Part shown: positions 1 through 64,000 of the stretch, in pieces | How the letters are laid out: each line of letters opens with the position of its first letter | Numbering within the stretch: position 1 is the stretch's first letter | Source: Oscillospiraceae bacterium | Lineage (GTDB): Bacteria > Bacillota > Clostridia > Oscillospirales > Oscillospiraceae | Length of the DNA: 64,000 nt | Direction of reading: 5' to 3' | Assembly (NCBI GenBank): GCA_017412765.1 | Contig: JAFPWN010000047.1 | Location: 62,001 to 126,000 of the forward strand | The notes under the pieces: generated by a model | Told to the model about the DNA's origin: nothing | Seen by the model: only the letters and a program-made list of their open reading frames with translations | The model's database searches: none | Position numbers and translations under genes: made by a program

Positions 1-224
1 CAGTTCTGATCTACGCTAACGAGGAAATAGTCTGGTACAGAAACGGCGAGAGAGTTCCGGAGAGCGAGCTGAATAAGAGCGACGCGATAGTCGAGGCGTA
101 CTCGGGGATCGCGGACGAGATCACCTACACTCTTACGGAGCGCGGAGAAAACGAAGCGGAACGGCTGAAAGTCAGCGTAAAGCTGAAGCATTTCGGCGTG
201 ATCGAATGGCACGAGGGAATCTGA
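1..224 (+). CDS. C-terminal end of an unidentified protein upstream of the pilus genes (5' truncated by window)
   Basis: An open frame enters from the left edge (first full codon at base 3) and stops with TGA at 222-224, giving about 73 C-terminal residues. The tail is charged and beta-rich, ending in HFGVIEWHEGI, with no membrane segment. It sits 28 bp before a prepilin-peptidase homologue and reads in the same direction, so it is probably part of the pilus operon. The alternating hydrophobic pattern could fit the globular head of a minor prepilin or a PilX-like protein. That is inference from position only; no family is recognised. Confidence 0.6.
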   Translation, partial: VLIYANEEIVWYRNGERVPESELNKSDAIVEAYSGIADEITYTLTERGENEAERLKVSVKLKHFGVIEWHEGI

Positions 225-252
225 GTCGGCGAATAAGAAGGGGCGAAGAGGA

Positions 253-1026
253 ATGGAACTCGTCTATATAATTGCTACTCTCATAGCGGGTCTGCTTGTG
301 GGAGGACTGTTGAATGAAATGATATACCGCCTGCCTTCGGGGGAGATACCGTTCCCGAGGCGGTGCCGGGAGTGCGGCAAAGCGTATTCACTGAGCGATT
401 ATCTGAGCGTTGTCGCGGGGATAAGCGGCAGGAACCGCTGTGATAAATGCGGCGCCCTGAGAAAGCGCAGAGAGGCGATTATCGAGTTGGCGAACGCCTT
501 TCTGTGGCTGCTGAGCTTTCTGACGTTCAGAAATTCGACAATAGGACATCTGTTTATATCCTTTGCGGCAATCTCGACTTACATCTGTATCGGATTTATA
601 GAATATGACGGAAAGAAGCTGCCCGGGTGGATTTACCTGTTCCTGCTCGCGCTCGGAATTCTCGATATATTCTGCAACGGAGAGCTTGAAATAAAAGAGA
701 GAATAATCGGAGCGCTGCTCGGCGGAGGCTTTTTCGCGCTGAGCTACGCTGTGTGCTATATCCTTCTGAAAAAAGAGGGACTTGGCTGGAGCGACGTTAA
801 GCTCATGGCGGTCAGCGGATTCCTTATGGGCTGGCAGGCGAGCTGTATGACAATCATCTTCGGCACGCTTGTCGCGGCGGTTATTCTTGCCGTTGTGTCG
901 ATGAGAAAAGGAAACAGAAATAAGGAATACCCTTTCTCCGCGTTCATTTCGATCGGCGCGATAGTGTCGATGATGTACGGAGAAGCGATGCTGAGAGCGT
1001 ATATTCGGTTATTCTCAATTTTTTGA
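253..1026 (+). CDS. Prepilin-peptidase (A24) homologue with altered catalytic motifs
   Basis: This 257-residue polytopic membrane protein has the layout of type IV prepilin peptidases, which cut the leader of prepilins and N-methylate the new end. It has the N-terminal GGLLNEMIYRLP segment, two zinc-type CxxC pairs (Cys38/41 and Cys63/66) and hydrophobic helices after them. The first active-site segment reads IEYDGKKLP: the position of the first catalytic Asp, seven residues before Pro124, is Glu117. The second motif, normally GxGD, reads GWSD (Asp181 kept, Gly to Ser). An intact paralogue at 17669 carries ADLEAYLVP and GGGD. The enzyme may therefore be inactive, of altered specificity, or only a methylase or scaffold. 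It starts with ATG behind GAAGAGG and is followed 20 bp later by pilC. Confidence 0.85.
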   Translation: MELVYIIATLIAGLLVGGLLNEMIYRLPSGEIPFPRRCRECGKAYSLSDYLSVVAGISGRNRCDKCGALRKRREAIIELANAFLWLLSFLTFRNSTIGHLFISFAAISTYICIGFIEYDGKKLPGWIYLFLLALGILDIFCNGELEIKERIIGALLGGGFFALSYAVCYILLKKEGLGWSDVKLMAVSGFLMGWQASCMTIIFGTLVAAVILAVVSMRKGNRNKEYPFSAFISIGAIVSMMYGEAMLRAYIRLFSIF

Positions 1027-1046
1027 TCTGTTAGCGAGGTAGTTCT

Positions 1047-2258
1047 TTGAAAAAATACAGTTACGTTGCGGTAAATCTGAACAGAAAACAGTTTACCGGA
1101 AGCTTCCTTGCGGAGAGCGAGGACGATCTGCGCCGCAAGCTCTCACAGCAGGGCTTGTATCTTGTAAGCGCGAAGCCAGTGTCGAATAAATCGCCGCAGG
1201 CGTCGTTCTTCTCATTGAGCAGCAAGGTCTCTCTATCTGAGCTTACGACCTTCTGCCGGCAGTTTGCTATAATGATAAACGTCGGCATATCCGTAGTGGA
1301 CAGCCTTAATATGCTTCAGCAGCAGAAGTTTTCAGGGCTGATGAAAAAGGTCCTCTACCTCGTTGCGGAGGACGTGCAGTCCGGACTTATGCTCTCTGAG
1401 GCGATGGAAAAGCACAAAAAAATATTTCCCGAGTTTTTCAGAAGCATGGTGTTTGTAGGCGAGCAGAGCGGCTCGCTGGACACTGTACTGACGAACGTCG
1501 CGGATTACTATGAAAAGAGCGAACAGCTGAGAAAGAAGATCAAGAGCGCGATGAGCTATCCTATTCTGCTGCTTGCGCTTACGATAGCGCTTGTCGGACT
1601 TATGGTGCTCTACGTTATCCCGACCTTCAAGAGCGCGCTTTCGACGATGGATCTGGAGATGCCGGCGCTGACGATGGCAATCTTCAACATGAGCGACTTC
1701 GTTATCGAAAACTGGCAGAATATAGCGCTCTACGTGATAGTGGCGGTCGCGCTCTTTATCGGAATAGGAAAGACGAAGCCGGGAAAGTATCTCTACGATA
1801 CGTTTCTCGTCAAGGTACCGCCGTTTGCAAAGTTCACAAGCTACAACGTAGCGTCCAAATTTTCGAGGTCTTTCGGACTCCTCCTTTACAGCGGCATGGA
1901 TATAGTTCAGTCGCTGGAGCTTATAACTAATCTTCTGGGCAACAAAAACGTGGAAAAGAGATTCGCACTTGCCGTCATCGACATAAAAAAGGGCATGAAC
2001 ATGACGATGGCTTTTGAGGCGTACAAGCTGTTCCCACAGCTTCTTATGCAGATGATATCGGTCGGTGAGAGAACCGGCGCAATGGACGAGGTGCTTATGA
2101 ATTCGAGCCGACACTTCGACGAGCTGACCGAGAACGCGCTGAACGCGATAACGAGCCTTATCCAGCCTGTTCTGCTCGTATTCATGGGCGGAGCGATCGG
2201 AGTAATGTTCCTTGCCGTTTATTCACCGATCATTACGATTATGGAAGGTATTCTGTAA
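1047..2258 (+). CDS. pilC: Type IV pilus inner-membrane platform protein PilC/GspF
   Basis: The 403-residue protein is the polytopic platform on which the PilB and PilT motors act. It has two T2SSF domains (about 67-190 and 265-395), each starting with an FCRQFA or FSRSFG type segment, and three membrane helices near 171-191, 225-245 and 372-395. The GEQSGSLD and GERTGAMD motifs, typical of the two repeats, are present. An N-terminal extension of about 60 residues resembles the usual PilC N-domain. The start is TTG at 1047 with GCGAGGTAG just upstream; it follows the preceding peptidase homologue by 20 bp, and pilB begins one base after its stop. Length and motifs are normal for the family. 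Confidence 0.95.
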   Translation: MKKYSYVAVNLNRKQFTGSFLAESEDDLRRKLSQQGLYLVSAKPVSNKSPQASFFSLSSKVSLSELTTFCRQFAIMINVGISVVDSLNMLQQQKFSGLMKKVLYLVAEDVQSGLMLSEAMEKHKKIFPEFFRSMVFVGEQSGSLDTVLTNVADYYEKSEQLRKKIKSAMSYPILLLALTIALVGLMVLYVIPTFKSALSTMDLEMPALTMAIFNMSDFVIENWQNIALYVIVAVALFIGIGKTKPGKYLYDTFLVKVPPFAKFTSYNVASKFSRSFGLLLYSGMDIVQSLELITNLLGNKNVEKRFALAVIDIKKGMNMTMAFEAYKLFPQLLMQMISVGERTGAMDEVLMNSSRHFDELTENALNAITSLIQPVLLVFMGGAIGVMFLAVYSPIITIMEGIL

Positions 2259-2259
2259 T

Positions 2260-3954
2260 ATGAATATAAATTATGAAGCACTGCAATTTTTCATTCTGAA
2301 AAAAGTCATCAAGAGAAAGGACGCCAAAGCCGTTCTCGACGAATGCGAAAGACTCAATATGTCAGCCGAGCAGTATCTTGTCGCCAAGGATATTGCCCTG
2401 CCTAATCAGGCTATGGCTGCCATGGGCGAGCTGTACAATCTTCCTAATATCGAGCTGGATATGCTCGAGATCAACAGATCGCTTGTGGACAAGTTCGGCC
2501 TTGCGTTCTTAAGGCGGCATAAGATTATACCCGTGAGCATAGACAGGGACGGAGTGCTTCTCATAGCTACCGGAAAGCCTATGGATCCCATCGCCATATC
2601 GAATATAGCGGTACTTTATGACGGAAAAATGGACTTTGTCTACGTTCCGCAGGTGCAGATAGACATCTACATTGACGCGATAGTGGCGGTGCAGTCCACT
2701 TCCGCGGCTCTGGACGTTATCAAAAAGGATCAGGATGACGAGATCCTCAACAAAATAAAGGCGGCAAACGAGGCAAACGACGCCGACGCTTCCGTTATCA
2801 ATACTCCCGCTGTCAGACTAGTCGACTCCTTCATTAAGGAAGCGATACCATACCGGGCGAGCGATATCCATATCGAGCCGTCGGAAACTACGGTTCGGGT
2901 GAGATACCGCATCGACGGCGATCTGCTGACGAGAGCGGAGTTCCCGATGGATTCTTATCCTGCGATAGTATCGCGCCTTAAGATACTTGCGGGACTGAAC
3001 GTCGCGGAGACAAGAACGCCGCAGGACGGACGTATCAGCATGGTGGTCAACGGAACGCCGTACGATTTCCGTGTTTCGACGCTTCCGATGATCTACGGCG
3101 AAAAGTTCGTTATCCGAATTCTTGATAAAAGCTCGTTCCGCCTTACAAGAGAAGATCTCGGCTTCTCTGAGGCGAACAACGAGATCATCGACAAGACCCT
3201 CGCGGCGCCTCACGGCATCATTCTGCTGTGCGGGCCAACCGGATCCGGTAAGTCAACTACGCTCTACACCTTCCTTAAAGAGCTGAATACCACAAAGGTC
3301 AATATCGTAACGGTAGAGGACCCTGTCGAATATACGCTTAACGGCATAAACCAGGTACAGGTCAATCCGAAGGCAGACCTGACGTTCGCAAACGCGATAA
3401 GGTCTATTCTTCGTCAGGACCCGGATATAGTCATGATCGGAGAGATCCGCGATGAGGAAACCGCGCAGATCGCTATCCGAGCGGCGATCACCGGACACCT
3501 TGTTCTCAGCACCATACATACTAACGACGCGCCGAGCTCGGTCTCGCGTCTTGTTGAAATGGGCGCTTCCAACTACCTTGTCGGAGACGCGCTTGTCGCG
3601 GTCATAGCTCAGCGACTTGTAAAGAGACTGTGCCCCGTGTGCAAGAAGAGGGGAAAAACGAATCCGAAGGAGATGGCGCTTCTCAATCTGAAGGAGCCTG
3701 TCAGTATATGCAGACCTTTCGGCTGCCAGTTCTGCAACGGAACCGGCTATAAGGGAAGAATGGCTGTCCACGAGATCATGTACGTTAACGAGGGACTCAA
3801 GGAAATGATAAGCGACCCCGACTTTACCGTTGAGGAGCTGCGCAGTTACAGTAAGGAGCACGGAATGGTCCCGCTTTGGGACGCGTGCAGAGAATCGGTT
3901 TTGAAGGGTCAGACAAGTCTTCCGGAGCTTATGAAGCTGACAATCGAGGGATAA
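2260..3954 (+). CDS. pilB: Type IV pilus assembly ATPase PilB/GspE
   Basis: This 564-residue hexameric extension motor powers pilus polymerisation. An N-terminal MshEN/T2SSE-N domain (about 1-150) precedes the ATPase core. Walker A is GPTGSGKSTTLY (from residue 325), the Asp box is TVEDPVEY, Walker B is DPDIVMIGEIRDEET and the His box is ITGHLVLSTIHTNDA. Four C-terminal cysteines (CPVC and CQFC groups) form the zinc knuckle typical of PilB. The frame is open further upstream inside pilC, but ATG 2260, one base after the pilC stop with GGAAGG before it, is the sensible start. All catalytic elements look intact. Confidence 0.96.
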   Translation: MNINYEALQFFILKKVIKRKDAKAVLDECERLNMSAEQYLVAKDIALPNQAMAAMGELYNLPNIELDMLEINRSLVDKFGLAFLRRHKIIPVSIDRDGVLLIATGKPMDPIAISNIAVLYDGKMDFVYVPQVQIDIYIDAIVAVQSTSAALDVIKKDQDDEILNKIKAANEANDADASVINTPAVRLVDSFIKEAIPYRASDIHIEPSETTVRVRYRIDGDLLTRAEFPMDSYPAIVSRLKILAGLNVAETRTPQDGRISMVVNGTPYDFRVSTLPMIYGEKFVIRILDKSSFRLTREDLGFSEANNEIIDKTLAAPHGIILLCGPTGSGKSTTLYTFLKELNTTKVNIVTVEDPVEYTLNGINQVQVNPKADLTFANAIRSILRQDPDIVMIGEIRDEETAQIAIRAAITGHLVLSTIHTNDAPSSVSRLVEMGASNYLVGDALVAVIAQRLVKRLCPVCKKRGKTNPKEMALLNLKEPVSICRPFGCQFCNGTGYKGRMAVHEIMYVNEGLKEMISDPDFTVEELRSYSKEHGMVPLWDACRESVLKGQTSLPELMKLTIEG

Positions 3955-3971
3955 AAAGGGAGAGAAGAGCA

Positions 3972-6947
3972 TTGAAAAAGGTACACCGTCTAATCGCCGT
4001 GCTGCTTATCGCCGCGCTTTTGAGCTTGAATCTTACCGCTTTTGCGGCAGATGAAGCGGCGTCGAACGACGTAGTGTTCGTTGTGGACTGCAGCGGCTCC
4101 ATGAGAAAAGAGGACGCTCAGTATGCCTCAAGGGATATTTATCTGCAATTTCTGGAGAAATGCGACAGGGATAATACGAGCGTCGGCTTAGTCTGCTTTA
4201 CAAACCTGCTCGAATCAAGCTCCGATAAGCTCTATGCTCTCGGAGAAGAGGAAGGCCTTGCATCGGCAAAAGAGGAAGGCAAAAAGATTATATATCCATC
4301 AAGAGATACGGATATTGCTCTCGGACTTCGTGAGGCGATGCGCCTTCTGGACGAGGGAAAGGGCGAGAGAAAACTCATCGTCTTTATCGGCGACGGTGTG
4401 ACCGATCTTCCGAACGGCCCGAGAACGGTTGCCGAATCCGAAAGGGAGCTTGAAGAGCTACTGAAAAGAGCGCAGGACGAAAACACTGTCATATACTCTG
4501 TCGGCATGAACGGCGACGGCAACGCGAACACCTCGACGATCGAGATGCTTGCAAGTGAAACGGGTGGAATGAACTATACCGTTCACAGCGCCGGTGAAGC
4601 TGAGAATGTCGTATCTGACATCGTTCGGCTTATAAACGATGCTGAACCGATTGTTATTGATCATAATGAGGATTCCGACTCTCGCAGAGAGAAGAAGAGC
4701 TATTCATTTGACGAGCTATACGGCAGTATTCTCCAGAAGTTTGCCGAGATAGAGCCGATCGGAAGCGTTCAGACGATAGAAAACAGCTTCGCTGATGCGA
4801 TGATACAGATTCCCGAGATAACGAACACTGTTCCGGAAGAAGCTGATATGGAGAGTGCCTCAGAATCAAGCAGTGGAAACATATTTGATTTATTTCTAAG
4901 CTTCTTTCACGGTACCACAAAAAACGAGAACGAAGGCGATGTGTCCGGCCTTGAGGATATGATGGGCGGCGACGTTCCTGCTGACGAGCTTCCTGAGGGC
5001 ACGGAAGGCGCGGCTCCGGGCGTGGTACCGGGAGCTGTGCCGAGCGCGGGAAAAGTGAGCGACTACTATCTTGTCGTCAGAACGAACGGCGCGCTGAGCG
5101 GACTCAGAATATTCACAAATGAAGAGGATAAGAGGTCTGACTTCATCACCCCGGAAAACGGACTCAGCATCTACCGCCTCGGAGATTTGGGAGAAAACTG
5201 GTCAAACGAGAAGGTATATCTTGAATTTACCGGTGCCGAGGGCAGCCTCATCGAGCTTTATCTTCTGAACGCAGACTTTGTTGACGTTGTGATGGAGATA
5301 GACGCGGAGTGCGTTAAGCCGTCGCAGGCGCAGAACGTGCGGGCTTATGCCACGCTGCTCGGAGAATACAGCACAGCGCTGACGGAGCTTCTCGACGCGT
5401 CCGTAACGCTCCGTGTAATAGAGAGCGAGGAAACTGTTCCGCTCAGCGGGGAGTACGGCGAGAGCGGCTTTACGACGAAGGCTGTGCTTAACGAGGACTG
5501 CCACGTCATGCTCAACGCGGAGCTTGACATAGACGACGGCATACTTAATCCGCATCGCGTTATTGACATGAGTTACAACGTATGCGAGAATCCGGTGGCG
5601 CTGAAAAACAATGATAAGCAGAATATGTTCTTTTTCTCAAGCCTTACGGGAGGGACGCTCCTCGGAAAGACGATAAAGCTTGAGGACGTAGTGACCTACG
5701 AACCGTCAAGACAGCTTTCGGTACGCATCGACCGGGCTAAGAACATAACCTGCGACTATGACGCGGAAAAAGGCACGATAGCGCTCGGCGGAGGAAACGC
5801 CTACGAGGTCAATACTTTCTTTGTCGAGATCTCCGACGGCTTTGCCACGGTAAAGCTGCGCTGCTCGAGCGTGACGATACCGGCTATGCTGGTCATTACG
5901 ATACTGCTTGTCGTTGTGCTGATCGCGGCGATCATATTTATGGCTGCGTATAATAAAAAGCACACGAAATTTATCGGGAAGCTCTTCCTGAAGTTCCGTC
6001 TGCCCGAGAAGATGAGCGACTATGCGGTTGCTGATTCCGAGCTGATTTTCCCGTACACTTCGAGCATTTCGCTGTGGGATCTGATCGTGCTGAACAACTC
6101 GATGCACATGGCTCTCTCACAGATCATTGATAATTCTGAGCTGGAGGCAGTGGCTAAGGGCGTAATGATCGAGTCGAGATCAAAGGGCGAGATCTGGCTG
6201 AAGATAAAGCAGTCAACTCAGAGCCTCAGGATCAACGAAGAGGACTTCGGCAAGAAGAAGGACAAGCTCGTAGTGCTCGGACCTGAGGACAGCGCGACGG
6301 TGGATTTCGGCGGCGAGGGCGGCGACGTAAGGATGATCGTCTACCGCAATCCGAACACGGTGAAGTCCGAAAAAGTCGTGTTTACTGAAAAGAAGATCGC
6401 CCCGAGTCTTGATGAAAAGACCGAAAACGCCCGGCAGAAGCTCAGTGCGATCAGCGAAGAAGCGGTTGATACCGTTAAAAACGAGAAGGAAGAGAAGATC
6501 GCGGTCAGCTTCAACGAATGCGTAAACTACTATGTGTTCGCAAGCGTTCTCGGTATGCTCAAGCAGGACAGAGAGGGCAAGCACATAAGACTTTACAGGG
6601 ACACCGTTGATTTCTCACCCGTTACGCTTATTGACAGCGGTATCATAGACAACGATATCTACTATCTCGTATTCACAAAGTTCTGCACTAATCTTGACAG
6701 ACAGAGGCGCGAGAGCCTCGACAGTCAGATGCGCGCGCTGCTTGACGCCTGCGCCGCCGACGACGAAAAAGCAAAAAAGACGCAGAAGCAGGCGCAGAGC
6801 ATGATAATGAACTATACCGCCCTTCTGAACATGGTGCAGGATTCCTCGATGGAGGAGCCGGATAGCGAAAAATACGGAAAGGTAATTGAGTTCTATTCGA
6901 GCGTAATAGACGTTTGCAAGCAGCTGCTTGGCAAGCTTGACATCTGA
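3972..6947 (+). CDS. Membrane-anchored VWA-domain protein of the pilus operon
   Basis: The protein has 991 residues if begun at TTG 3972, which follows GGGAGAGAAG and directly precedes a signal peptide (KKVHRLIAVLLIAALL, cut near AFAA). A von Willebrand A domain follows, with MIDAS motif DCSGS (Asp39), the distal Thr in RDTDIALG and Asp in FIGDGVTD, so metal-dependent ligand binding looks intact. A long beta-rich extracytoplasmic region leads to one membrane helix at about 636-660 (ITILLVVVLIAAIIFM). Some 330 cytoplasmic residues end the protein, so it could pass a signal from outside to the motor side. It lies between pilB and pilT, 14 bp before pilT. The cytoplasmic domain is not recognised. 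A Gly/Pro/Val/Ala-rich linker sits near 340-390. Confidence 0.85.
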   Translation: MKKVHRLIAVLLIAALLSLNLTAFAADEAASNDVVFVVDCSGSMRKEDAQYASRDIYLQFLEKCDRDNTSVGLVCFTNLLESSSDKLYALGEEEGLASAKEEGKKIIYPSRDTDIALGLREAMRLLDEGKGERKLIVFIGDGVTDLPNGPRTVAESERELEELLKRAQDENTVIYSVGMNGDGNANTSTIEMLASETGGMNYTVHSAGEAENVVSDIVRLINDAEPIVIDHNEDSDSRREKKSYSFDELYGSILQKFAEIEPIGSVQTIENSFADAMIQIPEITNTVPEEADMESASESSSGNIFDLFLSFFHGTTKNENEGDVSGLEDMMGGDVPADELPEGTEGAAPGVVPGAVPSAGKVSDYYLVVRTNGALSGLRIFTNEEDKRSDFITPENGLSIYRLGDLGENWSNEKVYLEFTGAEGSLIELYLLNADFVDVVMEIDAECVKPSQAQNVRAYATLLGEYSTALTELLDASVTLRVIESEETVPLSGEYGESGFTTKAVLNEDCHVMLNAELDIDDGILNPHRVIDMSYNVCENPVALKNNDKQNMFFFSSLTGGTLLGKTIKLEDVVTYEPSRQLSVRIDRAKNITCDYDAEKGTIALGGGNAYEVNTFFVEISDGFATVKLRCSSVTIPAMLVITILLVVVLIAAIIFMAAYNKKHTKFIGKLFLKFRLPEKMSDYAVADSELIFPYTSSISLWDLIVLNNSMHMALSQIIDNSELEAVAKGVMIESRSKGEIWLKIKQSTQSLRINEEDFGKKKDKLVVLGPEDSATVDFGGEGGDVRMIVYRNPNTVKSEKVVFTEKKIAPSLDEKTENARQKLSAISEEAVDTVKNEKEEKIAVSFNECVNYYVFASVLGMLKQDREGKHIRLYRDTVDFSPVTLIDSGIIDNDIYYLVFTKFCTNLDRQRRESLDSQMRALLDACAADDEKAKKTQKQAQSMIMNYTALLNMVQDSSMEEPDSEKYGKVIEFYSSVIDVCKQLLGKLDI

Positions 6948-6961
6948 AAAGGAGAAAAGCA

Positions 6962-8011
6962 GTGGATATACTGAATAAACTTATCGGAGCAGCTTCGGAG
7001 GCGAAGGCTTCGGATATGCACATCAATTCGGGCAGCACGCCGATAGTGCGGCTTGACGGCGCGCTCGTCGAGCTCGGCGGAAGACCGTGGGATGAGGAAA
7101 CTGTCAGAGCTGCGGCAAACTCGCTTATGAACGAGGAGCAGCGCGAGTGGTTCGATAAAACCGGCGAGGTCGACCTCGCGGTCACTAACGGCAACGAAGC
7201 TCGAATCAGATGCAATATCTACCGGCAGATGGGAAGAACGGCGATAGCGATCCGACTTCTTCCGGTCAGCATCCCGACGCCGGAGCAGATAAACCTGCCC
7301 GAAACGATCGTTAACCTCACGAAAAAGAAAAAGGGTATCGTGCTTGTCACCGGCCCGACGGGAAGCGGAAAGAGTACGACTCTTGCGGCGCTTATCCACC
7401 ACATCAACAGAACTCAGAATAAGCACATAATAACGCTTGAGGACCCCGTTGAGTATATCCACACAAATATAAACTCCGTTATCCACCACAGACAGGTGGG
7501 CACGGATACTCAGAGCTTCGCAAGCGGAATGAGGGCGGCTCTGCGCCAGGACCCGGATATTATACTCGTCGGAGAGATGCGCGACCTCGAAACTATTTCT
7601 ACCGCTATCAGCGCCGCTGAAACGGGACACCTCGTGTTCGGAACGCTTCATACTACGAGCGCGGCGGGCGCGGTGGACAGAATCATCGACTCATACCCGG
7701 CAGATCAGCAGCAGCAGATCAGGGTCCAGGTCGCGGACGTACTCGAGGCGGTCGTAGCGCAGACTCTCGTGCCGAAAAAGAAGGGCGGAAGAGTCGGCGT
7801 TCACGAGATCATGATCGCAAATACCGCTATAAAGCAGCTCATAAGAGAGGCTAAGACTTATCAGATCAACTCGCAGATACAGCTTTCCGGCGCGTCGGGA
7901 ATGCAGCTCATGGACGAGGCGCTCCTGAGGCTCTATAAGGCGGACACGATCTCGAAGGAATACGCGCTCGCGGCGGCAAACGATAAGGTGTTGCTCGGCT
8001 CGAGAATGTAA
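6962..8011 (+). CDS. pilT: Type IV pilus retraction ATPase PilT
   Basis: A 349-residue retraction motor that depolymerises the pilus and gives twitching motility or DNA uptake. An N-terminal PAS-like domain is followed by Walker A GPTGSGKSTTLAAL (from residue 131), TLEDPVEY, Walker B DPDIILVGEMRD and the His box TGHLVFGTLHTTSA. The C-terminal retraction-specific motif is present as AIKQLIREAK, followed by GMQLMDEAL. There is no tetracysteine knuckle, which separates it from PilB. The start is GTG at 6962 behind AAAAGGAGAAAAGC, 14 bp after the VWA gene, so the two are probably translated from one message. Length and motifs are normal. Confidence 0.96.
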   Translation: MDILNKLIGAASEAKASDMHINSGSTPIVRLDGALVELGGRPWDEETVRAAANSLMNEEQREWFDKTGEVDLAVTNGNEARIRCNIYRQMGRTAIAIRLLPVSIPTPEQINLPETIVNLTKKKKGIVLVTGPTGSGKSTTLAALIHHINRTQNKHIITLEDPVEYIHTNINSVIHHRQVGTDTQSFASGMRAALRQDPDIILVGEMRDLETISTAISAAETGHLVFGTLHTTSAAGAVDRIIDSYPADQQQQIRVQVADVLEAVVAQTLVPKKKGGRVGVHEIMIANTAIKQLIREAKTYQINSQIQLSGASGMQLMDEALLRLYKADTISKEYALAAANDKVLLGSRM

Positions 8012-8053
8012 AAGGCGAAAAACAGTAAAACACAGGGCAAAGGGAGTGGAGAA

Positions 8054-11000
8054 ATGGCTGTGAATAATATGATCGGAAAAAAGAATAAGGGCTTCACAGT
8101 CATAGAGCTTGTGGTGGTTATAGCCGTTATGGCTATAATGATGACGGCGGCAATTCCGTCTCTTGACAGAGTATTGAACGATTCGCAGCGCAACACGCTC
8201 GTAATGAACGTAGAAACGCTGAACGCCGTAATGGAGAATGCCGACGAAACGTCGTTTGAGGGCGCGTTCGGTGAGCTGTCAAAGCTCTACGCGGATTCAG
8301 CGGACGCCAGCACGTCGGGTGAAATAAAACGCTTGTCGGAGCTTATCGGAATAAACGGCAAGCTCAATTCCGCTGTTTTTTATGACAGCGAGGACGGAAA
8401 GTGGATATATCTCCATACGGAGATAAACGAGAGCGTAGCGGAATCGGTAAAGAAAGACTATGGGCAGGCGCGCTATTTTCTTCCGGTCAGATCTGCCGCG
8501 GAGATCCTCGAATACAGGGATACCGGCATAAGCATCGCGCTTTTGGCTGATATCGACGCGGCAAATGAGCGCGGACTTCTTGACGAAAACGGCAAGCTTG
8601 CTTTAGCCGGAGGACTCGCGCTCAACGGTCACGTGCTGAGCGGAGTGAACGCACTCTCGCTTACCGGCGAGGGCGCGGCGCTCGAGATTATCTCGGGCGC
8701 GCTTGTCGGAGCTGAGGGCGGCCGAACCGACGTTTATTTCGGCGTTGATCTGAAAGAGGCAGGCATAAAATCATCTTCAGATGAGGCTCAGAGCCTCGGA
8801 GAGGTTCGCGCCGAGAGAGTCGAAAAGCTCACTGTGACGGGACTAATCTCCGTCAAAAGCCTGAGGGCTGACAATTCGGGAGTGGTAATAGCGCCCGGCG
8901 CGAGAGTAGTAACGGAAAACGGCGCTTATGTGACAGGGGGCGAGGCTTTCGCAAAGACCGGCTGGATAACTTACAGAGGCTCGCAGGCCGCTTATCTGAG
9001 ATTTTCGGGCGGCGAGCTTGTCGCAAATAATGCCGAGGGCGAAGGACTTTTCTATTGCGGGCCGATAGGCTTCAGAGCGACAAACGGCAGTCTTGTTCCT
9101 GAGGCGATAAAGCTGCGCAAGGCAACCATGACACCGGACGAGGACGGCGAGATTTTTGAGCTTAATAACGGCAGATTCAGCGCTCTTGACGGAGCGCTCG
9201 GCTACAAGGTTTCGGCTGACGGCAGTATTGCCCTTGAGAGCGTGAGGCTCGACGAAAGCCTGACGCTTGACGGAAACGGCGATACCTATGCCGTCTATAC
9301 CCTCGACGGCAGAACGGTTATCGCGGATAAGCGCAAGGCAGTTATTTACAGCGCGAGCTCGATCGGCACTCTGACGCCGTATTGCGTCGCGGTAAATGAC
9401 GATCTGACAATTCCGTCTGTGAGCCTTGAAGCGTTCGCGGCGGGAAGCGGCGCGGCGCCGGAGGGATGCGCGCTATTATACACGCAGTACGACGGCGAAA
9501 CGCTCTATACAAAGAGCGCCGTGGGCGAGTACGAAAAAACAGGCTACTATTTCGTATGGGGAGAGAGCAGAATCAGTACGTCGCAGTACCACACCGTAAC
9601 GCTCAAGCTCTACGATAATATTTCAAACAAGGTGAGCGTAAAGCACGGAGGGGCGCTCCTGCTTCCGAAGCCCGTCCGTCAGGGCTACGTGTTCGGCGGC
9701 TGGTACGTTAAGGACAAGCCTGAGGAGAAGCTTGCGGCGGGCAGCGTTTACACAGGCGTCAATGACGCGCTGGAGCTTATTGCCGCGTGGACGGCGGTCA
9801 CAAATGAGATGACGCTCAGCTTTAACGGCAGGATCCGGGATAATTTTACTGTTTCCGTCGGCGGACTTGAATTTCTTATTACTGACGGAAGAAGCGTGTT
9901 CCTCAACAGGGTAGTGATCGAGGGCAGAGAGTATTATGCGCTATATGAGAACACGAGCACCGTGGACGTGGACGGAAAGGAGATCAACACCGCGGAATAC
10001 TGGTGCAGGAGAGAGGCATACGTCGTTGACCTCGGGGACGAGAAAACTTATTCTACGGAGATCTATGAGATCTACCGCAGGGATACCGGAGAGATGGTGC
10101 TGAGCGCGGTGCTTCCCGAGGTGCGCGCGACCGATACCGGGCTGACCGTAGTAATGCGCGGTCAGAGCGCGAGCGTAGTGCTTCCGCGTGCGGACGCCGA
10201 GGACGACCTCACCTTTGAAAGATGGGAGACAGACACGAGAGTCAGCTATGCCGCGGGCGACACGCTGATCATCGAATCCTCCGACAGCGCCCCGGTAGAG
10301 ATCACGCTGAATGCAAAGCTTCTTGAAAACGACCGTTCGAGCCTCATGCTCAGCGTGGCGCTCAGCGATGAGAAGAGCTATGAGGTAACTGACAGAAAGT
10401 ACGGTGTAGTCGGCGGAAAGCTGAGCCTTATAAGTGCCGATATAAAGGCAGGACTCAGCTATTATGTCCTATCCAAAAGCGGCAACGAGTGGATGGTTCA
10501 GCCGGCGATAGACGAAGCAGCTGAGATCAGCGGAAAAACTCTCAGAATAGAAGACGGTGAGACGGTCATCGAGGCGATGGTCACGCTGAGCGATGACAAG
10601 ACGCAGCTCGGAGTTTCGTTTGATAAGCTTCTGTTCGGCGGCAAAGAGATAGCCGTAAGCGACGGCAGAATGTCCGGCGGTGAGATAACCGGCAGCCTCA
10701 GCACTACGTCCGGAGCGGTTACGTTTGGTTATGACCTGACGAGCCGGATGAACAGCGCTATCGCCTATAAGCTTAAGAGTGTAGTCAGAAACGGCGTTGA
10801 GCAGACGGTAACCGACGATTCAATCGTGATCGAGAGCACCGATAAGGGAAAGATCTATACGATAGACAACCCCGAAAGACCCGGCGCCTCTACACTGAGG
10901 CTCACGGCAGTCATGCTTCCGGTGGATATTAACAGATTCTGGCTGAACGTAACGCCGCAGAACAAGGCGTCTCTCGACTTCCATTCAGAGGATGAGGAGC

Positions 11001-12400
11001 TCGGCGATTACAGAGTCACGTTCGGTGTATTGGATAATGATACCGGCGACGACTATACGCTCAGACCGGAATACGTCACAAAGAACGGAACTATGAGCCT
11101 TGTCAATAACGGCATCGTGACCATAAACGGCAGGGATTACGATATTAACGCCCTGATCGGAGCGCAGGCGGTAAGCGGTGGCGAGACCGGAGAAGGCGGT
11201 GAAGGCGGAGAAGGCGGCGAAACGGGTGAGACCGGCGAGACCGGAAACGAGGGCGGCATACTGCCCGGAACGCACGTTCACACCTTCGGTTTCTTTACGA
11301 CAGAGATAAACGGGGTTGAGGTAACGGAGTACGGCTGCGTTGAGTGCAAGGAGGCATCCGTCAACAGATCAATCGTACTTTACAAAGATGAAAGGCTGAC
11401 AAGTCCGTTCTACGTACCCGAAGGCGCGGTTTACACTCTTGACCTTAACGGTCACAACCTCATCACAAGCGGCGACGCGATATATAACAAGGGTACGCTG
11501 ACGCTGAAAAGCGACGGCTTCAGCTTCCCGGTACTTGAAACAGATGAAAACAAAAATCTTCTTTTCACTGAAGGTGAAATGAAGGGTTACGTTATCGTAA
11601 ATAACGGAGGGGCGGAGAAAGAAGCCTCAAATTCCAACGGAGTTATAAACTGGGGAACGCTCTATATGGAGGCGGTCGGAGTTGCGGTTTCGGACACCTA
11701 CGGAAACGCGGTAGTCAACGCAGATGGCGGAACGCTTGTAGTCGAAAACGCGGTGATTCTCAATACGGGACTCGGAAACGGCGTTTTCGCAGCCGGCGGA
11801 GACGTCGCGCTGAACGACGGCACCGTGATCTGGTCAACGACCTACGGCTTTGCGGTCTTTGTGTACGGCGATTCAAAGGTCGCGCTGAACGGCGGCTCAT
11901 ACTATTCGACGGTCGGATTCCCGCTGTGCCTTTGCGGAGGACAGACGAGGATCGGAAAATACTGCGTTGTGGACAGAGAAGATGACGAAAGCTACGCTGA
12001 CTACATAGAGATGGACGGTATGTCCGGCGAGATATACTGGCTCGCGGGCGGACTTGATCTCACGCAGCTGAGCGAGAAAAAATTCACCTATGCCATGCTG
12101 CCAGAGGGCATAACCGGTTATTATCCGGGCGGCGACGAGGTAAAAAGCTGGCTCTTCCCGGAGGACTTCGAGATCTACGTATCAAGAAGCGGCTCCGGCG
12201 AGATGGAGTACAGAAGCTGGTCAACGCAGATCTTTAACGCGGGTGAGTGGAATTCCGACGATCCGGAATTCGTGTTCCACGCCGCGGCTTCCTCGGACTA
12301 TGAATCGGCGGTGAGAATACTCAAGACACAGAGCACGGAGGGCAGCGAGGAGACGGATCTGCTCGTGCCACAGGTAGAAAGCTACGGCTTTTTTGACTGA
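8054..12400 (+). CDS. Giant type IV prepilin with multidomain C-terminal passenger
   Basis: The N-terminus is a class III-type prepilin: MAVNNMIGKKNKG, then FTVIELVVVIAVMAIMM. Cleavage is expected after Gly13, and Glu at mature position 5 is present. The usual pilin is 120-200 residues; this one has 1448. The passenger contains long beta-rich stretches, an InlB/Listeria-Bacteroides-type repeat at about 515-580 (RQGYVFGGWY ... LIAAWTA), a related segment near 715-760, a Gly/Glu/Thr linker near 1042-1068, and a C-terminal part with LDLNGHN, NKGTLTL and NADGGTL segments suggesting a right-handed beta-helix. It resembles the known class of modular pilins and is probably a surface adhesin at the pilus tip or along the fibre. 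It starts with ATG after GGGAGTGGAG; a second in-frame ATG lies at residue 6. No frameshift is seen. Confidence 0.9.
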   Translation: MAVNNMIGKKNKGFTVIELVVVIAVMAIMMTAAIPSLDRVLNDSQRNTLVMNVETLNAVMENADETSFEGAFGELSKLYADSADASTSGEIKRLSELIGINGKLNSAVFYDSEDGKWIYLHTEINESVAESVKKDYGQARYFLPVRSAAEILEYRDTGISIALLADIDAANERGLLDENGKLALAGGLALNGHVLSGVNALSLTGEGAALEIISGALVGAEGGRTDVYFGVDLKEAGIKSSSDEAQSLGEVRAERVEKLTVTGLISVKSLRADNSGVVIAPGARVVTENGAYVTGGEAFAKTGWITYRGSQAAYLRFSGGELVANNAEGEGLFYCGPIGFRATNGSLVPEAIKLRKATMTPDEDGEIFELNNGRFSALDGALGYKVSADGSIALESVRLDESLTLDGNGDTYAVYTLDGRTVIADKRKAVIYSASSIGTLTPYCVAVNDDLTIPSVSLEAFAAGSGAAPEGCALLYTQYDGETLYTKSAVGEYEKTGYYFVWGESRISTSQYHTVTLKLYDNISNKVSVKHGGALLLPKPVRQGYVFGGWYVKDKPEEKLAAGSVYTGVNDALELIAAWTAVTNEMTLSFNGRIRDNFTVSVGGLEFLITDGRSVFLNRVVIEGREYYALYENTSTVDVDGKEINTAEYWCRREAYVVDLGDEKTYSTEIYEIYRRDTGEMVLSAVLPEVRATDTGLTVVMRGQSASVVLPRADAEDDLTFERWETDTRVSYAAGDTLIIESSDSAPVEITLNAKLLENDRSSLMLSVALSDEKSYEVTDRKYGVVGGKLSLISADIKAGLSYYVLSKSGNEWMVQPAIDEAAEISGKTLRIEDGETVIEAMVTLSDDKTQLGVSFDKLLFGGKEIAVSDGRMSGGEITGSLSTTSGAVTFGYDLTSRMNSAIAYKLKSVVRNGVEQTVTDDSIVIESTDKGKIYTIDNPERPGASTLRLTAVMLPVDINRFWLNVTPQNKASLDFHSEDEELGDYRVTFGVLDNDTGDDYTLRPEYVTKNGTMSLVNNGIVTINGRDYDINALIGAQAVSGGETGEGGEGGEGGETGETGETGNEGGILPGTHVHTFGFFTTEINGVEVTEYGCVECKEASVNRSIVLYKDERLTSPFYVPEGAVYTLDLNGHNLITSGDAIYNKGTLTLKSDGFSFPVLETDENKNLLFTEGEMKGYVIVNNGGAEKEASNSNGVINWGTLYMEAVGVAVSDTYGNAVVNADGGTLVVENAVILNTGLGNGVFAAGGDVALNDGTVIWSTTYGFAVFVYGDSKVALNGGSYYSTVGFPLCLCGGQTRIGKYCVVDREDDESYADYIEMDGMSGEIYWLAGGLDLTQLSEKKFTYAMLPEGITGYYPGGDEVKSWLFPEDFEIYVSRSGSGEMEYRSWSTQIFNAGEWNSDDPEFVFHAAASSDYESAVRILKTQSTEGSEETDLLVPQVESYGFFD

Positions 12401-12424
12401 GAGAGAAAAAACGGAGGTAGATCT

Positions 12425-15400
12425 ATGGGTTTATTCGACTTTTTGAAAGGGCTTGGCGGCGGAAAATCTGCGGAAGACAAGCGCATGGAAAAGCTGCGCC
12501 AGAAGATGCCCGGTGAAAAGCAGGAGGAGAAGCAGGAGGATGCGGAACCCGCGAAAAAACCGCTGATGCTCTTTGCGATAGAAGATGATGAGCCCGCCGA
12601 AGAAGCCGCCCCCGTTATCGAGAAGAAACCCGCGGAGGAGAAAACGGAGCCGGACGGCTTTAACGCGGAAAGCTACGCGATGCCGAAGCTCGACCTTAGC
12701 AAATTCAGCGCTTTCAGGGATGACGATGAGGGCGCGCCTGTGCAGAATGAGGTCGAGGAGGAGGCGAACTCTTTGCCCGAGCCGGAAAAAGGACCCGAGC
12801 CGGAGGCTGAGAAGGAGATAGACGTTAAATTCTTTGACTTCGGCGTTCCGGAACCGGAAAAGCCGGCGGTGGAAGAGAAAAAGGTCAGACAGGAGCCTCA
12901 GAAGGAGCCTCAGAAGGAGGAAAAATCAAAACTATTCGGCGGCTTCGGCTTCCTCTTTAAGAAGGCTCAGCAGAAGACTGAGGAGCCGGAGAAGCAGGAG
13001 ATAAAAGAAGTCAAGTCGGCGGGAACAGATGAGAAATCCGACGAGCCCGCCGTCGATACGCGCACTGATATGGAGCGCCTTGCCGATCAGATCCAGGAGA
13101 GGTATCCGATGGGCATCAAGAGCCTATATTCTCTCCAGAGCGATATGCAGTTCGGAGTCGAGATCAGAAGTATAACGCGCAACCAGGAGAAGAGAGAGGA
13201 GCTCAAGAGGCTTCTCAGCGAGAGAAAGCTTTTGCAGACGGCTGAGAGCGAGCAGGGCGAGAGCGACGGCGTTACCGAGGTAACTGCGGAGCTTTTCGAG
13301 CAGTTTATGAACAGACTCGTCAGCGATAACCAGGGAATGCTCTTTTCGTTTACACAGGTCGTCGACAGCGCGTTCTTCCGAAATACGCTTCCGCTTTACG
13401 AGAATTTCTGCCGCGAGAACTACGACATGGCGCTCGAGGACTATCTCATAGTCCGCAGGAAGCTCGCCGCGGATAGAGCGAAGCTTGAGGAGCTCGGTCA
13501 GCTTAAGGAATTTGCCGTGAAAGGCGCGGAGGGCTCGCTTCTTGAGGATTACGCGCGCAGGAATTCCATCCCGTTTGAGTTCGAGCCGACGGCTGAGGGG
13601 CATATCCGCAGACTGCAAAGAATAGTGCGCGTTACCGAAACCGAGAAGGGCAACAACTGCTATGCCGCGCTGAAATTGCGGATTTTCGAGACTGTCACGC
13701 TCCTGCGCGAGCCGGAGGGGAGGGTCGCCGTATATAATTGCGACAACGAGCTCTGCGGATATATCGATCCCGAGGATCAGCAGTGGGTCACAACGGCGAT
13801 GGAGCAGGCGAAGATAACGCTCTCAGAGCCTGTTGTGGTCGAGCACTCCTTCGTTTCCGATGCGGGCAAGTTCCGCAGAAAGACGATAGTTTCACTCTAT
13901 TTCAAAGTTGAGTTTGACGAGCGGAAGTTTGTCCTCTACGGGCTTACGCCGTTCGACTCGCCCCGCTACTTCGCTCCCGCGCCGAAAGAGCCGCAGCGCA
14001 GTCCTGAGGGGTACTATATAATGAATCTCGATAACTCTCCGGAGGTGATCGAGGTAAACGACAAGCGCATCGAGGGCCTTTCCCTGCGCACCTGCGACGA
14101 TCTGAGCGACTGGGAGTGGACCGTTACGCCGGAGAAGACCGTACAGCTCAAGGGTTACAGCGGCGAGGAAACAAAGCTGACGCTTCCGTCATCCATCGAC
14201 TCTTACCCCGTAACGGAGATAGGCAAGGACGCGTTCTCCGGCAACGGAAAGATCGTAAGCGTAAGAATACCGGGCAGCATAAAGCTTTTGCGCGAGAACG
14301 CGTTCCGCGGCTGCGCCGAGCTTGTGAGCGTTTCGATCGGAGAGGGCTGCGAGCAGCTTGACAGAAACGTTTTTTCCGACTGCCCGAAGCTCACTAAGTG
14401 CGTAAGCCCGAAGAGCCTTGTCGAGATAACGGACAATACGCCGTTTTCTAATACTCCGTGGCGCGATGAAACGAGTGAGGAATTCCTGCTCCTCGGCAGC
14501 ATCCTGCTCTCCTGGCAGGGCAGAGGCTACCGTATGCGTATCCCGGGCGGAGTCACCGTCTACGCGAGGGGCGCGGCGTTCGGAAATCCGAATCTGCGCG
14601 AGGTCGTTTTCCCGGACGGCATGGTGAAGATCAGCGAGCAGGCGTTCTACCCGGGCAATAAGCAGCTCAAGAAGATAACGGTTCCGCTGAGCGTGCGCAG
14701 GATAGGTGAAAATGCCTTCAGAGGCACGAAATGGCTGACAGATCACACGGACGAGCTCCTTGTCATTAACGATCTGCTGCTTCGTTATCGCGGCGAGAGC
14801 AATACCGTCCATCTTGACGAGTCGATCCACGTTATCTGCGACGGCGCGTTCAAGGGCTGCGGGGTTGAAAGATTGTGGCTTGAGGACACTCTTACCGACG
14901 TCTGCGACGGCGCGTTCTACAAGTGCGAGGCGCTGAGAACGGTATCGGTTGGTAATGGACTCAGGTATATCGGCGCGTCGGCGTTTGCGCTCTGCAAGAG
15001 CCTGACGGGCTTCTATCTGCCGGAAAAGATCGAGTATATCGGTGAAAAGGCATTCTGGGGCTGCGCGATGCTCGAAGAGGTGCAATATCCGAAAAGGCTT
15101 ATCGCGCATGGCAAGGACGCGTTCATTGGCACGCCGCATATCACAAAAAGCGGCGAATTTGCTATCGCGGCTGGCAGACTTCTTAAGTACACCGGCAACG
15201 CCTCGTCCGTTTCGGTGCCCGAGGGTGTAACTGAGATAGCTCCGAGAGTGTTTGCCGGCATCAGAAATCTGGTTGAGATCACACTGCCTGACAGCCTTCT
15301 GAAGATCGGCAGGGAGGCGTTTGCCGACTGCGTATGCCTTTACGAGGTCAAGGGCGGCTCAAAGGTTGCGGAGATCGAGAACGGCGCGTTCAAAAACTGC

Positions 15401-16114
15401 CGTTCGCTTCTGAAGATCGCGCTGCCCGCGGAGCTTAAAGTAATCGGCTCGGAAGCGTTTCTCGATACCGACGTCAGGAGCGTCACGCTGCCGAAGGACC
15501 TGAGATACGTCGGCGCCGGAGCGTTCGGCGGAAAGAGCGAGCTGACGGTTTACGATCAGCTCGGCGTAGGCGATTTCGGAACAGGAAAGCTTTCGCTTGC
15601 TGCCGTTCTCCTCAAGACGAAAAACGGCGTTCCGTACTATGACGCCGATACGACAGAGTTTGCGCCCATTACGATAACCGTCAGAGCGGCGCTGAGCGGC
15701 TCGGTGAAGTACAGCTTCTACTTCGACGGAAGAAACGAGAGCCGCGCATACAGAGAGCTTATCCTGAACTGCTGGGGCAGAAAGAGCGAGATGAGCTGGG
15801 CGGAGTTTGACCGGACGTTCATGAAAATAAGAAACCCCGAAACGAGACTCAAAAACGCCTACGACAGACTTAAGAGCTCGCCCGCGCCCGAAGAGGGAGC
15901 GAAGGACTTTTACAAGAGCTATCTCGGCAGAGTTTTAGAGATACCGGACAGCGAACAGTGCGCGGCGAAATATATCTTCGGGCGCGACGATAAGAATATG
16001 CTGGCTCTTATTATGAAGCTCGGCACCGTTGCGGACGAGAAGAGAGAAAGACTTAGAGAGATGGCGAAGGAACTCGGCGCCGAGAAATGTGAAAAGCTGC
16101 TCACAAAAGTTTGA
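12425..16114 (+). CDS. BspA-type leucine-rich-repeat protein without signal peptide
   Basis: This is a 1229-residue protein. It starts MGLFDFLKGLGGGKS, a possible amphipathic membrane-touching helix, then has an acidic Pro/Glu/Lys-rich low-complexity region to about residue 215. A mixed globular part follows to about 580. Then come many LRR_5 (BspA-like) repeats to about 1040, recognisable by repeated G.DAF...L..V.IP spacing (for example IGKDAFSGNGKIVSVRIPG). The last 190 residues are helical. BspA repeats are normally found on secreted or surface proteins, but no signal peptide, lipobox or membrane helix is visible, so a cytoplasmic or membrane-associated location is inferred. The gene lies 24 bp after the giant prepilin with GGAGG before ATG. 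Its role in pilus function is unknown. Confidence 0.85.
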   Translation: MGLFDFLKGLGGGKSAEDKRMEKLRQKMPGEKQEEKQEDAEPAKKPLMLFAIEDDEPAEEAAPVIEKKPAEEKTEPDGFNAESYAMPKLDLSKFSAFRDDDEGAPVQNEVEEEANSLPEPEKGPEPEAEKEIDVKFFDFGVPEPEKPAVEEKKVRQEPQKEPQKEEKSKLFGGFGFLFKKAQQKTEEPEKQEIKEVKSAGTDEKSDEPAVDTRTDMERLADQIQERYPMGIKSLYSLQSDMQFGVEIRSITRNQEKREELKRLLSERKLLQTAESEQGESDGVTEVTAELFEQFMNRLVSDNQGMLFSFTQVVDSAFFRNTLPLYENFCRENYDMALEDYLIVRRKLAADRAKLEELGQLKEFAVKGAEGSLLEDYARRNSIPFEFEPTAEGHIRRLQRIVRVTETEKGNNCYAALKLRIFETVTLLREPEGRVAVYNCDNELCGYIDPEDQQWVTTAMEQAKITLSEPVVVEHSFVSDAGKFRRKTIVSLYFKVEFDERKFVLYGLTPFDSPRYFAPAPKEPQRSPEGYYIMNLDNSPEVIEVNDKRIEGLSLRTCDDLSDWEWTVTPEKTVQLKGYSGEETKLTLPSSIDSYPVTEIGKDAFSGNGKIVSVRIPGSIKLLRENAFRGCAELVSVSIGEGCEQLDRNVFSDCPKLTKCVSPKSLVEITDNTPFSNTPWRDETSEEFLLLGSILLSWQGRGYRMRIPGGVTVYARGAAFGNPNLREVVFPDGMVKISEQAFYPGNKQLKKITVPLSVRRIGENAFRGTKWLTDHTDELLVINDLLLRYRGESNTVHLDESIHVICDGAFKGCGVERLWLEDTLTDVCDGAFYKCEALRTVSVGNGLRYIGASAFALCKSLTGFYLPEKIEYIGEKAFWGCAMLEEVQYPKRLIAHGKDAFIGTPHITKSGEFAIAAGRLLKYTGNASSVSVPEGVTEIAPRVFAGIRNLVEITLPDSLLKIGREAFADCVCLYEVKGGSKVAEIENGAFKNCRSLLKIALPAELKVIGSEAFLDTDVRSVTLPKDLRYVGAGAFGGKSELTVYDQLGVGDFGTGKLSLAAVLLKTKNGVPYYDADTTEFAPITITVRAALSGSVKYSFYFDGRNESRAYRELILNCWGRKSEMSWAEFDRTFMKIRNPETRLKNAYDRLKSSPAPEEGAKDFYKSYLGRVLEIPDSEQCAAKYIFGRDDKNMLALIMKLGTVADEKRERLREMAKELGAEKCEKLLTKV

Positions 16115-16128
16115 TTGGGAGAATAAAG

Positions 16129-17658
16129 ATGAAGATGATCGTTCACAACAGACTGGAATTTAACTGTGAACTGAATGAATACCGCGAGATAAGCGCGGCG
16201 TTTGCGCGCGACGCGGTGGACTGGAGCTTCACGGTAGGCGAGAGAGTTTTTGACGATGAGAAGCGCAGCCTTTCTTTCAACACGTGGGAAGATGGCGACA
16301 TAATCTCGGACGGCAGCCTTGTTAAGCTCACCCTTATGTTCCCACGGGTCATTTTCAGCTATACCGCCTGGCCTGACGGACAGCCGGAGCCGGAGAGCGC
16401 GTCGCAGGTGTGGTGCGCCGGTCAGAACGTGACTGAGCTTACGCCTGTCATGCGCAATTCCGTGCGCGACAGAGCGTATATCGAGTACTGCAAGCGCTTC
16501 CTCACCGGCGACACCAGATCGGGCGAGGGCTATGCGCACAAGGCTATTATAATGGATAACGAGGAGCGCACGGCGGCAAGCTGGGGCGAAAACCGCTTCG
16601 GAGAGTGCGAGGTCTATTACTGGGACAGCCTGAAATCGCTCGGCTGCGGAGATTTTCACACCGTTGCGGCAAGAAGCGACGGCAGAACGGTCGCCACAGG
16701 CAGCAACGCGAACGGACAGTGCGACGTGGAGGCGTTCAGAAACGCTGATACCATCTCCTGCGGACGCTACCATACGGCGGCGCTCAAGAAGATCGGCGCG
16801 GTGCTCCTTGCGTCTACGGACGAGCGCTTTACTCAGTGCGCTACCTGGCGCGGCATAGTAGCTTTGCGCAGCGTCGGTGATACGATCATCGGGATCAAGC
16901 GCGACGGCAACGTGCTTATCGACGGCGATCAGATGTGTCCCTGCACGCGCGATGACATCAAGGCAATGTTCCCGGATATGAAGCTTACGTTCCCCGCGGG
17001 GTTCAAGTCGCTTGCGACGAAGATCAGCGCAGAGGATAAGCGCAAGGAGCGCGCTCTCGAGAACGCGGGGGTAAAAAAGCGCAGAAAAGCTCCCGCGAGC
17101 GCCGTGGAGCTTGAGGAAAACGGCCGTATATCTGACAAAAATAAAAAGCCGCGTCCCGTAAAGCTTTCGGAACCGGCATATACCTTCACTTTCAGCTACC
17201 GCGAGGAGCTTGAAAAGCTTGAGAGCGAATTCTGCGGCGAGGAGCTTGTCCTGCCGTATTTCTGCTACGACGCGGCGAAGTATCTCGACAAGAACGGCGT
17301 GCCGCCGGTGGGAGATAACTGCAAGCGCGTGGACGAGGAGACCGTCCGCAGGCAGATAAAGGAATTTTTCATGGTGTGCAGGCTATGCACGAATAAGAAC
17401 TTTCTTGCAGTGATCGCCGAAAATGCCGCGAAGAGCGCAAACGGCAAGCTCATAAAGAACAGAGCGCAGCGCATAACTACGTTCAGACTCACCCACGGCG
17501 AGGATTTTTACGAGCTTTGCGCGAGAAACGTGGACCCGGAAACGATAGATATCTCCGTAGCGCCGGTCGAGTGCACGCTGAAAAACTGCCGCGGGATCAC
17601 AAACCAGCCGGACAGCAGGGCAGTGCTCGAGGAAAACTGCTCAGTGAAGCTTGACTGA
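16129..17658 (+). CDS. RCC1-like repeat protein of the pilus operon
   Basis: ATG 16129 follows TTGGGAGA and gives 509 residues; the same frame is open slightly further upstream but would overlap the preceding stop. Residues of about 130-290 show RCC1/BLIP-II-like repeats: SWGENRFGECEV, LGCGDFHTVAARSDG, ATGSNANGQCDV, ISCGRYHTAALK. Such repeats usually fold into a beta-propeller that mediates protein contacts. The N-terminal part and the Cys-containing C-terminal half are not recognised. No signal peptide or membrane helix is seen. The gene follows the LRR gene by 14 bp and its stop lies 10 bp before the intact prepilin peptidase, so these are likely one transcript. A function in pilus assembly or regulation is guessed from position. 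Confidence 0.8.
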   Translation: MKMIVHNRLEFNCELNEYREISAAFARDAVDWSFTVGERVFDDEKRSLSFNTWEDGDIISDGSLVKLTLMFPRVIFSYTAWPDGQPEPESASQVWCAGQNVTELTPVMRNSVRDRAYIEYCKRFLTGDTRSGEGYAHKAIIMDNEERTAASWGENRFGECEVYYWDSLKSLGCGDFHTVAARSDGRTVATGSNANGQCDVEAFRNADTISCGRYHTAALKKIGAVLLASTDERFTQCATWRGIVALRSVGDTIIGIKRDGNVLIDGDQMCPCTRDDIKAMFPDMKLTFPAGFKSLATKISAEDKRKERALENAGVKKRRKAPASAVELEENGRISDKNKKPRPVKLSEPAYTFTFSYREELEKLESEFCGEELVLPYFCYDAAKYLDKNGVPPVGDNCKRVDEETVRRQIKEFFMVCRLCTNKNFLAVIAENAAKSANGKLIKNRAQRITTFRLTHGEDFYELCARNVDPETIDISVAPVECTLKNCRGITNQPDSRAVLEENCSVKLD

Positions 17659-17668
17659 GGAGACGGGC

Positions 17669-18463
17669 ATGGATTTCATAACAGTGTATTTTCTTGTCAT
17701 CTCCGCCCTCCTCGGAGCTTGCGCGGGCAGCTTTCTGAACTGCTTTGCGTGGAGAATAGTCCACGGCGAGTCGGTAATGAAGGGCAGATCGCATTGTGAT
17801 GAGTGCGGACACGTGCTCGGAGTGCGTGATCTCATTCCGATAGTAAGCTATCTCGCCTCCGGCGGGAAGTGCAGATACTGCGGCGCCAAGCTCTCAAAAA
17901 GGCACCTCGGGGCGGAGATAGTCTCAGCGCTCGTATTCCTCTCGATAGCGTGGAAATACGGTATCTCACTCGAAACCCTGGAGTTCTGGCTTCTCGGCTC
18001 TGCGCTTCTGGCGTGCTCTTTTGCGGATCTCGAGGCGTATCTCGTGCCAGACAGATTTATCGTCTTTGCGATAATCGTCAGAGCGGTGTTCATCGCCGTC
18101 TCTCCGGAGCCGCTTGAGGCTCTCAAAACCTCTCTGATAGGCGGCTTTTCAGTCGCCGCGGCAGTTCTGCTCGTAGTTATCGTGATGGAAAAGGTGCTCA
18201 AAAAAGACGCTATGGGCGGCGGTGATATTAAGCTCATATTCGTGATCGGACTTTACCTCGGATGGGAGAGAAATCTGCTATGCCTGATGATGTCGGCGCT
18301 TTTCGGCGTTGTCGCGGGTATGATATCGCTCAAGAAAAAGAACGATGAGGAGGCTGAGGCGTTCCCGTGGGGTCCGTCTATCGCCTGCGCCGCGTGGGTC
18401 ACGGCGCTGTTCGGCTCGGAGATCATAAGCTGGTATCTGCAATTTTTCACCACAGTGCGCTGA
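17669..18463 (+). CDS. pilD: Prepilin peptidase / N-methyltransferase (intact)
   Basis: A 264-residue polytopic membrane aspartic protease that removes prepilin leaders and methylates the new N-terminus. It shows GSFLNCFAWRI at the N-terminus, two CxxC pairs (Cys43/46 and Cys68/71), first catalytic Asp120 in ADLEAYLVP, and second catalytic Asp186 in GGGDIKL. All are as expected, unlike the paralogue at 253. The likely start is ATG 17669 behind GAGGAGA. It is the last gene of the pilus cluster and is followed by a hairpin terminator. It is the best candidate to process the giant prepilin at its KG/FTVIEL site. Confidence 0.94.
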   Translation: MDFITVYFLVISALLGACAGSFLNCFAWRIVHGESVMKGRSHCDECGHVLGVRDLIPIVSYLASGGKCRYCGAKLSKRHLGAEIVSALVFLSIAWKYGISLETLEFWLLGSALLACSFADLEAYLVPDRFIVFAIIVRAVFIAVSPEPLEALKTSLIGGFSVAAAVLLVVIVMEKVLKKDAMGGGDIKLIFVIGLYLGWERNLLCLMMSALFGVVAGMISLKKKNDEEAEAFPWGPSIACAAWVTALFGSEIISWYLQFFTTVR

Positions 18464-18480
18464 CTTAATCTAAAAATATA

Positions 18481-18531
18481 GAGACCGCTTTTACTCTCTC
18501 GGCATCCGTAGAGGAAAGCGGCCTCTTTTTT
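18481..18531. terminator. Terminator ending the pilus operon
   Basis: GAGACCGCTTT (18481) pairs with AAAGCGGCCTC (18515) with one mismatch and is followed by a run of T. It lies between the end of the intact prepilin peptidase and the convergent Nudix gene, whose stop codon sits at the end of the T tract. Confidence 0.75.
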
Positions 18532-19006
18532 ATTTTGCTGACTTTATGATCTCGCCGTTCAGCGAGGCGAAGGTGAGGGCGTCACCCTCATAGCAGAGCT
18601 TCATCGAAAAGAACGGAATGTCGGTATCCAGAAGGTCGAGAAAGAGCTTATCGCCCTCCCACTGCGGAAGAGATCTGAATTTCTCCTTTGAGATCCACTC
18701 AAGCGTGCCCTCGCTGCACTCTCCGACCGCGCCCTCAAAGCCGTCGGCGGTGAAGAGGTGCATATATTCGCCCTCCCAGATATCGGACACGAACGTGACT
18801 ATCCCGCGGTAGCGCCAGCGTGTCAGCGTGAGCCCGGATTCCTCTTTGACCTCGCGCAGCAGGCACTCCTCGGGACTCTCGTTTTCCTCGAATTTTCCGC
18901 CGAGACCTATCCACTTGTCGCGGTTGAGGTCGTTCTCCTTCTTTACGCGGTGCATAAGCAGCCATTCATCGCCGCGCTCGATGTAACAAAGAGTTGTGTT
19001 TTTCAT
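18530..19006 (-). CDS. Nudix hydrolase, MutT/8-oxo-dGTPase type
   Basis: A 158-residue Nudix protein. The Nudix box GGKFEENESPEECLLREVKE followed by ESGL fits G-x5-E-x7-REUxEExGU exactly, so Mg-dependent hydrolysis of a nucleoside diphosphate derivative is expected. Substrate cannot be read from sequence; resemblance to small MutT proteins of Bacillota, with an opening like NTTLCYIERGDEWLLMHR, suggests 8-oxo-dGTP or a similar damaged nucleotide. Its ATG overlaps the stop of the upstream transporter gene (ATGA at 19006-19003), showing translational coupling with the chromate-type transporter pair. Confidence 0.9.
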   Translation of the reverse strand: MKNTTLCYIERGDEWLLMHRVKKENDLNRDKWIGLGGKFEENESPEECLLREVKEESGLTLTRWRYRGIVTFVSDIWEGEYMHLFTADGFEGAVGECSEGTLEWISKEKFRSLPQWEGDKLFLDLLDTDIPFFSMKLCYEGDALTFASLNGEIIKSAK

Positions 19007-19572
19007 CCTGCAAACCCGAAAACAATGCCGACAACGGCAGAAAACGCGATAAATACGATGGGGTGGAGATCCTTGACCTTCGGCACCCAGCGCGTGCAGA
19101 CGAGAAGCAGCGCGGCAAGAAGCAGCGCGCGCCAGTCAAAAAGCGTGAAAAACGACGAGGCGTCGCCGATGAAAACCACCTGCGCAACGCTGAGTCCGGC
19201 CGCTGCAATGAGGGCGGTAGAGGCGGGGCGCAGACCGTAGAACGCGCCCTTGACGTATTTGTTCTCACCGAACGCGGTCAGAAATTTTGCGATTATAAGA
19301 ATAATGATTATGCTCGGAGTGATCAGCCCGAGCGTTGCGATCACGGAGCCGGGAACGCCGGCGGTCAGAAATCCGACGTATGTCGCGGTGTTTACTCCGA
19401 TAGGGCCGGGTGTGGATTCCGAAACCGCGATCATATCGGTGAGCTGCTGCGCCGTGAACCAGCCGGTGCGGTCTGCGAGATCGTAGAGGAAGGGGAGAGT
19501 CGCCAGACCTCCGCCTACGGCGAAGAGCCCGGTCTTGAAAAACTCCCAGAAAAGCTGAAGGAGAAGCATCAT
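19003..19572 (-). CDS. Chromate-type (CHR) transporter, second half-protein
   Basis: A 189-residue membrane protein of the short-chain CHR family. It begins with the family hallmark FKTGLFAVGGGLATLPFL and contains STPGPIGVNTATYVG. In these systems two half-size proteins work together; the other half is directly upstream. ATG 19572 lies 8 bp after GGAGGCG and overlaps the upstream stop (ATGATG with internal TGA); the adjacent ATG at 19569 is an alternative. The frame stays open further upstream, but that region is the other gene. The family is named for chromate efflux, but in anaerobes the true anion is often unknown. Confidence 0.9.
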   Translation of the reverse strand: MMLLLQLFWEFFKTGLFAVGGGLATLPFLYDLADRTGWFTAQQLTDMIAVSESTPGPIGVNTATYVGFLTAGVPGSVIATLGLITPSIIIILIIAKFLTAFGENKYVKGAFYGLRPASTALIAAAGLSVAQVVFIGDASSFFTLFDWRALLLAALLLVCTRWVPKVKDLHPIVFIAFSAVVGIVFGFAG

Positions 19573-20108
19573 TTCTTTTTCGCCTCCAGACTTTTTATCA
19601 CAACTCCGCAGACTCCCGCGAAGAGTACGAAAATGATGGGGCTGAGGTTTGTGAAGAACGCGAGGAGCAGTATAACGGCGAAAATACCCGCTGTCCACAT
19701 ATCCTTTATCGAGCTCTTGCCGAGCTTGATCACGGAGTTCAGAATCAGAACGCAGACGCAGACGCGGATGCCGGCAAAGGCGTTTCTGACGATGGGATTC
19801 TCAGCGAACATCTGAATAACGCCTGCGAGCGCCGTGATGATCACGAGAGAGGGGAACACAACGCCGAGAGTGGCGACGATCCCGCCGAGCACGCCTGCGG
19901 TCTTTCGACCGATGAATGTGGCGGTGTTTACCGCGATAACGCCGGGTGTGCACTGACCGATAGCAAAGTAATCGGCAAGCTCCTCGTCGGTCGCCCATTT
20001 TTTGTTCTCCACGACCTCGCGCTGGAGTATCGGGAGCATTGCGTACCCGCCGCCGAAGGTCATTACTCCGACCTTGGCAAAGGTTAAAAACAGTTCAAAC
20101 AGAAGCAT
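19569..20108 (-). CDS. Chromate-type (CHR) transporter, first half-protein
   Basis: A 179-residue CHR-domain membrane protein. The hallmark FAKVGVMTFGGGYAMLPIL is at the N-terminus, with CTPGVIAVNTATFIG after the second helix. It pairs with the following gene, which overlaps its stop codon by a few bases, giving the usual two-gene transporter. Both proteins share the same order of motifs, so they arose by duplication. It lies 12 bp after the PBP1A stop on the same strand, so it may be read through from that gene. Ion specificity is not visible. Confidence 0.9.
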   Translation of the reverse strand: MLLFELFLTFAKVGVMTFGGGYAMLPILQREVVENKKWATDEELADYFAIGQCTPGVIAVNTATFIGRKTAGVLGGIVATLGVVFPSLVIITALAGVIQMFAENPIVRNAFAGIRVCVCVLILNSVIKLGKSSIKDMWTAGIFAVILLLAFFTNLSPIIFVLFAGVCGVVIKSLEAKKK

Positions 20109-20120
20109 TAAAATCTCTCT

Positions 20121-22604
20121 TTATTCTATATCTCCTCCGGCCGAGTTCGGCGTATCGGAGGGCGTATCCTGCCCCTCAGAGGCAGTACCCGGGTCAACAG
20201 GAGTCCAGGGGTCGTCTGTCGGAGCATCGGGGTCAATAGGTGCATCGGGATCGAGAGGAGCGTTCGGATCGTTTTCCGGATCCTCCGGGTCGATCGTGAT
20301 CTCCTCCGGAACCTCCGGCTCTACGGGTGTGTAGATGAACTCCGCGCAGTTTTCAACGAGGTTTTTGTCGAGTACAAGCTCCTGCTTCGGCTCACTGACG
20401 AGGATATATCCCTCGACCTCCTTGGCGGCGACCGTGACGGTGCGGCCGGAGGCGTACTTATGAGTATGACCGGAGCTTGTGTCGTTCAGATTATAAGTCT
20501 CCTCGTGGTAAAGCTCCTCGACCGTGCCGTCAAGGTGCATTACCGTGCCGCGGATATAGAACGGAACTGGCTGACCGACGCCGATGACCGGACTCATGCG
20601 GGTGTTTGCGGGCTTTGAAAAGTCTTTATACTCAAGCTCCTCGTGGATCGAGGTCATAACCTTGCGGAAGAGAATGGAGGAGGGGTTTCCGCCGGAGTTA
20701 TAGATATGCTCGGGTCTGTCGTAGCCGCACCATACCGCGGCGGTGTAGTACGGGGTGGAGCCGACGAACCAGCGGTCCTTGTAGTTGGAGCTCGTTCCGG
20801 TCTTGCCGGCAACGGGCATGAGCTTGCCGAGGCTTGCGCCGGTACCGGTACCTCTTCCGCTCATAACGGCGTCCTTCATCATATCGTTTACCCAGTACGC
20901 GGCTGCCTCGCTGATCGCGGCGGTCGAGTAGGGAATGTTGTTTACGATGAGCTTGCCGTTGGCGTCGTAGATCGCGCTGAACGTGCGGCCCTGCGTATAG
21001 ACGCCGTTATTTACGAACATCGTAAAGCCGGACGCCATTTCGCGCGGTGTGATACCGATCGTTTCCTGACCCATGGCGAGCGGCGAATAGGCGTTGTCCG
21101 CCTCCTCAAGCGAGGTGAAGCGAAGCTTCTCGGTTATGAAGTTATAGCTGTAAGCGGGTGTGAGCATATCCACGATCTGCGCGGCTATCGTATTTTTCGA
21201 GTGGATGACCGCCTCGCGCACGGTGATTACGCCGCTGTTCTGATTATCGTCGTTGTGCGGGAACCAGGTCGTGCCCTTGAGCGTGATGTCCGGCTCGTCC
21301 TCGAGGGTCGTGTCCGGAGTGATAATATTGAGGTCGAGCGCCGGGCCGTAGACGGACAGAGGCTTTATCGAGGAGCCGGTCGGACGCCTTGCGAGAGAGC
21401 CGGAGGCTCTGTTAAGCCCTCGCGCTACGGTCTTTTCACCGACTCCGCCGCTGAGCGCGACGATGTCGCCGGTGTACGGATCCATCACTACGATCGCGCT
21501 CTGAAGCTGCTTTTCAGTGCGCGTCGTTTCGGGGATCTGAGTGAGATCGGTGTAGACTGCGTCGACCTTCGCCTGAATCTCCGGGTCAATGCAGGCGTAT
21601 ATCTGATAGCCGCCGTGGTACAGCAGACTCTCGGCGGTCTCGGTCGTAACGCCCATCGAGGTCTTGAAGTATTCGATTACGTCGCTGATGACCGTATCGA
21701 CGTAGTAGCTGTAAACCGTGACGCCGGTGGAATTCGACTCCTTCCACGGCTGGAACTGCAGCTCCTCAGCGACCGCGTTTCGATACTCGCTCTCGGAGAT
21801 ATATCCCTGAGTCCACATTTCGTGCAGAATTATCTCCTGGCGCTTCTTGTTGCTCTCTCTGTTGACGTAAGGGGAATAGAGAGAGGGGTTGTTCGTAATG
21901 CCTACGATGGAGGCCATTTCAGCGAGTGAGAGATCCTTGACCTCTTTTCCGAAGTAGAAGTCAGCCGCCGCGCCGATCCCGTAGCGCCGGTGACCGAAGT
22001 ACACGATGTTGAGGTACCACTCCATGATGTCCTCTTTCGTGTAGTTGCGCTCAAACTCTATCGCGCGGAAGATCTCGTTGAGCTTGCGCGTGACAGTCGC
22101 CTCGTTGTCCCCGGTTCGGTTCTTAATGAGCTGCTGGGTGATAGTCGAGCCGCCGAAGGTGTTCTTCATTCCGACGAACATATTTACAAACGCGCCGGCG
22201 GTGCGGTACCAGTCAACGCCATGGTGCTTGTAGAAGCGTCTGTCCTCAATGGAAACGACCGCGTGCTCGAGATCCTTCGGAATATCCTCATACTCGACCC
22301 AGACGCGGTTATCGCTCGATTCGAGCGTTACAAGCTCCCGGTACTGCCCGGTGGAAGCGTCCTTATAGTATATAGTGCTGGAGAGGTCGAGCTTCATATC
22401 CTCGAGGGTTATCTCGTTTTCGGGGTTATTCATGAGATTCGTTCTCGCGTAAGAAACGAATATGAGCGCAAAAATCGCGCCTGTCAGTATGAGAACCAGA
22501 AAAAGCGTGCCGATCGCGCGCAGAAGAAACAGAAGTATGCTCCCGGCGCCGTGTAAGCCCGCTTTAGCGGATTTCCTCAGTACCCGTTTTGTGCTTGCCT
22601 GCAA
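20121..22604 (-). CDS. Class A penicillin-binding protein (PBP1A)
   Basis: An 827-residue bifunctional peptidoglycan synthase with a short cytoplasmic tail and one membrane anchor (about 22-52). The GT51 domain has catalytic Glu120 in SIEDRRFYKHHG, then FGGSTITQQLIKN. The transpeptidase has SxxK as SSIK (Ser411/Lys414) in PTGSSIKP, SKN in HSKNTIAAQ, and KTG in VAGKTGTSSNYKD. The C-terminus has a small beta-rich segment and an acidic Pro/Asp repeat tail (PEDPENDPNAPLDPDAP type). The start is TTG 22604, 8 bp after GTGAGGTGC; no better ATG is near. The CHR transporter genes follow 12 bp downstream. Confidence 0.95.
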   Translation of the reverse strand: MQASTKRVLRKSAKAGLHGAGSILLFLLRAIGTLFLVLILTGAIFALIFVSYARTNLMNNPENEITLEDMKLDLSSTIYYKDASTGQYRELVTLESSDNRVWVEYEDIPKDLEHAVVSIEDRRFYKHHGVDWYRTAGAFVNMFVGMKNTFGGSTITQQLIKNRTGDNEATVTRKLNEIFRAIEFERNYTKEDIMEWYLNIVYFGHRRYGIGAAADFYFGKEVKDLSLAEMASIVGITNNPSLYSPYVNRESNKKRQEIILHEMWTQGYISESEYRNAVAEELQFQPWKESNSTGVTVYSYYVDTVISDVIEYFKTSMGVTTETAESLLYHGGYQIYACIDPEIQAKVDAVYTDLTQIPETTRTEKQLQSAIVVMDPYTGDIVALSGGVGEKTVARGLNRASGSLARRPTGSSIKPLSVYGPALDLNIITPDTTLEDEPDITLKGTTWFPHNDDNQNSGVITVREAVIHSKNTIAAQIVDMLTPAYSYNFITEKLRFTSLEEADNAYSPLAMGQETIGITPREMASGFTMFVNNGVYTQGRTFSAIYDANGKLIVNNIPYSTAAISEAAAYWVNDMMKDAVMSGRGTGTGASLGKLMPVAGKTGTSSNYKDRWFVGSTPYYTAAVWCGYDRPEHIYNSGGNPSSILFRKVMTSIHEELEYKDFSKPANTRMSPVIGVGQPVPFYIRGTVMHLDGTVEELYHEETYNLNDTSSGHTHKYASGRTVTVAAKEVEGYILVSEPKQELVLDKNLVENCAEFIYTPVEPEVPEEITIDPEDPENDPNAPLDPDAPIDPDAPTDDPWTPVDPGTASEGQDTPSDTPNSAGGDIE

Positions 22605-22745
22605 TTTATATGCACCTCACTGTAAAAGGTAATAAGCGTATTCATAGGTATTATACCATATAATTCTGCGCTTGTCCTTAAATTTTGTCGATTTTACATA
22701 AATTTTATTTTCACAAAAAAACCTATCATTCTACACAAAAATGTC

Positions 22746-22774
22746 TTGATTTTAGCAGCGAAATCGGTTAGAAT
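22746..22774 (+). promoter_or_regulatory. Sigma-A promoter of the DUF1292 gene
   Basis: TTGATT (22746) and TAGAAT (22769) are separated by 17 bp, about 28 bp before the ATG at 22802. It lies in a divergent AT-rich region with the PBP1A gene. Confidence 0.75.
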
Positions 22775-22801
22775 ATCCTCGTAAGAAAGAAGGCGATTTT
22801 T

Positions 22802-23071
22802 ATGGCTGACGAATTCGGCGGCGATATCTATACAATAACCGATGAGGACGGCGTTGAGTACTCGCTCGAGCACGTCGATACCTTTGAGGAAAACGACGTC
22901 TATTATCTCGCTTTTTTGCCTGCCTATATGGATGAGGACGATCCGGATTACGGTATCGTGCTTCTGAAGCGGCTCCCCGGCTCCGAGGAGCTGGAAAACC
23001 TTTCCGAGGATGAGGAAGACAGAATATACGAGATCTTTATGGATAGACTATTCGAGGACGAAGAGGAATAA
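22802..23071 (+). CDS. DUF1292 family protein
   Basis: A small, strongly acidic 89-residue protein of the DUF1292 (YrzB-like) family, common in Clostridia and Bacilli, often near RNA-metabolism genes. It has the typical core ITDEDGVEYSLEHVDTFE ... YYLAFLPAYMDEDD ... YGIVLLKR and a Glu/Asp tail. Function is not established. ATG follows AGAAGGCGA. It is transcribed from its own promoter and followed 10 bp later by the 6S RNA. Confidence 0.85.
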   Translation: MADEFGGDIYTITDEDGVEYSLEHVDTFEENDVYYLAFLPAYMDEDDPDYGIVLLKRLPGSEELENLSEDEEDRIYEIFMDRLFEDEEE

Positions 23072-23081
23072 CAGCGATTTC

Positions 23082-23265
23082 ATTCCTGCGCTTTGCAGCC
23101 CCATTTAAACCCACACTTCTTATAAGGGACGCCGGTCTCTCTCCGTTAATTGCAGGCCTCCTGCGTGCCGTTTGCGCGCGGAAGTTGGAAGCATGTCTTC
23201 GGCGAGGAGGCAACCCACCTGCATATATTGTGCAGGTTATAAATGGGGCTACAAAGCGCAGGAAT
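23082..23265 (+). ncRNA. ssrS: 6S RNA (RNA polymerase regulator)
   Basis: A 184-nt segment closes with a perfect 14-bp stem: ATTCCTGCGCTTTG (23082) with CAAAGCGCAGGAAT (23252). After one mismatch, AGCCCCATTTA pairs with TAAATGGGGCT. A large open centre and an apical arm (GTTGGAAGCATGTCTTCGGCGAGGAGG) follow, then a small hairpin CACCTGCATATATTGTGCAGG before the 3' arm. This order matches 6S RNA, including E. coli features such as GTTGGTGAGCATG and the CACCTTGAA/TTCAAGGGTTA hairpin. 6S RNA mimics an open promoter and sequesters the sigma-A holoenzyme in stationary phase. No separate promoter is obvious, so it may be processed from the DUF1292 transcript. Confidence 0.9.
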
Positions 23266-23291
23266 CTTATTTATTTACAAAAAAGTAAATT

Positions 23292-23327
23292 TTCCGGCTT
23301 GCAATAGCCGGAATTTTGTTTTATAAT
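23292..23327 (+). terminator. 6S terminator overlapping the foldase promoter
   Basis: TTCCGGCT (23292) and AGCCGGAA (23306) form a hairpin followed by TTTTGTTTT, a good terminator for the 6S unit. The same DNA holds TTGCAA (23299) and TATAAT (23322) with a 17-bp spacer, the likely promoter of the foldase gene at 23375. The -35 box is therefore in the loop and stem of the terminator. Confidence 0.75.
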
Positions 23328-23374
23328 GGTAAAGTTAGCGTAATACCAAAGAATAACAAAAGGAATGATTTTTT

Positions 23375-24907
23375 ATGGCAGACAACCAGACTAAAAAGGA
23401 GCGCCTTGCAGCCGAAAAGGCGGCGCAGGATAAGGAAATGGCGAAATACCGCACTATCGGTATCATCACCGCAGTTTTCATTGTCCTCGCTCTCGCGCTC
23501 ATCATTTTCGTTAACTCCAACGTGATCTACACCGCTATCCCCGCTGTTACCGTCGGCGGCAAGAACTACTCCGCGGCTGAGGTCAACATCGCATACGTAA
23601 CGGAGTACAACTCTTATTATTCCCAGATCGTAAACTACGTCGGTGAGGATTACGCCGCGCAGTTTATGCCGAGCACTACCGAGAGCCTCAAGACTCAGGT
23701 GTACTCCGAGTCTACCGGCGAAACGTGGTATGACTTCTTCAAGGGCCGCGCTATCGAGTCGCTCAAGAACTACACCGCTCTCGAGGCCGAGGCCAAGAAG
23801 GAGGGCTATACGCTCTCCGAGGAGGGCAAGCAGAGCGTTGAGAATGAGCTTGCTTCCCTCGACACCTACATTGAGCTTTACAGGACCACCTACAACACCG
23901 ATTATCTCCAGTATCTCTACGGCAACGGCGCAAACCGCGACATCGTGAAGCGCTTCCTTGAGCTTCAGGCACTTGCCGGCGAGTATTACACAAAGATCTC
24001 GAACGAAAAGACCTACTCTGACGCTGAGCTTGACGCGAAGTACGCAGAGAGCGCCGATGACTACGATTACTACACCTACACTGTCGAGTCCGTCGCTGCG
24101 AACGTTCAGGCTGCCGGCGAGAGCGCAACTCAGGCGGAGGTAGACGCGGCTATGGCGGAGGCAAAGACCGAGGCCGAGAGCACCGTAAGCACTCTCACCG
24201 CCGAGAACTCCACCACCACCCAGGGTACCTATCTCAGCGACGCTTATAAAGAGTGGCTCACCTCCGCTGACCGCAAGAGCGGCGATACAGCCGTCTTTGC
24301 CTACGGAGAGAGCGCTGAGGACAGCACTCACGGCTACTACGCGATCCGCTTCGAGAGCCGCGATAACAATAATTACACCTCAAAGAACGTCTACTTCCTC
24401 GCTGTCAGCGACCTTGAAGTTAACGAGGACGACTTTGAAAAGGACGAAAACGGCGAGATCAAGGACACCGAGGCTTATGAAGCCGCAAAGCAGGCAGCCC
24501 ACGAGGGCGGCGTGAAGCACGCTGAGGAGATCCTCGAGGCGTGGAATGCCGGCAGATATGACACTGCCGAGGCGCTTGCAGAGGCATTTGCCGATTACAC
24601 AGACCTCTCCAGAGCGCTTGAGAACGCTGGCAAGAACGATATATCCGACGAGGTCAACGAGTGGATGTTCGATTCTTCCCGCAAGGCCGGCGACGCAGAG
24701 ATCTTTGAGATCAGCGGTTCCACCTACGTATTCATCTTTACCGGAGACGGCGAGACCTATTCCCACAGCCTCGTTGAGAGCGAGCTCAGAAGCGAGGATA
24801 TGGAGGCATGGTCGAATTCCCTTATGGAGAGCCTCACCGCCACTGAGGGCTGGGCAGCAAGATTCATCGGTGACGTCTATATGGAAAGACAGGCCGCAAA
24901 CAGCTGA
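23375..24907 (+). CDS. Membrane-anchored SurA/PrsA-like foldase
   Basis: A 510-residue protein. A charged cytoplasmic N-terminus (about 25 residues) leads to one membrane helix (TIGIITAVFIVLALALIIFV) and an extracytoplasmic helical region rich in Ala, Glu, Tyr and Thr. The layout (SurA-N-like helices, then segments such as YLSDAYKEWLTSADRKSGDTAVF and VNEWMFDSSRKAGDAEIF) fits the anchored peptidyl-prolyl isomerase/foldase proteins often annotated in Clostridia. The second repeated segment resembles the edge of a PpiC domain, but a full parvulin core is not clear, so it may act only as a chaperone. Codons are mostly C-ending, as in rpsB and tsf, suggesting high expression. ATG follows AAAAGGAATG. 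Confidence 0.7.
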   Translation: MADNQTKKERLAAEKAAQDKEMAKYRTIGIITAVFIVLALALIIFVNSNVIYTAIPAVTVGGKNYSAAEVNIAYVTEYNSYYSQIVNYVGEDYAAQFMPSTTESLKTQVYSESTGETWYDFFKGRAIESLKNYTALEAEAKKEGYTLSEEGKQSVENELASLDTYIELYRTTYNTDYLQYLYGNGANRDIVKRFLELQALAGEYYTKISNEKTYSDAELDAKYAESADDYDYYTYTVESVAANVQAAGESATQAEVDAAMAEAKTEAESTVSTLTAENSTTTQGTYLSDAYKEWLTSADRKSGDTAVFAYGESAEDSTHGYYAIRFESRDNNNYTSKNVYFLAVSDLEVNEDDFEKDENGEIKDTEAYEAAKQAAHEGGVKHAEEILEAWNAGRYDTAEALAEAFADYTDLSRALENAGKNDISDEVNEWMFDSSRKAGDAEIFEISGSTYVFIFTGDGETYSHSLVESELRSEDMEAWSNSLMESLTATEGWAARFIGDVYMERQAANS

Positions 24908-24921
24908 GGAAAAATAATTAT

Positions 24922-25132
24922 ACGGGGCGTGGCAACACGCCCCGACAATGCGTCGACAAAGTCTCCGCATCGAACATATTTTGCGCTCTCGGAGCGCAAA
25001 ATATGACGCCTGCGGGCCTGTTTGCGACGTGAAGGGGCCTCTCGGCCGGCCCCTTCACAGATCCCCGCCTCCTTTATCCAACGCTTTTTCCTTTTTGTCT
25101 ACAGTCTGACGGGGCGTGGCAACACGCCCCGA
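24922..25132 (+). mobile_element. Copy A of a 163-bp dispersed element flanked by a duplicated stem-loop
   Basis: The element core is 24946-25108 (CAATGCGTCG ... CTACAGTCTG). On both sides lies the same 24-bp stem-loop (24922-24945 and 25109-25132; stem CGGGGCGTG / CACGCCCCG, loop GCAA). Inside are a 14-bp perfect hairpin (CATATTTTGCGCTC / GAGCGCAAAATATG), a second one (GTGAAGGGGCC / GGCCCCTTCAC), and a short ATGCG/CGCAT pair at the left end. No credible coding frame exists. The same core recurs at 38162 and 52741. It separates the foldase and M24 peptidase genes. Confidence 0.85.
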
Positions 25133-25153
25133 ACTTTTACTTGGAGGTTAAAT

Positions 25154-26221
25154 ATGAATAACCGTTTGATGCGCGTATCCGAATCGCTGAAGGATGCCGG
25201 ACTTACCCAGATGCTCGTGACAGATCCCTCGTCTATCCGCTACCTGACCGGCGTTGAGATCGAGCCGGGCGAGCGCTTTGTCGGGCTGTTTCTCTCTGAG
25301 GAACAGCCGAAGCTCATAATAAACAGACTGTTCTCAACGCCCGTTCAGGATCAGGAGATACTCTGGTACTCCGATACCGACGATCTTGCGGGACTTCTGG
25401 CCTCGCTCTGCGACGGAGGCAAGCCGCTCGGAATAGATAAGCAGATGCCGGCGCGCTTTCTGCTGCCGCTGCGCGACAGACTTCCGAACAGCCGCATGAC
25501 GCTCGCAAGCGAATGTGTAGACTGGGTGAGGGGAGTCAAGGATGAGAATGAGCGCGAGCTTATGCGGATGAACAGCCGCATAAACGATGAGGTAATGCTC
25601 CGCACGAAGGCATTTATCCGCGAGGGCATGACAGAAAAGCAGGTCGCTGAATATCTGACAGCGCAGTATTATGACCTCGGATGCGAGAGCGTATCCTTCG
25701 ACCCCATCGTTTCCTTCGGAGCGAACGCCGCCGACCCGCACCATATGCCGGACAGTACCGTGCTGAAACGCAGCGACTGCATAGTAGTTGACATCGGCGG
25801 AAAGAAGCAGGGCTATTGCAGCGATATGACGCGGACGTTTGCCTGCGGTGAGGCGAGTGAAAAACTCAGAAGCGTACATGATCTCGTTGTGCGCGCAAAC
25901 GAAACCGCGGAGAGTATAATAAAGCCCGGCGTGCGCCTCTGCGATATAGACAAAGCTGCGCGCGACGTTATCGCAGAAGCCGGCTGCGGCGAGTATTTCA
26001 CACACAGGCTCGGGCACTTCATCGGCACCGAGGTGCACGAATACGGCGACGTTTCCGCGGCTTTCACGAAAAAAGTCGAGGAGGGCATGGTATTCTCCTG
26101 CGAGCCGGGCGTATATCTTCCGGGAGAGCTCGGAGTGCGGATCGAAGACCTCGTGCTCGTGACTAAGGACGGATGCGAGGTGCTGAACCGCGTCGCGAAG
26201 AAATTGGAAATTGTCGGATAA
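25154..26221 (+). CDS. M24 family metallopeptidase (Xaa-Pro aminopeptidase/prolidase type)
   Basis: A 355-residue cytoplasmic peptidase with creatinase-like N-domain (about 1-125) and pita-bread M24 catalytic domain. Metal ligands are visible: Asp in VVDIGGKKQGYCSDMTRTF (two Asp), His in HRLGHFIGTEVHE, Glu in FSCEPGVY and Glu in GVRIEDLVLV. It should release N-terminal residues before proline from peptides. The start is ATG 25154 behind GGAGG; the frame is open upstream through the repeat element, but that part is non-coding. The right copy of the element's flanking hairpin lies 21 bp before ATG, inside the 5' leader, where it could affect expression. Confidence 0.92.
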   Translation: MNNRLMRVSESLKDAGLTQMLVTDPSSIRYLTGVEIEPGERFVGLFLSEEQPKLIINRLFSTPVQDQEILWYSDTDDLAGLLASLCDGGKPLGIDKQMPARFLLPLRDRLPNSRMTLASECVDWVRGVKDENERELMRMNSRINDEVMLRTKAFIREGMTEKQVAEYLTAQYYDLGCESVSFDPIVSFGANAADPHHMPDSTVLKRSDCIVVDIGGKKQGYCSDMTRTFACGEASEKLRSVHDLVVRANETAESIIKPGVRLCDIDKAARDVIAEAGCGEYFTHRLGHFIGTEVHEYGDVSAAFTKKVEEGMVFSCEPGVYLPGELGVRIEDLVLVTKDGCEVLNRVAKKLEIVG

Positions 26222-26235
26222 TGACGAAAAAAACC

Positions 26236-26264
26236 TTGTAAAACCGGCAGGAATAGTTTATAAT
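26236..26264 (+). promoter_or_regulatory. Sigma-A promoter of the YegP-like gene
   Basis: TTGTAA (26236) and TATAAT (26259), spacer 17 bp, 41 bp before ATG 26306, with AGGAGGGAA as ribosome site. Confidence 0.8.
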
Positions 26265-26305
26265 CAACATATCATCATAAAATCTATCTCAGGAGGGAAC
26301 TCAAA

Positions 26306-26674
26306 ATGGGGAAATTCGTTGTCAGAGGAACTAAGACCGGAATCAAATTCGATCTCAAGGCGAGCAATGGCGAGGTCATCGCCACCAGCGAGGTTTATAC
26401 CTCTGAGGCTGCCTGCATGAAGGGACTTCAGTCCGTTCAGAAGAACGCTCCCATTGCCGGTATCGAGGATCAGACCAAGGAGGGCTTCGAGAAGCAGAAG
26501 CATCCGAAGTTCGAGATCTACAATGACAAGGCCGGTGAGATCCGCTTCCGCCTTAAGGCCACGAACGGACAGATCATCGCTACCAGCGAGGGCTATAAGT
26601 CCATAGCGAGCTGCGTAAACGGCATCGAGTCCGTCAAGAAGAATGTTGTTGACGCCAAGATCGAGAAGGAATAA
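26306..26674 (+). CDS. YegP-like protein with two DUF1508 repeats
   Basis: A 122-residue protein made of two repeats of the UPF0339/DUF1508 module. The first is KFVVRGTKTGIKFDLKASNG ... ATSEVYTSEAACMKGLQSVQKNA; the second is KFEIYNDKAGEIRFRLKATNG ... ATSEGYKSIASCVNGIESVKKN. The fold is a small beta-sheet protein; its biological role is not established. It has a strong promoter, a strong ribosome site, mostly optimal codons and its own terminator, so it is probably abundant. Single-gene unit. Confidence 0.92.
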   Translation: MGKFVVRGTKTGIKFDLKASNGEVIATSEVYTSEAACMKGLQSVQKNAPIAGIEDQTKEGFEKQKHPKFEIYNDKAGEIRFRLKATNGQIIATSEGYKSIASCVNGIESVKKNVVDAKIEKE

Positions 26675-26696
26675 GAGATAAAACGATATACAATTC

Positions 26697-26735
26697 GACC
26701 CCGTTTGTGATTTCAAACGGGGTCGGTTTTATTTT
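26697..26735. terminator. Terminator after the YegP-like gene
   Basis: GACCCCGTTTG (26697) pairs with CAAACGGGGTC (26714), loop TGATTT, followed by GGTTTTATTTT. It also lies at the 3' end of the convergent membrane-protein gene. Confidence 0.85.
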
Positions 26736-27298
26736 GTATGAAAATACTTTTTCGCTTCGCTTATGAGCTGACCGCGAAGGGCAGCGATTGCCGCGATAAG
26801 AAGCGAGAGACTCAGCGCCGCGAGGACGAGGAGGGGAACGGAGAAGCCGCCGTCCATGAAAATGATGATCGCGCACGCGACGGTAGATGCAAAAAGTGAG
26901 ATCACAAGCGGCATTACGTTGCGGGTCTGCCTGCGTCTGTCCGCGAAGAAAAGCGCTGCCAGCGCGGCGAGAGTGGCGGCAAGGAGCATCGGTATGACGA
27001 AGCTTGCCCAGCCCGGAGCGAGAACGCTGTCAATGACAGCGAGCAGGACCGCGACCTCGCTTGCGAGTACGCATCCGCGCGAGATTATGCTCGCCTGGAT
27101 CGTCGGACGGTAGAGAACGCTCCACGCGATCACGCAGGAAACGACGACAACGTAGCTCCAGCGCTTACCTCCGACCGCGAGGTTCACGATAACGGCGGCG
27201 ATCGCGCCGATAAACAGCAGCCATTTTATGTTTTCATACAGCACGCGCAGAAATCTTCCGCCGGTTTTGGCGTGCGGATAGATGTTCTCAATCTCCAT
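26729..27298 (-). CDS. Polytopic membrane protein, DUF6320-like
   Basis: A 189-residue membrane protein with about six hydrophobic helices and short loops. In related bacteria a DUF6320 membrane protein typically follows an alcohol-acetyltransferase-like protein, and the same order is seen here. The cysteine-rich zinc ribbon that begins many DUF6320 proteins is missing, so this may be a short variant. Its ATG (27298) lies within the end of the upstream acyltransferase gene, an 11-bp overlap, with GGGAGGCGAAC as ribosome site; translation is probably coupled. Substrate and role are unknown. Confidence 0.6.
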   Translation of the reverse strand: MEIENIYPHAKTGGRFLRVLYENIKWLLFIGAIAAVIVNLAVGGKRWSYVVVVSCVIAWSVLYRPTIQASIISRGCVLASEVAVLLAVIDSVLAPGWASFVIPMLLAATLAALAALFFADRRRQTRNVMPLVISLFASTVACAIIIFMDGGFSVPLLVLAALSLSLLIAAIAALRGQLISEAKKYFHTK

Positions 27299-28781
27299 AT
27301 AGTTCGCCTCCCGTCAGCTTGATCTCGATGCCGCGCGCAGTGAATTCGCGGTACAGCCGCTCCTCAAAGGATGGGTCAACGGTGTTTTTCGCTATGCTCA
27401 GCACCGCCTTATCACCGACAGTGACAAGTCCGCAGGCGGCGCGGTTCGTTGACACCGAGCCTATGACGAAGTCAAACTTCTCAACGTGCTTCTGCATACT
27501 CTCCGGCATCTTTACAATACCGAGATTTGACAGCGTATTTGTGAATATCCGCTCTCCGAGGAAGCCGTAGATGACCTGCGCGACGGGGATCTTTATGCTC
27601 AGCGGCACAAACCGCAGATTATGTACGAGCGAAGCGGCGGCGTTCATCTGCTTCATAAGATTTTTGCGCTCAAGTCCGCTCGTCAGACAAGCGTGCATAT
27701 TGCGGAGAACGTTTTCGAGCGAATAATCGTCCTCGACCGGCATCCTAAGCGTTGCGTAAAGCGCGAAGTTGCGCATTGTTTTGGAGGGGAAATGCTTTCG
27801 CATATTCGCCGGTATCTGCACCTGGATATTTCCCTCACCGCCGTCCATAGCTGCGCGCGACGCGATAAAGATGAGCGCCGATACAAGCTCAGTAACTGTC
27901 GCGCCGTTTTCCTTCGCAAGAGTAGAGAGCTTCGCGGAATCCATCTCAAAGTGGATTATTCGGCAGGGCCGCACGCGGCTGAGCTTGCCACCGAGCTGAC
28001 GCGCGGGAGCGTCTACAAGACCGCCTCCGCCGCTCTTGTCGCGGTATCGTAAAAACGCGTTCTCGCCCTCCTCCGGGTCGGGGATAGCGCCGAGGTCAAA
28101 AACCCCGTCCTCGGCGGGTATTTCTTCACCGAGGAGCGTAAGATATCGGGCAACGAGCGTTTTGAGAAAAATAAGTCCGCCGTTGCCGTCGGTCAGTATG
28201 TGGAAAAACTCCACTGAAATGCGGCTGCGGTAGTAAACTACCCTGAGAGCCGGAGTGTTTGAGGCGAGAGAGATCGGCTCGCAGACCATGCCGTCCTCCT
28301 CCTTGACGGGGTATCTCGTCACGAGCGCGTCGAGATAGTGCCAGAAAAAGCCGCGCTTTACGGTTACGGCAAAGTACGGAAATCTCGGCATGACGTCGCT
28401 GAGCGCGATCTGCAGAAGCTCCGGCACAACGTCGGCTTTCAGATATGCGGAGAGGCGAAAGACTGCCATCTTTGTCATCGACATACTGAGCGGGTAGATC
28501 TTAGCCGAGGAATCGAGCGCGTACCACACAGAGCCCTCGCGGCTGTAAAAGCCGCCGAGTACGGTCGGGTCAAGCCTGCGAACGACTTCATCTACGCTTA
28601 CGCCGTTAACGAGATAGTACATTACGGCTCGGTCGTAATCCTCGCGGAATGCGGCGCTTTCTCTGCGCCCGAGGCTTAGATGCTCGTCGAGGCGGCGCAT
28701 AAGGCGCTCGAGCTTTTCTCTGTCCTCCGGAGAAAGGGAGGAGAGGTATTTATTCAGTTTTTCATTCTTTTCATTCATCAT
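27288..28781 (-). CDS. Condensation-type acyltransferase (alcohol acetyltransferase-like)
   Basis: A 497-residue cytoplasmic protein with the chloramphenicol-acetyltransferase/condensation fold. The catalytic HxxxDG motif is FFHILTDGNGG. Further family signs are the central IPANMRKHFPSKTMRNFALYA and late NTLSNLGIVKMP segments, close to the alcohol-acetyltransferase family. It should transfer an acyl group from a CoA or carrier thioester to a hydroxyl or amine; the acceptor is unknown. A predicted membrane partner overlaps its 3' end, suggesting lipid or cell-envelope chemistry. Two adjacent ATG codons (28781, 28778) can serve as start; the ribosome site is poor. It is divergent from comEC. 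Confidence 0.75.
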   Translation of the reverse strand: MMNEKNEKLNKYLSSLSPEDREKLERLMRRLDEHLSLGRRESAAFREDYDRAVMYYLVNGVSVDEVVRRLDPTVLGGFYSREGSVWYALDSSAKIYPLSMSMTKMAVFRLSAYLKADVVPELLQIALSDVMPRFPYFAVTVKRGFFWHYLDALVTRYPVKEEDGMVCEPISLASNTPALRVVYYRSRISVEFFHILTDGNGGLIFLKTLVARYLTLLGEEIPAEDGVFDLGAIPDPEEGENAFLRYRDKSGGGGLVDAPARQLGGKLSRVRPCRIIHFEMDSAKLSTLAKENGATVTELVSALIFIASRAAMDGGEGNIQVQIPANMRKHFPSKTMRNFALYATLRMPVEDDYSLENVLRNMHACLTSGLERKNLMKQMNAAASLVHNLRFVPLSIKIPVAQVIYGFLGERIFTNTLSNLGIVKMPESMQKHVEKFDFVIGSVSTNRAACGLVTVGDKAVLSIAKNTVDPSFEERLYREFTARGIEIKLTGGELYGD

Positions 28782-28817
28782 GCCGCTATTTTACCACAAT
28801 ATATCGAAAATGTGAAG

Positions 28818-28846
28818 TTGAAAAAGTGCGCGGAATAATGTAAAAT
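28818..28846 (+). promoter_or_regulatory. Promoter of comEC-holA-RNase M5
   Basis: TTGAAA (28818) and TAAAAT (28841), spacer 17 bp, 30 bp upstream of the GTG start at 28876. Confidence 0.65.
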
Positions 28847-28875
28847 AAAGATTATGAAAATAGGGGAGGCGCGAC

Positions 28876-31164
28876 GTGAGAAAGCTTGCTCTGGCGTGTT
28901 TTTCGTTTTCTGCCGCGTGCTTTCTCGCGCGGTTTATCTTTAAGGATAAGCTCGGACTTATCGCGGCCGCAGCGCTTGCGCTCGCGGCTGTCGTCCTGCT
29001 TTTTATAAAGACCCCGAACCGCGCCGCAGTGGTCGCCGCGCTGCTTTTTATGGCGCTCGGCTTTGTCTATTCCTATGGCTACGGGAGATTTTTCCTCTCG
29101 AGAGCGGAAACGCTGGTTTCCGACGAGCGGCGCGAGTTTACCGCGACCTGCCGCGACTATCCCGAGCTGCGCGACGCGGGCTGGAAAGTGCCCGTAACGC
29201 TGGAATCCGAAGCCGGCGAGGTCTTTGCCGAGGCTTACGTCTACGACGATTCGGCTGAAGCTCTGCGCCCCGGAGACAGGGTCAGATTCAAGGCTGTCTC
29301 GTCGCTCGCGGATAAGCTCGGCGACGCTGAAACCGATTACTTTTTCGCGCGCGGCGACTATCTTACGCTTCGCAGGGTGCGGGATTTTGAAATTACCGAT
29401 GCCGCGCCGGAAACGCCGCTTCGCTATATCCACCGCTATATTGCGCGCGTTATCTCGGAGTCTATCGAAAAGATCTTTCCGAAAGATACCGCAGGCCTTG
29501 CGCTCGGCCTGATAACCGGAGATAAATCGCTTCTCCGCAGCGACAAAGCGCTCGTCTACGATATGCAGCGCAGCGGAGTTTACCACATCGCAACCGTGTC
29601 CGGTCTGCACGTCTCTCTGCTCTGCGGGCTGATTTTTATTGTTTTCGGCAGGCGCAGATGGACAGCGCCCTTAACCTTACCGCTTCTTATACTGTTTGCC
29701 GCGATCTCAGGCTTTCGCCCGAGCGTTGTGAGAGCGGTTATCATGCAGAGCTTTCTCCTGCTTGCGCCGCTTATGCGGAGAGAGGACGATAAAATAACGG
29801 CGCTTTCCTTTGCGCTTGCGGTTTTACTGATACTGAATCCGTTCTCAGCGAGCGACGTCGGGCTTCAGCTCTCCTTTGCCGCAACTCTGGGCATAGTACT
29901 ATTCAGCGAGAAGATAAACGCGCGACTATTTGCGGCGCTGAGAGTCAAGGAGATTAAAAATTCGCGCCTTCGCGCATTTATCGCGGGCGCCGTCAGTACC
30001 GCTGTCGTTACGCTCTCTGCGCTGACGCTCACTGTGCCGCTTTCGGCGGTACACTTCGGCTATTTCTCGCTTGTCAGCCCCGTAACGAACGTGCTCATAG
30101 GCTGGGCAGTCGCTCCGGCGTTCGTACTGAGCGCTGTCGCGGCGATCTTCGGCGCTCTTGTTCCGATAGCCGGTACGATAATTGCCTTTGCCGCGTCGCT
30201 GTTTTTGAGATATATCGCGTTTATCGCGCGTCTGTGCGCCTCGATACCGCTTGCGAGCCTTTACGTTGACGATCCTGCGATAGTCCTGTGGCTCTTTTTC
30301 GCTTACGCTCTGGTGATCTGGCTCGTCGCGCGGAAAACGCCGTTTTCACAGTTTTTCTATCCCGCCGTAGCGATAGCTGCCGGGCTTGTGATCGTCATTG
30401 TCGGAACAGATCTCTATTACACGCTCCGCCCGGGCTACTCTGTCACTTCGCTCGACGTGGGGCAGGGAACCGCGATAGTCGTCGCCTCCGGCGGCAAAAC
30501 CGCGGTCATCGACTGCGGCGGCACCTACGCCGACTCGTCAGGCGACAAGACCGCGCGGTTTATACGCTCTGTCGGCGGGTATTGCGTCGATATGCTGTGC
30601 GTTACGCATTTTCACGCCGACCACGTAAACGGTATCCCGGCGCTCTCCGCTCAGATGCGCGTAAAGAGCGCTATTCTGCCGGACCCAACCGATGAAAACG
30701 AGAACGATTCCATCGTTTACGATTCGCTCAAAAAAGCTGAGATTATAACATGCACGGAGAACATGAGCTTCACTCTCGGCAACGCCGTAATAACGGTCAT
30801 TGCGCCGGTCGGAAGCGGAGAGCTGAACGAAACGGGGCTGAGCTATCTTGTCACCTGCGGGGATTTTGACACGCTTATCACCGGCGATATGGGCGCGGCT
30901 ACTGAGCTGAGGCTGCTTGAAAAGTACGATATTCCGGATTTAGAATGCCTCGTCGTCGGGCATCACGGCTCCGCAGGCTCGACCTCGGAGAGATTTCTCA
31001 TCGAAACGTCACCGGAGATAGGAATTATCTCCTGCGGCGCGTTCAATACATACGGGCATCCGGCTCCCGAAACCGAAAGGCGCCTTACTGAGTGCGGCGT
31101 GACCTATTACGTAACTGCCGATATCGGAAATATTACGGTTTATTCAGAGGAAAAATATGGCTGA
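28876..31164 (+). CDS. comEC: ComEC/Rec2 DNA-uptake channel
   Basis: A 762-residue polytopic protein that forms the inner-membrane channel for single-stranded DNA in natural transformation. The order is two or three N-terminal helices, a DUF4131 beta-domain (about 90-175), the Competence domain (about 195-470; YHIATVSGLHVSLL, ISGFRPSVVRAVIM), and a C-terminal metallo-beta-lactamase-like domain (about 520-755) with THFHADHVNG, ITGDMG and GHHGSAGSTS. All three domains are present, so it looks functional. GTG 28876 follows GGGGAGG. It overlaps holA by 8 bp. Together with the type IV pilus at 1-18 kb it gives both ends of a competence machine; ComEA and ComFA are not in the window. Confidence 0.95.
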   Translation: MRKLALACFSFSAACFLARFIFKDKLGLIAAAALALAAVVLLFIKTPNRAAVVAALLFMALGFVYSYGYGRFFLSRAETLVSDERREFTATCRDYPELRDAGWKVPVTLESEAGEVFAEAYVYDDSAEALRPGDRVRFKAVSSLADKLGDAETDYFFARGDYLTLRRVRDFEITDAAPETPLRYIHRYIARVISESIEKIFPKDTAGLALGLITGDKSLLRSDKALVYDMQRSGVYHIATVSGLHVSLLCGLIFIVFGRRRWTAPLTLPLLILFAAISGFRPSVVRAVIMQSFLLLAPLMRREDDKITALSFALAVLLILNPFSASDVGLQLSFAATLGIVLFSEKINARLFAALRVKEIKNSRLRAFIAGAVSTAVVTLSALTLTVPLSAVHFGYFSLVSPVTNVLIGWAVAPAFVLSAVAAIFGALVPIAGTIIAFAASLFLRYIAFIARLCASIPLASLYVDDPAIVLWLFFAYALVIWLVARKTPFSQFFYPAVAIAAGLVIVIVGTDLYYTLRPGYSVTSLDVGQGTAIVVASGGKTAVIDCGGTYADSSGDKTARFIRSVGGYCVDMLCVTHFHADHVNGIPALSAQMRVKSAILPDPTDENENDSIVYDSLKKAEIITCTENMSFTLGNAVITVIAPVGSGELNETGLSYLVTCGDFDTLITGDMGAATELRLLEKYDIPDLECLVVGHHGSAGSTSERFLIETSPEIGIISCGAFNTYGHPAPETERRLTECGVTYYVTADIGNITVYSEEKYG

Positions 31165-32191
31165 TTTCAAGAAAAAAGAAAAGAACAACGACGCGTACAA
31201 GAGTCTCGTTTCCGACCTCAAAGCCGGCACGCTCGCGCCGCTCTACGCCTTGTACGGCGAGGAGAGATATCTGCTTGAGAACGTGCTGACGCGAATGCGG
31301 GCAACTGTCGAAAAAGGTACGGAGGAATTCAACTACAAGCGCCTTGAGGGGAAGAGCCTCACGATGGAGGATCTTCAGGAGGCGGTAGACGCCATGCCGG
31401 TGTTCTCGGACAGGGTCTTTGTCGAGGTGCAGGACTACGATATGTCGCGCCTTGCTGAGGAAACACGCGCCGAGCTCATTCGGATTCTTTCCGATATTCC
31501 GGAGTACACAACGGTTGCGTTCGTTTTCCCCGGTGAAGATATGAAGCTCGACGCCAGATCAAAGACCGGCGCGCAGCTAAAAAATCTTTTTACGCAGGTC
31601 GATTTCAACCAGCAGGAGACCGGCGACCTCATAAAGTGGGTCATGAAGCACGCGAAGGACGTCGGCAAGACGATAGACAGACCTACCGCGGATCATCTCA
31701 TCTTTGTCACAGACGGACTGATGACCACGATGACCGGTGAGATCGAGAAGCTCGGCGCGTACTGCACGGGCGAGGCGATCACGAAGGCGGACATCGACGC
31801 GATCGTTACTCCTACTCTCGAAGCAGACCTCTGGGGACTGCTTGACGCGATCGCGGACGGAAATATACGCCTCGCCGCCGAGAAAATGAACGGAATGCTC
31901 GAGAACAATGAGAGCGCGAGCGGGATAATCTATACGATCTCACAGCGCCTGCGCCAGCTTGCTTCGACAAGGGCGATGCTCGATTCCGGAGCCACGATGC
32001 AGGAGATCCAGTCCGCGCTCGGAGTGAAGGACTATCCCGCGAAAAAGCTCGTCGGCTCAGCGAGAAAGCTCTCGCTGAAGCTGTGGCGGCGCGACCTCAG
32101 GGCGTGCCTCGACGCGGCGTATAAATTAAACTCAAACTACCGCCGCGAGAAGGAGATCCTTGCGGAGCTTATTGCGAGGCTCGGCGCATGA
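31157..32191 (+). CDS. holA: DNA polymerase III subunit delta
   Basis: A 344-residue clamp-loader subunit that opens the beta clamp. Family signs are LAPLYALYGEERYLLENVLTRM at the N-terminus, AVDAMPVFSDRVFVEVQD, and the C-terminal helical domain with RQLASTRAMLDSG and LNSNYRREKEILAELIARL. Length and layout are normal. It overlaps comEC by 8 bp; comEC-holA order is common in Bacillota. The RNase M5-like gene starts inside its stop codon. Confidence 0.93.
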   Translation: MADFKKKEKNNDAYKSLVSDLKAGTLAPLYALYGEERYLLENVLTRMRATVEKGTEEFNYKRLEGKSLTMEDLQEAVDAMPVFSDRVFVEVQDYDMSRLAEETRAELIRILSDIPEYTTVAFVFPGEDMKLDARSKTGAQLKNLFTQVDFNQQETGDLIKWVMKHAKDVGKTIDRPTADHLIFVTDGLMTTMTGEIEKLGAYCTGEAITKADIDAIVTPTLEADLWGLLDAIADGNIRLAAEKMNGMLENNESASGIIYTISQRLRQLASTRAMLDSGATMQEIQSALGVKDYPAKKLVGSARKLSLKLWRRDLRACLDAAYKLNSNYRREKEILAELIARLGA

Positions 32192-32775
32192 GGGTGAGGG
32201 AGACGATAGTCTGCGAGGGCAGATACGATAAAAATACGATCCTGCAGGCGGTGGACGCGACCGTTGTCGAAACGAGGGGCTTCGGAGTTTTCACTGACAA
32301 AGAGCGACTGGAGCTTATCCGGAAGCTCGGAGAGAAAAACGGACTTATAATCCTTACAGACCCCGACGGAGCTGGTTTTCTCATCCGCGCGAGGCTCAAA
32401 AGCCGATTGAACGGCGTTGAAATAAAGGAAGCGTACGTGCCCGATATTCTCGGCAAGGAGCGCCGCAAGCCGTCACCGTCAAAGGAGGGCAAGCTCGGCG
32501 TTGAGGGAATGGAAAAGGGCGTTATTATCGAGGCGCTGAGGCGCGCCGGCGCGACGTTTGACGACGGCGAAAAAACCGAAAAGACGGCGGAGATCACAAA
32601 AGCGGATCTCTACGACCTCGGGCTGACGGGGCGTTCGGACAGCTCCGCGCGAAGGGCTCTGCTGCTGCGCGAGCTTCAGCTTCCGGAGCGCATGACGGCA
32701 AACGCGCTTATGGACGTTCTGAACGCTATCATGACAAAAAGCGAGCTTATTGAGCTTTCAGAGAGGCTTTTTTGA
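32188..32775 (+). CDS. rnmV: Ribonuclease M5-like Toprim protein
   Basis: A 195-residue protein with an N-terminal Toprim domain (VCEGRYDKNTILQAVDATVVETRG with catalytic Glu, and ILTDPDGAGFLIRARL with the DxD-type motif) and a C-terminal DUF4093 domain. RNase M5 matures the 5S rRNA precursor in Bacillota. Its ATG overlaps the holA stop (ATGA at 32188). In many Firmicutes it lies near ksgA; here it is the end of the comEC operon. The family is clear; the 5S role is by homology. Confidence 0.88.
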   Translation: MRVRETIVCEGRYDKNTILQAVDATVVETRGFGVFTDKERLELIRKLGEKNGLIILTDPDGAGFLIRARLKSRLNGVEIKEAYVPDILGKERRKPSPSKEGKLGVEGMEKGVIIEALRRAGATFDDGEKTEKTAEITKADLYDLGLTGRSDSSARRALLLRELQLPERMTANALMDVLNAIMTKSELIELSERLF

Positions 32776-32784
32776 ATTTTTCTA

Positions 32785-32813
32785 TGTACAAATAATTCAA
32801 GCTGTGATATAAT
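32785..32813 (+). promoter_or_regulatory. Promoter of nrdR
   Basis: TGTACA (32785) and TATAAT (32808), spacer 17 bp, 32 bp before the ATG. Confidence 0.6.
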
Positions 32814-32844
32814 TATGTAAATCAAATCTTTGGAGGAAGATAAT

Positions 32845-33294
32845 ATGAAATGTCCGTTCTGCGGCTTTGACGAGAGCAAGGTTATAGATTCCAGACCCAA
32901 TGACGAGACCATACGCCGCAGACGCGAATGTCTCTCCTGCTCCAAGCGCTTCACTACTTATGAGTTTGTAGAGCATATGCCCATCGTTATCATCAAAAAG
33001 GACGGCTCGCGCCAGTCATTTGACAAGGTAAAGCTCATCAATTCAATGGTACACGCCTGCGATAAGCGCCAGGTCAGCCTTACGGATATAGAAAACGTCG
33101 CTTCGGAGATCGAAACCGAGCTTCAGAACTCCCTTGAGCGCGAGGTGCCGAGCACGCAGATCGGCGAGATGGTCATGAAGCGCCTGAAGACTCTCGACGA
33201 GGTCGCGTACGTTCGATTTGCGTCTGTCTATCGCCAGTTCAAGGACATAAACACCTTTATGGAGGAGCTGTCAAAGCTTCTCAGCGATAAATGA
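32845..33294 (+). CDS. nrdR: Transcriptional repressor NrdR
   Basis: A 149-residue regulator of ribonucleotide reductase genes. It has a zinc ribbon ([16 protein letters not shown] ... [17 protein letters not shown]) and an ATP-cone (about 49-139; [21 protein letters not shown]). It senses ATP/dATP and binds NrdR boxes. The start is ATG 32845 with GGAGGAAG upstream; a slightly longer reading exists but lacks a ribosome site. It is a single-gene unit with promoter and strong bidirectional terminator. No ribonucleotide reductase gene is in the window. Confidence 0.96.
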
Positions 33295-33300
33295 GATATA

Positions 33301-33340
33301 AAAAAGACCCGCAGGTTTTCGTAACCTGCGGGTCTTTTTT
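33301..33340. terminator. Bidirectional terminator between nrdR and the permease gene
   Basis: A 17-bp perfect stem starts AAAAAGACCCGCAGGTT (33301), has loop TTCGT and is flanked by A and T runs, so it can act on both strands. The stop of the convergent permease gene lies at its right edge. Confidence 0.9.
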
Positions 33341-34478
33341 ACAGCGGAGAAAGACTTATAAAGTAGCCCGGAAGCACTACGAACGCGAAGAACGCGAGAG
33401 AGATGAGGGTGAAGTAAACTATAAACTTCAGTCCGTTTTTCGGGTACTCGCGCACATAGATGCGGTAGTTTATTACCGAGGCGAGCGAGCCGATGAGAGT
33501 GCAGAGCCCCGCAGAGTCCAGCCCATAGATCAGCGCGCCGCGGTTTACAGCGAAGGGATAGAGAACGATAGACGCCGGTACGTTTGAGATGAGCTGGCTC
33601 AGAAGTATGCTCCACAGATACTCGCGCCCGCCGACTGAGGAGCGCAGAAACTCCGATATCGCGGGATTTGCCGCAATAGATGAGGAGAATACGAAAAAGC
33701 ACAGGAACGTAAAGAGAAGGACGTAATCCGTGCGCCGCAGAATATCGCGGTCGATAAAGAAAATGCTGACGGCGACGATGACGAGCGAAACGTACCAGAA
33801 AGGAGTCCTCGAAACGATCGTCGCGAGAACGAGCAGAAACACCGCGAGGTAGCCCACGCGCTTTACCCTGCGCTCCGGCTTCCACTCGCCGGCAAAATCC
33901 GCGTCCTTTATATCAGTCCTCTCGCGCAGATCATTTCTGTACAGAAACAGCACGAAAGCGACGAGCAGAACGGCGGATATGATCCAGATCGGGAACATAT
34001 ACGCTATAAATCTCGCAGCGGAAACTCCGCTCTGCCCGTAGATAAACAGATTCTGCGGGCTGCCGAAGGGCGTCAGAAGCGAGCCGCGCACCGCGGCGAT
34101 ATTCTCCATCGAGATCACGGGGAGTATGTATTTCTCCTTATCGCCCGCGCGGAAGAGGATTATCGTAAGCGGCACGAAGATGATGAGCGAAACGTCGTTT
34201 GTCACGAACATCGAGGAAAAGAAAACGCTGAACACGAGAAAAAGACTAAGCGCCGCCATCGAGCCTATCCCGCCGGCAAGCCTCAGGAGCGGACGAAAGA
34301 TGTTCTCGCGCTTGAAGCCCTCAAGAACGGTGAGCATCATAAACAGAGTCCCGAGCGTGCGCCAGTCTATTTCACCGATGAGCGAGAGAGAGGGCGGTGT
34401 GATTATCATCGCCTCTATCGCCGCCGCGACGGAAACCGTCAGCATCGGCTCTTTTTTGAGGTAATTCAATAGCTTCAT
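33339..34478 (-). CDS. Ion-transporter-superfamily permease (CitMHS/ArsB/NhaD-like)
   Basis: A 379-residue protein with about ten membrane helices. The segments FFSSMFVTNDVSLIIFVPLT and LTPFGSPQNLFIYGQSG are typical of the IT superfamily (citrate, arsenite and Na/H antiporter relatives), where such motifs line the substrate site. The start chosen is ATG 34478, because it overlaps the stop of the upstream Cys-rich peptide (ATGA) and follows GCAGGTGCG. It is third in a coupled operon after FeoAB, which hints at a metal-related substrate or metal-citrate; this is inference. A longer reading from 34496 is possible. Confidence 0.8.
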   Translation of the reverse strand: MKLLNYLKKEPMLTVSVAAAIEAMIITPPSLSLIGEIDWRTLGTLFMMLTVLEGFKRENIFRPLLRLAGGIGSMAALSLFLVFSVFFSSMFVTNDVSLIIFVPLTIILFRAGDKEKYILPVISMENIAAVRGSLLTPFGSPQNLFIYGQSGVSAARFIAYMFPIWIISAVLLVAFVLFLYRNDLRERTDIKDADFAGEWKPERRVKRVGYLAVFLLVLATIVSRTPFWYVSLVIVAVSIFFIDRDILRRTDYVLLFTFLCFFVFSSSIAANPAISEFLRSSVGGREYLWSILLSQLISNVPASIVLYPFAVNRGALIYGLDSAGLCTLIGSLASVINYRIYVREYPKNGLKFIVYFTLISLAFFAFVVLPGYFISLSPL

Positions 34479-34612
34479 TTTTCGCACCTGCCGCATTTAT
34501 CGCAGCTGTCGCAGGCGCCGCAGGAGCAGCCGTTTTTCTTTCTGACGCGGCTTATTGCAAAAAGAACGATTAAGACAAGCGCAAGTATGATCAAAATATC
34601 TGAGATGTTCAT
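34475..34612 (-). CDS. FeoB-associated Cys-rich membrane peptide
   Basis: A 45-residue peptide with one membrane helix (DILIILALVLIVLFAIS), a basic stretch RVRKK, and a Cys tail C-x-C-x2-C-x2-C-x2-C-x2-C. This is the pattern of the small FeoB-associated Cys-rich proteins. The cysteines could hold Fe2+ or an Fe-S cluster near the channel; the function is not proven. ATG 34612 overlaps the FeoB stop (ATGA) and its own stop overlaps the next ATG in the same way, so all three genes are translated as a coupled unit. Confidence 0.88.
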   Translation of the reverse strand: MNISDILIILALVLIVLFAISRVRKKNGCSCGACDSCDKCGRCEK

Positions 34613-36948
34613 ATAATCACCGAGCCTATAAGATGTACGATAAGCGTTACTGCCCAGGCGACTGCGCACTGAATAAGCACGATGCCGATCGCCCACTTGC
34701 CGCCGAGCTCACGGCGTACCGCGGCGATCGCGGCGACGCAGGGAGTGTAGATAAGCGAGAAAACGAGGATACAAAGACCGGAAAGAGTTGACATAACGCC
34801 CTCAAGACCGGCGGGGAAGAGGATCTCCATCGTTGCAACGACGCTCTCCTTGGCGATGAAGCCGGTGATAAGCGAGGTGCAGATGCGCCAGTCGCCGAGA
34901 CCGACGGGACTCATGATCGGCACGAGCAGGCCGGAGACTGTAGCGAGAATGCTCGAGTGCGGGTCGTCGGTCATATTGAAGCGCAGGTCGAAGTGCTGCA
35001 AAAACCAGATAACGATAGTAGCGAGCAGGATAACTGTAAAGGCGCGCTCGAGGAAGTCCTTTGCCTTTTCCCAGAGGAGGCGCACTACGTTTTTAAGTCC
35101 CGGCATACGGTAGTTCGGAAGCTCCATGACGAAGGGCACCGGCTCGCCCTTGAACATCGTATCCTTGTAGAGAAAAGCGGCGAGGATTCCGAGGATTATA
35201 CCGAGAACGTAAAGCCCGACCATGACGAGAGCGGCGTGATCGGGGAAGAACGCCGCGGCGAAGAAGCCGTAGATCGGCACCTTTGCAGAGCAGCTCATGA
35301 ACGGAGTGAGGAGGATCGTCATCTTTCTGTCGCGCTCGCTGGGAAGCGTGCGCGTGCTCATTACTGCCGGCACTGTGCAGCCGAATCCAATGAGCATCGG
35401 AACGATGCTCCTGCCGGAAAGACCGATCCGCCGCAGGAGCTTATCCATAAAGAACGCAACACGCGCGATGTAGCCGCTGTCCTCGAGCATTGAGAGGAAG
35501 AAAAACAGCGTTACGATTATCGGAAGAAAGCTCAGAACGCTTCCTACTCCTGCAAACAGTCCGTCAATAATGAGGCTGTGCAGAACGTCGCTGACGCCGG
35601 CTGAGGTCAGAAGCGCGTCCGTGTATCCTGCGAGCGCGTCGATCCCGCTCTCCAAAAGCTCCTGGAAGAAAAGACCTATTACGTTGAACGTGAGCCAGAA
35701 CACAAGCCCCATGATGAGAATAAAGGCGGGGATGGCGGTATATTTACCGGTCAGTATGCGGTCGATGCGCTCACTGCGAACTCTCTCACGGCTCTCCTCC
35801 GGCTTTTTGACGTTCTTCGCCGCTACGCGCTCGATAAAGGCAAAGCGCATATCAGCAATGGCGGCGCTGCGGTCGAGTCCGCACTCCTTTTCCATCTGGA
35901 GAACGATGTGCTCAACGGTTTCAAGCTCGTTTGCGTCGAGCTTCAGCTGCTCGGTGATGAGGCTGTCGCCTTCTATGAGCTTGCTCGCGGCAAAGCGAAT
36001 GGGCAATCCGGCTGCCCGAGCGTGATCCTCAATGAGGTGGCTTATCGCGTGCAGACAGCGATGAACGGCGCCTCCGTTGCGGCTGTCGTCACAGAAATCC
36101 TGCCTGAGAGGGCGCTCCTGATACTTTGCGATATGCACGGCGTGCTCTACAAGCTCGTCAACGCCGGAGTTTTTAGCGGCGGAGATCGCTACCACCGGTA
36201 CCCCGAGCATCGCCTCCATGCCGTTGATGTCCACGGTGCCGCCGTTTGACACAAGCTCGTCCATCATATTGAGCGCGACTACCATCGGCACGTTCATCTC
36301 AAGAAGCTGCATCGTGAGGTAGAGATTGCGCTCAATGTTCGTTGCGTCTACGATGTTGATTATCGCCTTCGGCTTTTCGTTCAGCACAAAATCGCGGCTG
36401 ACAAGCTCCTCGCCCGTGTAAGGCGACATCGAGTAGATGCCGGGCAGGTCGGTTATGAGCGTTTCGGGGTGGCTGCGGATAACGCCGTCCTTGCGGTCTA
36501 CCGTTACGCCCGGGAAATTTCCGACGTGCTGGCGCGAGCCGGTGAGCTGATTGAAGAGCGTAGTCTTACCGCTGTTCTGATTGCCGACAAGTCCGAAGGT
36601 GAGCGTAGTGCCGTCGGGCAGGGGATCGCCGGAGCCCTTCGGATGGAATTTTCCGCCCTCTCCGAGTCCGGGGTGCGGAGTTTTGCCCTTGTAGGAGTAT
36701 TTTCCGCTGTTGCCGCCGGTTTTATCCGTCTCGGCAATTTCGATTTTCTTCGCGTCATCAAGGCGGAGCGTCAGCTCATAGCCGTGGATCATGATCTCCA
36801 TCGGGTCGCCCATAGGCGCAAGCTTGACTGCCGTGAGATACGCTCCGGGGATAACGCCCATATCGAGAAAATGCTGTCTCAGCGCGCCGCTGCCGCCGAC
36901 GCTTCTGACAACGGCGCTGCGGCCGATCGGAAGTTCGTTCAGAGTCAT
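34609..36948 (-). CDS. feoB: Ferrous iron transporter FeoAB fusion
   Basis: A 779-residue protein. Residues 1-75 form a FeoA SH3-like domain (LPIGRSAVVRSVGGSGALRQ). A Gly/Lys/Pro linker (about 78-112) joins it to FeoB: the G-domain with GNQNSGKTTLF, DLPGIYSMSP and ALNMMD, a helical switch domain, and two Gate motifs with helices (VPMLIGFGCTVPAVMSTRTL, TPFMSCSAKVPIYGFFAA). It imports Fe2+ under anoxic conditions. The cytoplasmic FeoA part is normally a separate gene. The promoter lies in the AT-rich divergent region 36949-37101. Confidence 0.96.
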   Translation of the reverse strand: MTLNELPIGRSAVVRSVGGSGALRQHFLDMGVIPGAYLTAVKLAPMGDPMEIMIHGYELTLRLDDAKKIEIAETDKTGGNSGKYSYKGKTPHPGLGEGGKFHPKGSGDPLPDGTTLTFGLVGNQNSGKTTLFNQLTGSRQHVGNFPGVTVDRKDGVIRSHPETLITDLPGIYSMSPYTGEELVSRDFVLNEKPKAIINIVDATNIERNLYLTMQLLEMNVPMVVALNMMDELVSNGGTVDINGMEAMLGVPVVAISAAKNSGVDELVEHAVHIAKYQERPLRQDFCDDSRNGGAVHRCLHAISHLIEDHARAAGLPIRFAASKLIEGDSLITEQLKLDANELETVEHIVLQMEKECGLDRSAAIADMRFAFIERVAAKNVKKPEESRERVRSERIDRILTGKYTAIPAFILIMGLVFWLTFNVIGLFFQELLESGIDALAGYTDALLTSAGVSDVLHSLIIDGLFAGVGSVLSFLPIIVTLFFFLSMLEDSGYIARVAFFMDKLLRRIGLSGRSIVPMLIGFGCTVPAVMSTRTLPSERDRKMTILLTPFMSCSAKVPIYGFFAAAFFPDHAALVMVGLYVLGIILGILAAFLYKDTMFKGEPVPFVMELPNYRMPGLKNVVRLLWEKAKDFLERAFTVILLATIVIWFLQHFDLRFNMTDDPHSSILATVSGLLVPIMSPVGLGDWRICTSLITGFIAKESVVATMEILFPAGLEGVMSTLSGLCILVFSLIYTPCVAAIAAVRRELGGKWAIGIVLIQCAVAWAVTLIVHLIGSVII

Positions 36949-37040
36949 AATGAGCCTCTTTTATCTTTTTTAATGTAACTTTTATATTATACTACGGTAT
37001 ATTATAAATTGCACTACTTTTATTGGGTTTTTATGAGGGG

Positions 37041-37069
37041 TTGAACTCGGCAGATAAGTGTGTTATAAT
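37041..37069 (+). promoter_or_regulatory. Promoter of the LPG-synthase-like gene, in the feoAB divergent region
   Basis: TTGAAC (37041) and TATAAT (37064), spacer 17 bp, precede ATG 37102 by 32 bp. The 153-bp divergent region also holds overlapping TATAAT-like boxes on the other strand (around 36990-37012) that could serve feoAB. No clear Fur-type palindrome was recognised. Confidence 0.7.
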
Positions 37070-37101
37070 AATACATTATTATTGTTCGGATGGTTTTATA
37101 A

Positions 37102-38142
37102 ATGCAGGAAGAAAAAAACGGGAGAAAAAAGCGGATACTTACGCTTCTCGTAACTCTCGCAATCAATATCGTGATCGTCGCCGTAATTGCAGTCCTAGAA
37201 TTCGGGGACGACGTTAAAAACGCTGAGCGCATCGCGCTCTCGCAGCTCTCGCTGTGGTTTATCGCCGCCGGAGTTTTGCTCTTCGGAGTTGCTGTGCTGA
37301 CAGACTACCTCAAATATTCGCGCATGATCGAGCTGAGCGAGGGCAAAAGGCTGCCGGACGCCGCGCTCAGATGCGGTATCCTCGGCAAGTACTACGATAA
37401 CATCACCCCGTTCGGCGCGGGAGGACAGCCTTTCCAGATTATGTTCCTCAAAAAGCGCGGACTCTCGACCGGCTCCGCGAGCGCGATACCGATCGCGGCA
37501 TTCCTCTCGCAGCAGATCGCGTTCGGACTTGTCGCCATCGTCGTTTTTGCCGCCAACCGCGACGTTATCGCAGACGCTCCGGTGGTGCGCGTAAGCGCGT
37601 ACTTCGGACTTGTGATGTACATGATCCTGCCGGTTTTCATTCTGCTGTTCGCCGTTTTTCCGAAGCCCTTTGAGAAGCTTATGGTTTGCCTTACCCATCT
37701 TCTCGGAAAACTCAAACTTTTTAAGGACCCGGAGGGTGCGAAAAAGAAGGTCTACGACACGCTCGACGAGTACGTCAGCAGCATAAGAACGATAATCAAG
37801 GATCCGAAAACGGTCATAGAGCTGATGCTCTACTCAGTTTTATATCAGCTCGTTATTATGAGCATACCGTTTTGTATGCTCCGCGGCTTCGGCGGCGAAT
37901 CGAGCTGGTGGACGGCGTTCTCGCTCACGGTCTATATCTATGCCGCTATAACTATCATCCCGACGCCGGGCAACTCCGGCGCTGCGGAGGGCTCGTTTTA
38001 CGCGGTTTTCTCATCGCTCGAGGGCGGATTTCTCTTCTGGGCTATGATACTGTGGCGCGTGCTCGTCTATTACTCGTGGCTCGTGCTTGGAGTCATAGTC
38101 ATCGCTACAAGCGCAGGAACCGACAACGAAATAAAAAAATGA
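37102..38142 (+). CDS. Lysylphosphatidylglycerol synthetase/UPF0104-type membrane protein
   Basis: A 346-residue polytopic protein of the LPG_synthase_TM (flippase) family, without the soluble aminoacyl-transfer domain of MprF. Family marks are GKYYDNITPFGAGGQPFQIMFL and TIIPTPGNSGAAEGSFYAVF. Stand-alone members are thought to move or modify lipids, but the substrate is not known. The TGA stop lies inside the left copy of the hairpin that flanks repeat copy B, so the element inserted just after this gene without breaking it. Confidence 0.88.
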   Translation: MQEEKNGRKKRILTLLVTLAINIVIVAVIAVLEFGDDVKNAERIALSQLSLWFIAAGVLLFGVAVLTDYLKYSRMIELSEGKRLPDAALRCGILGKYYDNITPFGAGGQPFQIMFLKKRGLSTGSASAIPIAAFLSQQIAFGLVAIVVFAANRDVIADAPVVRVSAYFGLVMYMILPVFILLFAVFPKPFEKLMVCLTHLLGKLKLFKDPEGAKKKVYDTLDEYVSSIRTIIKDPKTVIELMLYSVLYQLVIMSIPFCMLRGFGGESSWWTAFSLTVYIYAAITIIPTPGNSGAAEGSFYAVFSSLEGGFLFWAMILWRVLVYYSWLVLGVIVIATSAGTDNEIKK

Positions 38143-38348
38143 ACGGCTCGTCCGTTCATTTCAATGCGTCGGCAAAGCCTCCGCATCGAACATATTTTGC
38201 ACTCTCGGAGCGCAAAATATGACGCCTGCGGGCCTGTGTGCGACGTGAAGGGGCCTCTCGGCCGGCCCCTTCACAGAACCCCGCCTCCTTTGTCCAACGC
38301 TTTTTCGTTTTGTCTGCAGTCTGAAATGAACGGCTCGTCCGTTCATTT
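38137..38348 (+). mobile_element. Copy B of the dispersed element with duplicated stem-loop
   Basis: Core 38162-38323 (162 bp) starts CAATGCGTCG and ends CTGCAGTCTG. The flanking 25-bp hairpin (10-bp stem AAATGAACGG / CCGTTCATTT, loop CTCGT) is repeated exactly at 38137-38161 and 38324-38348. The hairpin sequence is unrelated to those at copies A and C. The right copy has the T run of a terminator. Internal hairpins are as in copy A, with one stem change (GCACTC against GAGCGC). Confidence 0.85.
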
Positions 38349-38373
38349 TTACTATATGGAGGGGAGTGAAACG

Positions 38374-39219
38374 ATGCGCGATTCCGCAGGCTCTATCGGC
38401 AGAGTTTACGCCGAGATGGTAGTAAGAAAAGACGGCTTCGTTATGAAAAGCCACCACTGTCACCCGTATTTTGAGCTGTTTACTATCGAGACAGGCGGCT
38501 GCCGTTTTCTCATAGAGGACGAGATGTTCGACATTCGTCCGGGCGACTTTATCCTTATCCCGCCGAACGTCCTGCACTACACACGCTATCTCTTCGGAGA
38601 GAGCAAGAGGTGCAGCATATTCTTCCGAGCGGAGGATATTGACGAGGCTACCGCGGCGGAGATGCCCGGCGGAGCGGACTTTTTTTCCGAGCCGAGGATG
38701 TTTCAGGCGCCGGAGAGCGGAAGGGGCGATTTCTCGGCGCTGCTCGCAAGGATGTTCCGTGAAAACCGCATAGGCGACGCTCTCAGCGGCAAAATACTGC
38801 GCGCGATGCTCCAGGAGCTGCTGCTTCTCGGCGCGAGAGAGTGCGAGTTCATGAGCGAGGTGCCGGAGAATATCCACACCACCGACAAGCGCATAGTCAG
38901 CGCGGCGAAGTTCATAAGCCGACACTTTGCCGAGGAGATCACCACCGAGGACGTAGCGAAAGCCGTGGGATTCAGCCCGAATTACCTCAGCCGCAAGTTC
39001 AAGGAGGCGTGCGGACTCGGAGTACACGGCTATATCTCGTTTATCCGGCTGCGCCACGCGGCGATGGAGCTTATCGGAACCGACGACACCGTGACCGACA
39101 TCGCTCTGCGATGCGGCTTTTCGGACTCAAACTATTTCAAGGACGCATTCAAGCTCGCTTACGGCGTCACTCCGCGCGAATATCGCAAGGAGAGTGTTGA
39201 AAAATCCGTACTTTTATAA
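38374..39219 (+). CDS. AraC-family transcriptional regulator with cupin sensor
   Basis: A 281-residue regulator. The N-terminal AraC-type cupin has HHCHPYFELFTIETG and GDFILIPPNVLHYT; the C-terminal domain has two helix-turn-helix units (ITTEDVAKAVGFSPNYLSRKFK; VTDIALRCGFSDSNYFKDAFK, then GVTPREYRK). ATG 38374, 7 bp after GGAGGGGAG, is preferred over longer readings that would run into the repeat element. It lies before a MATE exporter on the same strand, which it may control; the ligand is not visible. Confidence 0.9.
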   Translation: MRDSAGSIGRVYAEMVVRKDGFVMKSHHCHPYFELFTIETGGCRFLIEDEMFDIRPGDFILIPPNVLHYTRYLFGESKRCSIFFRAEDIDEATAAEMPGGADFFSEPRMFQAPESGRGDFSALLARMFRENRIGDALSGKILRAMLQELLLLGARECEFMSEVPENIHTTDKRIVSAAKFISRHFAEEITTEDVAKAVGFSPNYLSRKFKEACGLGVHGYISFIRLRHAAMELIGTDDTVTDIALRCGFSDSNYFKDAFKLAYGVTPREYRKESVEKSVLL

Positions 39220-39296
39220 AATATAGGCTAAAAAACAGTAGAAATTAAGGAATAATTGGTGTATTCTCAGCTCAGAAAGAAAAGAGGGCTGTGAAT

Positions 39297-40673
39297 ATGA
39301 AAGCCGAACTGTCAAAAAAAGATCAGAAGTTTCTCGACCTGAGCCTCAACGGGAATATGTGGAAGGTCATTCTCGTTATCGGCACGCCGCTTGCGCTCTA
39401 TCAGGAGCTTAGCCAGATATTTACGATACTTGACACGATGATGGCGTCGCACATAAGCGACGTTGCAGTATCCGCCGTCGCGTATCTCTCACAGATAAAC
39501 CACCTGCTGAGCGCGGTCGGGCAGGGACTTGCCGTCGGCGCGGGAATACAGATCAGCCTCGCCTACGGGCAGGGCGACCTTGAGATGGTGCGAAAGCGTG
39601 TGAGCACGCTCTATCTTATATGCCTTGCCGTCGGACTCGGCATGCTGCTCATAATACTGCCGTTCACTGGCCAGTTCCTGAAGCTCGCCGGAACTCCGGA
39701 CAGCCTTATCGAGGTCGGCGCTCAGTATTTCATCGTACAGCTCTTTACGATGGTCATAACCTTTATGAACAACGTCTACATAGCGGTCGAGCGCGCGAGA
39801 GGCAACGCGGGCAGGATTTTCCGCCTGAACCTCATCGTCATCGTTCTCAAGCTCTCGCTGACAGCACTATTTGTCTACGTATTCAACCAGGGACTTGTGA
39901 TGATTGGCGTCGCATCTCTTGCGAGCCAGCTCGTACTTCTCGTATTCGCGGTCAAAAACAGCCTCGCCGGGGATAACGCTTTCTCGTTCAGCGCGAAGGC
40001 GATAACCTTTGAGCGCCAGGTCGCGGGTCCGATGATAAGCCGCTCGGTGCCGGTTATCGCGGAAAAAGGGCTGTTCGCGTTCGGCAAGACTATCGTAAAC
40101 TCCATGTGCACGCTCTACGGCGACACCATGGTCGGCGCTATGGGAGTGTCGAACAATCTCGGCGGCTTCACTACCAATCCGCAGAACGGATATCAGGAGG
40201 GCGCGGCTTCGATCATCAGCCAAAACTACGGAGCAGGCAAGTACAGGCGCGTGCTGAAAGCCTTTACCTGCGTGCTCGTTATAAACGTGATCCTCGGCGC
40301 GGTTATCTCGGGGCTTGAGATATGGCAGATGGATGCGCTCGCCTCGCTCTTCGACTCCGGCAGCGCGGAATTTCACGATATGATAAAGATCGTGTACAGC
40401 TTTGAGGCGTTCGGCGCGGTGCCGCTCGGCATAAACGCCTCGGTAATGGCGCTTCTCTACGGCCTCGGCTACACGAAGCTCACGATGGTGCTGAATATGG
40501 CGCGCGTGTTCGTTTTCAGAATACCGGTGTTCTGGTTTTTACAGAACTTCACGAATTTCGGTGAAGCGAGCGTCGGTATCGTGATGATGGTGAGCAATAT
40601 CTCCGTCGCGGTAGTGAGCGGTATAACGGCGATATTCGTAATAAAGAGATTCAAAAAGGTTCACGATATATAA
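39297..40673 (+). CDS. MATE family efflux transporter
   Basis: A 458-residue exporter with twelve predicted membrane helices in two bundles. Typical marks are ITLDTMMASHIS-like FTILDTMMASHISD in helix 1, YNNVYIAVERARGNAG in the middle and GYQEGAASIISQNYGAG opening the second half. MATE proteins pump cationic drugs or metabolites using a Na+ or H+ gradient. ATG 39297 has AGAGGG 8 bp upstream and is preferred to GTG 39291. The gene follows the AraC regulator by 77 bp and ends with a strong terminator. Confidence 0.92.
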   Translation: MKAELSKKDQKFLDLSLNGNMWKVILVIGTPLALYQELSQIFTILDTMMASHISDVAVSAVAYLSQINHLLSAVGQGLAVGAGIQISLAYGQGDLEMVRKRVSTLYLICLAVGLGMLLIILPFTGQFLKLAGTPDSLIEVGAQYFIVQLFTMVITFMNNVYIAVERARGNAGRIFRLNLIVIVLKLSLTALFVYVFNQGLVMIGVASLASQLVLLVFAVKNSLAGDNAFSFSAKAITFERQVAGPMISRSVPVIAEKGLFAFGKTIVNSMCTLYGDTMVGAMGVSNNLGGFTTNPQNGYQEGAASIISQNYGAGKYRRVLKAFTCVLVINVILGAVISGLEIWQMDALASLFDSGSAEFHDMIKIVYSFEAFGAVPLGINASVMALLYGLGYTKLTMVLNMARVFVFRIPVFWFLQNFTNFGEASVGIVMMVSNISVAVVSGITAIFVIKRFKKVHDI

Positions 40674-40678
40674 AAAAT

Positions 40679-40712
40679 CCTCCTGCCGAATTACGGCAGG
40701 AGGCAATTTTTT
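40679..40712. terminator. Terminator between the MATE and isomerase genes
   Basis: CCTCCTGCCG (40679) pairs with CGGCAGGAGG (40694), loop AATTA, followed by CAATTTTTTA. It is shared by the two convergent genes. Confidence 0.85.
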
Positions 40713-42189
40713 ATGCCCAGGGGTTCTCGGTGGGATAGGGGAGGGATTTCGGCTGATTCCAGGCGATGTCCTTAACGCCGAGGAGCTTCATTACCTCGAA
40801 GAGAGCCTTGCCGAAGTGGCCGAACGCTACGGCGCCGTGGTGCGGATAGCGCTTCTCGATGAGAACGTGGCGGTAAAATCTTCCCATCTCCTTGATGGCG
40901 AAAACGCCGATGCCGCCGAAGCTGGTAGTGCGGACGGGGAGCACCTCGCCTTCCGCGATGTAGGAGCGGACGACGCCCTCGGAATCGCACTGGAGGCGGT
41001 AGAAGGTGATCTCGCCGGGAGCGATGTCGCCCTCGAGAGTGCCGCGGGTGAAGTCGGGATCGGATCCCTCCGGCTCGAGAAGTCTGTGCTGAATGAGCTG
41101 ATACTTGACCGCTCTGTCGGAGCACATCTTGCAGGAGGGGGTGTTTCCGCAGTGGAAGCCCATGAAGGTGTCGGTGAGGGTGTAATCGTACTTGCCCTTG
41201 ATCTCACTCTCCCACATAGAGGCGGGAACGGAGTTGTTTATGTCGAGGATCGTAACAGCGTCGCCGGATATGCAGGAGCCTATGTACTCACTGAGCGCGC
41301 CGTAGATATCGACCTCGCAGGCTACGGGAATGCCGCGGGAGGCGAGGCGGGAGTTCACAAAGCACGGCTCGAAGCCGAACTCCTTGGGGAAAGCGGGCCA
41401 GCACTTGTCGGCAAAGGCGACGTACTTGCGCGCGCCCTTGTGCTTCTCTGCCCAGTCGAGGAGCGTAAGCTCAAACTGCGCCATTCTCGGGAGCATCTCG
41501 GGATAGCGGTTGCCGCTCATACCGAGCTCCTTCGCCATATCGTCGCAGACGGCGGGGATGCGCGGATCGTCCTTGTGCTCGCGGTAGCTTACGAGAAGGT
41601 CAAGCTCGGAGTTCTCCTCAATCTCAACGCCGAGCTCATAAAGACCCTTGATGGGCGCGTTGCAGGCGAAGAAGTCCTGCGGGCGCGGGCCGAAGGTGAT
41701 GATCTTGAGGTTCTTGACGCCGATGACCGCTCTTGCGATGGGAACGAATTCCGCGATCATCTTTGCGATGTCCTCGGCGGTGCCGACGGGGTACTCGGGA
41801 ATGTAGCCCTTCAGGTGGCGCATACCGAGATTGTAGGAGCAGTTGAGCATACCGCAGTATGCGTCGCCGCGGCCGTTGATGAGGTCGCCGTCACCCTCGG
41901 CAGCGGCAACGAACATAACGGGGCCGTCGAAGTACTTGGCGATGAGGGTTTCGGGAGTTTCGGGGCCGAAGTTGCCGAGGAAAACGACAAGGGCGTTGCA
42001 CTCAGCCTTCTTTACGTCCTCGACGGCGCGGAGCATATCGCACTCGTTCTCAACGGTCACGGGGCAGTCGTAGATCTCGCCCTTGACAGCCTTGACGATA
42101 TTCTCGCGGCGGGCTTCGGAGAGAGTGATGGGGAAGCAGTCGCGGCTTACAGCCACGATTCCGAGCTTTACTACGGGTATGTTGTTCAT
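40711..42189 (-). CDS. L-fucose/L-arabinose isomerase-family protein
   Basis: A 492-residue protein of the FucI/AraA superfamily, ketol isomerases using Mn2+. It has an N-terminal alpha/beta part (VVFLGNFGPETPETLIAKYF) and the C-terminal half with CFVNSRLASRGIPVACEVDIYGAL and TFMGFHCGNTPSC. It is the last gene of an operon with a xylulokinase-type kinase and near a GH43 enzyme, and no xylA or araA is seen in the window. A role as the pentose isomerase (D-xylose, L-arabinose or D-arabinose) is therefore likely but not proven. Its ATG overlaps the DUF4867 stop (ATGA). Confidence 0.85.
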   Translation of the reverse strand: MNNIPVVKLGIVAVSRDCFPITLSEARRENIVKAVKGEIYDCPVTVENECDMLRAVEDVKKAECNALVVFLGNFGPETPETLIAKYFDGPVMFVAAAEGDGDLINGRGDAYCGMLNCSYNLGMRHLKGYIPEYPVGTAEDIAKMIAEFVPIARAVIGVKNLKIITFGPRPQDFFACNAPIKGLYELGVEIEENSELDLLVSYREHKDDPRIPAVCDDMAKELGMSGNRYPEMLPRMAQFELTLLDWAEKHKGARKYVAFADKCWPAFPKEFGFEPCFVNSRLASRGIPVACEVDIYGALSEYIGSCISGDAVTILDINNSVPASMWESEIKGKYDYTLTDTFMGFHCGNTPSCKMCSDRAVKYQLIQHRLLEPEGSDPDFTRGTLEGDIAPGEITFYRLQCDSEGVVRSYIAEGEVLPVRTTSFGGIGVFAIKEMGRFYRHVLIEKRYPHHGAVAFGHFGKALFEVMKLLGVKDIAWNQPKSLPYPTENPWA

Positions 42190-42827
42190 TTGAGATCCTC
42201 CTCAATGTTAATGTTTTTGCCGTAAAGTCCTACGAATGCTCCGCGTTCCGCTTCCTTGCTCTCGGCGTGGGCAAGAAGCCACTTGTTGCGCGCCCAGAGA
42301 AGCTTATCCTCGGAGTTTTTGACCGCTATCTCAGGCTTGTAGAGGTTCGTGCCGTCGGGAAGCGCGACGGCTACCCGGAAATAACCGCTCTTTTTCGCGT
42401 TGCAGGGCGCGTAGTGCAGAGTGGTGGCATAGACCTCTACAACCGCTCCTGCCGGAACCTTGAACGCCTTGACCTTGTCGGTATTGAGCTGCCAGCCCTC
42501 GCCGATGTCGTCCGTTTTCGCAAGCAGAAGGATGAAATCCTCAGTGCCGATGTTTATCTCGCTGTCGCGGTGGTATTCAAGACAGTTGAGCTTGGTGTTT
42601 CTGCCCCAGCACATTCCGAGCTGGATCGGCATATCGCCGTAGGCGCGGGTCTGAAGCTCGTCGAAGATCCTGCACTTCTCGAGGCTTGCTATGCCGGCCT
42701 CGTACTTCGTGCCGGAGGAGGGAAGAACGATCTTATCCATCTCGGCGCAGAGCTCTTTCGTGTCATAGCCCTCGAGCACCTTGCCGTAGGGCTTGAATTC
42801 GGGGTCGTAAATTGAGTAAAAGTACAT
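42186..42827 (-). CDS. DUF4867 family protein (cupin-like)
   Basis: A 213-residue protein of the DUF4867 family, which is usually found beside FucI-like isomerases. The core CLEYHRDSEINIGTEDFILLL and FKVPAGAVVEVYATTLHYAPC has the look of a cupin or ureidoglycolate-lyase-like beta barrel with His and Glu as possible metal ligands. It may act as a mutarotase, lyase or isomerase helper; its function is unknown. It is translationally coupled to the isomerase (4-bp ATGA overlap) and starts 12 bp after the upstream membrane gene. Confidence 0.85.
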   Translation of the reverse strand: MYFYSIYDPEFKPYGKVLEGYDTKELCAEMDKIVLPSSGTKYEAGIASLEKCRIFDELQTRAYGDMPIQLGMCWGRNTKLNCLEYHRDSEINIGTEDFILLLAKTDDIGEGWQLNTDKVKAFKVPAGAVVEVYATTLHYAPCNAKKSGYFRVAVALPDGTNLYKPEIAVKNSEDKLLWARNKWLLAHAESKEAERGAFVGLYGKNINIEEDLK

Positions 42828-42839
42828 TTTCGTGCCTCC

Positions 42840-43343
42840 TTATAAGTATAGAGTCGGGAGTAAAAACGTCCACGGCGCCGAGATGATCGAGACCGCGAGC
42901 GCGGCGTTTCTCGACTCCATCAGCGTCACCTCGTGGGTAGCGTAAAGTATGCGCTTCGTGATTCTGTATGAGAGTACGGCGGCGAAGAATATGAGAATAA
43001 GCTCGAAGATCGCGCAGGTCGGATGCGAGAGCGGGTTCTTGATCGCACCCTCGGCAAATGAGATGAGCCACTCGACGGAGCTCGTTTCGTATTTCTCATA
43101 GTACGCGGTAAATATCTCCCCGACTCTCGTCGCCGCAAAGGTGTTGAAGGCTCTGAATACAAGGTAGATCGCGCAGTCTGCGGCAGCGATCTTCCACCAT
43201 ACGGAGAAGATTATCTTCATGCGCTTTGCTTTCTCGCGCTTTCTCAGCGTATATCGGAGCGCGAGAAACTCCGCAAGTCTGTACCAGGCGAAAAATATGA
43301 GTATCGTAGGAATAAAAATCAGATAATTCGGGTTCAGATTCAT
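42840..43343 (-). CDS. Unknown four-helix membrane protein, paralogue of the preceding gene
   Basis: A 167-residue protein from ATG 43343, with AAGGCGG 7 bp upstream; a GTG two codons earlier is too close to the ribosome site. It has about four hydrophobic helices, a basic loop (RYTLRKREKAKRMK), a WWKI motif and a C-terminal signature SAPWTFLLPTLYL. The upstream gene has the same plan (WWKI, then TAPWTFFIPTFWF), so the two are tandem paralogues. No known family is recognised. Both lie between the xylulokinase-like gene and DUF4867, and may act in sugar uptake or as a membrane complex. Confidence 0.75.
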   Translation of the reverse strand: MNLNPNYLIFIPTILIFFAWYRLAEFLALRYTLRKREKAKRMKIIFSVWWKIAAADCAIYLVFRAFNTFAATRVGEIFTAYYEKYETSSVEWLISFAEGAIKNPLSHPTCAIFELILIFFAAVLSYRITKRILYATHEVTLMESRNAALAVSIISAPWTFLLPTLYL

Positions 43344-43355
43344 GATCACACCGCC

Positions 43356-43901
43356 TTAAAACCAGAATGTCGGGATAAAGAACGTCCACGGCGCGGTGAT
43401 AAGCGCGAGAGAGCGGGCGATCCTGTCTGCTTCACGAAACGTCAATCCCTTTGCGCCGCTCAGCACGCGTTCGTCCAGAAGGTAAATGATTATACCGGCG
43501 AGCGCAACGGCGATGAGCACGACGAGAAAGCTCAGCGGAGAACGGAAAGCGTTGTACATAATGCCGTTGCCGGAGTCACCGAGAAACCGCCCGAACGGCG
43601 TGTTGCTCGAGTATGCGATAGAGAGCAGCGCCGAGACGAGCGTCATGAACACAACGCCGACAAAATCAGCGAAAAAGCCGATAAGCCATATTTTCCACCA
43701 TACCTGCCGGTAGACCTCTTTCCTCCGCGCGACGCCGCGCTTTTTCATAGAAAGCGTAAGCACCGCCGTGTCAAACGCCCAATCGACGAACGCGACGAGC
43801 GCTATAAGACCGATGCCGGTAAGCGGAGAGAAGAATACTCCGACAGCCGGCAGAAGCCACCAGGGAAAGATGACGTTATATAGTCTGACGTCCTTTTTCA
43901 T
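43356..43901 (-). CDS. Unknown four-helix membrane protein with APWTF-x2-PT C-terminus
   Basis: A 181-residue protein with about four membrane helices, a basic loop (LSMKKRGVARRKEVYRQ), WWKIW, and the C-terminal end ITAPWTFFIPTFWF that is shared with the next gene. The aromatic ends are expected at a membrane surface. ATG follows AAAGGAGCTG. It is 59 bp downstream of the xylulokinase-like gene, with no terminator seen in between, so it should be co-transcribed. Function is unknown; the conserved motif shared by the pair is the main lead. Confidence 0.75.
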   Translation of the reverse strand: MKKDVRLYNVIFPWWLLPAVGVFFSPLTGIGLIALVAFVDWAFDTAVLTLSMKKRGVARRKEVYRQVWWKIWLIGFFADFVGVVFMTLVSALLSIAYSSNTPFGRFLGDSGNGIMYNAFRSPLSFLVVLIAVALAGIIIYLLDERVLSGAKGLTFREADRIARSLALITAPWTFFIPTFWF

Positions 43902-43960
43902 CCGCGTTCAGCTCCTTTCGGGGTTATTCTACCACATCGGGAGCAAAATAGGAAGAGCGG

Positions 43961-45433
43961 TTATTTAATATCTTTGTAAAGACCCTTTACGGCGGGGTAG
44001 ATCATGCTGAATTTTCGGTACTGGGCCTCGTATTTCGCGGTAAGCTCATCGTCCGGCGCTTCGGTATAGGTCACGCTGACGAGCTTTTCCGCCGCCTCGC
44101 GGACGGAAGAGAACTCTCCGCAGCCGACGAGAGCGAGCATGGCGCCGCCCATACCGGGACCCTGCTCGGTCTTTGGAATATCGAGCGGGATACCGAGCAC
44201 GTTCGCCATGATTTTGCGCCAGACGGGACTTTTTGCGCCGCCGCCGCAGATCTTGGAGCGCTTTATGTCAAAGCCGATGCTTTTTGCGACCTCAAAAGAG
44301 TCGCGTATCGCAAAAGCGACGCCCTCGAGCACGGACTGCACCATATCGGAGCGGGAGGTATCAAGGCTCAGACCGACGAAGGTGCCGCGCACGTCCGTGT
44401 CGTTTATCGGGCTGCGCTCACCCATGAGGTAGGGGAGGAAGAACACTCGGTTATCTCCGAGCCTTTCCATCATGCCGGTCTGCTCCGCGGCAAAATCCGA
44501 TGTGCCGAGGATCTCCTCACAGAACCACTTGTTGCAGCTCGCGGCGGAGAGCATACAGCCCATGAGGTGATAGCGCCCGTCGGCGTGGCAGAAGGAGTGG
44601 AGCGCGTTCATCGGATCGACGCCGAACTTGTCGCCGGATATAAAGATAGTGCCGCTTGTGCCGAGGGAGATATTGCACTCTCCGTCTCCGACCGTACCCG
44701 TGCCGACAGCCGCCGCGGCGTTGTCTCCCGCTCCGGCGACGACCTTTACGGAGTCTGAGAGTCCGAGAAGCCGCGCAATCTCGGGCTTCACCGTTCCAAT
44801 CACCTCGTAGCTCTCATAAAGCGCGGGCATAACCGCCTCAGAGATGCCGCAGATGTCGAGCATCTCGCGGCTCCAGCGGCGATGCTGAACGTCAAGCAGG
44901 AGCATACCCGAAGCGTCGGAGCAGTCGCAGGCGTGAACTCCGGTCAGAACGTAGTTTATATAGTCCTTCGGGAGCATGATTTTTGCGATATTTTTGAAAT
45001 TCTCCGGCTCGTTATTGCGCATCCATAGAATCTTCGGCGCGGTGAAGCCGGCAAAGGCGATATTAGCCGTCAGCTCGGAGAGCTTTTCTCTGCCGATCGC
45101 GGTGTTGAGATATTCAGTCTCCCTGTCGGTGCGGCTGTCGTTCCAGAGGATCGCGGGGCGAATTATGCTGTCATTCTCGTCGAGCGCCACAAGCCCGTGC
45201 ATCTGACCGCCGACGCCGATGCCGGCGACCTCGCTGCCGTCAAAGCCCTCGAGAAGCTTTTTGATGCCGCTGAACAGCGCCCTTTTCCAGTCCTCGGGCT
45301 TCTGCTCAGACCAGCCCGGATGCGGGAAAAAGAGAGGATACTCCTCTGTGACGGCGTTCAGTATTTCTCCGTCGGCGCGAACAAGCAGAAGCTTCATTGC
45401 GCTCGTGCCGAGATCGATTCCGATAGTGACCAT
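43961..45433 (-). CDS. xylB: FGGY-family carbohydrate kinase, xylulokinase type
   Basis: A 490-residue sugar kinase. N-terminal domain: GIDLGTSAMKLLLV (phosphate loop) and GVGGQMHGLVALDEND with ILWNDSRTDRE. C-terminal domain: AGAGDNAAAAVGTG, SLGTSGTIF, and KICGGGAKSPVWRKIMANVL. The GQMHG motif is typical of xylulokinase, which phosphorylates D-xylulose for the pentose phosphate pathway. ATG 45433 follows GAGGGCAAT; longer readings lack a ribosome site. It is the first gene of the pentose operon and is divergent from the AraC regulator. Confidence 0.92.
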   Translation of the reverse strand: MVTIGIDLGTSAMKLLLVRADGEILNAVTEEYPLFFPHPGWSEQKPEDWKRALFSGIKKLLEGFDGSEVAGIGVGGQMHGLVALDENDSIIRPAILWNDSRTDRETEYLNTAIGREKLSELTANIAFAGFTAPKILWMRNNEPENFKNIAKIMLPKDYINYVLTGVHACDCSDASGMLLLDVQHRRWSREMLDICGISEAVMPALYESYEVIGTVKPEIARLLGLSDSVKVVAGAGDNAAAAVGTGTVGDGECNISLGTSGTIFISGDKFGVDPMNALHSFCHADGRYHLMGCMLSAASCNKWFCEEILGTSDFAAEQTGMMERLGDNRVFFLPYLMGERSPINDTDVRGTFVGLSLDTSRSDMVQSVLEGVAFAIRDSFEVAKSIGFDIKRSKICGGGAKSPVWRKIMANVLGIPLDIPKTEQGPGMGGAMLALVGCGEFSSVREAAEKLVSVTYTEAPDDELTAKYEAQYRKFSMIYPAVKGLYKDIK

Positions 45434-45457
45434 ATTGCCCTCCGCATTTTTTCTTTT

Positions 45458-45486
45458 ATTATATTGAACGGCGAGAAATACATCAA
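45458..45486 (-). promoter_or_regulatory. Promoter of the pentose operon
   Basis: On the minus strand TTGATG (45486-45481) and TATAAT (45463-45458) have a 17-bp spacer, 24 bp before the ATG at 45433. On the plus strand TTGCGA (45518) and TATTAT (45541), also 17 bp apart, could serve the AraC gene, but this lies very close to its ribosome site. Confidence 0.75.
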
Positions 45487-45565
45487 GTATAAATTTGCGG
45501 GAGATATAATGACAATCTTGCGATTTACCGATATATATGATATTATCCATACAGGAGGCGGTATA

Positions 45566-46486
45566 ATGAACGATGAATTTGAAACCGTGAGCTTCAGACT
45601 ATTGCGCCATGTTTCCGTTCTCTGCACGCGCATAATGCTGAGAGCCTACCACGTTCACAACGAAACGGAGCTGCTGCTTGTCGCGTCGGGAGATTGTGAT
45701 ATCAGCCTCAGAAGCAGATTTATACGCGCGAAAGCAGGGGATCTGATACTTATCGGCAGAAACGAGCCGCACGCGATAGCCTCGGAAAACGGGGCTGAAT
45801 TGATCGTAGTGCAGTTTTCACATCATTTTCTCTCGGAGTATTTTCCGGCGCTCAGAACAACAAGCTTTGTGAGCGGCAGGGCGGAGGCGGAGCTTGTGCC
45901 GATGATCCTCAGAGTCGCGGAGGACTATTTTGCCGGAGAGGACAATTTTGAACTTAAAACAGTCGGAGAGATGGCTGAGATCATATATGAGCTGTATAAG
46001 AGCGCGGAGCACACCGTTCTCAGTGAGGAGCGCCACAGAGAGAGAAAAAAGGCGGCGCAGAGGATAAGCTCTGTCGCCGCCTATGCGGAAGAGAATTTTG
46101 ACGGGAAGATCAGCCTCCGCGCACTTGCGGAGCGGGAGGGGATTACCGAAACACATCTGAGCCACTTTATAAGGGAAAACTTCGGCATGACCTTCCAGGA
46201 GTATATCGCAGCGCTGAGATTTCAGAAGGCTCTGCGTCTTATTTCCGACGAACGCCTCGGTATCTACGAGGTAGCCGTTATGAGCGGCTACTCAGACCCG
46301 AAGTATCTCACAAAGGCATTCCGCGATAAGCTCGGCGTAACGCCGGGAGAGTATGCAAGAAGTGCGAAAAAGCAGCAGATCTCCGGATCGGAAACTGTTT
46401 TTGAGCGCCGGTATGACCGAGCGGAGAGCCTGCGGCTCGTTCACTCGATGGTAAATGAAATGAAGTCAGCGGCGTCGGAGCCGTGA
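45566..46486 (+). CDS. AraC-family regulator of the pentose genes
   Basis: A 306-residue regulator from ATG 45566 behind AGGAGGCGG. The N-terminal cupin has AYHVHNETELLLVASGDCD and AGDLILIGRNEPHAI; the C-terminal DNA-binding domain has ISLRALAEREGITETHLSHFIRENFG and IYEVAVMSGYSDPKYLTKAFRDKLG, then VTPGEY. It stands between the kinase operon and the GH43 gene, both on the other strand, and is the natural candidate to bind the direct repeats at 47905-47942. Its 3' end overlaps the convergent GH43 gene by 46 bp. Confidence 0.9.
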   Translation: MNDEFETVSFRLLRHVSVLCTRIMLRAYHVHNETELLLVASGDCDISLRSRFIRAKAGDLILIGRNEPHAIASENGAELIVVQFSHHFLSEYFPALRTTSFVSGRAEAELVPMILRVAEDYFAGEDNFELKTVGEMAEIIYELYKSAEHTVLSEERHRERKKAAQRISSVAAYAEENFDGKISLRALAEREGITETHLSHFIRENFGMTFQEYIAALRFQKALRLISDERLGIYEVAVMSGYSDPKYLTKAFRDKLGVTPGEYARSAKKQQISGSETVFERRYDRAESLRLVHSMVNEMKSAASEP

Positions 46487-47853
46487 TAGATGAAGTATAG
46501 CGGCCTCACGCCTGCGGCGATCTTCAGCTTTCCGCTGCCGCCAACGTGTACGCGCGCGACTGTGCTCTCGCCGTCCGTGACCTCAAATTCACCGTGACCG
46601 CGACCGTTTACGGTTATGAGAGTTTCACTGCCGGTGAAGTCGAAGTACTTAAACCCCGCCGTCGCGCCGTCGCGCATATTCGCTATATACTGATCCCCGT
46701 CACACTCGCGGTCCTTGCCGGTCTGCGTGAAATAGGGGTGCGCCTCAAGGCGCTTTTTCGGATTCTTTCCGTCAACCCTGCCGGTTTCGTGACCCTTTGC
46801 CCAAAGGTTGCAGGCGATGCGCGCTTCGTAGATACCATGAGCCCTGAGGGGGCCGCCGTTCAGTCCGCAGGAGGTCAATTCAGCCTGCTTGAAGCCGCCG
46901 TCCGGCGTGCGCTCGAGCTTTTCGGCGCAGGCCTGACGTGCGTAGCTTGAGCGGTCAGTCTGGCGGTGGTAGAAGATGTACCAGTCGTCGCCGATATTGA
47001 GAAGTCCGCCGTGGGTGTTGCCGAGGTAGTTGTTGGCGTGGGCTTCGTCGGTGTTTCCGTTGAGATAGAGGTCACCTAAATCGACGAGCACGCCGCCGTA
47101 CTTGAAATCGCGGTCGGGGTAGTCCGACATCGCGTAGCAGAGGTCGTGGTTGTACTGCGAGGAGTAGACAAAGCAGTATTTGCCGTCCACCTTGCGGATG
47201 GAGCTTGCCTCAAAGAACGCGTGGGGGAACGCGCCCTCTCTGCCCTTAATCGGGAAGATGACCTTCGGCTCCTGCTTGATTGTGACCATATCCGGCTCAA
47301 GCTCCATTACTACGCCGCCGTCGTTGCGGAGATTGTGCCATCTTGAAGCCACGAACGGCACCTTCGTTTCAAAGCCTGAGTAGAGCCACACTCTGCCGTC
47401 ATCATCGGTGAGCACTCCCGGATCGAACGGGAACTGCTCGCCGCTCTTTTTGCCCCAGACCTTACCGTTTTTGTGATGAACCTTGCCATAGAACTCATAC
47501 TTTCCGGCGGGCGAGTCGCATACTGCCACGCCGAACTCGCCGAGGAAGTCAAAGGCGTAGTAGAGATAATATCTGCCGTCCGGTCCCTGCGTAACGTCGG
47601 GCGCGTAGAGCGAGCGGATACCTAATTTGTTGCCGGGGTCTTGTGTCTTTTTATAAATAACGCCCTCATATCTCCAGTCGGAAAGGTCATTCACCGGCGC
47701 AGACCAGCAGACGTAGTCATTGACGCAGAAGATCGGCGCGCCGAATGCGTCGTGACTGCCGTAGACGTAAACTCTGTCTCCGAAAACGTGGGGCTCGCCG
47801 TCGGGAACGTACTCCCATGAGGGAAGATATGGATTAAAGACCTGATCTTTCAT
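46441..47853 (-). CDS. Glycoside hydrolase family 43 (xylosidase/arabinofuranosidase type)
   Basis: A 470-residue protein with a five-bladed propeller GH43 domain. Catalytic residues can be placed: Asp in the opening PDGEPHVFGDRVYVYGSHD region, Asp in LYAPDVTQGPDGRYYLYY, and Glu in FFEASSIRKVDGKYCFVYSS. The C-terminal 120 residues (GFKYFDFTGSETLITVNGRG) look like a CBM6-type beta-sandwich. There is no signal peptide, so it acts on imported xylo- or arabino-oligosaccharides inside the cell. It feeds the isomerase and kinase of the neighbouring operon. ATG 47853 follows AAAAGGAGTGACGC. Confidence 0.9.
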   Translation of the reverse strand: MKDQVFNPYLPSWEYVPDGEPHVFGDRVYVYGSHDAFGAPIFCVNDYVCWSAPVNDLSDWRYEGVIYKKTQDPGNKLGIRSLYAPDVTQGPDGRYYLYYAFDFLGEFGVAVCDSPAGKYEFYGKVHHKNGKVWGKKSGEQFPFDPGVLTDDDGRVWLYSGFETKVPFVASRWHNLRNDGGVVMELEPDMVTIKQEPKVIFPIKGREGAFPHAFFEASSIRKVDGKYCFVYSSQYNHDLCYAMSDYPDRDFKYGGVLVDLGDLYLNGNTDEAHANNYLGNTHGGLLNIGDDWYIFYHRQTDRSSYARQACAEKLERTPDGGFKQAELTSCGLNGGPLRAHGIYEARIACNLWAKGHETGRVDGKNPKKRLEAHPYFTQTGKDRECDGDQYIANMRDGATAGFKYFDFTGSETLITVNGRGHGEFEVTDGESTVARVHVGGSGKLKIAAGVRPLYFIYHGSDAADFISFTIE

Positions 47854-47875
47854 TCTGCGTCACTCCTTTTCCGGA

Positions 47876-47942
47876 ATTATAACATTTCTTTTTCGATTTG
47901 TCATTTTTTTCGCGCAGATTATGCATTTTTTCGCGCAGATTA
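47876..47942 (-). promoter_or_regulatory. GH43 promoter with araI-like 17-4-17 direct repeat
   Basis: Minus-strand promoter: ATGACA (47904-47899), spacer 17 bp, TATAAT (47881-47876). Just upstream are two identical 17-bp direct repeats, 47905-47921 and 47926-47942 (each TTTTTTCGCGCAGATTA on the + strand), separated by TGCA, a period of exactly 21 bp. The nearer repeat touches the -35 box. This is the geometry of AraC-family activator sites. Confidence 0.8.
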
Positions 47943-47970
47943 GAATAAACTCGGCAAAGGAGGTGGTAGT

Positions 47971-48249
47971 GTGAGGTGCAGAGTTCAGGATCTCCGGTGC
48001 AAGGAGGTAATAAACGTCTGCGACGGCGCGCGGCTCGGCTACGTCTGCGACGTAATAATCAATACCGCGAACGGTCAGCTTTTAGCTATCGTTGTGCCGG
48101 GACCATGCAGGTTTTTTATCTTCATGCGAGAGGACGATTTTGTCATACCATGGGAGTGCATACGCAAGATCTCGGACGAGATAATACTTATCGAGGTACC
48201 GGGCGAACACCGCAGGGAGCGCCGTCCGCCGCGAAAATGGATGATATAA
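47971..48249 (+). CDS. YlmC/YmxH family PRC-barrel protein
   Basis: A 92-residue protein of the YlmC/YmxH sporulation-associated family with a PRC-barrel fold: RVQDLRCKEVINVCDGARLGYVCDVIINTANGQLLAIVVPGP, then VIPWECIRKISDEIILIEV. GTG 47971 follows AAAGGAGGTGG. The function is not established; genes of the family are expressed during sporulation in bacilli, which suggests a spore-forming ancestry here. A single-gene unit, ending at a terminator shared with the convergent lipoprotein gene. Confidence 0.88.
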   Translation: MRCRVQDLRCKEVINVCDGARLGYVCDVIINTANGQLLAIVVPGPCRFFIFMREDDFVIPWECIRKISDEIILIEVPGEHRRERRPPRKWMI

Positions 48250-48250
48250 A

Positions 48251-48281
48251 AAAGGAACGCCGACGGGCGTTCCTTTAGATT
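48251..48281. terminator. Terminator shared by the YlmC-like and lipoprotein genes
   Basis: AAAGGAACGCC (48251) pairs with GGCGTTCCTTT (48266), with a T-rich tail on the plus side and an A/T stretch on the other. Confidence 0.75.
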
Positions 48282-49745
48282 TTACTGAGTGACTTTAACG
48301 TTTGAAATAATAAAATATGTGCCGTTCTCGGTCTCTGTGAGAGATACAACATATTGTTCTCCGCTCCAGCCGTAATAGGTGAGGCGGACGATACCGGGCT
48401 CATCGCGCACGAGAGTGTCCATAACGTAGTTATTCGCGTTAGTGTCGCCGTGCATATGATAGTAGGCGTCGTACTCCTCAAGATAGGTAAAGGAGTCCAG
48501 GTTGACCTTATTCGTTTCGTCGAGAGTCTTGCCGGTGTACTTTAGAAGCGTTTCGTTCACGTCGGCGGAGGTCACCTTTGTGACGTCGGTGTAGATCTCT
48601 TCGTAGTCCGCCTTGACTCTGAACGCCTCAAGCTCCTCGGGCGAGATAAGCTCACTGCTGCCCGCGCCGTCATAGAAGAGGAAGTACAGATCCACGTCGG
48701 CAGCGTCGCCGTACTCGCTGTTTAGGAAGTGGCGGGATAGGGCGGAGCTGAAGTAGACGTTATTGAACCAGTCGAGCGAGCCGACCTCATACTTCGACGG
48801 TGGTGCAAATTCGGTTTCGACCTCGTATTCGTCGGAATCGGAGAAGTGCCACCATTCGGCGTCGTAGGGGATAAATCCGTGCGCTGTCATCACGTTCTGG
48901 AGCGTCATCGCGTTTGCGACCGCGTCCTCAAAATCGACGTCGCCGAAGTCGCGGTCAGCGAGGGCGGAGAAATCATCGAAGTCTGAGGGCATACGCATCC
49001 ACTCGCCGTCCATACCGACAAGCGTGACGTCTACGGTGTTGCCGCGGGTGTGGGAGCTGTATCCGTTTGTCGGGTCTGCTACGTAATCGGCGTCCGGCCA
49101 GACATTCCAGAGCGTCCACTGAGCGGATGCGGGACGGAAGGCGTCCCAGATCATGATCCGATAGCCGTACTCCTCAAGCTCTGCCTCGACCTCGACGAGC
49201 TTCGCAACCGTACCGTAGCGCAGATATGCGTCGTCAAAATCGTAAATGACCGTTCCGGTGAAGTTGTCCTCGGTCGCGTAGCGAAGATTGATCACCGCGT
49301 TAGGGATATATTCCGCAACGCGCACGAATTCGGCACTGTCGGGCAGGGGAGCATCAGGCTCCGTTTCAGGTTCGGGTTCCGGCTCCGGCTCGGGTTCCGG
49401 CTCCGGCTCGGGAACGTAATCAAGCTCGCGGATTGTGATCGTCACGTTCTCCGCCGGCATCATAAAAGAGCAGTAGTCGTAATCCGCGAGATAGTCGCGG
49501 CTGACGGAGATCTCCGTGTAGAACTCAAACACTCTGCCGTCGATGTGCGGGAGCTTGAAGAACACGGTTTCCGCCGGCTGATATTCATCTCGCTCCGGCA
49601 AAACGACGTTTTCGAGGTCGCCGCTAAAGCTTACCGTATAAGCCTCGGGCTCGGCGATCTCCGGCTCCGGCTGAACTGCGGGAGCGGAGGAGCAGGCTGT
49701 CAGAAGCGCCGCAAGAGCCAGAATCGCGGGTAATAATCTTTTCAA
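48282..49745 (-). CDS. VanX-like D-Ala-D-Ala dipeptidase lipoprotein
   Basis: A 487-residue lipoprotein with lipobox LTACSS (Cys18), a beta-rich N-domain, a (PE)n spacer near 112-128, then a peptidase M15D (VanX/DdpX) domain. Zinc ligands and catalytic motifs are visible: SSHTRGNTVDVTLV (His, Asp) and EWWHFS (Glu, His). The Arg of IWDAFRPASAQ matches the substrate Arg of VanX. A C-terminal 150-residue domain is unknown. Because it is exported, it would trim D-Ala-D-Ala peptides outside the cell, in wall turnover rather than the cytosolic vancomycin pathway. The start is TTG 49745 after AAAGGAGATG. Confidence 0.85.
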   Translation of the reverse strand: MKRLLPAILALAALLTACSSAPAVQPEPEIAEPEAYTVSFSGDLENVVLPERDEYQPAETVFFKLPHIDGRVFEFYTEISVSRDYLADYDYCSFMMPAENVTITIRELDYVPEPEPEPEPEPEPEPETEPDAPLPDSAEFVRVAEYIPNAVINLRYATEDNFTGTVIYDFDDAYLRYGTVAKLVEVEAELEEYGYRIMIWDAFRPASAQWTLWNVWPDADYVADPTNGYSSHTRGNTVDVTLVGMDGEWMRMPSDFDDFSALADRDFGDVDFEDAVANAMTLQNVMTAHGFIPYDAEWWHFSDSDEYEVETEFAPPSKYEVGSLDWFNNVYFSSALSRHFLNSEYGDAADVDLYFLFYDGAGSSELISPEELEAFRVKADYEEIYTDVTKVTSADVNETLLKYTGKTLDETNKVNLDSFTYLEEYDAYYHMHGDTNANNYVMDTLVRDEPGIVRLTYYGWSGEQYVVSLTETENGTYFIISNVKVTQ

Positions 49746-49823
49746 AATTTACATCTCCTTTACAAGGTAGAGCGTATTCTAACATATATGCGGCAAAAAA
49801 GCAAATAAAACCTAAAAAAGTTC

Positions 49824-49852
49824 TTGATTTTCCCGATCTCACATGCTATACT
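49824..49852 (+). promoter_or_regulatory. Promoter of rpsB-tsf
   Basis: TTGATT (49824) and TATACT (49847), spacer 17 bp, 106 bp before the rpsB ATG. Confidence 0.8.
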
Positions 49853-49858
49853 ATCAAA

Positions 49859-49922
49859 GCGCGAAAATCGCGTATTACGCACACGGAGAGGTTCTTCCTG
49901 CCGAATGGTCTTTCCGTGGAGG
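49859..49922 (+). promoter_or_regulatory. Possible structured rpsB leader
   Basis: The approximately 100-nt rpsB leader can form GCGCGAAAATCGCG near 49859 and a CACGGA ... TCCGTG closing stem at about 49881-49919 around GAGGTTCTTCCTGCCGAATGG. It may be an autoregulatory S2 binding site, as known for rpsB leaders in general; no specific family match is claimed. Confidence 0.4.
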
Positions 49923-49958
49923 TAAGAAAAACAAATCTTAAAAAGGAGAACAAAAACA

Positions 49959-50699
49959 ATGAGCGTAGTTTCCATGAAGCAGCTTCTGGAAGCCGGTGTC
50001 CACTTCGGCCACCAGACCAGACGCTGGAACCCCAAGATGGCTCCCTATATCTATATGGAGCGCAACGGCATTTATATCATCGATCTGCAGAAGACCGTCA
50101 AGAAGCTGGAGGAGGCTTATAACTTCGTCCGCGATACCGCTGCAAACGGCGGCACCATCCTCTTCGTCGGCACCAAGAAGCAGGCTCAGGAGGCCATGAA
50201 GGAAGAGGCTGAGCGCGTAGGTATGTACTACGTCAACGCCAGATGGCTCGGCGGCATGCTCACCAACTTCAAGACCATGCGTACCAGAATCGACCGTCTT
50301 AACCAGCTCAAGAAGATGCAGGAGGACGGCACCTTTGATCTTCTTCCCAAGAAGGAAGTCATCAAGCATCTCGGCGAGATGGCAAAGCTCGAGAAGTATC
50401 TCGGCGGCGTCAAGGAGATGAATAAGATCCCCTCCGCTCTCTTCATCGTTGACCCCCGCAAGGAGCGCAACGCTATCGCTGAGGCTCACAAGCTCGGTAT
50501 TCCCATCGTTGCTATCGTAGACACGAACTGCGATCCCGATGAGATCGACTATGTCATCCCCGGCAACGACGACGCTATCCGCGCCATCCGTCTTATCGCC
50601 GGCGCTATGGCTTCCGCCGTTCAGGAAGGCAAGCAGGGTGAGGACGCTGTCAGCGAGAAGGCTGAGGCTGAGGCTGAGGAAGCCGCTTCCGAGGAATAA
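49959..50699 (+). CDS. rpsB: 30S ribosomal protein S2
   Basis: A 246-residue ribosomal protein. Diagnostic segments: [55 protein letters not shown], and [20 protein letters not shown]. The tail is acidic (Ala/Glu-rich). Codon use is strongly C-biased, as expected for high expression. It is followed by tsf, the usual pair. Confidence 0.99.
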
Positions 50700-50709
50700 G
50701 GATTCTATA

Positions 50710-50734
50710 GGGCGGACAAAGCTATTGCCCGCCC
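50710..50734 (+). terminator. Weak hairpin between rpsB and tsf
   Basis: GGGCGG (50710) pairs with CCGCCC (50729) and is followed by TTATCTCGTTTATAAT. It may be a partial attenuator or mark an internal promoter for tsf; the evidence is thin. Confidence 0.4.
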
Positions 50735-50778
50735 TTATCTCGTTTATAATCTAAATAATACTAAAGGAGTAATGAACT

Positions 50779-51690
50779 ATGGCTTTTACTGCCGCAGACG
50801 TTAAGAATCTTCGTGAAATGACCGGCGTCGGCATGATGGAGTGCAAAAAGGCTCTTACCGAGGCTGACGGAAATATCGACAAGGCTGTTGAGTGGCTCCG
50901 CGAGAAGGGCCTCGCCACCGCTCAGAAGAAGGCCGGCCGCATTGCCGCTGAGGGCGTTGCGTTTGCTACTGTAGTTGACGGCGTCGGCGTCGCCGTTGAG
51001 GTCAATGCCGAGTCCGACTTCGTTGCCAAGAACGAGCTCTTCAATGAGTACGTCAAGGGCGTAGCCGCCGTAATCGCCAAGGAGAACCCCGCTGACGTCG
51101 AGGATCTCTATACTAAGCCCTACGGCAACGGCAAGACCGTCAAAGAGGAGCAGAATGACAAGGTGCTCGTTATCGGCGAGAACATCAACGTCCGCCGCTT
51201 CCAGCGCTTCCCCGAGGGCGTTTCCGTTCCTTACGTCCACATGGGCGGCAAGATCGGCGTCATCGTAAACCTCAAGACCGACCTCGCTGCCGACAAGGTC
51301 AACGAGATGGGCAAGGACGTCGCAATGCAGATCGCCGCGCTCAATCCCCGCTTCTGGGATAAGAGCCAGGTTTCCGACGACGTTATCGAGGAAGAGAAGA
51401 AGATCATGATGGCTCAGATGGCAGAGGATCCCAAGATGGCGAACAAGCCTGAGAAGGTCCGCGAGAACATCGTAATGGGCAAGCTCGGCAAGTTCTATGC
51501 TGAGAACTGCCTCCTTCAGCAGGAGTTCGTTAAGGACAACACCCTCACCGTTGAAAAGTATATAGCTTCCACCGCCAAGGCTCTCGGCGGCAGCATCGAG
51601 TTTGCCGGTGCAGTCCGCTTCGAGAAGGGCGAGGGCATTGAGAAGCGCGTTGACGATCTCGCTGCCGAGGTCGCCAAGATGGTGAAATAA
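50779..51690 (+). CDS. tsf: Elongation factor Ts
   Basis: A 303-residue guanine-nucleotide exchange factor for EF-Tu. N-terminal UBA-like domain FTAADVKNLREMTGVGMMECKKALTEADGNIDKAVEWLREKG, then the EF-Ts core with VEVNAESDFVAKNELF. All features are standard. It is transcribed with rpsB and ended by a good terminator. Confidence 0.99.
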   Translation: MAFTAADVKNLREMTGVGMMECKKALTEADGNIDKAVEWLREKGLATAQKKAGRIAAEGVAFATVVDGVGVAVEVNAESDFVAKNELFNEYVKGVAAVIAKENPADVEDLYTKPYGNGKTVKEEQNDKVLVIGENINVRRFQRFPEGVSVPYVHMGGKIGVIVNLKTDLAADKVNEMGKDVAMQIAALNPRFWDKSQVSDDVIEEEKKIMMAQMAEDPKMANKPEKVRENIVMGKLGKFYAENCLLQQEFVKDNTLTVEKYIASTAKALGGSIEFAGAVRFEKGEGIEKRVDDLAAEVAKMVK

Positions 51691-51708
51691 TTTGATAAAA
51701 TAACGATT

Positions 51709-51747
51709 AAATCCACTGTTCTCAACTGAACAGTGGATTTTTTTGTG
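51709..51747 (+). terminator. Terminator after tsf
   Basis: AAATCCACTGTTC (51709) pairs with GAACAGTGGATTT (51728), loop TCAACT, followed by a run of T. Confidence 0.9.
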
Positions 51748-51767
51748 TTCTATTAATTCCGCAGCCC

Positions 51768-51795
51768 TTGCCAAACGATGACTTTATGGTATAAT
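51768..51795 (+). promoter_or_regulatory. Promoter of the DegV gene
   Basis: TTGCCA (51768) and TATAAT (51790), spacer 16 bp, 31 bp before ATG 51827. Confidence 0.7.
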
Positions 51796-51826
51796 TACTT
51801 AAACTTAAAATAGTAGGTGCAAATAA

Positions 51827-52699
51827 ATGAAAGACTTTCTTCTTCTTACCGATTCATCCTGCGATCTTCCCGCGGAGCTTGCGCAGGAGCTTGGAATCGA
51901 GGTGCTTCCGCTGACTGTCACAGTCGGCAGTGACAGCTATAAAAACTATCTTGACGGCCGCGAGATCGGCTTCCACCGCTTCTATGAACGCGTGCTCAGC
52001 GGTGAGAAAGCTGTAACTGCCGCCGTAAATATGGACGCTTTTATTAACTTCATGCGTCCGATCGTTGAAAAGGGAACTGACATTCTGTATCTCGGCTTCT
52101 CGTCCGGCCTCTCCGGAACGGTAAACGCCGGCGCTATGGCGGCGAAAGAGCTTATGAACGAGATCCCCGGAGCCAATATCAAGGTCGTCGATACCAAATG
52201 CGCCTCCATGGGTCAGGGTCTCTGCGTTTACCTTACCGCCCTCCAGAAGAAAGCGGGCAAGAGCTTCGAGGAGTGCTATGAGTACGCCGAAAAGACCGCT
52301 CCGCGCTGCATTCACTGGTTTACGGTAAGAGATCTCTTCTTCCTCAAGCGCGGCGGAAGAGTCAGCGCCACAACAGCGGTTGTGGGCACTATGCTCAATA
52401 TAAAGCCCGTTCTGCACGTTGACGATGACGGACATCTCATCAATATGGGCAAGGCGAGAGGCAGAAAGGCGAGCATAAAAGCGATTTTTGATAATCTTCA
52501 GGCGGCAGCTGATAATCATCTGAAGGGTCAGACGGTGTTCATATCCCACGGCGACTGCCTTGACGACGCTAAATACCTTGAGAGCATGCTGCTCGAGGCT
52601 GGTGCGGAAAAAGTCGTTATCAGCTACGTCGGTCCCGTTATAGGCGCACACTCCGGTCCTGGAACGCTTGCCGTGTTCGCCCTCGGAGACAAGAGATAA
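51827..52699 (+). CDS. DegV family fatty-acid-binding protein (FakB type)
   Basis: A 290-residue DegV protein. These bind a fatty acid and present it to the kinase FakA, giving acyl-phosphate for phospholipid synthesis. Signs: LLTDSSCDLPAELAQELGIEVLPLTV, LGFSSGLSGTVNAG, and the phosphorylation-site region GPVIGAHSGPGTLAVF. A FakA homologue lies 1.4 kb beyond its stop, on the other strand. It ends just before repeat copy C, whose left hairpin is its terminator. Confidence 0.92.
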   Translation: MKDFLLLTDSSCDLPAELAQELGIEVLPLTVTVGSDSYKNYLDGREIGFHRFYERVLSGEKAVTAAVNMDAFINFMRPIVEKGTDILYLGFSSGLSGTVNAGAMAAKELMNEIPGANIKVVDTKCASMGQGLCVYLTALQKKAGKSFEECYEYAEKTAPRCIHWFTVRDLFFLKRGGRVSATTAVVGTMLNIKPVLHVDDDGHLINMGKARGRKASIKAIFDNLQAAADNHLKGQTVFISHGDCLDDAKYLESMLLEAGAEKVVISYVGPVIGAHSGPGTLAVFALGDKR

Positions 52700-52712
52700 G
52701 ATTATATCACAA

Positions 52713-52931
52713 AAAAGGACGGCTTATTTGCCGTCCTTTTCAATGCGTCGACAAAGTCTCCGCATCGAACATATTTTGCGCTCTCTGAGCGCAAAATATG
52801 ACGCCTGCGGGCGGGTGATGCGACGTGAAGGGGCCTCTCGGCCGGCCCCTTCACAGAACCCCGCCTCCTTTATCCGACGCTTTTTTCTTTTATATAGAGT
52901 CTTAAAAGGACGGCTTATTTGCCGTCCTTTT
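52713..52931 (+). mobile_element. Copy C of the dispersed element with duplicated terminator stem-loop
   Basis: Core 52741-52903 (163 bp), starting CAATGCGTCG and ending GAGTCTT. The 28-bp terminator hairpin (11-bp stem AAAAGGACGGC / GCCGTCCTTTT, loop TTATTT) is repeated exactly at 52713-52740 and 52904-52931. The right copy encodes the last codons and stop of the convergent membrane gene; the left copy ends the DegV unit. Compared with copies A and B the core has a few base changes and a different 3' tail. Confidence 0.85.
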
Positions 52932-53595
52932 TTCTATGCGGGAATTTTGGGTGCCGGAAGCCCTTGACGCGCATAAGCGCGTGGCGCGAAACGGTGCTCG
53001 TTTTAGCGATCGCCGCGTCTACGATATCGGTCATCTTATCGTTGAATTTAACGTCAAAGGCGCTGATGCGCTCGTCAAACTCACTTAGCGCGCTGACGGT
53101 CAGGGTCGTGTCCACGCTAATAAGCGCGACGAGAAGCATGGCAGCGAGCTCCGCGGCAAAATCCGGTATCTGCGAGATCACGCGCTGAGTTAAAGGCGCG
53201 AGTACGTAAAATATCAGCAGTCCGGCGGCGCCGAAGCCGAGCGATGTGGGCAGGGAAATGCGCCCGTTTAAGTTAAGAGGCACGTTTGAATAGTCCCACC
53301 AGTACGCGTGAAAGAGCTTCTCAAGCCCCCACGAGGTCAGATATTCGAGAATCGCGCTCCCGACAACGGAAACGATAAAAACCTGCCACCATGCGGGCGT
53401 CAGGCCGCTTGCCTGTGTAAACTCCACAAGGCAAACTCCTCCGAGCGCGCCAAAGCCGTAGATAGGACAGATCGGCCCGTAGAGAAAGCCGCGCGCCTGC
53501 CATTTAAGCTTGCAGAGAGTGCAGTAAATGCTCTCCCAGACCCAACCGAGGAAGCTGAAAACGAAAAATATAATGATATGTCTTGAAAGCCACAT
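52915..53595 (-). CDS. Membrane protein of the CmpB (putative ABC transporter permease) family
   Basis: A 226-residue protein from ATG 53595 behind GAGGTGC. It has five or six hydrophobic helices in its first 170 residues (HIIIFFVFSFLGWVWESIYC, GFLYGPICPIYGFGALGGV, EYLTSWGLEKLFHAYWWDYS, all typical of the family) and a basic helical tail. The family name 'ABC transporter permease' is historical and the function is not established. The last codons (KKDGK, stop) are made from the terminator stem that was duplicated by repeat copy C, so the gene end was restored by the duplication. The upstream HD gene ends 8 bp before it. Confidence 0.82.
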   Translation of the reverse strand: MWLSRHIIIFFVFSFLGWVWESIYCTLCKLKWQARGFLYGPICPIYGFGALGGVCLVEFTQASGLTPAWWQVFIVSVVGSAILEYLTSWGLEKLFHAYWWDYSNVPLNLNGRISLPTSLGFGAAGLLIFYVLAPLTQRVISQIPDFAAELAAMLLVALISVDTTLTVSALSEFDERISAFDVKFNDKMTDIVDAAIAKTSTVSRHALMRVKGFRHPKFPHRKKDGK

Positions 53596-53603
53596 AAAGC
53601 ACC

Positions 53604-54068
53604 TCAGATGATCTCTCTGATCGCGCAGATCTTGTCGGCAAGGCAGATTATCCAGCCTTCTCTGCGGCGCGGGAGCTTCGTTATGGTGAGCGGCCACATG
53701 TGCGACTCGATATCCTCCGCCTCAGAGCCGGAGATACCGAAAACGCGCTTCGCGTTCTCTGCGGCGGTGTGCGGATGACTGAAGCCGTGAAGTCTGTGGC
53801 TCCCGTCCGGAACGTGCCAGTCATAGAGATAGAAATCATGCAGAAACGCGGCGCGTATAAGCTCGCGCTCCTCTGCGCGCAGCTTGAGTCTGCGATTGAG
53901 CCAGAAAGAGAGCTGAGCGACGCTCTCGCAGTGGTCGTAGGTCGAAGTTGACCCGTGCTGGATAAACTGCCGCATTTTCTGAGCCTCCGCAGAGGAAGCG
54001 ATGCTCTCGATCAGAGCGGAGAAGCGCTCTTTTTCGGCTTGTGAAGAGTGCTTTTGAAAAAAGACCAT
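53604..54068 (-). CDS. HD-domain phosphohydrolase
   Basis: A 154-residue protein with metal ligands of the HD superfamily: TYDHCESVA (His), AAFLHDFYLYDW (His-Asp), SHPHTAAENA (His) and CLADKICAI (Asp). It probably hydrolyses a phosphomonoester or nucleotide; the exact substrate is unknown. It lies 8 bp before the CmpB-family gene on the same strand. Confidence 0.88.
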   Translation of the reverse strand: MVFFQKHSSQAEKERFSALIESIASSAEAQKMRQFIQHGSTSTYDHCESVAQLSFWLNRRLKLRAEERELIRAAFLHDFYLYDWHVPDGSHRLHGFSHPHTAAENAKRVFGISGSEAEDIESHMWPLTITKLPRRREGWIICLADKICAIREII

Positions 54069-54123
54069 ATATTCACCGTAAAAATGGGCGGCACGATCTG
54101 TGCCGCCCTCTGAAATGACCGAT

Positions 54124-55764
54124 TTATTCGGCGCTGATCATGTAGTAATAAACGGGCTGACCGCCGTAAACAACGGTGACGTCGGTGTCGGGGAAGGACT
54201 CGGCAAACACAGCGGAAACCTTCTCGGCGTCCTCCTCGGTAACGTCCTCGCCGTAGTAGACGGTGATGACCTCGGGCTCGGATTCGGAAAACTTCTCGCT
54301 GAGCGCCCTGAGGATCTCGTCAAGATCCTTTCCGCTTCCGACTATGCCGCTCTCGAGGAGCGCGAGATACTCGCCCTCGTTTATGTGCATACCGTCAAAC
54401 TCGCTGTCGCGGGAGGCGTAGGTTATCTGAGCGGTGCGGACGCTCTTGGCGCTCTCGGTCAGAGCCTCGGTGAGATCCTCCTCATCAGCGTTTTCGTCAA
54501 AGGAGATGAGAGCGGAGATGCCCTGCGGAACGGTCTTTGTCGGGATCACGACGACCTTCTTCTCGGTGAGAGGCTGAACCTGCTGCGCCGCCATTATGAT
54601 ATTCTTATTGTTCGGCATCACGAATACGATCTCAGCGGGAACGGACTCGACTGCCTTGAGTATATCCTCAGTGGAGGGGTTCATAGTCTGACCGCCGGTC
54701 ACTATCGCGTCACATCCGAGATTTGAGAAAACCTCCTCAAGTCCCTTGCCTGCACAGACCGCGACAGTGCCGTATTTCTTCTCGGGCGCGGCGGGACCGG
54801 CTTCCTCCTTGACCTCGTCCGCAGGAACGGCAAGACCGATCATCTGAGTGTGCTGATTGCGCATATTCTCGATCTTAACGGATACGAACGAGCCGTACTT
54901 GAGCGCCTGAGTAAGCACCTCGCCGGGCTGATCGGTGTGGACGTGCGTCTTGATTATCTCATCGTCCTCGACGAAAACGAGAGAATCGCCGATGCCGAGC
55001 AGGAAGTCGCGGAGCACCTCGGGGGAGCGATGGTTCTCGCGGTTTACGATGAACTCGGTGCAGTATGTATAGGTGATGTCCTCATCCTTGAAGGAGGCGA
55101 AGTCAGCCGTATCCTTCTGGGCCTTTTCTGAGCCGTCAAGCGTTACGGGCGTGCCCTTCAGAGCCTCGTACATACCCTCGATGAGGAACATATAGCCCTG
55201 TCCGCCGGAATCGACAACGCCGGCCTTCTTGAGAACGGGGTTAAGCTCGGTCGTCTCGTCAAGAGCCTTGTTGCCCGCGGGAATGATCGCGTCGAACAGA
55301 CCCTCGAAATCATCGTGATCCTCGGCGTAGACGGCAGCTGCCTCGGCAACGAGGCGGGAGACTGTAAGGATAGTGCCCTCGGTGGGGCGCATAACGGCCT
55401 TGTAAGCGGCCGAAACACCGTCGGAGAGAGCGGCGGTAAAGTCAAAAACGGTCATTTCCGTCCTGCCCTTGAGAGCCTTGCTCATTCCGCGGAAGAGAAG
55501 CGAGGTGATAACGCCGGAGTTTCCGCGCGCGCCGCGGAGCAGCGCGCCGGCGGCGGCGTCTGCGACTGCGGTGATGGTTTTTGCCTGACCGGAGGAGAGG
55601 GCGGTGACGCCCGCGTTGATGGTCATGGACATATTCGTGCCGGTATCGCCGTCCGGCACGGGGAATACGTTGAGTTCGTTAACAAACTGCTTGTTTTTCT
55701 CGAGAAGTGCGGCGCCCGAGCGTATCATCTCAATATAGAGCGCCGCGTTTATTGACTGTGTCAC
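54124..55764 (-). CDS. fakA: Fatty acid kinase subunit FakA (DAK2/YloV family)
   Basis: A 546-residue protein. The N-terminal DAK2 domain (about 1-200; NVFPVPDGDTGTNMSMT and RGARGNSGVITSLLFRG) binds ATP and Mg; the middle domain has CTEFIVNRENHRSPEVLRDFL and the C-terminal DegV-like part ends the protein. It phosphorylates a fatty acid bound to a DegV/FakB partner. GTG 55764 follows GGAGGAAGATCAG. It is the second gene after an Asp23 homologue, as in the YloU-YloV pair of many Firmicutes. An intact, full-length gene. Confidence 0.94.
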   Translation of the reverse strand: MTQSINAALYIEMIRSGAALLEKNKQFVNELNVFPVPDGDTGTNMSMTINAGVTALSSGQAKTITAVADAAAGALLRGARGNSGVITSLLFRGMSKALKGRTEMTVFDFTAALSDGVSAAYKAVMRPTEGTILTVSRLVAEAAAVYAEDHDDFEGLFDAIIPAGNKALDETTELNPVLKKAGVVDSGGQGYMFLIEGMYEALKGTPVTLDGSEKAQKDTADFASFKDEDITYTYCTEFIVNRENHRSPEVLRDFLLGIGDSLVFVEDDEIIKTHVHTDQPGEVLTQALKYGSFVSVKIENMRNQHTQMIGLAVPADEVKEEAGPAAPEKKYGTVAVCAGKGLEEVFSNLGCDAIVTGGQTMNPSTEDILKAVESVPAEIVFVMPNNKNIIMAAQQVQPLTEKKVVVIPTKTVPQGISALISFDENADEEDLTEALTESAKSVRTAQITYASRDSEFDGMHINEGEYLALLESGIVGSGKDLDEILRALSEKFSESEPEVITVYYGEDVTEEDAEKVSAVFAESFPDTDVTVVYGGQPVYYYMISAE

Positions 55765-55778
55765 CTGATCTTCCTCCG

Positions 55779-56132
55779 TTAATCAATTATGATCGAATCC
55801 ACAAAAACGTCGACGTTCTCAACCTGAACGCCGGCAAGCTCGGTAACCTTATACCGAACCTCGGAGATAATGCTCTTACAAAGAACGGGAATATTCACGC
55901 CTTCATCAACGATAATGTGAAGCTCGATCGAAACGGAGGAACCCTCGTTGTAGGTTATATATACGCCCTTGCCCATGCTTTCGCGCTTGAGAAGATGCAC
56001 AAGACCGTCCGTTACGGAACGCATCGCCATACCTTTGACACCGAAGCAGCTCGTCGCGGCGTCACCGACGATAGCTGTGAGCACTTCGGGGGAGAGGCTA
56101 ATATTTCCTGATCCATTCTGGAATTTTACCAT
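55779..56132 (-). CDS. Asp23/Gls24 family protein (YloU)
   Basis: A 117-residue Asp23 family protein: GNISLSPEVLTAIVGDAATSCFGVKGMA and ELHIIVDEGVNIPVLCKSIISEVRYKV. The family is linked to envelope stress and is usually next to the FakA-like gene. ATG follows GGGAGTCTAATTT. The stretch upstream (56133-56303) is AT-rich and holds the promoters of this gene and of the small membrane protein on the other strand; I see nothing else in it. Confidence 0.93.
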   Translation of the reverse strand: MVKFQNGSGNISLSPEVLTAIVGDAATSCFGVKGMAMRSVTDGLVHLLKRESMGKGVYITYNEGSSVSIELHIIVDEGVNIPVLCKSIISEVRYKVTELAGVQVENVDVFVDSIIID

Positions 56133-56324
56133 AAATTAGACTCCCTTTCCGCGGACATAAATCCGCAATTATAGATATTATACTATATATATATCATTTC
56201 GGCAAGTGGAAATTCAAGATATTCTGATTTTTGCCAATTTTTCTCATAAATAAATATTGATTTGCGTAAAATATTATGATATTATACGAAAAGAGATGAA
56301 ATTATGACTGGAGGTGCGATTACC

Positions 56325-56522
56325 TTGAGCAAAAAACTCAGAAATATTCTAATTGTAATATCCTGCGTTCTCGTCGTTGCCGCGGCTGTGGGCGTATGTA
56401 TTTACTATCGTGAGGAGATTAAAGAGTTCTTCCTCGGCATCCTCAACAAGTTCAGAAAAAAGGAAGAGGAGGAGCCGCTTCCTTATACCGAAGAGGAATT
56501 CGAGGATTTCGCGGATATTTAA
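56325..56522 (+). CDS. Small single-pass membrane protein
   Basis: A 65-residue protein: LSKKLRNILIVISCVLVVAAAVGVCIYYREEIKEFF, then a basic patch and an acidic tail. There is one membrane helix with the basic end inside. The chosen start TTG 56325 is 8 bp after TGGAGGTGC; an ATG at 56304 in the same frame lies before that ribosome site. It has a YtxH-like plan but no sure family. It is followed by a strong hairpin. Confidence 0.7.
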   Translation: MSKKLRNILIVISCVLVVAAAVGVCIYYREEIKEFFLGILNKFRKKEEEEPLPYTEEEFEDFADI

Positions 56523-56608
56523 TGATAGAGAAAATGAGAGAAGCGGTTGGGGCACCCTCCGTAAGGAAACTGCTTTAAGACAGACAATAACCGGCTAAAA
56601 AGTGAGAC

Positions 56609-56679
56609 AAACCAGGCGTGACCGTTACGGTCACGCCTGGTTTTCCGCTCTGTATCGGATTTTGGCGGCAAAATCCGAT
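56609..56679. terminator. Two strong stem-loops between the small membrane gene and the GNAT gene
   Basis: AACCAGGCGTGACCG (56610) pairs perfectly with CGGTCACGCCTGGTT, loop TTA; a second perfect hairpin is ATCGGATTTT / AAAATCCGAT at 56654-56679 with loop GGCGGC. The first works as a terminator. The role of the second is unclear. Confidence 0.6.
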
Positions 56680-56733
56680 GCTCGCTATCAATGCGGACAG
56701 CATAAGGGCTTCCCGACAAACCGGAAGCTTGCT

Positions 56734-57210
56734 TTATGTGCAATTTAGAATGGTATCGGGTTCGGTTTTTCTTTTCTGGTAAAAGACGAATCCGTCCTCA
56801 ACCTTTACGATCCGATAGCCTAATCTTTTGTAAAAAGTATTTGTCCGCTTATTCCAACTTGGGGTATCCAGATTGAACGCAGCAGCACATGGAAAAGCCT
56901 TTTCTATGCATTCCATCAGACGAATGCCATACCCTTTTCTATGATAGATGCTATCGATAAAAATCCTGCCAATGTATACGCTTTTTCCTGTTTCATCCGG
57001 GAATACAATGGCAGCCCCTACCAAATCTTTTTCTGCCATTGCCAGATATAAATGCCCCTCCCGGGCCATTTGTTTATGCCATTCCACCGAATCATATCCG
57101 GGAGGAAACGCACCTTTTGCACCGCCAACATCTACGTCTGTTTCAAAAGCTCTGATAGACATTGCTGCAATTTGTTCTGCCTGCTTTTCCTCTGCTTTGA
57201 TAATATCCAT
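56734..57210 (-). CDS. GNAT family N-acetyltransferase
   Basis: A 158-residue acetyltransferase. The acetyl-CoA site motif is IDSIYHRKGYGIRLMECIE, after the beta-strand pair KSVYIGRIFID. The substrate is unknown. It uses clearly more A/T-ending codons than the neighbouring dut and trxB genes, and it is flanked by strong hairpins, so recent transfer is possible. It has its own promoter (57255-57283 on the minus strand). Confidence 0.85.
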   Translation of the reverse strand: MDIIKAEEKQAEQIAAMSIRAFETDVDVGGAKGAFPPGYDSVEWHKQMAREGHLYLAMAEKDLVGAAIVFPDETGKSVYIGRIFIDSIYHRKGYGIRLMECIEKAFPCAAAFNLDTPSWNKRTNTFYKRLGYRIVKVEDGFVFYQKRKTEPDTILNCT

Positions 57211-57254
57211 CGCACGTCTCCTGATTGCCTTATCGATCCCGATCTGTTTCAGTC

Positions 57255-57283
57255 ATTATACTTATGCTGACCGATGTAGTCAA
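57255..57283 (-). promoter_or_regulatory. Promoter of the GNAT gene
   Basis: On the minus strand TTGACT (57283-57278) and TATAAT (57260-57255), spacer 17 bp, about 44 bp before the ATG at 57210. Confidence 0.75.
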
Positions 57284-57325
57284 TGATCCTGCTTTTGCAG
57301 CAAAGGGAGGCGCTACTCTTTTCCT

Positions 57326-57772
57326 TTATTTTACTCCGGTGCTGCCGAAGCCGCCCGCGCCGCGCTCGGTATCGCTCAGCTCGTCACATTCGACGTAGCT
57401 CGCCATGGCGACGGGTATTATCACGAGCTGGGCTATTCTGTCTCCGTGCTCGATGGTGCGCGGCTCTGACGAATGGTTGTGCAGGGCTACCATAAACTCT
57501 CCGCGGTAGTCGGAATCGACGACGCCGACCTTGTTCGCGGGCGCAAGCCCCTGCTTCGTGCCGAGCCCGCTGCGCGCAAAGACGAAGCCCGCGTAGCCGT
57601 CGGGAATCTCTGCGGCTATCCCGGTGTGGCAAAAGTAAGTCTCGCCGGGGTTGATCATAACGGGCGCATCCAGCACTGCTCTCAGGTCGGCGCCCGCTGC
57701 GGTTAGCGACGAGCGCGATGGTAAAGAGGCGCGCGGATCGAGCTTTTTGACTTTTATCTCTATCCCGAACAT
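57326..57772 (-). CDS. dut: Deoxyuridine triphosphatase
   Basis: A 148-residue trimeric dUTPase with all five motifs: AGADLRA, RSGLGTKQGL, GVVDSDYRGE, GDRIAQLVI and RGAGGFGSTG. It turns dUTP into dUMP. It begins 3 bp after the trxB stop and is likely in one operon with trxB. The stop lies close to the upstream GNAT promoter. Confidence 0.96.
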   Translation of the reverse strand: MFGIEIKVKKLDPRASLPSRSSLTAAGADLRAVLDAPVMINPGETYFCHTGIAAEIPDGYAGFVFARSGLGTKQGLAPANKVGVVDSDYRGEFMVALHNHSSEPRTIEHGDRIAQLVIIPVAMASYVECDELSDTERGAGGFGSTGVK

Positions 57773-57775
57773 TTT

Positions 57776-58687
57776 TTACTCCATATCGTTAATATAGCTT
57801 GCGGCGGCTGAAGCGGCGAGAGCGCCGTCGGCTGCGGCTGTTACGAGCTGGCGAAGCGTCTTGGAGCGCGTGTCGCCTGCGGCGAAAACGCCGGGTACGC
57901 TCGTTCTGCAGTTGTCGTCGGTGACTATATATCCGCCCTCGTCGAGCGTGAGGATATCCCTGAACGCGCCGTTATCGGGAATCATGCCGACAGCGGTGAA
58001 AACTCCGGAGACGGGCAGCTCGGTGATCTCGCCGGTTTCGGTGTTCTTTACCTTGAAGCCGCTGACGCGCTTATCTCCGACTATCTCCTCGGGAACGTAA
58101 GGGGTCATGATGACCGCATTCTCGCGGCTCTGAAGCTGCCTTACGAGCTTCGGCTCGGCGCGGAACTGCGCGCGGCGGTTGACGAGATATACCTTGGAGC
58201 AGAGACCCGATAGGAAGATCGCGTCCTCAAAGGCGGTGTTGCCGCCGCCGACGACCGCGACCTCGCGATTACGGAAAAACGCACCGTCGCAGGTGGCGCA
58301 GTAGCTTACGCCGCGGCCGGAAAACTGATCTACGCCGGGGCAGGTGAGCTTGCGGTGATTTGCGCCGTTTGCGATGATGATTGCCTTGCCCTCGTATTCT
58401 CCCTTGCTTGTCACGACCTTCTTGACACTGCCGGAGAGGTCATAGCTCTCGGCGTGTGCGTAGACGATCTCCGCGCCGAACTCCTCTGCCTGCTTCTGAA
58501 CGTCGGTGATCAGCTCGACACCGGAAACGTGGGGACGTGCGGGGTAGTTGTCCACCTCCGGGGAGTTGATGATCTGCCCGCCGCAGACAACGCCCTCGAG
58601 AACGAGCGCGGTGAGATTTGCCCGGCGCGCATAGACGGCCGCGGTAAGACCGGCGATCCCGCCTCCGATAATGATAACGTCATACAT
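57776..58687 (-). CDS. trxB: Thioredoxin reductase
   Basis: A 303-residue flavoprotein. FAD site GGGIAGLTAAVYARRANL, redox-active CATC in VSYCATCDGAFF, NAD(P)H site VVGGGNTAFEDAIFLS, and the C-terminal FAAGDTRSKTLRQLVTAAADGA. It reduces thioredoxin with NADPH. ATG 58687 follows AAAGGAGTG; a longer reading has no ribosome site. It faces trxA across a 152-bp region, so both genes of the redox pair are divergent. Confidence 0.95.
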   Translation of the reverse strand: MYDVIIIGGGIAGLTAAVYARRANLTALVLEGVVCGGQIINSPEVDNYPARPHVSGVELITDVQKQAEEFGAEIVYAHAESYDLSGSVKKVVTSKGEYEGKAIIIANGANHRKLTCPGVDQFSGRGVSYCATCDGAFFRNREVAVVGGGNTAFEDAIFLSGLCSKVYLVNRRAQFRAEPKLVRQLQSRENAVIMTPYVPEEIVGDKRVSGFKVKNTETGEITELPVSGVFTAVGMIPDNGAFRDILTLDEGGYIVTDDNCRTSVPGVFAAGDTRSKTLRQLVTAAADGALAASAAASYINDME

Positions 58688-58780
58688 AATTATACACTCC
58701 TTTGGTAAAATTATAGCAGTAAATTTTCTTGCTGTCAGTATTATATCACACAAAATTCAATTTTGCAAAATATATTTTTG

Positions 58781-58808
58781 TTGACAAGCAAAAAAATTGT
58801 GGTACAAT
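58781..58808 (+). promoter_or_regulatory. Promoter of trxA
   Basis: TTGACA (58781) and TACAAT (58803), spacer 16 bp, 31 bp before ATG 58840. Confidence 0.8.
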
Positions 58809-58839
58809 AGAGTCATAAAAAATTAAAGGAGCTGATATT

Positions 58840-59154
58840 ATGGCAAAAATGATAGAAAATGAAGCTATGTTCAAAACTGAGGTGCTCGAGTCGGATAAGC
58901 CCGTTCTCGTTGACTTTTTTGCAACCTGGTGCGGTCCCTGCAAGATGCTCTCGCCGGTCGTTGAGGCTGTCGCGGAGGAGTGCGCCGATAAGGTAAAGGT
59001 ATTCAAGCTCGATATCGACGAGCTCGGCGGCATCGCCATGGATTACAATGTAATGGCCGTTCCGACCCTTATGCTCTTCAAAAACGGCGAGGCGGTCGAT
59101 ACGAAGCTCGGCGTCTGCCCGAAGGACGAGCTTATAAGCTTCATCTCCCAGTGA
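58840..59154 (+). CDS. trxA: Thioredoxin
   Basis: A 104-residue thioredoxin with active site WCGPCKM in VDFFATWCGPC and cis-Pro in MAVPTLMLF. It takes electrons from TrxB. ATG follows AAAGGAGCTG. Confidence 0.96.
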   Translation: MAKMIENEAMFKTEVLESDKPVLVDFFATWCGPCKMLSPVVEAVAEECADKVKVFKLDIDELGGIAMDYNVMAVPTLMLFKNGEAVDTKLGVCPKDELISFISQ

Positions 59155-59204
59155 ACACATCGCTCTGCGAGAGCAGGGCGAAAGCTTTATAGAGGTACGA
59201 AATT

Positions 59205-61007
59205 ATGAAGCTAAGTCTTATTATACCCGCGGTGATCATATTTTTAATCTTTCTTACGGTGCTTGAGCTGAGTAAAAATACCGTACTTGGCTGGATACTT
59301 GCGGCAGCCGTGCTTGCGGCGTTTTTTATAGTTAACGCCACTGTCCTCAGGGGCGGAGCGTGGTACTTCAAGGCGCTCGCATGGGCCGCGTTCATCGCGC
59401 TGCTTGGGGCGGACCTGTGGCTGACTCAGCCGCCGATAAGGGCCGTGCCGGCGGCGGATCACAAAAACCCGGTTGAGACGGGAATAGTGACCGTCGCGGA
59501 GGGCGACCTCACCGGAGTGTACTCCGAGGACAAGGCGGTGGAGCTGTATATGGGCGTGCCCTACGCGAAGCCGCCGGTAGGGGAGCTGAGATGGAAAGCT
59601 CCGCAGGACGCGGAGAAATGGCAGGGCGTGCGCAGGTGCGATACTTACGCGCCGCAGGCGATGCAGGGGAGAACTCCTGCGCTGATGGGCTCGCTCGTGG
59701 ATATTTTTATATACAAGCAGTATCAGGTAACGCTGAAGGATAATTTCCTCGCGCCGATGAGCGAGGACTGCCTCTATCTCAATATCTGGAAGCCGGCAGG
59801 AGAGATAAAGGACGCGCCGGTGCTGGTCTTTATCCACGGCGGGTCGCTAAATTCCGGTCAGACGTGGTGGTCTGAGTATAACGGCGAGGCGCTTGCCCGG
59901 CGCGGCATCGTAGTCGTGAACTTTGCCTACCGCCTCGGAGTGTTCGGTTACATGGGACACCCGGAGCTTCTCGACGAAGCCGGAAGCACTGGAAACTACG
60001 GACTTTTAGACCAAATTAAAGCGCTCGAATGGGTGCAGAAGAATATAGGCGCATTTGGCGGAGATAAAAACAACGTAACTCTCGCGGGGGAGAGCGCCGG
60101 CTCTTCGAGCGTCAGCGCGCTGTGCGTAAGTCCGCTCGCAAAGGGACTTTTCCGCCGCGCGATCGGTGAATCCTCAAGCGTTGCCGGCGTGAAGCCGTAT
60201 CACACATTCCGCTCGCTTGATGCGGCGCTCAAGGGCGGCGAGGACGTTCAGAAGGAGTTTAACTGCGCTTCTCTTGCCGAAATGCGCTCGATCCCGGCTG
60301 AAAAGCTCGTCGGCACGCAGTTCACCCCGTCCGCTATGACCGTTGACGGCTATGCGCTCAGGGAGCAGCCGTATCTCACCTACGAGAGGGGAGAGCAGAA
60401 CGAGGAGGCGCTCCTCAATGGCTACAACAAGAACGAATCGATAGTGTTCTCGTTCTTCTACAAGGTGGATGAAGCCGATCTTGCGAAGAATATCGAGCCG
60501 CTGTTCGGGGAGTTTTCCGAAGAAGCGGCAAAGCTCCTGCCGATCGAGGAGGTCAAGGCGCCGTATAAATACATAGTCGATCAGGGCGGCAGCGCAAAGG
60601 GCACGTTTGATAAGCTTCTGACAGCGGCGTGGTTCTCTTACAGCCATTATTCGTGGTCGCGGCTTGACGCTAAAGCCGGGATCCCGGTGTGGGAGTACTA
60701 TTTCACAAAGGACAACGGCTCGATGGGCTCGAATCACGGCGGCGAGATGCCGTACTGCTACGGAAACCTTAACCGCCACGCATGGCTGTACGACGAGTCT
60801 GATTTTGCGCTCGAGAACACGATGCTTACGTATTGGGAAAACTTCTGCCGTTACGGCGACCCTAACGGAGCGGGAGTTCCGGAGTGGAAAAAGTTCAATG
60901 AGGACGAAACGAAGATCCTCGAGCTTGGCGATAATGTCGGAATGGTCGAGGATCCGTTCCTCGAGGTCTATAATGTCATAGACAAATATCAGAATACGCA
61001 GAGGTGA
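59205..61007 (+). CDS. Membrane-anchored type B carboxylesterase
   Basis: A 600-residue protein. The N-terminal 75 residues form about three membrane helices, unusual for the family. The alpha/beta-hydrolase follows: EDCLYLNIWKP, FIHGGSLNSG (oxyanion hole), catalytic Ser in AGESAGSSSV, and His in SNHGGEMPYCY. It hydrolyses carboxylic esters; the substrate is unknown and could be acylated carbohydrate. The catalytic domain should face outside if the anchor has an odd number of helices. The PNPOx-like gene follows 4 bp downstream. Confidence 0.88.
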   Translation: MKLSLIIPAVIIFLIFLTVLELSKNTVLGWILAAAVLAAFFIVNATVLRGGAWYFKALAWAAFIALLGADLWLTQPPIRAVPAADHKNPVETGIVTVAEGDLTGVYSEDKAVELYMGVPYAKPPVGELRWKAPQDAEKWQGVRRCDTYAPQAMQGRTPALMGSLVDIFIYKQYQVTLKDNFLAPMSEDCLYLNIWKPAGEIKDAPVLVFIHGGSLNSGQTWWSEYNGEALARRGIVVVNFAYRLGVFGYMGHPELLDEAGSTGNYGLLDQIKALEWVQKNIGAFGGDKNNVTLAGESAGSSSVSALCVSPLAKGLFRRAIGESSSVAGVKPYHTFRSLDAALKGGEDVQKEFNCASLAEMRSIPAEKLVGTQFTPSAMTVDGYALREQPYLTYERGEQNEEALLNGYNKNESIVFSFFYKVDEADLAKNIEPLFGEFSEEAAKLLPIEEVKAPYKYIVDQGGSAKGTFDKLLTAAWFSYSHYSWSRLDAKAGIPVWEYYFTKDNGSMGSNHGGEMPYCYGNLNRHAWLYDESDFALENTMLTYWENFCRYGDPNGAGVPEWKKFNEDETKILELGDNVGMVEDPFLEVYNVIDKYQNTQR

Positions 61008-61011
61008 AGCC

Positions 61012-61485
61012 ATGTTCCGCGAAATGAGGAGAAAAAGACAGCAGATTTCTAATGAGGAGTGCGAGAGGGTGCTCCGTGAGAACGTTACCGGCGTGCTCGG
61101 AGTTATCGGTGACGGGGACTATCCTTACACAGTGCCGGTAAACTATCACTACACGGACGGCAAAATCTATTTCCATGGAGCAAAGAGCGGGCACAAGCTC
61201 GACTCTATGCTCAGAAACGATAAGGTCTCTTTCTGTGTGATCGACAGGGACGACGTGGACAGTGAGAAGATGACGACGCTCTACCGCAGCGTTATAATCT
61301 TCGGCAGAGCACGCGTAATAGACGATACCGAAGAGATGATCGAAAAGGTCAGAGAGTTCGGACTGCGCTGCAATCCGAGCTTAGATGCCGTCAACGCCGA
61401 GATAAAGGCGGAGCTTCCGGGACTCAGAGTCTTTGAAATCACGCCTGAGCATATGACCGGCAAGGTCGGTAAAGAGCTGTTATAA
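61012..61485 (+). CDS. Pyridoxamine-5'-phosphate-oxidase-family (NimA-like) flavoprotein
   Basis: A 157-residue split-barrel FMN protein: GVLGVIGDGDYPYTVPVNYHYTDGKIYFHGAKSGHKLD, then VSFCVIDRDD and SVIIFGRARVI. Similar proteins are annotated as 5-nitroimidazole reductases (NimA) or general flavin oxidoreductases. A small redox role fits the near thioredoxin genes. It is 4 bp after the esterase gene. Its terminator is supplied by the foldback element at 61490. Confidence 0.88.
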   Translation: MFREMRRKRQQISNEECERVLRENVTGVLGVIGDGDYPYTVPVNYHYTDGKIYFHGAKSGHKLDSMLRNDKVSFCVIDRDDVDSEKMTTLYRSVIIFGRARVIDDTEEMIEKVREFGLRCNPSLDAVNAEIKAELPGLRVFEITPEHMTGKVGKELL

Positions 61486-61489
61486 TGGA

Positions 61490-61645
61490 AAGGGCGCGTT
61501 GCAAAATACTCTTGCAGTGTCATTGCGAGGCTCCGTAAGGAGCCGTGGCAATCCGTTTTCCCTTCAAATGGGTATTACGGATTCCCACGCCAGTGAGCGC
61601 ACTGGCTCGGAATGACAGACTTTTCGTATTTTGCAACACGCCCTT
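61490..61645. mobile_element. MITE-like foldback element
   Basis: A 156-bp element with 20-bp terminal inverted repeats (AAGGGCGCGTTGCAAAATAC at 61490; its complement with one mismatch at 61626-61645). Inside, TGTCATTGCGAG ... CGTGGCAATCCG and CGGATTCCCACG ... CTCGGAATGACA form a second inverted layer with two small hairpins (GGCTCC/GGAGCC and GCCAGTG/CACTGGC). No coding capacity. No clear target duplication. It sits between convergent genes and may terminate both. Confidence 0.75.
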
Positions 61646-61871
61646 ATTTTTTGCTTGGTTTCGGGTACGGCTTCATCTCGTCTGTTCTGCCGAGAATGTA
61701 GTCTGTGCTTACGTTGTAAAAATCAGCGAGCTTGATAAGAACGTCTGTCGGTATGTCTCTGCTTCCTATTTCGTAATGAGAGTAACCCACCTGTGAGCAT
61801 TGCAGGTATTTCGCAATATCCTTTTGCTTTAAGTCACGATCTTCCCGAAGATCGCGCAACCTTTCGTACAT
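61644..61871 (-). CDS. XRE-family transcriptional regulator
   Basis: A 75-residue protein with one Cro/C1-type helix-turn-helix: RLRDLREDRDLKQKDIAKYLQCSQVGYSHYEIGSRDIP and LADFYNVSTDYILGRTDE. It has no sensor domain. It is divergent from the zinc-finger membrane protein, and palindromic sites in the region between them (61913-61957) suggest that it represses both. The stop codon lies in the right end of the foldback element. Confidence 0.88.
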   Translation of the reverse strand: MYERLRDLREDRDLKQKDIAKYLQCSQVGYSHYEIGSRDIPTDVLIKLADFYNVSTDYILGRTDEMKPYPKPSKK

Positions 61872-61912
61872 ATTAAAGCCTCCCGAAAATGTTTGTACAA
61901 AAAGTTTAACCT

Positions 61913-61957
61913 AAAACAATTTGTTTTATTGACTTATAGTCCAAAATGGTCTATAAT
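61913..61957 (+). promoter_or_regulatory. Promoter with two palindromes between the XRE and zinc-finger genes
   Basis: TTGACT (61929) and TATAAT (61952), spacer 17 bp, serve the + strand gene. The spacer and -10 box lie in TATAGTCCA-AAA-TGGTCTATA (61935-61955, one mismatch). A second palindrome AAAACAA-T-TTGTTTT (61913-61927) overlaps the left end of the -35 box. These are typical operators for a small XRE repressor. Confidence 0.7.
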
Positions 61958-61990
61958 GACGATACAAACTTATGTCGAGGGGGATTTTTT

Positions 61991-62563
61991 ATGCAATGTT
62001 TCTATCACGAAGAAAAAGACGCCGTAGGTCAATGCGCGGTCTGCGGCAAATTTGTCTGTAAGGATTGCGCAAGACAGTATGACAATACGCCGCTTATGTG
62101 CTATGACTGTGCTAAAACGGGGTATGAAGAATGGAAGGAGGATGCGAGAAGGTTAAAAAGAAATAGTATTATTGGGGCTGCTGTTGGTTTTTTGATAGTT
62201 ATCGGAACCGCTCTTTTTGGAAAAATGAGTATTGTAGAATATTATGCTTCGATTATTCTTGCTTCGGTTATATCAGTTATTATTGGCTTTGCGATACCGT
62301 ATGGTATGTATTATCTAAAAGATAAGAGGCTGCTGTCTTTTTTTCCACTTAGGGTAATCCTTTCTCCGTTTGCTGGTATTATCGCTTTTCCTATAATAAA
62401 TAAGAAGATACAAACAATAATTTCTGCATACGAAATGGGGGAGGGGTCGGGAACGAAAGATTTAGAGATTCAGTGTCCAAAATGTTACGAGGTTTATGAT
62501 TACAGAATTAACTCATGTCCTAAATGCGGATATAACTTGATTTACAGAAAGGTTACAAAATAA
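61991..62563 (+). CDS. Membrane protein with N-terminal B-box-like zinc finger and C-terminal zinc ribbon
   Basis: A 190-residue protein from ATG 61991 (GAGGGGGATTTTTT before it). An N-terminal Cys/His-rich finger (CFYHEEKDAVGQCAVCGKFVC and CYDC) resembles the B-box zinc finger found in some bacterial membrane proteins. Then come about three or four helices (IIGAAVGFLIVIGTALF; YYASIILASVISVIIGFAIP; LSPFAGIIAFPII). The end has a zinc ribbon CPKCYEVYDYRINSCPKCGYN. The gene is AT-rich compared with the rest, so it may have been acquired together with the XRE gene. Function unknown. Confidence 0.75.
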   Translation: MQCFYHEEKDAVGQCAVCGKFVCKDCARQYDNTPLMCYDCAKTGYEEWKEDARRLKRNSIIGAAVGFLIVIGTALFGKMSIVEYYASIILASVISVIIGFAIPYGMYYLKDKRLLSFFPLRVILSPFAGIIAFPIINKKIQTIISAYEMGEGSGTKDLEIQCPKCYEVYDYRINSCPKCGYNLIYRKVTK

Positions 62564-62596
62564 AAACAGTACACAATAAATTCACAAAATTCGTAG

Positions 62597-62625
62597 TTGA
62601 TTGTTTGACACTTTTCTGTTATACT
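62597..62625 (+). promoter_or_regulatory. Promoter of the P-loop protein gene
   Basis: TTGATT (62597) and TATACT (62620), spacer 17 bp, about 48 bp before ATG 62673. Confidence 0.7.
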
Positions 62626-62672
62626 GTATTCGGAGCAATCCAAACTATTGTAACAGAAGGGATGGATCTCAT

Positions 62673-63074
62673 ATGGTTAAGGTAATTATGGGACTTAAGG
62701 GCGAGGGAAAGACCAAGAAGCTTATCGACCTCGTCAAGACAGCTATTGATACGGAAAGCGGCGACGTTGTCGTCATCGAGGGCAATGCCGAGCTTACTTA
62801 TGATATTCCTTACAGAGCTCGTCTCGTTCAGATGAGCGAATCCGGATACGAATTTCTTAAGGGCTACATCTCCGGTCTCCACAGCGGCAACTACGACATC
62901 ACCCACATCTTTGTAGACGCGCTTCTGAAGCTCGCCGGCGACAAGGATCTCGCAAAGGCCGAGGAGTTCCTCAACTGGGTCGAGGCTTTCGGTGAGAAGG
63001 AGAACGTAAAGTTTACGATCACCATCTCCGCCGATTCCGCTCTTGCGACCGAGGGCATCAAAAAGTTCTTCTGA
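62673..63074 (+). CDS. Small P-loop protein of unknown function
   Basis: A 133-residue protein starting MVKVIMGLKGEGKTKKLIDL, a clean Walker A motif (GxxGxGKT) at residues 7-14. A possible Walker B is THIFVDALLKL. Its size is that of a minimal nucleotide-binding domain. No family is recognised with confidence, though small proteins of this type seem common in Clostridia. Codons are C-biased, so it could be well expressed. ATG follows AGAAGGGATGG. It is followed by a tiny membrane protein gene. Confidence 0.75.
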   Translation: MVKVIMGLKGEGKTKKLIDLVKTAIDTESGDVVVIEGNAELTYDIPYRARLVQMSESGYEFLKGYISGLHSGNYDITHIFVDALLKLAGDKDLAKAEEFLNWVEAFGEKENVKFTITISADSALATEGIKKFF

Positions 63075-63138
63075 TCCCGTATATAATCCGCGCCTTCGGA
63101 TATAATAAGGTCACTTAACGTGACTGGAGGGCGCAATT

Positions 63139-63306
63139 ATGAAGGATATGAAGCTTTATGAGGGCATGGGGATCGGACTTCTTGTCGGCGCCGTTATAGG
63201 CTATGCCGTCGCGCCGAAGCGAAGAAAACCGAACGCCTTTGCCCGCCGCTGCGTCAAGACGGCGGAGAGTCTTATTGACGCGATGAGCGACCTGATGGGT
63301 ATATAA
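63139..63306 (+). CDS. 55-residue YtxH-like membrane protein
   Basis: A short gene, ATG 63139 to TAA 63306, with GGAGGGCG ahead. Its start is MKDMKLYEGMGIGLLVGAVI and it continues GYAVAPKRRKPNAFARRCVK, ending SLIDAMSDLMGI. A Gly-rich helix is followed by a basic stretch and an amphipathic helix, a plan like YtxH-type small membrane proteins. It lies 64 bp after the P-loop gene and ends just before a terminator. Confidence 0.7.
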   Translation: MKDMKLYEGMGIGLLVGAVIGYAVAPKRRKPNAFARRCVKTAESLIDAMSDLMGI

Positions 63307-63308
63307 TT

Positions 63309-63348
63309 TCACCGCTCCCTTGTGAAAGCAGGGGAGCGGTGATTTTTT
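63309..63348 (+). terminator. Terminator after the small membrane gene
   Basis: TCACCGCTCCC (63309) pairs with GGGAGCGGTGA, followed by TTTTTTAT. Confidence 0.85.
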
Positions 63349-63366
63349 ATGGGGTAATATAAAAAT

Positions 63367-63396
63367 CAAAGCCCATCATCTTTCGATGATGGGCTT
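63367..63396 (-). terminator. Terminator of tRNA-Leu
   Basis: AAAGCCCATCATC (63367) pairs perfectly with GATGATGGGCTTT (63384), loop TTTC. On the minus strand it directly follows the tRNA CCA and is followed by GATTTTTATA. Confidence 0.8.
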
Positions 63397-63481
63397 TGGT
63401 GCGGGAGATGAGACTTGAACTCACACGTCGCATTGACACACGCACCTCAAACGTGCCTGTCTACCTATTCCAGCACTCCCG
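63396..63481 (-). tRNA. tRNA-Leu (anticodon GAG), CCA encoded
   Basis: Read on the minus strand: acceptor GCGGGAG pairs with CTCCCGC, D-arm CTG...CAG, anticodon stem CACGT/GCGTG with loop TTGAGGT (anticodon GAG), a long variable arm (class II, GTC/GAC), T-arm GTGAG-TTCAAGT-CTCAT, discriminator A and encoded CCA. Length 86 nt. A promoter lies upstream: TTGACA (63521-63516) and TATAAT (63499-63494), spacer 16 bp. Confidence 0.95.
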
Positions 63482-63784
63482 CGGAACGTAGACGATTATA
63501 TCAGAAATTTACGATTTGTCAACACCTAATTTTCACTTTTTTGTATTTTTCCAAAAAAGAACACCAAATCAAAAATTTGGTGAATTGGTTATTGACATAT
63601 ATATAATTAATGTGCTATAATCAGATGTTCTATAGGCACTTGGCGGGGAAATATTCCCTTTTAACTGCGTTTAGTATAGCACATAGGGCGAAAAAATCAA
63701 TAGAAAACGCCGTATTACTTGCAACGCTGCCGGGTGTATTGAAAATATGTTGACAACAGAATCTTATATAAGGAGTTGAAGAGC
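63482..63784 (+). promoter_or_regulatory. Non-coding region between tRNA-Leu and rpoB with two promoters
   Basis: This 303-bp stretch has no gene. It holds the tRNA promoter (63494-63521, minus strand), a hairpin CACCAAAT/ATTTGGTG near 63562-63582 with a T run on the minus strand, and a strong rpoB promoter: TTGACA (63592), spacer 18 bp, TATAAT (63616). GTGCTATA (63612) at the -10 box is complementary to TATAGCAC (63675). The leader of about 160 nt before rpoB could fold, but no known leader family is recognised. Confidence 0.7.
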
Positions 63785-64000
63785 TTGCCCAAGGACATAT
63801 GGTATGGCAAAACGCTGAGAAAGAGCTTTGCCAAATCGCAGGAGATCCAGGATATGCCTGATCTTCTTGAGATCCAGAGAGATTCCTACAAGTGGTTTCT
63901 GGAGAAGGGCCTGCGCGACGTATTCAAGGACGTTGCCGCCATCACCGACTATTCCGGCAATCTGGAGCTCACCTTTGTGGACTTCCGAATGGACGAGGAG
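63785..64000 (+). CDS. rpoB: RNA polymerase beta subunit, N-terminal part (cut by window end)
   Basis: The first 72 codons of RpoB: YGKTLRKSFAKSQEIQDMPDLLEIQRDSYKWFLEKGLRDVFKDVAAITDYSGNLELTFVDFRM, a clear match to the start of bacterial beta subunits. The start is TTG 63785, 9 bp after AAGGAG; another TTG at 63776 is too near the ribosome site. rplL is normally just before rpoB; here rpoB has its own promoter and follows a tRNA on the other strand. Confidence 0.95.
   Translation, partial: MPKDIWYGKTLRKSFAKSQEIQDMPDLLEIQRDSYKWFLEKGLRDVFKDVAAITDYSGNLELTFVDFRMDEE

Follow-up and report, generated by a model that had tools for sequence, protein, structure and literature searches.

Introduction

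Prepilin peptidases of the PilD/PulO/ComC type (family A24) combine a PF06750 domain with a PF01478 domain. In the excerpted text of the papers cited here by PMC identifier, two aspartates are described as critical for cleavage (PMC10191384), and four cysteines bind zinc, which methylation requires and cleavage does not (PMC10191384; PMC3584216). A glycine and a basic residue adjoining the third cysteine of PilD are reported to contribute to methylation (PMC3584216); a literature search for this glycine by residue number returned no paper. A presenilin-like protease was slowed by a Gly-to-Ala exchange before the GxGD aspartate (PMC2947513), and presenilin D385E is described as dominant negative, D385 being the second aspartate and not the first (PMC1513133). 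Exchange of prepilin peptidases between systems has also been described (PMC6668835). Our literature search found no paper on an inactive or pseudoenzyme prepilin peptidase.

The window analysed here is a 64,000-nucleotide stretch of the genome of an Oscillospiraceae bacterium (GCA_017412765.1; contig JAFPWN010000047.1, positions 62,001 to 126,000, forward strand). It encodes two PilD-type proteins on the forward strand, A24front (positions 253-1026) and A24end (17651-18463). A24front resembles the PilD/PulO/ComC family in its domains, CxxC pairs, helix plan, Asp181 and place next to pilC and pilB, but differs from it in a Glu for the first catalytic Asp, GWSD for GxGD, FSA for FGP, and Asn61.

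Results

The A24front gene starts with ATG and encodes 257 amino acids in an intact frame without internal stop. Its product scores above both Pfam gathering cut-offs, with 45.2 bits for PF06750 (A24_N_bact; cut-off 23) and 43.7 bits for PF01478 (Peptidase_A24; cut-off 26.5). With both domains above cut-off and an operon context common to its orthologues (described below), A24front is an A24 prepilin peptidase, or PilD, by descent.

The initial annotation had pointed to changes in both catalytic motifs, and the codons and the alignment bear this out. The position of the first catalytic Asp holds Glu117 (GAA, 601-603), and residues 178-181 read GWSD, Ser180 (AGC, 790-792) replacing the second Gly of GxGD; A24front thus lacks both the first catalytic Asp and the GxGD signature of an active prepilin peptidase. 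One catalytic acid of the two is replaced, and Asp181 is unchanged. The C-terminal FGP motif reads FSA, with Ala230 for the proline. The CxxC pairs and the membrane plan, described in the same annotation as kept, are indeed present: the segment at 364-450 contains all four zinc-binding cysteines (C38 and C41, C63 and C66), and the helix plan is backed by hydropathy and by an AlphaFold2 model. Lys183 is retained as well. Within this Cys-rich segment, Asn61 (AAC, 433-435) replaces the Gly that precedes the third Cys by two residues, so that Asn61-Arg62-Cys63 retains the basic residue of the pair that the excerpted PilD study links to methylation, and the glycine is gone (PMC3584216).

We then compared A24front with its relatives. 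After removal of two partial or non-homologous frames (L003 and L062), 111 relatives were aligned, of which 107 were full length and four failed the full-length rule. These 107 are a biased family sample, having been picked by their match to A24front or A24end, and they include near-duplicates (e.g. L005/L006, L021/L022/L029 and L099/L101/L162) as well as A24end itself. Column 117 was Asp in 106 of the 107 and Glu in one (L171), and columns 180 and 181 were Gly and Asp, respectively, in all 107. Column 119 varied freely, with Asp in 44/107, which rules out Asp119 as a regular catalytic residue. A total of 27 columns were conserved in at least 90% of the relatives, column 61 (Gly) among them. 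A24front keeps 16 of these, including the four Cys, Asp181 and Lys183, and is changed at 11 (S18G, F19L, S36R, P52S, S55A, G61N, Y74E, L110Y, D117E, G180S and P230A), with changes at the first Asp, in GxGD, in the C-terminal FGP and in the methylase domain. Two relatives have no Cys domain; the remaining 105 two-domain proteins departed from the 27 columns 0-6 times each (51 not at all, 34 once, 11 twice and nine three or more times, several of the last being truncated or damaged frames). The motif departures of A24front therefore exceed chance.

An AlphaFold2 model of A24front, built from six sequences, was folded (pLDDT 84.0, pTM 0.82), with long helices at residues 2-25, 72-91, 97-118, 125-142, 147-172, 179-192, 194-217 and 228-256. 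Helix 97-118 has Glu117 close to its end, and helix 179-192 has Asp181 close to its start. The peptidase half (model residues 98-252, to which the match is limited) aligned over 145 residues at 4.0 A with FlaK (3S0X), an archaeal GxGD protease, and may share its fold. FlaK was the first row in VIA-align with a Z of 8.2, the next being 5.2; for helical bundles, Z values below about 13 can be non-specific. In Foldseek, FlaK stood at rank 21 with an E of 3.6, and sequence searches of the PDB gave zinc-finger matches only, through the Cys-rich segment, with FlaK not among them. FlaK differs from A24front in being described, in the excerpted text of PMC4985597, as an active GxGD enzyme. A scan of the genome contigs gave one weak locus.

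A24front had been placed at the front of its operon. This was incorrect: the contig extends 62 kb upstream of the window, and among the genes read in 20 kb of it, the pilus cluster begins about 12 kb upstream. The impression arose because the window edge cuts the cluster, so that the window starts inside the operon. The upstream part begins with three prepilins of 930, 236 and 358 aa (leaders GFTIIELV, GFTIIEMV and GFTLVEVV), followed by a 451-aa gene, a 997-aa prepilin (GFTILEVV) and a 1018-aa protein (GYALITTV, without Glu5), the last of which begins outside the window and ends within it (1-224, forward strand). A Pfam search with the 451-aa gene gave no match, and naming it PilM would be a guess; the 1018-aa protein is PilX/GspK-like in our own reading.

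Downstream of A24front, all on the forward strand, follow pilC (T2SSF; 1047-2258), pilB (T2SSE; 2212-3954, with the true start probably at about 2252-2305), a gene for a 1023-aa VWA-domain protein (3876-6947 as the listed frame, whose 5' end overlaps pilB), pilT (6962-8011), a gene for a giant 1448-aa prepilin (8054-12400), genes for an LRR and an RCC1-repeat protein and, at the cluster end, A24end. The Walker A motifs of PilB and PilT are kept. The VWA-domain protein, whose gene adjoins both pilB and pilT, may serve the pilus as an adhesin or as its tip protein; it had a match at 1e-15 in three of 250 sampled family genomes, its own included. The LRR protein has 1229 aa with BspA-type leucine-rich repeats (12425-16114), and the RCC1-repeat protein has 515 aa (16111-17658); both lie within the pilus cluster.

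The giant prepilin had been suggested as a special substrate of A24front. We found no support for this, as its leader, GFTVIELV, matches those of the other cluster prepilins in type. Because these leaders are ordinary, no special enzyme is needed for it. The cluster encodes four very large pilin-like proteins, of 1448 aa (8054-12400), 930 aa (L063 8134-10926), 997 aa (L063 14178-17171) and 1018 aa (the gene ending at window position 224); three have ordinary type III leaders, and one has a leader without Glu5.

To place A24front among its orthologues, we searched 34 genomes of its genus and 250 sampled genomes of its family, where the best relatives reached at most 35% identity. Among 400 sampled family genomes, a closely similar PilB was absent from all others, the best identity there being 52%. 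Eleven loci with an A24 gene followed directly by pilC and pilB were found; they come from further families of the order and from a single family beyond it (L138, L140, L141, L142, L144, L146, L147, L148, L194, L224 and L225, with A24 proteins L099, L101, L102, L103, L105-L108, L162, L195 and L198). The pilB frame of L144 was masked in the frame listing by an opposite-strand frame and was recovered afterwards. In ten of the eleven loci, the exception being L141, the same protein of about 400 aa is encoded directly upstream of A24. Compared with the window, eight of these loci had 44-49% identity in PilC and 59-61% in PilB, against about 25-37% and 40-52%, respectively, in other pilus loci. Some of the orthologous operons carry a gene of about 910 aa after pilB; four were compared with the VWA gene of the window without a phmmer hit, ruling out that the two are the same gene.

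The eleven A24 orthologues share 29-37% identity with A24front and have pilC and pilB downstream as it does, but all of them are canonical, with Asp at 117 and GxGD. The initial annotation had described A24front as a conserved degenerate copy and had named orthologues of this kind as the result that would speak against it. The alignment for conserved Glu and Ser gave exactly this result, ruling out a conserved degenerate clade. The combination of Glu117 and GWSD was observed in one genome only. Because all eleven syntenic orthologues are canonical, the loss belongs to the lineage of the window. In a PF01478 scan of nine of the eleven orthologue genomes, eight had a single, canonical A24 protein and one (G538) had two.

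We next asked whether the neighbours of A24front had changed to a similar extent. At columns invariant among eight orthologous operons, the window departs at 31/70 in A24 (44%), 14/102 in PilC (14%) and 30/259 in PilB (12%). In the outlying operon L141, used as a control, the corresponding values were 10/80, 20/122 and 44/303. The branch lengths of the window were 1.96 for A24, 0.62 for PilC and 0.47 for PilB, compared with 0.53, 0.39 and 0.31 for L141. These results indicate that constraint was relaxed in A24front but not in the genes next to it. When a 257-codon frame was left to drift without selection to 67% identity in simulations, it stayed open in about 2% of runs and the four Cys were kept in 13%. 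Selection therefore probably acted on A24front over much of its past, a result that does not date the loss.

The genome encodes three PF01478 matches: A24front, A24end and a short TadV-like protein. A24end was confirmed as canonical, as the initial annotation had it, with Asp and GGGD, and it has its own methylase domain by Pfam. For the tree, 102 rows were used; five of the 105 two-domain proteins were left out, four as damaged or truncated (L042, L049, L055 and L057) and one (L001) because it was replaced by the whole A24end. In this tree, A24end fell into a clade of 34 peptidases from its own genus and family (SH-aLRT 100), its closest relative having 42% identity at best, and A24front grouped next to the operon orthologues (SH-aLRT 93), its terminal branch being the longest in the tree (1.79; median 0.45). 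In an AU test on a 42-row subset, A24front and A24end as sisters were rejected (p-AU 0.00014), which rules out A24front as a local or recent duplicate of A24end. The same test left two placements of A24front standing, one with the orthologues (p 0.356) and one within the clade of its own genus and family (p 0.262). As the tree alone is compatible with either ancestry, we base the orthology of A24front on gene order and on the identities of PilC and PilB, which speak for A24front as the operon's own, presumably ancestral, PilD.

Discussion

We consider it likely that A24front is the ancestral PilD of an operon of the A24-pilC-pilB type, that little or nothing remains of its two activities, and that A24end, which belongs to another lineage, matures the pilins. 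In the lineage of the window, A24front would have lost the first Asp, the GxGD Gly, the FGP proline and methylase hallmarks (S18G, F19L and G61N, among others), so that it most probably has little or no leader peptidase or N-methylase activity left. The take-over would then consist of A24end cleaving, and perhaps methylating, the prepilins of the cluster. It is from the excerpts of the family papers cited above that we infer little or no activity of A24front at either step and assign the processing to A24end. The pseudoenzyme proposed in the initial annotation thus gains support as the likeliest state, as judged from the eleven changed conserved columns with the catalytic Asp and the GxGD Gly among them. 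The observations on which this reading is built are the residue losses, the canonical orthologues, the accelerated A24front, its intact frame, its predicted fold and the presence of A24end. Against it, Glu might serve as a general acid, L171 has Glu at 117 as the sole A24 protein found in its genome, the AU test leaves room for A24front inside the own-family clade, and A24front retains its predicted fold together with the four Cys, Asp181 and Lys183.

If its catalysis is gone, A24front may be retained for another role or may be in slow decay. A stronger form of the preferred explanation, possible but less likely than not, is that A24front was retained by selection to bind, hold or deliver prepilins, or to pair with A24end or PilC. 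The intact frame is in line with this, given how rarely a neutral frame stayed open or kept its four Cys in the simulations, as are the modelled fold and the 16 conserved columns that remain. However, constraint is clearly down at the orthologue-invariant columns, the open frame could predate the loss, and since no relative has this state, conservation of a new role cannot be demonstrated. A specific version, in which A24front uses its still intact fold and zinc ribbon to bind prepilins and passes them on to a recruited A24end, so that recognition and cutting are split, seems to us rather doubtful.

It is unlikely that A24front is an active but divergent peptidase, perhaps with another substrate preference, in which a Glu117-Asp181 dyad works or Asp119 stands in for residue 117. 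A carboxylate is present at 117, Asp181 and Lys183 are kept, and in the AlphaFold2 model Glu117 and Asp181 are predicted at helix ends that face one another, the arrangement known from the family. Moreover, Glu at 117 arose independently in L171, the sole A24 protein found in genome G116. Nevertheless, Gly180 is invariant among the full-length relatives, the Asp at column 119 is found in a minority of them, further motifs beyond the dyad are lost, and no prepilin leader in the cluster is unusual. G116 is also outside the 99/250 genomes with a PilT/PilB match at 1e-30, so L171 may be a decaying orphan.

L171 (also L192; G116:C4:78605-79375) combines Glu in place of the first catalytic Asp with a Lys that replaces the leading Gly of GxGD. 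Its genome is of the same family as that of A24front, and it is like A24front in its Glu at column 117 and in the Asp at +2, but differs in that it belongs to the A24end-type clade and keeps Gly180, having lost the first Gly of GxGD instead. No pilus genes were recognised near it among the longest frames of about 22 kb, a listing that hid the A24 gene itself and maybe others. L171 may be a further orphan in which the residue is being lost, or it may hint that Glu is functional.

The remaining explanations fare worse. A methylase-only A24front, with a dead peptidase half and an N-terminal half that methylates pilins cut by A24end, had been offered in the initial annotation and appears very improbable: the four Cys and the basic Arg62 before the third Cys are kept, but Asn61 replaces the neighbouring glycine tied to methylation in the excerpted PilD study (PMC3584216), the S18, F19, S36, P52, S55 and Y74 hallmarks of the N-domain are changed, and A24end already has a methylase domain. 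That the two codons stem from an error of sequencing or assembly can practically be dismissed, because, even though a single base would suffice for each change and the genome is in 74 contigs, changes at 11 conserved and 31 orthologue-invariant columns in one intact frame are not read errors.

Together, A24front and A24end look like a gene displacement caught mid-course, with an old peptidase stripped of its hallmarks beside an enzyme of another lineage. If A24front keeps a role, it would separate substrate recognition from catalysis and provide a naturally inactive GxGD protease. If it has none, the locus would be a case of plain replacement, and an A24 Pfam match would not imply an active peptidase.

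Two further observations were made in this genome. The TadV-like third A24 protein is encoded in a tad-type locus on contig C50 of this genome (L065 540-1031), and its GxGD motif reads PGGD, with the first Gly changed. Elsewhere in the window, the listed frames at 38164-39219 and 52668-52967 share a near-identical peptide starting with MRRQSLRIEHIL, which suggests a dispersed DNA repeat.

Follow-up and report, generated by a model that had tools for sequence, protein, structure and literature searches.

A BspA-type LRR protein and an RCC1-repeat protein, likely cytoplasmic, inside a diverged type IV pilus operon of an Oscillospiraceae bacterium

The window that we analysed, the whole stretch of 64,000 nucleotides, is held by a contig of 136.8 kb from a draft genome of 2.28 Mb (74 contigs, about 98% complete by estimate). 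A type IV pilus operon runs into it: its first genes, for prepilins and a PilM-like protein, lie before the window (L220, L009), and its gene content includes pilC, pilB, pilT, two pilD genes and several prepilins. The features inside the window are the following:

253..1026, forward strand: pilD1, first prepilin peptidase of the operon (PF06750 and PF01478)
1047..2258, forward strand: pilC, platform protein (PF00482, E=6e-57)
~2260..3954, forward strand: pilB, extension ATPase (PF00437, E=3e-130, with MshEN)
~3975..6947, forward strand: VWA protein, TTG start chosen by eye (PF00092, E=1e-14)
6962..8011, forward strand: pilT, retraction ATPase (PF00437; best relative in the order 57% identical)
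8054..12400, forward strand: giant prepilin of 1448 aa (PF07963, E=2.3e-6; List_Bact_rpt domain)
12425..16114, forward strand: BspA-type LRR protein of 1229 aa, ATG start (PF13306, E=1.5e-71)
16129..17658, forward strand: RCC1-repeat protein of 509 aa, ATG start (PF13540, E=1.1e-9)
17669..18463, forward strand: pilD2, prepilin peptidase of 264 aa, last gene of the operon (PF06750 and PF01478)
18510..18526, forward strand: terminator-like hairpin with a T-run, behind pilD2

The preliminary description had placed two large repeat genes between the giant prepilin and the prepilin peptidase, and our data on coordinates and domains agree with it. The gaps are short: 24 bp between the prepilin and the LRR gene, 14 bp between the LRR and RCC1 genes and 10 bp between the RCC1 gene and pilD2. 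Because long antisense frames led a length-based ORF caller astray, we used one that scores codon usage as learned from other genes of the operon, and it picks both the LRR gene (393) and the RCC1 gene (148). Since the reading frames, the gaps and the codon-usage calls agree, the earlier observation is confirmed. The starts of the LRR gene, the RCC1 gene and pilD2 are preceded by GGAGG, GGGAG and GAGGAG, respectively, which resemble ribosome-binding sites, and the RCC1 gene might start instead at a TTG at 16111. Promoter-like sites between 12000 and 18700 are no commoner than in shuffled sequence, and a terminator was found only after pilD2.

PilB, PilC, PilT, PilD and class III prepilins, by which a type IVa pilus is recognised, were all found with Pfam, and the PilB and PilT of the window are the sole such pair of the genome at E<=1e-10. 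In trees built with 33 and 37 other sequences from the order (34 and 38 sequences in all) PilB and PilT sit on the longest end branches, with 1.9 and 1.27 changes per column, respectively, and our searches found no close relative of the operon. The PilM-like gene (L009:2804-4159) stands in the position of PilM; it has no PilM_2 match in Pfam and matches a profile of four PilM sequences weakly (probability 4%, E=0.011). PilN (PF05137) is matched nowhere in the genome, also with the limit set at E 10; the family is only weakly detected in the relatives too. Two prepilins of about 1000 aa follow the PilM-like gene at the usual place of pilN and pilO. PilM, PilN and PilO are described as essential for assembly of the type IVa pilus in monoderms (PMC6916266). 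This pilus may be built in another way, or else its PilN and PilO have diverged beyond detection; judged from its sequences, the type IV pilus of this operon is strongly diverged.

A comparison with the type IVa pilus of monoderms such as Streptococcus sanguinis and Clostridium shows the same PilB, PilC, PilD, PilT and class III prepilins gathered in one operon, and very large pilins in both (PMC6916266). Here, in contrast, PilM is barely recognisable, PilN is undetected, and the operon adds a VWA membrane protein together with signal-less LRR and RCC1 proteins. The VWA protein, encoded between pilB and pilT, has a signal peptide, a VWA domain on the outside and one transmembrane segment; its orphan inside tail of about 340 aa has no convincing relative and within the fetched loci matches itself only.

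The LRR protein begins with a short MGLFDFLKGL segment, which is amphipathic with an only modest hydrophobic moment. An acidic low-complexity N-terminus (residues 1-205) is followed by an orphan domain (~205-570), BspA-type LRR_5 repeats (~580-1045) and a C-terminal domain (~1083-1229), for which a helical fold is predicted with low confidence. The anchors of the repeats are mostly 22-24 residues apart, as is proper for LRR_5 repeats of about 23 residues. A PDB search with the orphan domain gave no match, a PHROGs search returned only families of unknown function lying over the LRR repeats, and AlphaFold2 run without an alignment on residues 200-1229 reached a mean pLDDT of 37.

The RCC1 protein carries three clear repeats (at residues 174, 212 and 249, about 38 aa apart) and perhaps a fourth, occupying residues ~130-270 between N-terminal and C-terminal regions that are both orphan. 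Its score passes the PF13540 cut-off, so that its membership among the RCC1-repeat proteins is real, but partial: the same repeat pattern finds seven repeats in the RCC1 protein of a relative, and the seven repeats that close a propeller are not seen here, though the orphan ends could hide blades. BLIP-II is a secreted full propeller. Its repeat sequence is like that of the window protein and it is the closest solved structure (PDB 1jtd_B, E=4e-10), whereas the window protein has a partial set of repeats set between orphan regions. The AlphaFold2 model of the RCC1 protein, also made without an alignment, has a mean pLDDT of 34.

It had been claimed that neither protein has a signal peptide or a membrane helix, and this holds: hydropathy revealed no signal peptide, N-terminal hydrophobic segment or TM-like stretch in the LRR or the RCC1 protein, and neither matches the class III prepilin signal (PF07963). 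By hydropathy, the operon's pilins and its VWA protein do show hydrophobic or TM segments. The LRR protein, as far as hydropathy tells, thus lacks the export signal of a BspA-type surface protein. Among the relatives' proteins with a readable start, 14 of 22 LRR_5 proteins have an N-terminal hydrophobic segment and eight do not, and for RCC1 proteins the numbers are two with and five without, counts which depend on a rough hydropathy cut and on some uncertain starts. The two RCC1 proteins with a segment look misread or incompletely read, so that a segment is lacking in most true ones. BspA and RCC1 proteins without a signal are ordinary in this order and, given these relatives, the notion that the lack of a signal is strange in itself was dropped. 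Two of the relatives' RCC1-repeat proteins (L020 and L023, in G055 and G038) seem to have, by eye, TIR-like and TPR-like parts and possibly belong to a sensor or conflict system.

The cysteine content adds to the picture. At 3.7% the RCC1 protein has the highest content in the operon, which favours the cytoplasm. The content of the LRR protein (1.7%) does not discriminate between locations and does not exclude export, because the operon's exported proteins come up to 1.2-1.5% and a similar value is seen in an LRR pilin that this genome exports. A cytoplasmic location of both proteins is likely. The interpretation in the preliminary description, a cytoplasmic platform or a control complex for the motors, is partly supported: it keeps the likely location and the tight co-directional placement of the genes, but LRR_5 and RCC1 proteins that lack a signal abound in the order, so that the pair is less odd than it had seemed.

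The search for relatives of the pair gave little. The whole RCC1 protein, compared with 60 relatives, matches them only over its RCC1-repeat stretch, and the orphan domain of the LRR protein has no match in 245 genomes of the order. Queries with the orphan parts, run on 391 genomes from the class and on 400 from the family, found nothing convincing: the class-level matches are weak (best E=0.001), and three family-level ones look like chance, the proteins matched being, by eye, like a histidine kinase, like an aminopeptidase and like a repetitive surface protein. A scan of GTDB contigs with the RCC1 protein gave four loci, in none of which the orphan ends are well covered; viral contigs gave no match, plasmids gave RCC1-repeat matches only, and PADLOC found no defence family. 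These were single-sequence searches, from which very distant relatives could escape. One relative was found for the C-terminal domain of the LRR protein, in another LRR protein (27% identity over 141 aa, E=7e-5) from genome G008. Its gene (L140, contig C132) adjoins genes for a DUF2201 VWA-like protein and a MoxR-like AAA ATPase, the latter with a weak, below cut-off match to the bpMoxR model, and pilus genes are absent over the 6.1 kb of that contig. As to the question whether the genes occur apart from pili, no orthologue of either gene was found anywhere we searched, and one domain does recur in a non-pilus cluster. Both proteins are probably species-restricted.

PilT/PilB-type ATPases are common among the relatives: they occur in 25 of the 34 genomes of the genus, and the order has PilT at E<=1e-90 in 31 of 245 genomes. 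Of 41 other type IV pilus neighbourhoods none has an LRR or RCC1 gene (683 kb; phmmer at E 0.01, in agreement with blastp). Nine repeat queries were used with phmmer, one of which (rcc_L016) is a wrong-strand reading and uninformative. With the pair absent from all of these neighbourhoods, it does not belong to the conserved parts of the pili of this group, and the co-occurrence of the two families with pilus genes that had been proposed as a check was not borne out.

The literature that we searched, which took in few subscription journals, describes no pilus with this pair and no cytoplasmic LRR or RCC1 partner of a type IV pilus; the earlier claim of novelty stands for the pair and not for RCC1 repeats as such. 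PilX2, a minor pilin of the Saccharibacteria T4P-2 pilus, brings an RCC1 propeller into a type IV pilus (PMC12206443) and is the nearest precedent. Both proteins combine RCC1 repeats with membership in a type IV pilus gene set and the lack of a predicted PilD signal (PMC12206443), but PilX2 has at its N-terminus a hydrophobic helix like that of pilins, and its propeller has seven blades, while in the window protein the hydrophobic helix is lacking and the repeats number three or four. Modular pilins such as PilB of S. sanguinis tie binding domains to the pilus (PMC8179133), and a comparable protein is encoded elsewhere in our genome: a modular prepilin of 584 aa (L221:9724-11478; G000, contig C38) with a C-terminal BspA-type LRR domain, the N-terminal 180 residues of which are 51% identical to the small prepilin of the operon (L009:1003-1695). 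Therefore this genome does put an LRR domain on a pilin; the LRR and RCC1 proteins of the window, in contrast, have no pilin module. The MoxR-vWA systems with repeat or beta-propeller proteins (Pfam bpMoxR) are similar in that the operon has a VWA protein too and that the G008 LRR protein with the related C-terminal domain lies next to the VWA-like protein and the AAA protein with its weak bpMoxR match. Contrastingly, no MoxR ATPase is present among the operon genes, where the ATPases are PilB and PilT, and the VWA domain is outside the cell.

We infer a pilus role for the pair from operon membership in one species: the genes share the strand, are spaced by 24, 14 and 10 bp, have RBS-like sites of their own and are followed by a terminator only after pilD2. 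Unusual partners are plausible for this pilus because PilB and PilT lie on long branches, the PilM-like gene is unmatched by Pfam and PilN is undetected. It could be, with about an even chance in our judgement, that the two are cytoplasmic species-restricted accessory proteins of the diverged pilus and probably scaffolds of its base. Because LRR and RCC1 surfaces commonly bind other proteins, they may be binding scaffolds at the pilus base, on the inner side of the membrane, with which the MGLFDFLKGL terminus of the LRR protein could make contact. Their likeliest partner would be the inside tail of the VWA membrane protein, which the pair would couple to PilB or PilT, or else the pair would help to hold together a machine in which PilN is undetected. 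The pair may form a platform or a control complex for the motors, as was first suggested. Against it stand the 0 of 41 neighbourhoods elsewhere with the pair or either gene, the non-pilus setting in which the C-terminal domain of the LRR protein is known (G008), and structure models too poor for an interface test (pLDDT 34 and 37). A stronger form, in which PilN and PilO are gone from a separate pilus lineage, their task at the membrane has passed to the VWA protein and the cytoplasmic pair, and the pair holds PilB, PilT and PilC, seems to us very unlikely.

One would argue that the pair came to lie in the operon of one species as passengers and does nothing for the pilus, both being repeat proteins of a general kind in the cytoplasm that bind ligands or peptides and that may stem from a conflict or stress system. 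The absence of LRR and RCC1 genes from every other pilus locus (0/41), the frequency of signal-less LRR_5 and RCC1 proteins in the order and the place of the sole relative of the C-terminal domain next to DUF2201 VWA-like and MoxR-like AAA genes all speak for this. However, the pair lies inside the operon, before its last gene and not at its edge, with tight spacing and its own ribosome-binding sites, and it matches no defence family; we regard this reading as somewhat unlikely. LRR and RCC1 domains elsewhere decorate filaments or cell surfaces. That the pair does the same here, as adhesins which leave the cell by an unrecognised route, is in our view distinctly improbable: the LRR domain fused to a prepilin in the same genome (L221:9724-11478), the RCC1 propeller of PilX2, which has no predicted PilD signal either (PMC12206443), and the cysteine content of the LRR protein would allow it, but both proteins lack the hydrophobic N-terminal segment of PilX2 and of every pilin here, and the RCC1 protein is rich in cysteine and has three or four repeats, not a full propeller. 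A link to DNA uptake is the least credible idea and could hardly be expected to hold. On this view the orphan domain in the LRR protein would bind single-stranded DNA as a diverged form of HIRAN, which is the top Pfam match of this domain (E=0.033) and has its best match in the genome here (16.8 bits; E=0.009 when one genome is searched); however, scores of 14.4-16.8 bits fall short of the Pfam cut-off of 24.7, the usual acidic/Asn motif seems by eye to be missing, and structural support is absent. The pilus is unusual, and the LRR/RCC1 pair would more probably be accessory proteins of it than passengers.

If the pilus works with a barely recognisable PilM, an undetected PilN and cytoplasmic LRR/RCC1 partners, it would show that other parts can be used to rebuild the base of this common machine, and nature would have supplied a system in which to study the task of the PilMNO complex; if a new lineage is at hand, it would have a new kind of pilus base. 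If the genes are mere passengers, the find is ordinary: one bacterium with orphan repeat proteins.

Two further observations concern the operon as a whole. It contains two prepilin peptidase genes (253-1026 and 17669-18463), and just upstream of its first prepilin lies a gene for an S-layer homology (SLH) protein (L220:15126-17075).

Follow-up and report, generated by a model that had tools for sequence, protein, structure and literature searches.

The window analysed here, a stretch of 64,000 nucleotides from an Oscillospiraceae draft genome, contains three copies (A, B and C) of a 162-163 bp core, each lying between two copies of a hairpin. The features are listed below, with no strand given for the target hairpins.

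24922..24945: copy A, left target hairpin ACGGGGCGTGGCAACACGCCCCGA, 24-bp target duplication; the orthologous site in sister species G270 (L205) is empty and has one hairpin
24946..25108, + strand: copy A, 163-bp MITE core
24946..24961, + strand: copy A, 5' terminal inverted repeat CAATGCGTCGACAAAG, from sequence, to be compared with IS1182-type ends
24975..25005, + strand: copy A, internal hairpin 1, CATATTTTGCGCTC...GAGCGCAAAATATG
25029..25058, + strand: copy A, internal hairpin 2, GTGAAGGGGCC...GGCCCCTTCAC, the core's best-conserved part among MITEs from other genera
25092..25108, - strand: copy A, 3' terminal inverted repeat ..TTTGTCTACAGTCTG; 15 bases of it recur unchanged at the right end of this genome's IS1182 fragments (L111, L150)
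25109..25132: copy A, right target hairpin
38137..38161: copy B, left target hairpin AAATGAACGGCTCGTCCGTTCATTT, 25 bp; one hairpin at the empty sites in G270 (L204) and G402 (L206)
38162..38323, + strand: copy B, 162-bp MITE core
38324..38348: copy B, right target hairpin
52713..52740: copy C, left target hairpin AAAAGGACGGCTTATTTGCCGTCCTTTT, 28 bp
52741..52903, + strand: copy C, 163-bp MITE core with a diverged 3' end, ..TATATAGAGTCTT
52904..52931: copy C, right target hairpin

The three hairpins are unrelated to one another, and each duplication (24, 25 and 28 bp) is that of its own hairpin; a preliminary description of this DNA had the coordinates and duplications of all three copies exactly right. 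About 62 copies of the core were found by DNA search and pattern search in the 2.28 Mb draft genome (74 contigs) of this gut bacterium, many more than chance could account for. The whole core of copy A folds with a z-score of -6.7.

From these features, the repeat is very likely to be a non-autonomous IS1182 element (MITE). It is short and present in many copies, contains no gene, as the preliminary description had said, and has been mobile, as that description also proposed, since sister species have empty sites. Terminal inverted repeats, which the same description did not recognize as clear, are present in imperfect form: CAATGCGTCGACAAAG and, as the reverse complement of the 3' end, CAGACTGTAGACAAAA. 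They are common to the putative autonomous element at the 3' end, with identity in 15 of 15 bases; the left end of that element is absent from the assembly. A target site duplication accompanies 34 of 50 copies by a strict test, or 37 of 50 if three recognized by eye are included.

One alternative is insertion beside terminators or attC hairpins by an element resembling a group IIC intron or an integron cassette, since both of these prefer hairpin targets. This is scarcely credible here: an Rfam search of the window gave no covariance-model match at gathering score, the inverted-repeat ends match an IS1182 element, and whole-hairpin duplications are not known from either process.

The core also has an internal module around GTGAAGGGGCCTCTCGGCCGGCCCCTTCAC, between GGCGGG and CCCCGCC (24998-25079 in the window), which is common to MITEs with differing inverted-repeat ends, those of other genera included (L063-L075). 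A covariance model search did not find it in full-length IS loci, and for this reason its function in the MITEs may be an independent one; a 20-base pattern taken from it was absent from viral contigs.

Flanking hairpins and empty sites

All available flanks in the window's genome were read, and the 50 copies with both flanks readable were examined by a strict automatic test and then by eye. The automatic test found the same hairpin on both sides in 34 of the 50 (31 direct, 3 inverted), and three more below its threshold (L034, L039, L047) are clear hairpin duplications by eye. Six of the 50 (L007, L019, L022, L045, L046, L057) have a truncated or diverged second hairpin. The misfits, about seven of 50, are copies within 7-8 bp A+T-rich repeats that are not hairpin duplications (L003, L021, L028) or with no clear duplication (L009-, L013, L040, L048); the repeat at L038 is 6 bp at most. 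The preliminary description's rule that duplication length always equals hairpin length thus describes most copies, and fails for those in short A+T-rich palindromes, without duplication, or with inverted hairpins.

MITE duplications are 19-34 bp long. In 31 of the 33 direct ones the midpoint of the repeat falls within 0.5 bp of the palindrome dyad, and in 28 of the 33 pairing extends 0-1 bp outside the repeat, so the duplication ends at or beside the hairpin foot. Loop orientation is opposite between the two flanking hairpins in three MITE copies (L009+, L017, L018) and in at least two IS copies (L249, L255). These inverted duplicates are a new detail, for which one possible cause would be template switching between strands during gap repair, or a later event.

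Sister species G402 and G270 have the element too, in many copies at other positions, and relatives without a given insertion, the comparison that the preliminary description had proposed, have a single hairpin at each of four sites. Site A is empty in G270 and site B in both species, each with one hairpin and no element. The site at C69:26706 is also empty in both, and its one hairpin has the loop TTATCT, matching the left-hand hairpin in the window's genome; the right-hand hairpin there has the loop AGATAA, which means that it was inverted during or after insertion. At C69:35102, G270 has one hairpin and no element, and G402 has an independent insertion into the same hairpin in the opposite orientation, with the hairpin duplicated again. 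Between infB and rbfA the element is common to three species, and most other genomes of the genus have a hairpin there without it. Hairpin replacement of the IS1272 type is not what is seen: the hairpin is kept and duplicated, and the empty site is one hairpin.

Could the hairpins belong to the element itself, as a terminator at each end? Most copies do have one at both ends, but the hairpins vary among copies and the empty sites hold the same hairpin once, which refutes this idea and bears out the earlier view of the hairpins as target DNA.

Several further observations concern the neighborhoods of individual copies. The hairpins flanking the infB-rbfA element (L163, L164, L165) have changed in step between species: both loops read GTTT in one and ATTA in another, as would be expected if each copy were converting the other. 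At site B in G402 (L206), an unrelated palindromic insert, starting TACTAATCCCTGATTAAAAGCTT and ending with its inverted form, directly follows the hairpin. L020 (G000:C40:25938) interrupts a 21-bp palindrome, similar to the anticodon arm of a tRNA-Cys, beside a tRNA cluster; such an arm was rejected as its target, ARAGORN reporting no tRNA there. L144 (G000:C17:10224) is a palindromic left-end fragment of 27-30 bp (CAATGCGTCGACAAAGTCTCCGCATTG), alone between two differing hairpins, and L149 (G000:C57:57663) is an internal-deletion derivative of less than 100 bp with the repeat AAATAGCTT, and no hairpin, on both sides. A second dispersed repeat, GGTTGAAACAAGTTTCAACC ... AAGGAATGGTCATAAA, lies near L205, L207 and L038; the MITE has inserted into its terminal hairpin at L207 in G402 and, probably, at L038 in the window's genome.

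The candidate mover and its relatives

The preliminary description left the mover as a structure-specific nuclease or a strand-primed process; a conventional IS1182-family DDE transposase is very probably responsible. Three contigs of the window's genome (C42, C49, C39) start inside the C-terminus of such a transposase, followed by a right end, ..TATTTGTCTACAGTCTG, and then a hairpin. The right-end bases equal the MITE 3' end in 15 of 15 positions for two contigs, and the third has one substitution (TTTG). The C-terminal fragments on C42 and C49 score 25 bits, under the model cut-off, and C39 has the third fragment. What the host genome shows of this transposase is C-terminal pieces, all at contig starts; the draft assembly has no full-length IS1182 with MITE ends, and its body, being a repeat, would be expected to be missing. 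The IS left end was also not found in this genome, where additional left-end matches at contig ends are MITE copies and two small derivatives. A DDE_Tnp_1_6 match at C12:7580 was set aside as a decayed fragment.

Within the same genus, G117 (L084) has a full-length IS1182 scoring over the cut-off, with ends CAGTTTGTCAAAAAA similar to those of the MITE and the same hairpin on both sides. MITEs of other genera likewise have IS-like ends (CAGCTTGTCAAAAAAG, ..TTTTTTGACAGTCTG) and hairpin flanks.

To look more widely, seven such transposases were used as queries in one scan of named genomes, which gave 334 relatives; the best 80 were retained, and 66 of these were usable. The same hairpin lies directly outside both ends in at least 40 of these 66 (best 80 of 334; automatic test), as against 2 of 518 mismatched pairings. 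The ends of full-length relatives are CAGNYTGTCRAA, and the hairpins duplicated around them measure 18-52 bp (best 80 of 334). Copies of this kind come from Oscillospiraceae, Lachnospiraceae and other Clostridia, and in a tree hairpin duplication occurs throughout the sampled clade, the sample having been picked by similarity to such elements. Pfam models on the transposase are DDE_Tnp_1_6, DDE_Tnp_1 and DUF772, placing it in the DDE group.

Some failures of the automatic test are misses (L305, L294), and others are copies with two different hairpins. The latter could be taken to refute the rule, but that reading is weakened by the complete genome CCNA10, in which missing partner hairpins stand next to further IS copies: the right hairpin of L268 is the left hairpin of L282, and the left hairpin of L248 is, with one difference, the right hairpin of L273. 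This points to recombination between IS copies as the source of the mismatched pairs there. No duplicated hairpin was seen at the ends of IS1182-like elements that are more remote (L080, L086, L089, L091; ends such as GGGGCTGTTGACAAAG), and on their account hairpin duplication is not claimed for the whole IS1182 family.

Assignment of the MITE to this family is based on the match of its ends to IS1182 sequences in the same genome and on the like duplication of hairpins around full-length relatives. It would be mobilized in trans by an IS1182 element with matching ends, in agreement with the earlier proposal of movement in trans.

Possible route of insertion

A DDE transposase attaches the two 3' ends of its transposon to opposite strands of the target, and the spacing of the joints sets the length of the duplication. 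The best explanation overall, to which we would give a probability of about 0.9, is that the repeat is a MITE of an IS1182 transposase that joins at the 5' feet of a target hairpin, with gap repair doubling the hairpin. The transposase would choose palindromes capable of forming hairpins, mostly intrinsic terminators, and would join one transposon 3' end to each 5' foot of the extruded hairpins; each flank would then have one single-stranded hairpin arm, and gap repair copying each arm would give a full hairpin on each side and a duplication as long as the hairpin. Recognition of a cruciform, extrusion of the hairpin at the time of attack and the strand chemistry are what we infer from this pattern, and the model fits the earlier suggestion of a cruciform cut at its two hairpin bases. 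Set against it are the inverted hairpin pairs, which simple gap repair does not predict, and the copies in short A+T-rich sites or without duplicated hairpins.

In another scheme, the palindrome is read as linear duplex by its two-fold symmetry, the hairpin is never extruded, and the long stagger stems from a large transposase complex. Duplex DNA is the normal substrate of DDE transposases. We nevertheless judge linear reading distinctly improbable: the targets have no sequence in common, a fixed stagger on linear DNA is a poor fit because the duplications, at 18-52 bp, track hairpin size, and one protein spacing cannot cover that range on rigid duplex. For extruded hairpins, variable spacing of hairpin length is natural, as the two 5' feet then adjoin at the junction.

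Alternatively, single-stranded hairpins could be attacked, such as those formed by the lagging strand or within terminator R-loops, with the second strand joined after replication. Dependence on hairpins would be accounted for, and inverted copies (L009+, L017, L018, L249, L255) could arise if the two sides were copied from different strands; the mostly direct duplications, the one site with both element orientations, and the membership of the transposase in an ordinary DDE family with inverted-repeat ends all make this unlikely, and we prefer joining at the 5' feet of a cruciform.

Parts of this picture have precedents. In the IS1182 family (NCBIfam NF033551; Pfam DDE_Tnp_1_6, DUF772), some members are described, in secondary citation, as preferring palindromes (Siguier et al., 2015, as cited in PMC5678879 and PMC4923244). 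The likeness to the present elements is in transposase family, element size (autonomous copies about 1.5 kb) and this preference of some members; the window's element differs in having no gene, and the clade described here in leaving a complete second hairpin. IS1272 and TnSha1 of staphylococci, of the same family, resemble the window's MITE in that their target is a hairpin, in many cases a terminator, whatever its sequence (PMC4923244, PMC5678879), but IS1272 inserts with deletion (Furi et al., 2016; PMC4923244), replacing the hairpin without duplication, whereas the MITE keeps and duplicates it. Wan et al. (2017; PMC5678879) explained the IS1272 deletion by 3'-foot joining; cruciform 5'-foot joining with duplication of the whole stem-loop is drawn there (Fig 13) only as hypothetical pathway b, and that model does not predict the inverted duplicates seen here. 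ISCbo5 of Clostridium botulinum group III and C. novyi, also of the IS1182 family, shares with the MITE insertion at hairpins; hairpins at gene ends make up all of its insertion sites but one (PMC3098183). The ISMac2 MITEs of Methanosarcina acetivorans, as tabulated in PMC3852290, are similarly non-autonomous IS1182 derivatives with matching ends (160-169 bp); the table's columns appear to give inverted repeats of about 25 bp and direct repeats of 4 or 0 bp, and it reports no hairpin duplication. A published demonstration of whole-hairpin duplication was not found in the papers examined. ISfinder lists variable duplications for the IS1182 family.

Implications

Hairpin targeting by IS1182 elements is already known; what appears to be new is a non-autonomous member whose duplication would be set by target structure. 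Each transposase is usually assumed to give target duplications of one constant length, and here the length tracks target secondary structure, over 18-52 bp, so that hairpin-length duplications are a genomic readout of where hairpins were attacked. They also provide natural examples, with empty sites, of a pathway previously only hypothesized for IS1182 elements, and the comparisons make a good case for shape-directed transposition, with targets and MITE donors already in place to test it.

A broader proposal, which we regard as evenly balanced, is that a widespread Clostridial IS1182 clade and its MITEs recognize DNA by shape, attacking a cruciform at both 5' feet, with the duplication set by the hairpin rather than the enzyme and repair templated by the hairpin of either strand, so that the duplicates are direct and at times inverted. 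The duplications suggest that terminators can be used as safe landing sites without being broken; if the proposal is true, a shape-directed clade of transposable elements would enter terminators without destroying them.

Follow-up and report, generated by a model that had tools for sequence, protein, structure and literature searches.

A conserved tandem 17-bp repeat abutting the promoter of a GH43 gene in Oscillospiraceae, and a different predicted operator for the neighbouring AraC-type regulator

The GH43 locus and the tandem 17-mers

The window (the whole stretch of 64,000 nucleotides that was analysed) belongs to an Oscillospiraceae-type genome of 2.28 Mb in 74 contigs. Its closest named relatives, found via the AraC protein encoded at 45566, were assembled from metagenomes of roe deer rumen and goat reticulum. 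The features of the locus are listed in Table 1. For the GH43 glycosidase the nearest solved relative is the arabinofuranosidase/xylosidase TerARA, which derives from a termite metagenome. The GH43 gene is convergent with araC(45566) and overlaps it, araC(45566) is divergent from xylB, and ylmC is divergent from GH43. On the 3' side of xylB there are genes for two small proteins without Pfam match, followed by two adjacent genes (40711-42827) coding for a DUF4867 protein and a protein with an L-fucose isomerase C-terminal domain. Orthologues of araC(45566), 82-83% identical, were found among the congeners only in two sister rumen species (G026 and G028), both of which have the same gene order.

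The original prediction had taken AraC(45566) for the sole regulator of the block. This proved incorrect, since a second AraC-type gene (38374) lies in the same block and is conserved in both sisters. It is followed by a gene for a MATE-family-like transporter, also conserved in G026 and G028. Across the three species the intergenic segment before the transporter gene (39219-39296, GGCTnAAAAACAGTAGAAATTAAGGAA) has changed unusually little, and no tandem was found in it. Upstream of the second araC the hairpin AAATGAACGGCTCGTCCGTTCATTT occurs twice (38136-38161 and 38324-38349), flanking a segment of ~160 bp that is rich in inverted repeats; this segment is missing in G026, and G028 has unrelated-looking sequence there.

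Table 1. Positions of genes, promoter elements and repeats at the GH43 locus (window numbering)
Feature	Position	Strand	Remarks
Second AraC-type regulator	38374..39219	+	same conserved block
Xylulokinase xylB	43961..45433	-	TIGR01312 6.6e-169
ATGACAATCTTGCGATTT, recurring word in the araC-xylB intergenic region, predicted operator of the AraC(45566) subfamily	45509..45526	+	invariant in three species; 29.6 bits, top match in the window
AraC-type regulator, cupin-like sensor domain and double HTH	45566..46486	+	PF02311, PF12833
GH43 glycosidase, 470 aa	46441..47853	-	PF04616 4e-24; 9no3 E 9e-121
GH43 promoter, -10 hexamer TATAAT, extended TGn	47876..47881	-	invariant across three species
GH43 promoter, -35 hexamer ATGACA	47899..47904	-	GTGACA in G026 and G028
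Proximal half-site TAATCTGCGCGAAAAAA, abuts the -35 hexamer	47905..47921	-	exact repeat; core without change in G026 and G028
Distal half-site TAATCTGCGCGAAAAAA	47926..47942	-	exact repeat; AATCTGCGCRAAAAA core preserved in G026 and G028
ylmC/ymxH, sporulation family	47971..48249	+	TIGR02888 5.1e-20

Between GH43 and ylmC the 17-mer TTTTTTCGCGCAGATTA occurs in two exact copies, with a distance of 21 bp from start to start and a gap of 4 bp. Read on the minus (GH43) strand the arrangement is TAATCTGCGCGAAAAAA-TGCA-TAATCTGCGCGAAAAAA, followed directly by ATGACA. The core promoter, ATGACA-17-TATAAT, matches at 11/12 positions and carries TG before the -10 hexamer. The original description of two identical direct repeats, the nearer one touching the -35 box of a good promoter, was confirmed. 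In the window there are only two exact direct repeats of at least 13 bp within 60 bp; one is the 17-mer pair, the other (at 49372) is a low-complexity repeat in coding sequence. A run of at least 17 appeared in 0/20 Markov copies of the window and, when 20,000 such copies were made of the intergenic region, in one, indicating that the 17-mer pair is not due to chance.

Conservation and distribution of the repeat

Conservation of the repeat in relatives, implied by the original prediction, was borne out: both copies are present in G026 and G028. In the three-species alignment both AATCTGCGCRAAAAA cores, the 21-bp period, the contact with the -35 hexamer and the -10 hexamer are preserved, and the substitutions fall on the outer base of a copy, the 4-bp gap, the spacer between the -10 and -35 hexamers and the leader. 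Relative to the present sequence, 0/30 core bases were changed in G028 and 1/30 in G026. Comparison with G028 showed changes at 0/30 core positions versus 13/48 other non-signal intergenic positions (Fisher p 0.001); for GH43, araC, ylmC and xylB the divergence at four-fold sites is 31-49%. Judged by these substitution counts, in a sample of three genomes of which two are closely related to each other, the tandem site is evidently under selection in the relatives.

The site is restricted to genomes that have the araC-GH43 block (3/34 congeners). It was not found in the other 31 congeners, and among 394 genomes sampled from the order the present one was the only positive. No exact copy of the 17-mer occurs elsewhere in this genome; when 2-3 mismatches were allowed, 22 matches, most of them within coding regions, were obtained genome-wide, a number little higher than the 13 of a reversed-pattern control. 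The same 17-mer, which on the original prediction might be expected before other pentose genes, was not found there. Similarly, no such site was detected upstream of other GH43 relatives, including the two paralogues of this genome on contig 2 (47% identity) and contig 61. The latter gene (17598-19007) is 88% identical, and its upstream sequence is unrelated and contains no tandem.

Candidate regulators of the GH43 site

We predict that the 17-mer pair is a genuine tandem operator for an activator that binds direct repeats and is probably of AraC type (probability about 0.6). The half-sites of 17 bp with a period of 21 bp fall within the geometry of tandem AraC-type operators (half-sites of ~15-17 bp, 21-23 bp apart), and the position is also fitting, with nucleotide 47905 adjoining the -35 hexamer.

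The word that recurs beside the genes of the AraC(45566) subfamily is a different one, GACAAnnnTGCGATT. Across four genera it accompanies araC homologues together with divergent xylA, xylA-like or xylB genes. In addition to the site between araC(45566) and xylB, the word is recorded at loci L100, L121, L108, L110, L027, L131, L129, L130 and L133. In G021 a near-identical word stands in the same place before the gene of a 34%-identical AraC protein divergent from an FGGY kinase gene, and in G014 and G024 the word has another araC on one side and a xylose-isomerase-like gene on the other. Among the more distant AraC homologues (32-36%) it was present upstream in 6/9 assessed loci, in four genera including this one. 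At L129 and L130 it forms a tandem of period 22 adjoining the start of a gene for a true xylose isomerase (identity tested by TIGR02630 for L129). Because the word follows the regulator and the xylose genes, GACAAnnnTGCGATT is very likely the operator of the AraC(45566) subfamily, as predicted from this cross-genus comparison. No significant tandem 20-23-bp repeats were found upstream beside the more distant AraC homologues. At a Bacilli locus (L058) a tandem (14/16, period 20) lies downstream of the AraC homologue.

A near-identical word also occurs in G021 (L121) before DUF4867-isomerase genes with no adjoining araC. The pair is thus located away from araC, yet under the same candidate xylose operator, which tentatively suggests a pentose-related function of DUF4867.

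For AraC-type xylose regulators of Firmicutes the binding motif was reported in 2010 as not accurately determined (PMC2873477); the comparison yields a testable xylose regulon word, GACAAnnnTGCGATT, which would apply to a subfamily of AraC-type regulators of uncultured rumen Oscillospiraceae. The GACAAnnnTGCGATT profile gave 23-30 bits on its sites, recovering its own training sites by construction; the weight is carried by the GH43 promoter, in which it did not exceed 3.3 bits (p 0.23).

This mismatch favours a different factor at the GH43 site, and we give about even odds to binding by some other protein of the genome: a further AraC-type regulator, such as that encoded at 38374, or a direct-repeat reader outside the AraC family. 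In total, nine AraC-type DNA-binding domains were counted in the genome, and the 38374 protein, encoded in the same block, has 91-92% identical orthologues in G026 and G028. However, 0/9 of the AraC-type loci have a similar tandem above background within ~1.5 kb, no matching tandem was found upstream of the second araC and the MATE gene, and 54%-level homologues of the 38374 protein are present in five congeners that have no site.

That AraC(45566) itself binds both 17-mers and activates GH43, as originally predicted, would be a special case of the tandem operator and appears doubtful. It is the nearest regulator, and its gene was found together with GH43 and the site in the same 3/34 congeners. 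Co-occurrence cannot name the partner, because the second araC is present in the same three genomes. Some sequence similarity favours AraC(45566): in the conserved araC-xylB block the word AAATTTGCGGGAGATAT at 45491 resembles a half-site (11.3 bits, shuffle p ~0.05) and is the one sequence feature that supports, weakly, a regulator common to GH43 and this block, and the araC-xylB operator of its own lineage has the words AATC and TGCG in common with the GH43 half-site. The similarity of the two motifs was nevertheless not significant either with gaps (p 0.17) or without (p 0.85, i.e. at chance). In addition, the subfamily operator is perfect between araC and xylB and absent from the GH43 promoter, and its period at L129 and L130 is 22 versus 21 at GH43. 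AraC(45566) is thus a candidate by position, and on the motif evidence probably not the partner. More generally, an operator of AraC-like shape need not belong to the AraC gene nearby.

The repeat might also function without a specific protein. Each copy of the 17-mer ends in AAAAAA, one of these runs immediately precedes the -35 hexamer, and the two A-tracts are two helical turns apart, as might suit an UP element or curved DNA in a segment that had undergone tandem duplication. This is improbable: in both copies the conservation of the GC-rich TCTGCGC words is as strict as that of the A-tracts, and since the copies are unlike each other at their edges in G026 and G028, the pair is not a recent duplication.

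On the opposite strand a sporulation-sigma-like promoter recurs among congeners, 14-27 bp upstream of ylmC. In each of the three genomes with the site, the sequence that matches it best, TGCATTTT..GAATAAACT (47922-47952, plus strand; 17 bp before the start codon), overlaps the distal half-site, so the divergent GH43 and ylmC promoters could interfere with each other. That the repeat belongs to ylmC, either as part of its promoter or as its regulatory site, is very improbable, as the promoter match is weak (-0.8 to 0.4 bits in the three genomes versus 9-25 in congeners), the proximal copy, though outside TGCATTTT..GAATAAACT, is equally conserved, and the repeat is absent upstream of ylmC in congeners without the GH43 block.

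Proposed mechanism and comparison with known systems

For the tandem operator we infer a regulator of the AraC family, activation rather than repression, and a plant-sugar inducer. Two subunits of a direct-repeat-binding factor, most likely of AraC type, would sit side by side on the 17-mers, each double-HTH domain contacting a single face of the helix over ~15-17 bp. The promoter-proximal subunit would contact RNA polymerase at the -35 hexamer and thereby activate transcription of GH43. The inducer would probably be a pentose or a xylo/arabino-oligosaccharide.

Two properties of the site do not agree with a simple inducible switch. The near-consensus core promoter with its extended -10 is unlike most activator-dependent promoters and counts against an activator. 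Identical half-sites would not be predicted either, because in the MtlR system equal half-sites lead to constitutive expression (PMC4514859). Equal half-sites together with a strong core promoter make high basal expression of GH43, or another form of gating, possible. An AraC-type switch might even be occupied without inducer and gated otherwise, and the bound protein could then couple the use of plant sugars to repression of ylmC. Such sugar-sporulation coupling by the same protein could occur because the distal half-site overlaps the candidate ylmC promoter; we consider it quite improbable.

In E. coli, araI1 and araI2 are tandem direct repeats beside the -35 box, with the half-site size and the 21-bp spacing seen here. 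The likeness to araI claimed in the original prediction held for spacing, half-site size and position. It did not extend to the half-sites themselves, which are identical at GH43 and a strong and a weak one at araBAD, where AraC favours araI1 over araI2 (PMC4760080), nor to the core promoter, which is near-consensus at GH43. Arabinose-bound E. coli AraC fills the two proximal sites and brings in RNA polymerase (PMC4760080). A further difference from araBAD is that the GH43 site has no known distal looping site. AraC(45566) itself scores far under the NCBIfam AraC cut-off (58 vs 208 bits).

At the PmtlE promoter of Pseudomonas fluorescens, MtlR recognizes AGTGC-N5-AGTAT-N7-AGTGC-N5-AGGAT, two 15-bp blocks 22 bp apart and ending at -36 (PMC4514859). 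As at GH43, the repeat blocks are directly upstream of the -35 and a poly-A tract follows a box (PMC4514859). Unlike the equal GH43 half-sites, the downstream half-site of MtlR is the weaker one, and this weakness is required for inducibility, equal half-sites making the promoter constitutive (PMC4514859). XylS, a double-HTH protein of the AraC/XylS family, binds two 15-bp direct repeats, TGCA-N6-GGTA, at Pm (PMC5481539); the direct-repeat shape is alike, whereas sequence and inducer class differ.

Closer in phylogeny is Caldicellulosiruptor bescii, where tandem sites precede the promoter for 4/4 single-component AraC-type regulators, which were taken as activators (PMC8579813). The likeness lies in AraC-type regulators of a Firmicutes species and in plant-polysaccharide genes whose promoter elements have tandem repeats upstream (PMC8579813). 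The repeats there are described with large spacers, the likeness is by description, and activation was deduced from site position.

With the AraC-type xylose regulators of Firmicutes, such as XylR of L. lactis, AraC(45566) has in common that its gene adjoins xylB and those of its homologues adjoin xylA. The GH43 repeat departs from this setting, since the GACAAnnnTGCGATT motif is not the GH43 repeat. The GH43 site, a clean and short (38-bp) sequence, fits by its geometry an already known kind of site, the tandem AraC-type operator.
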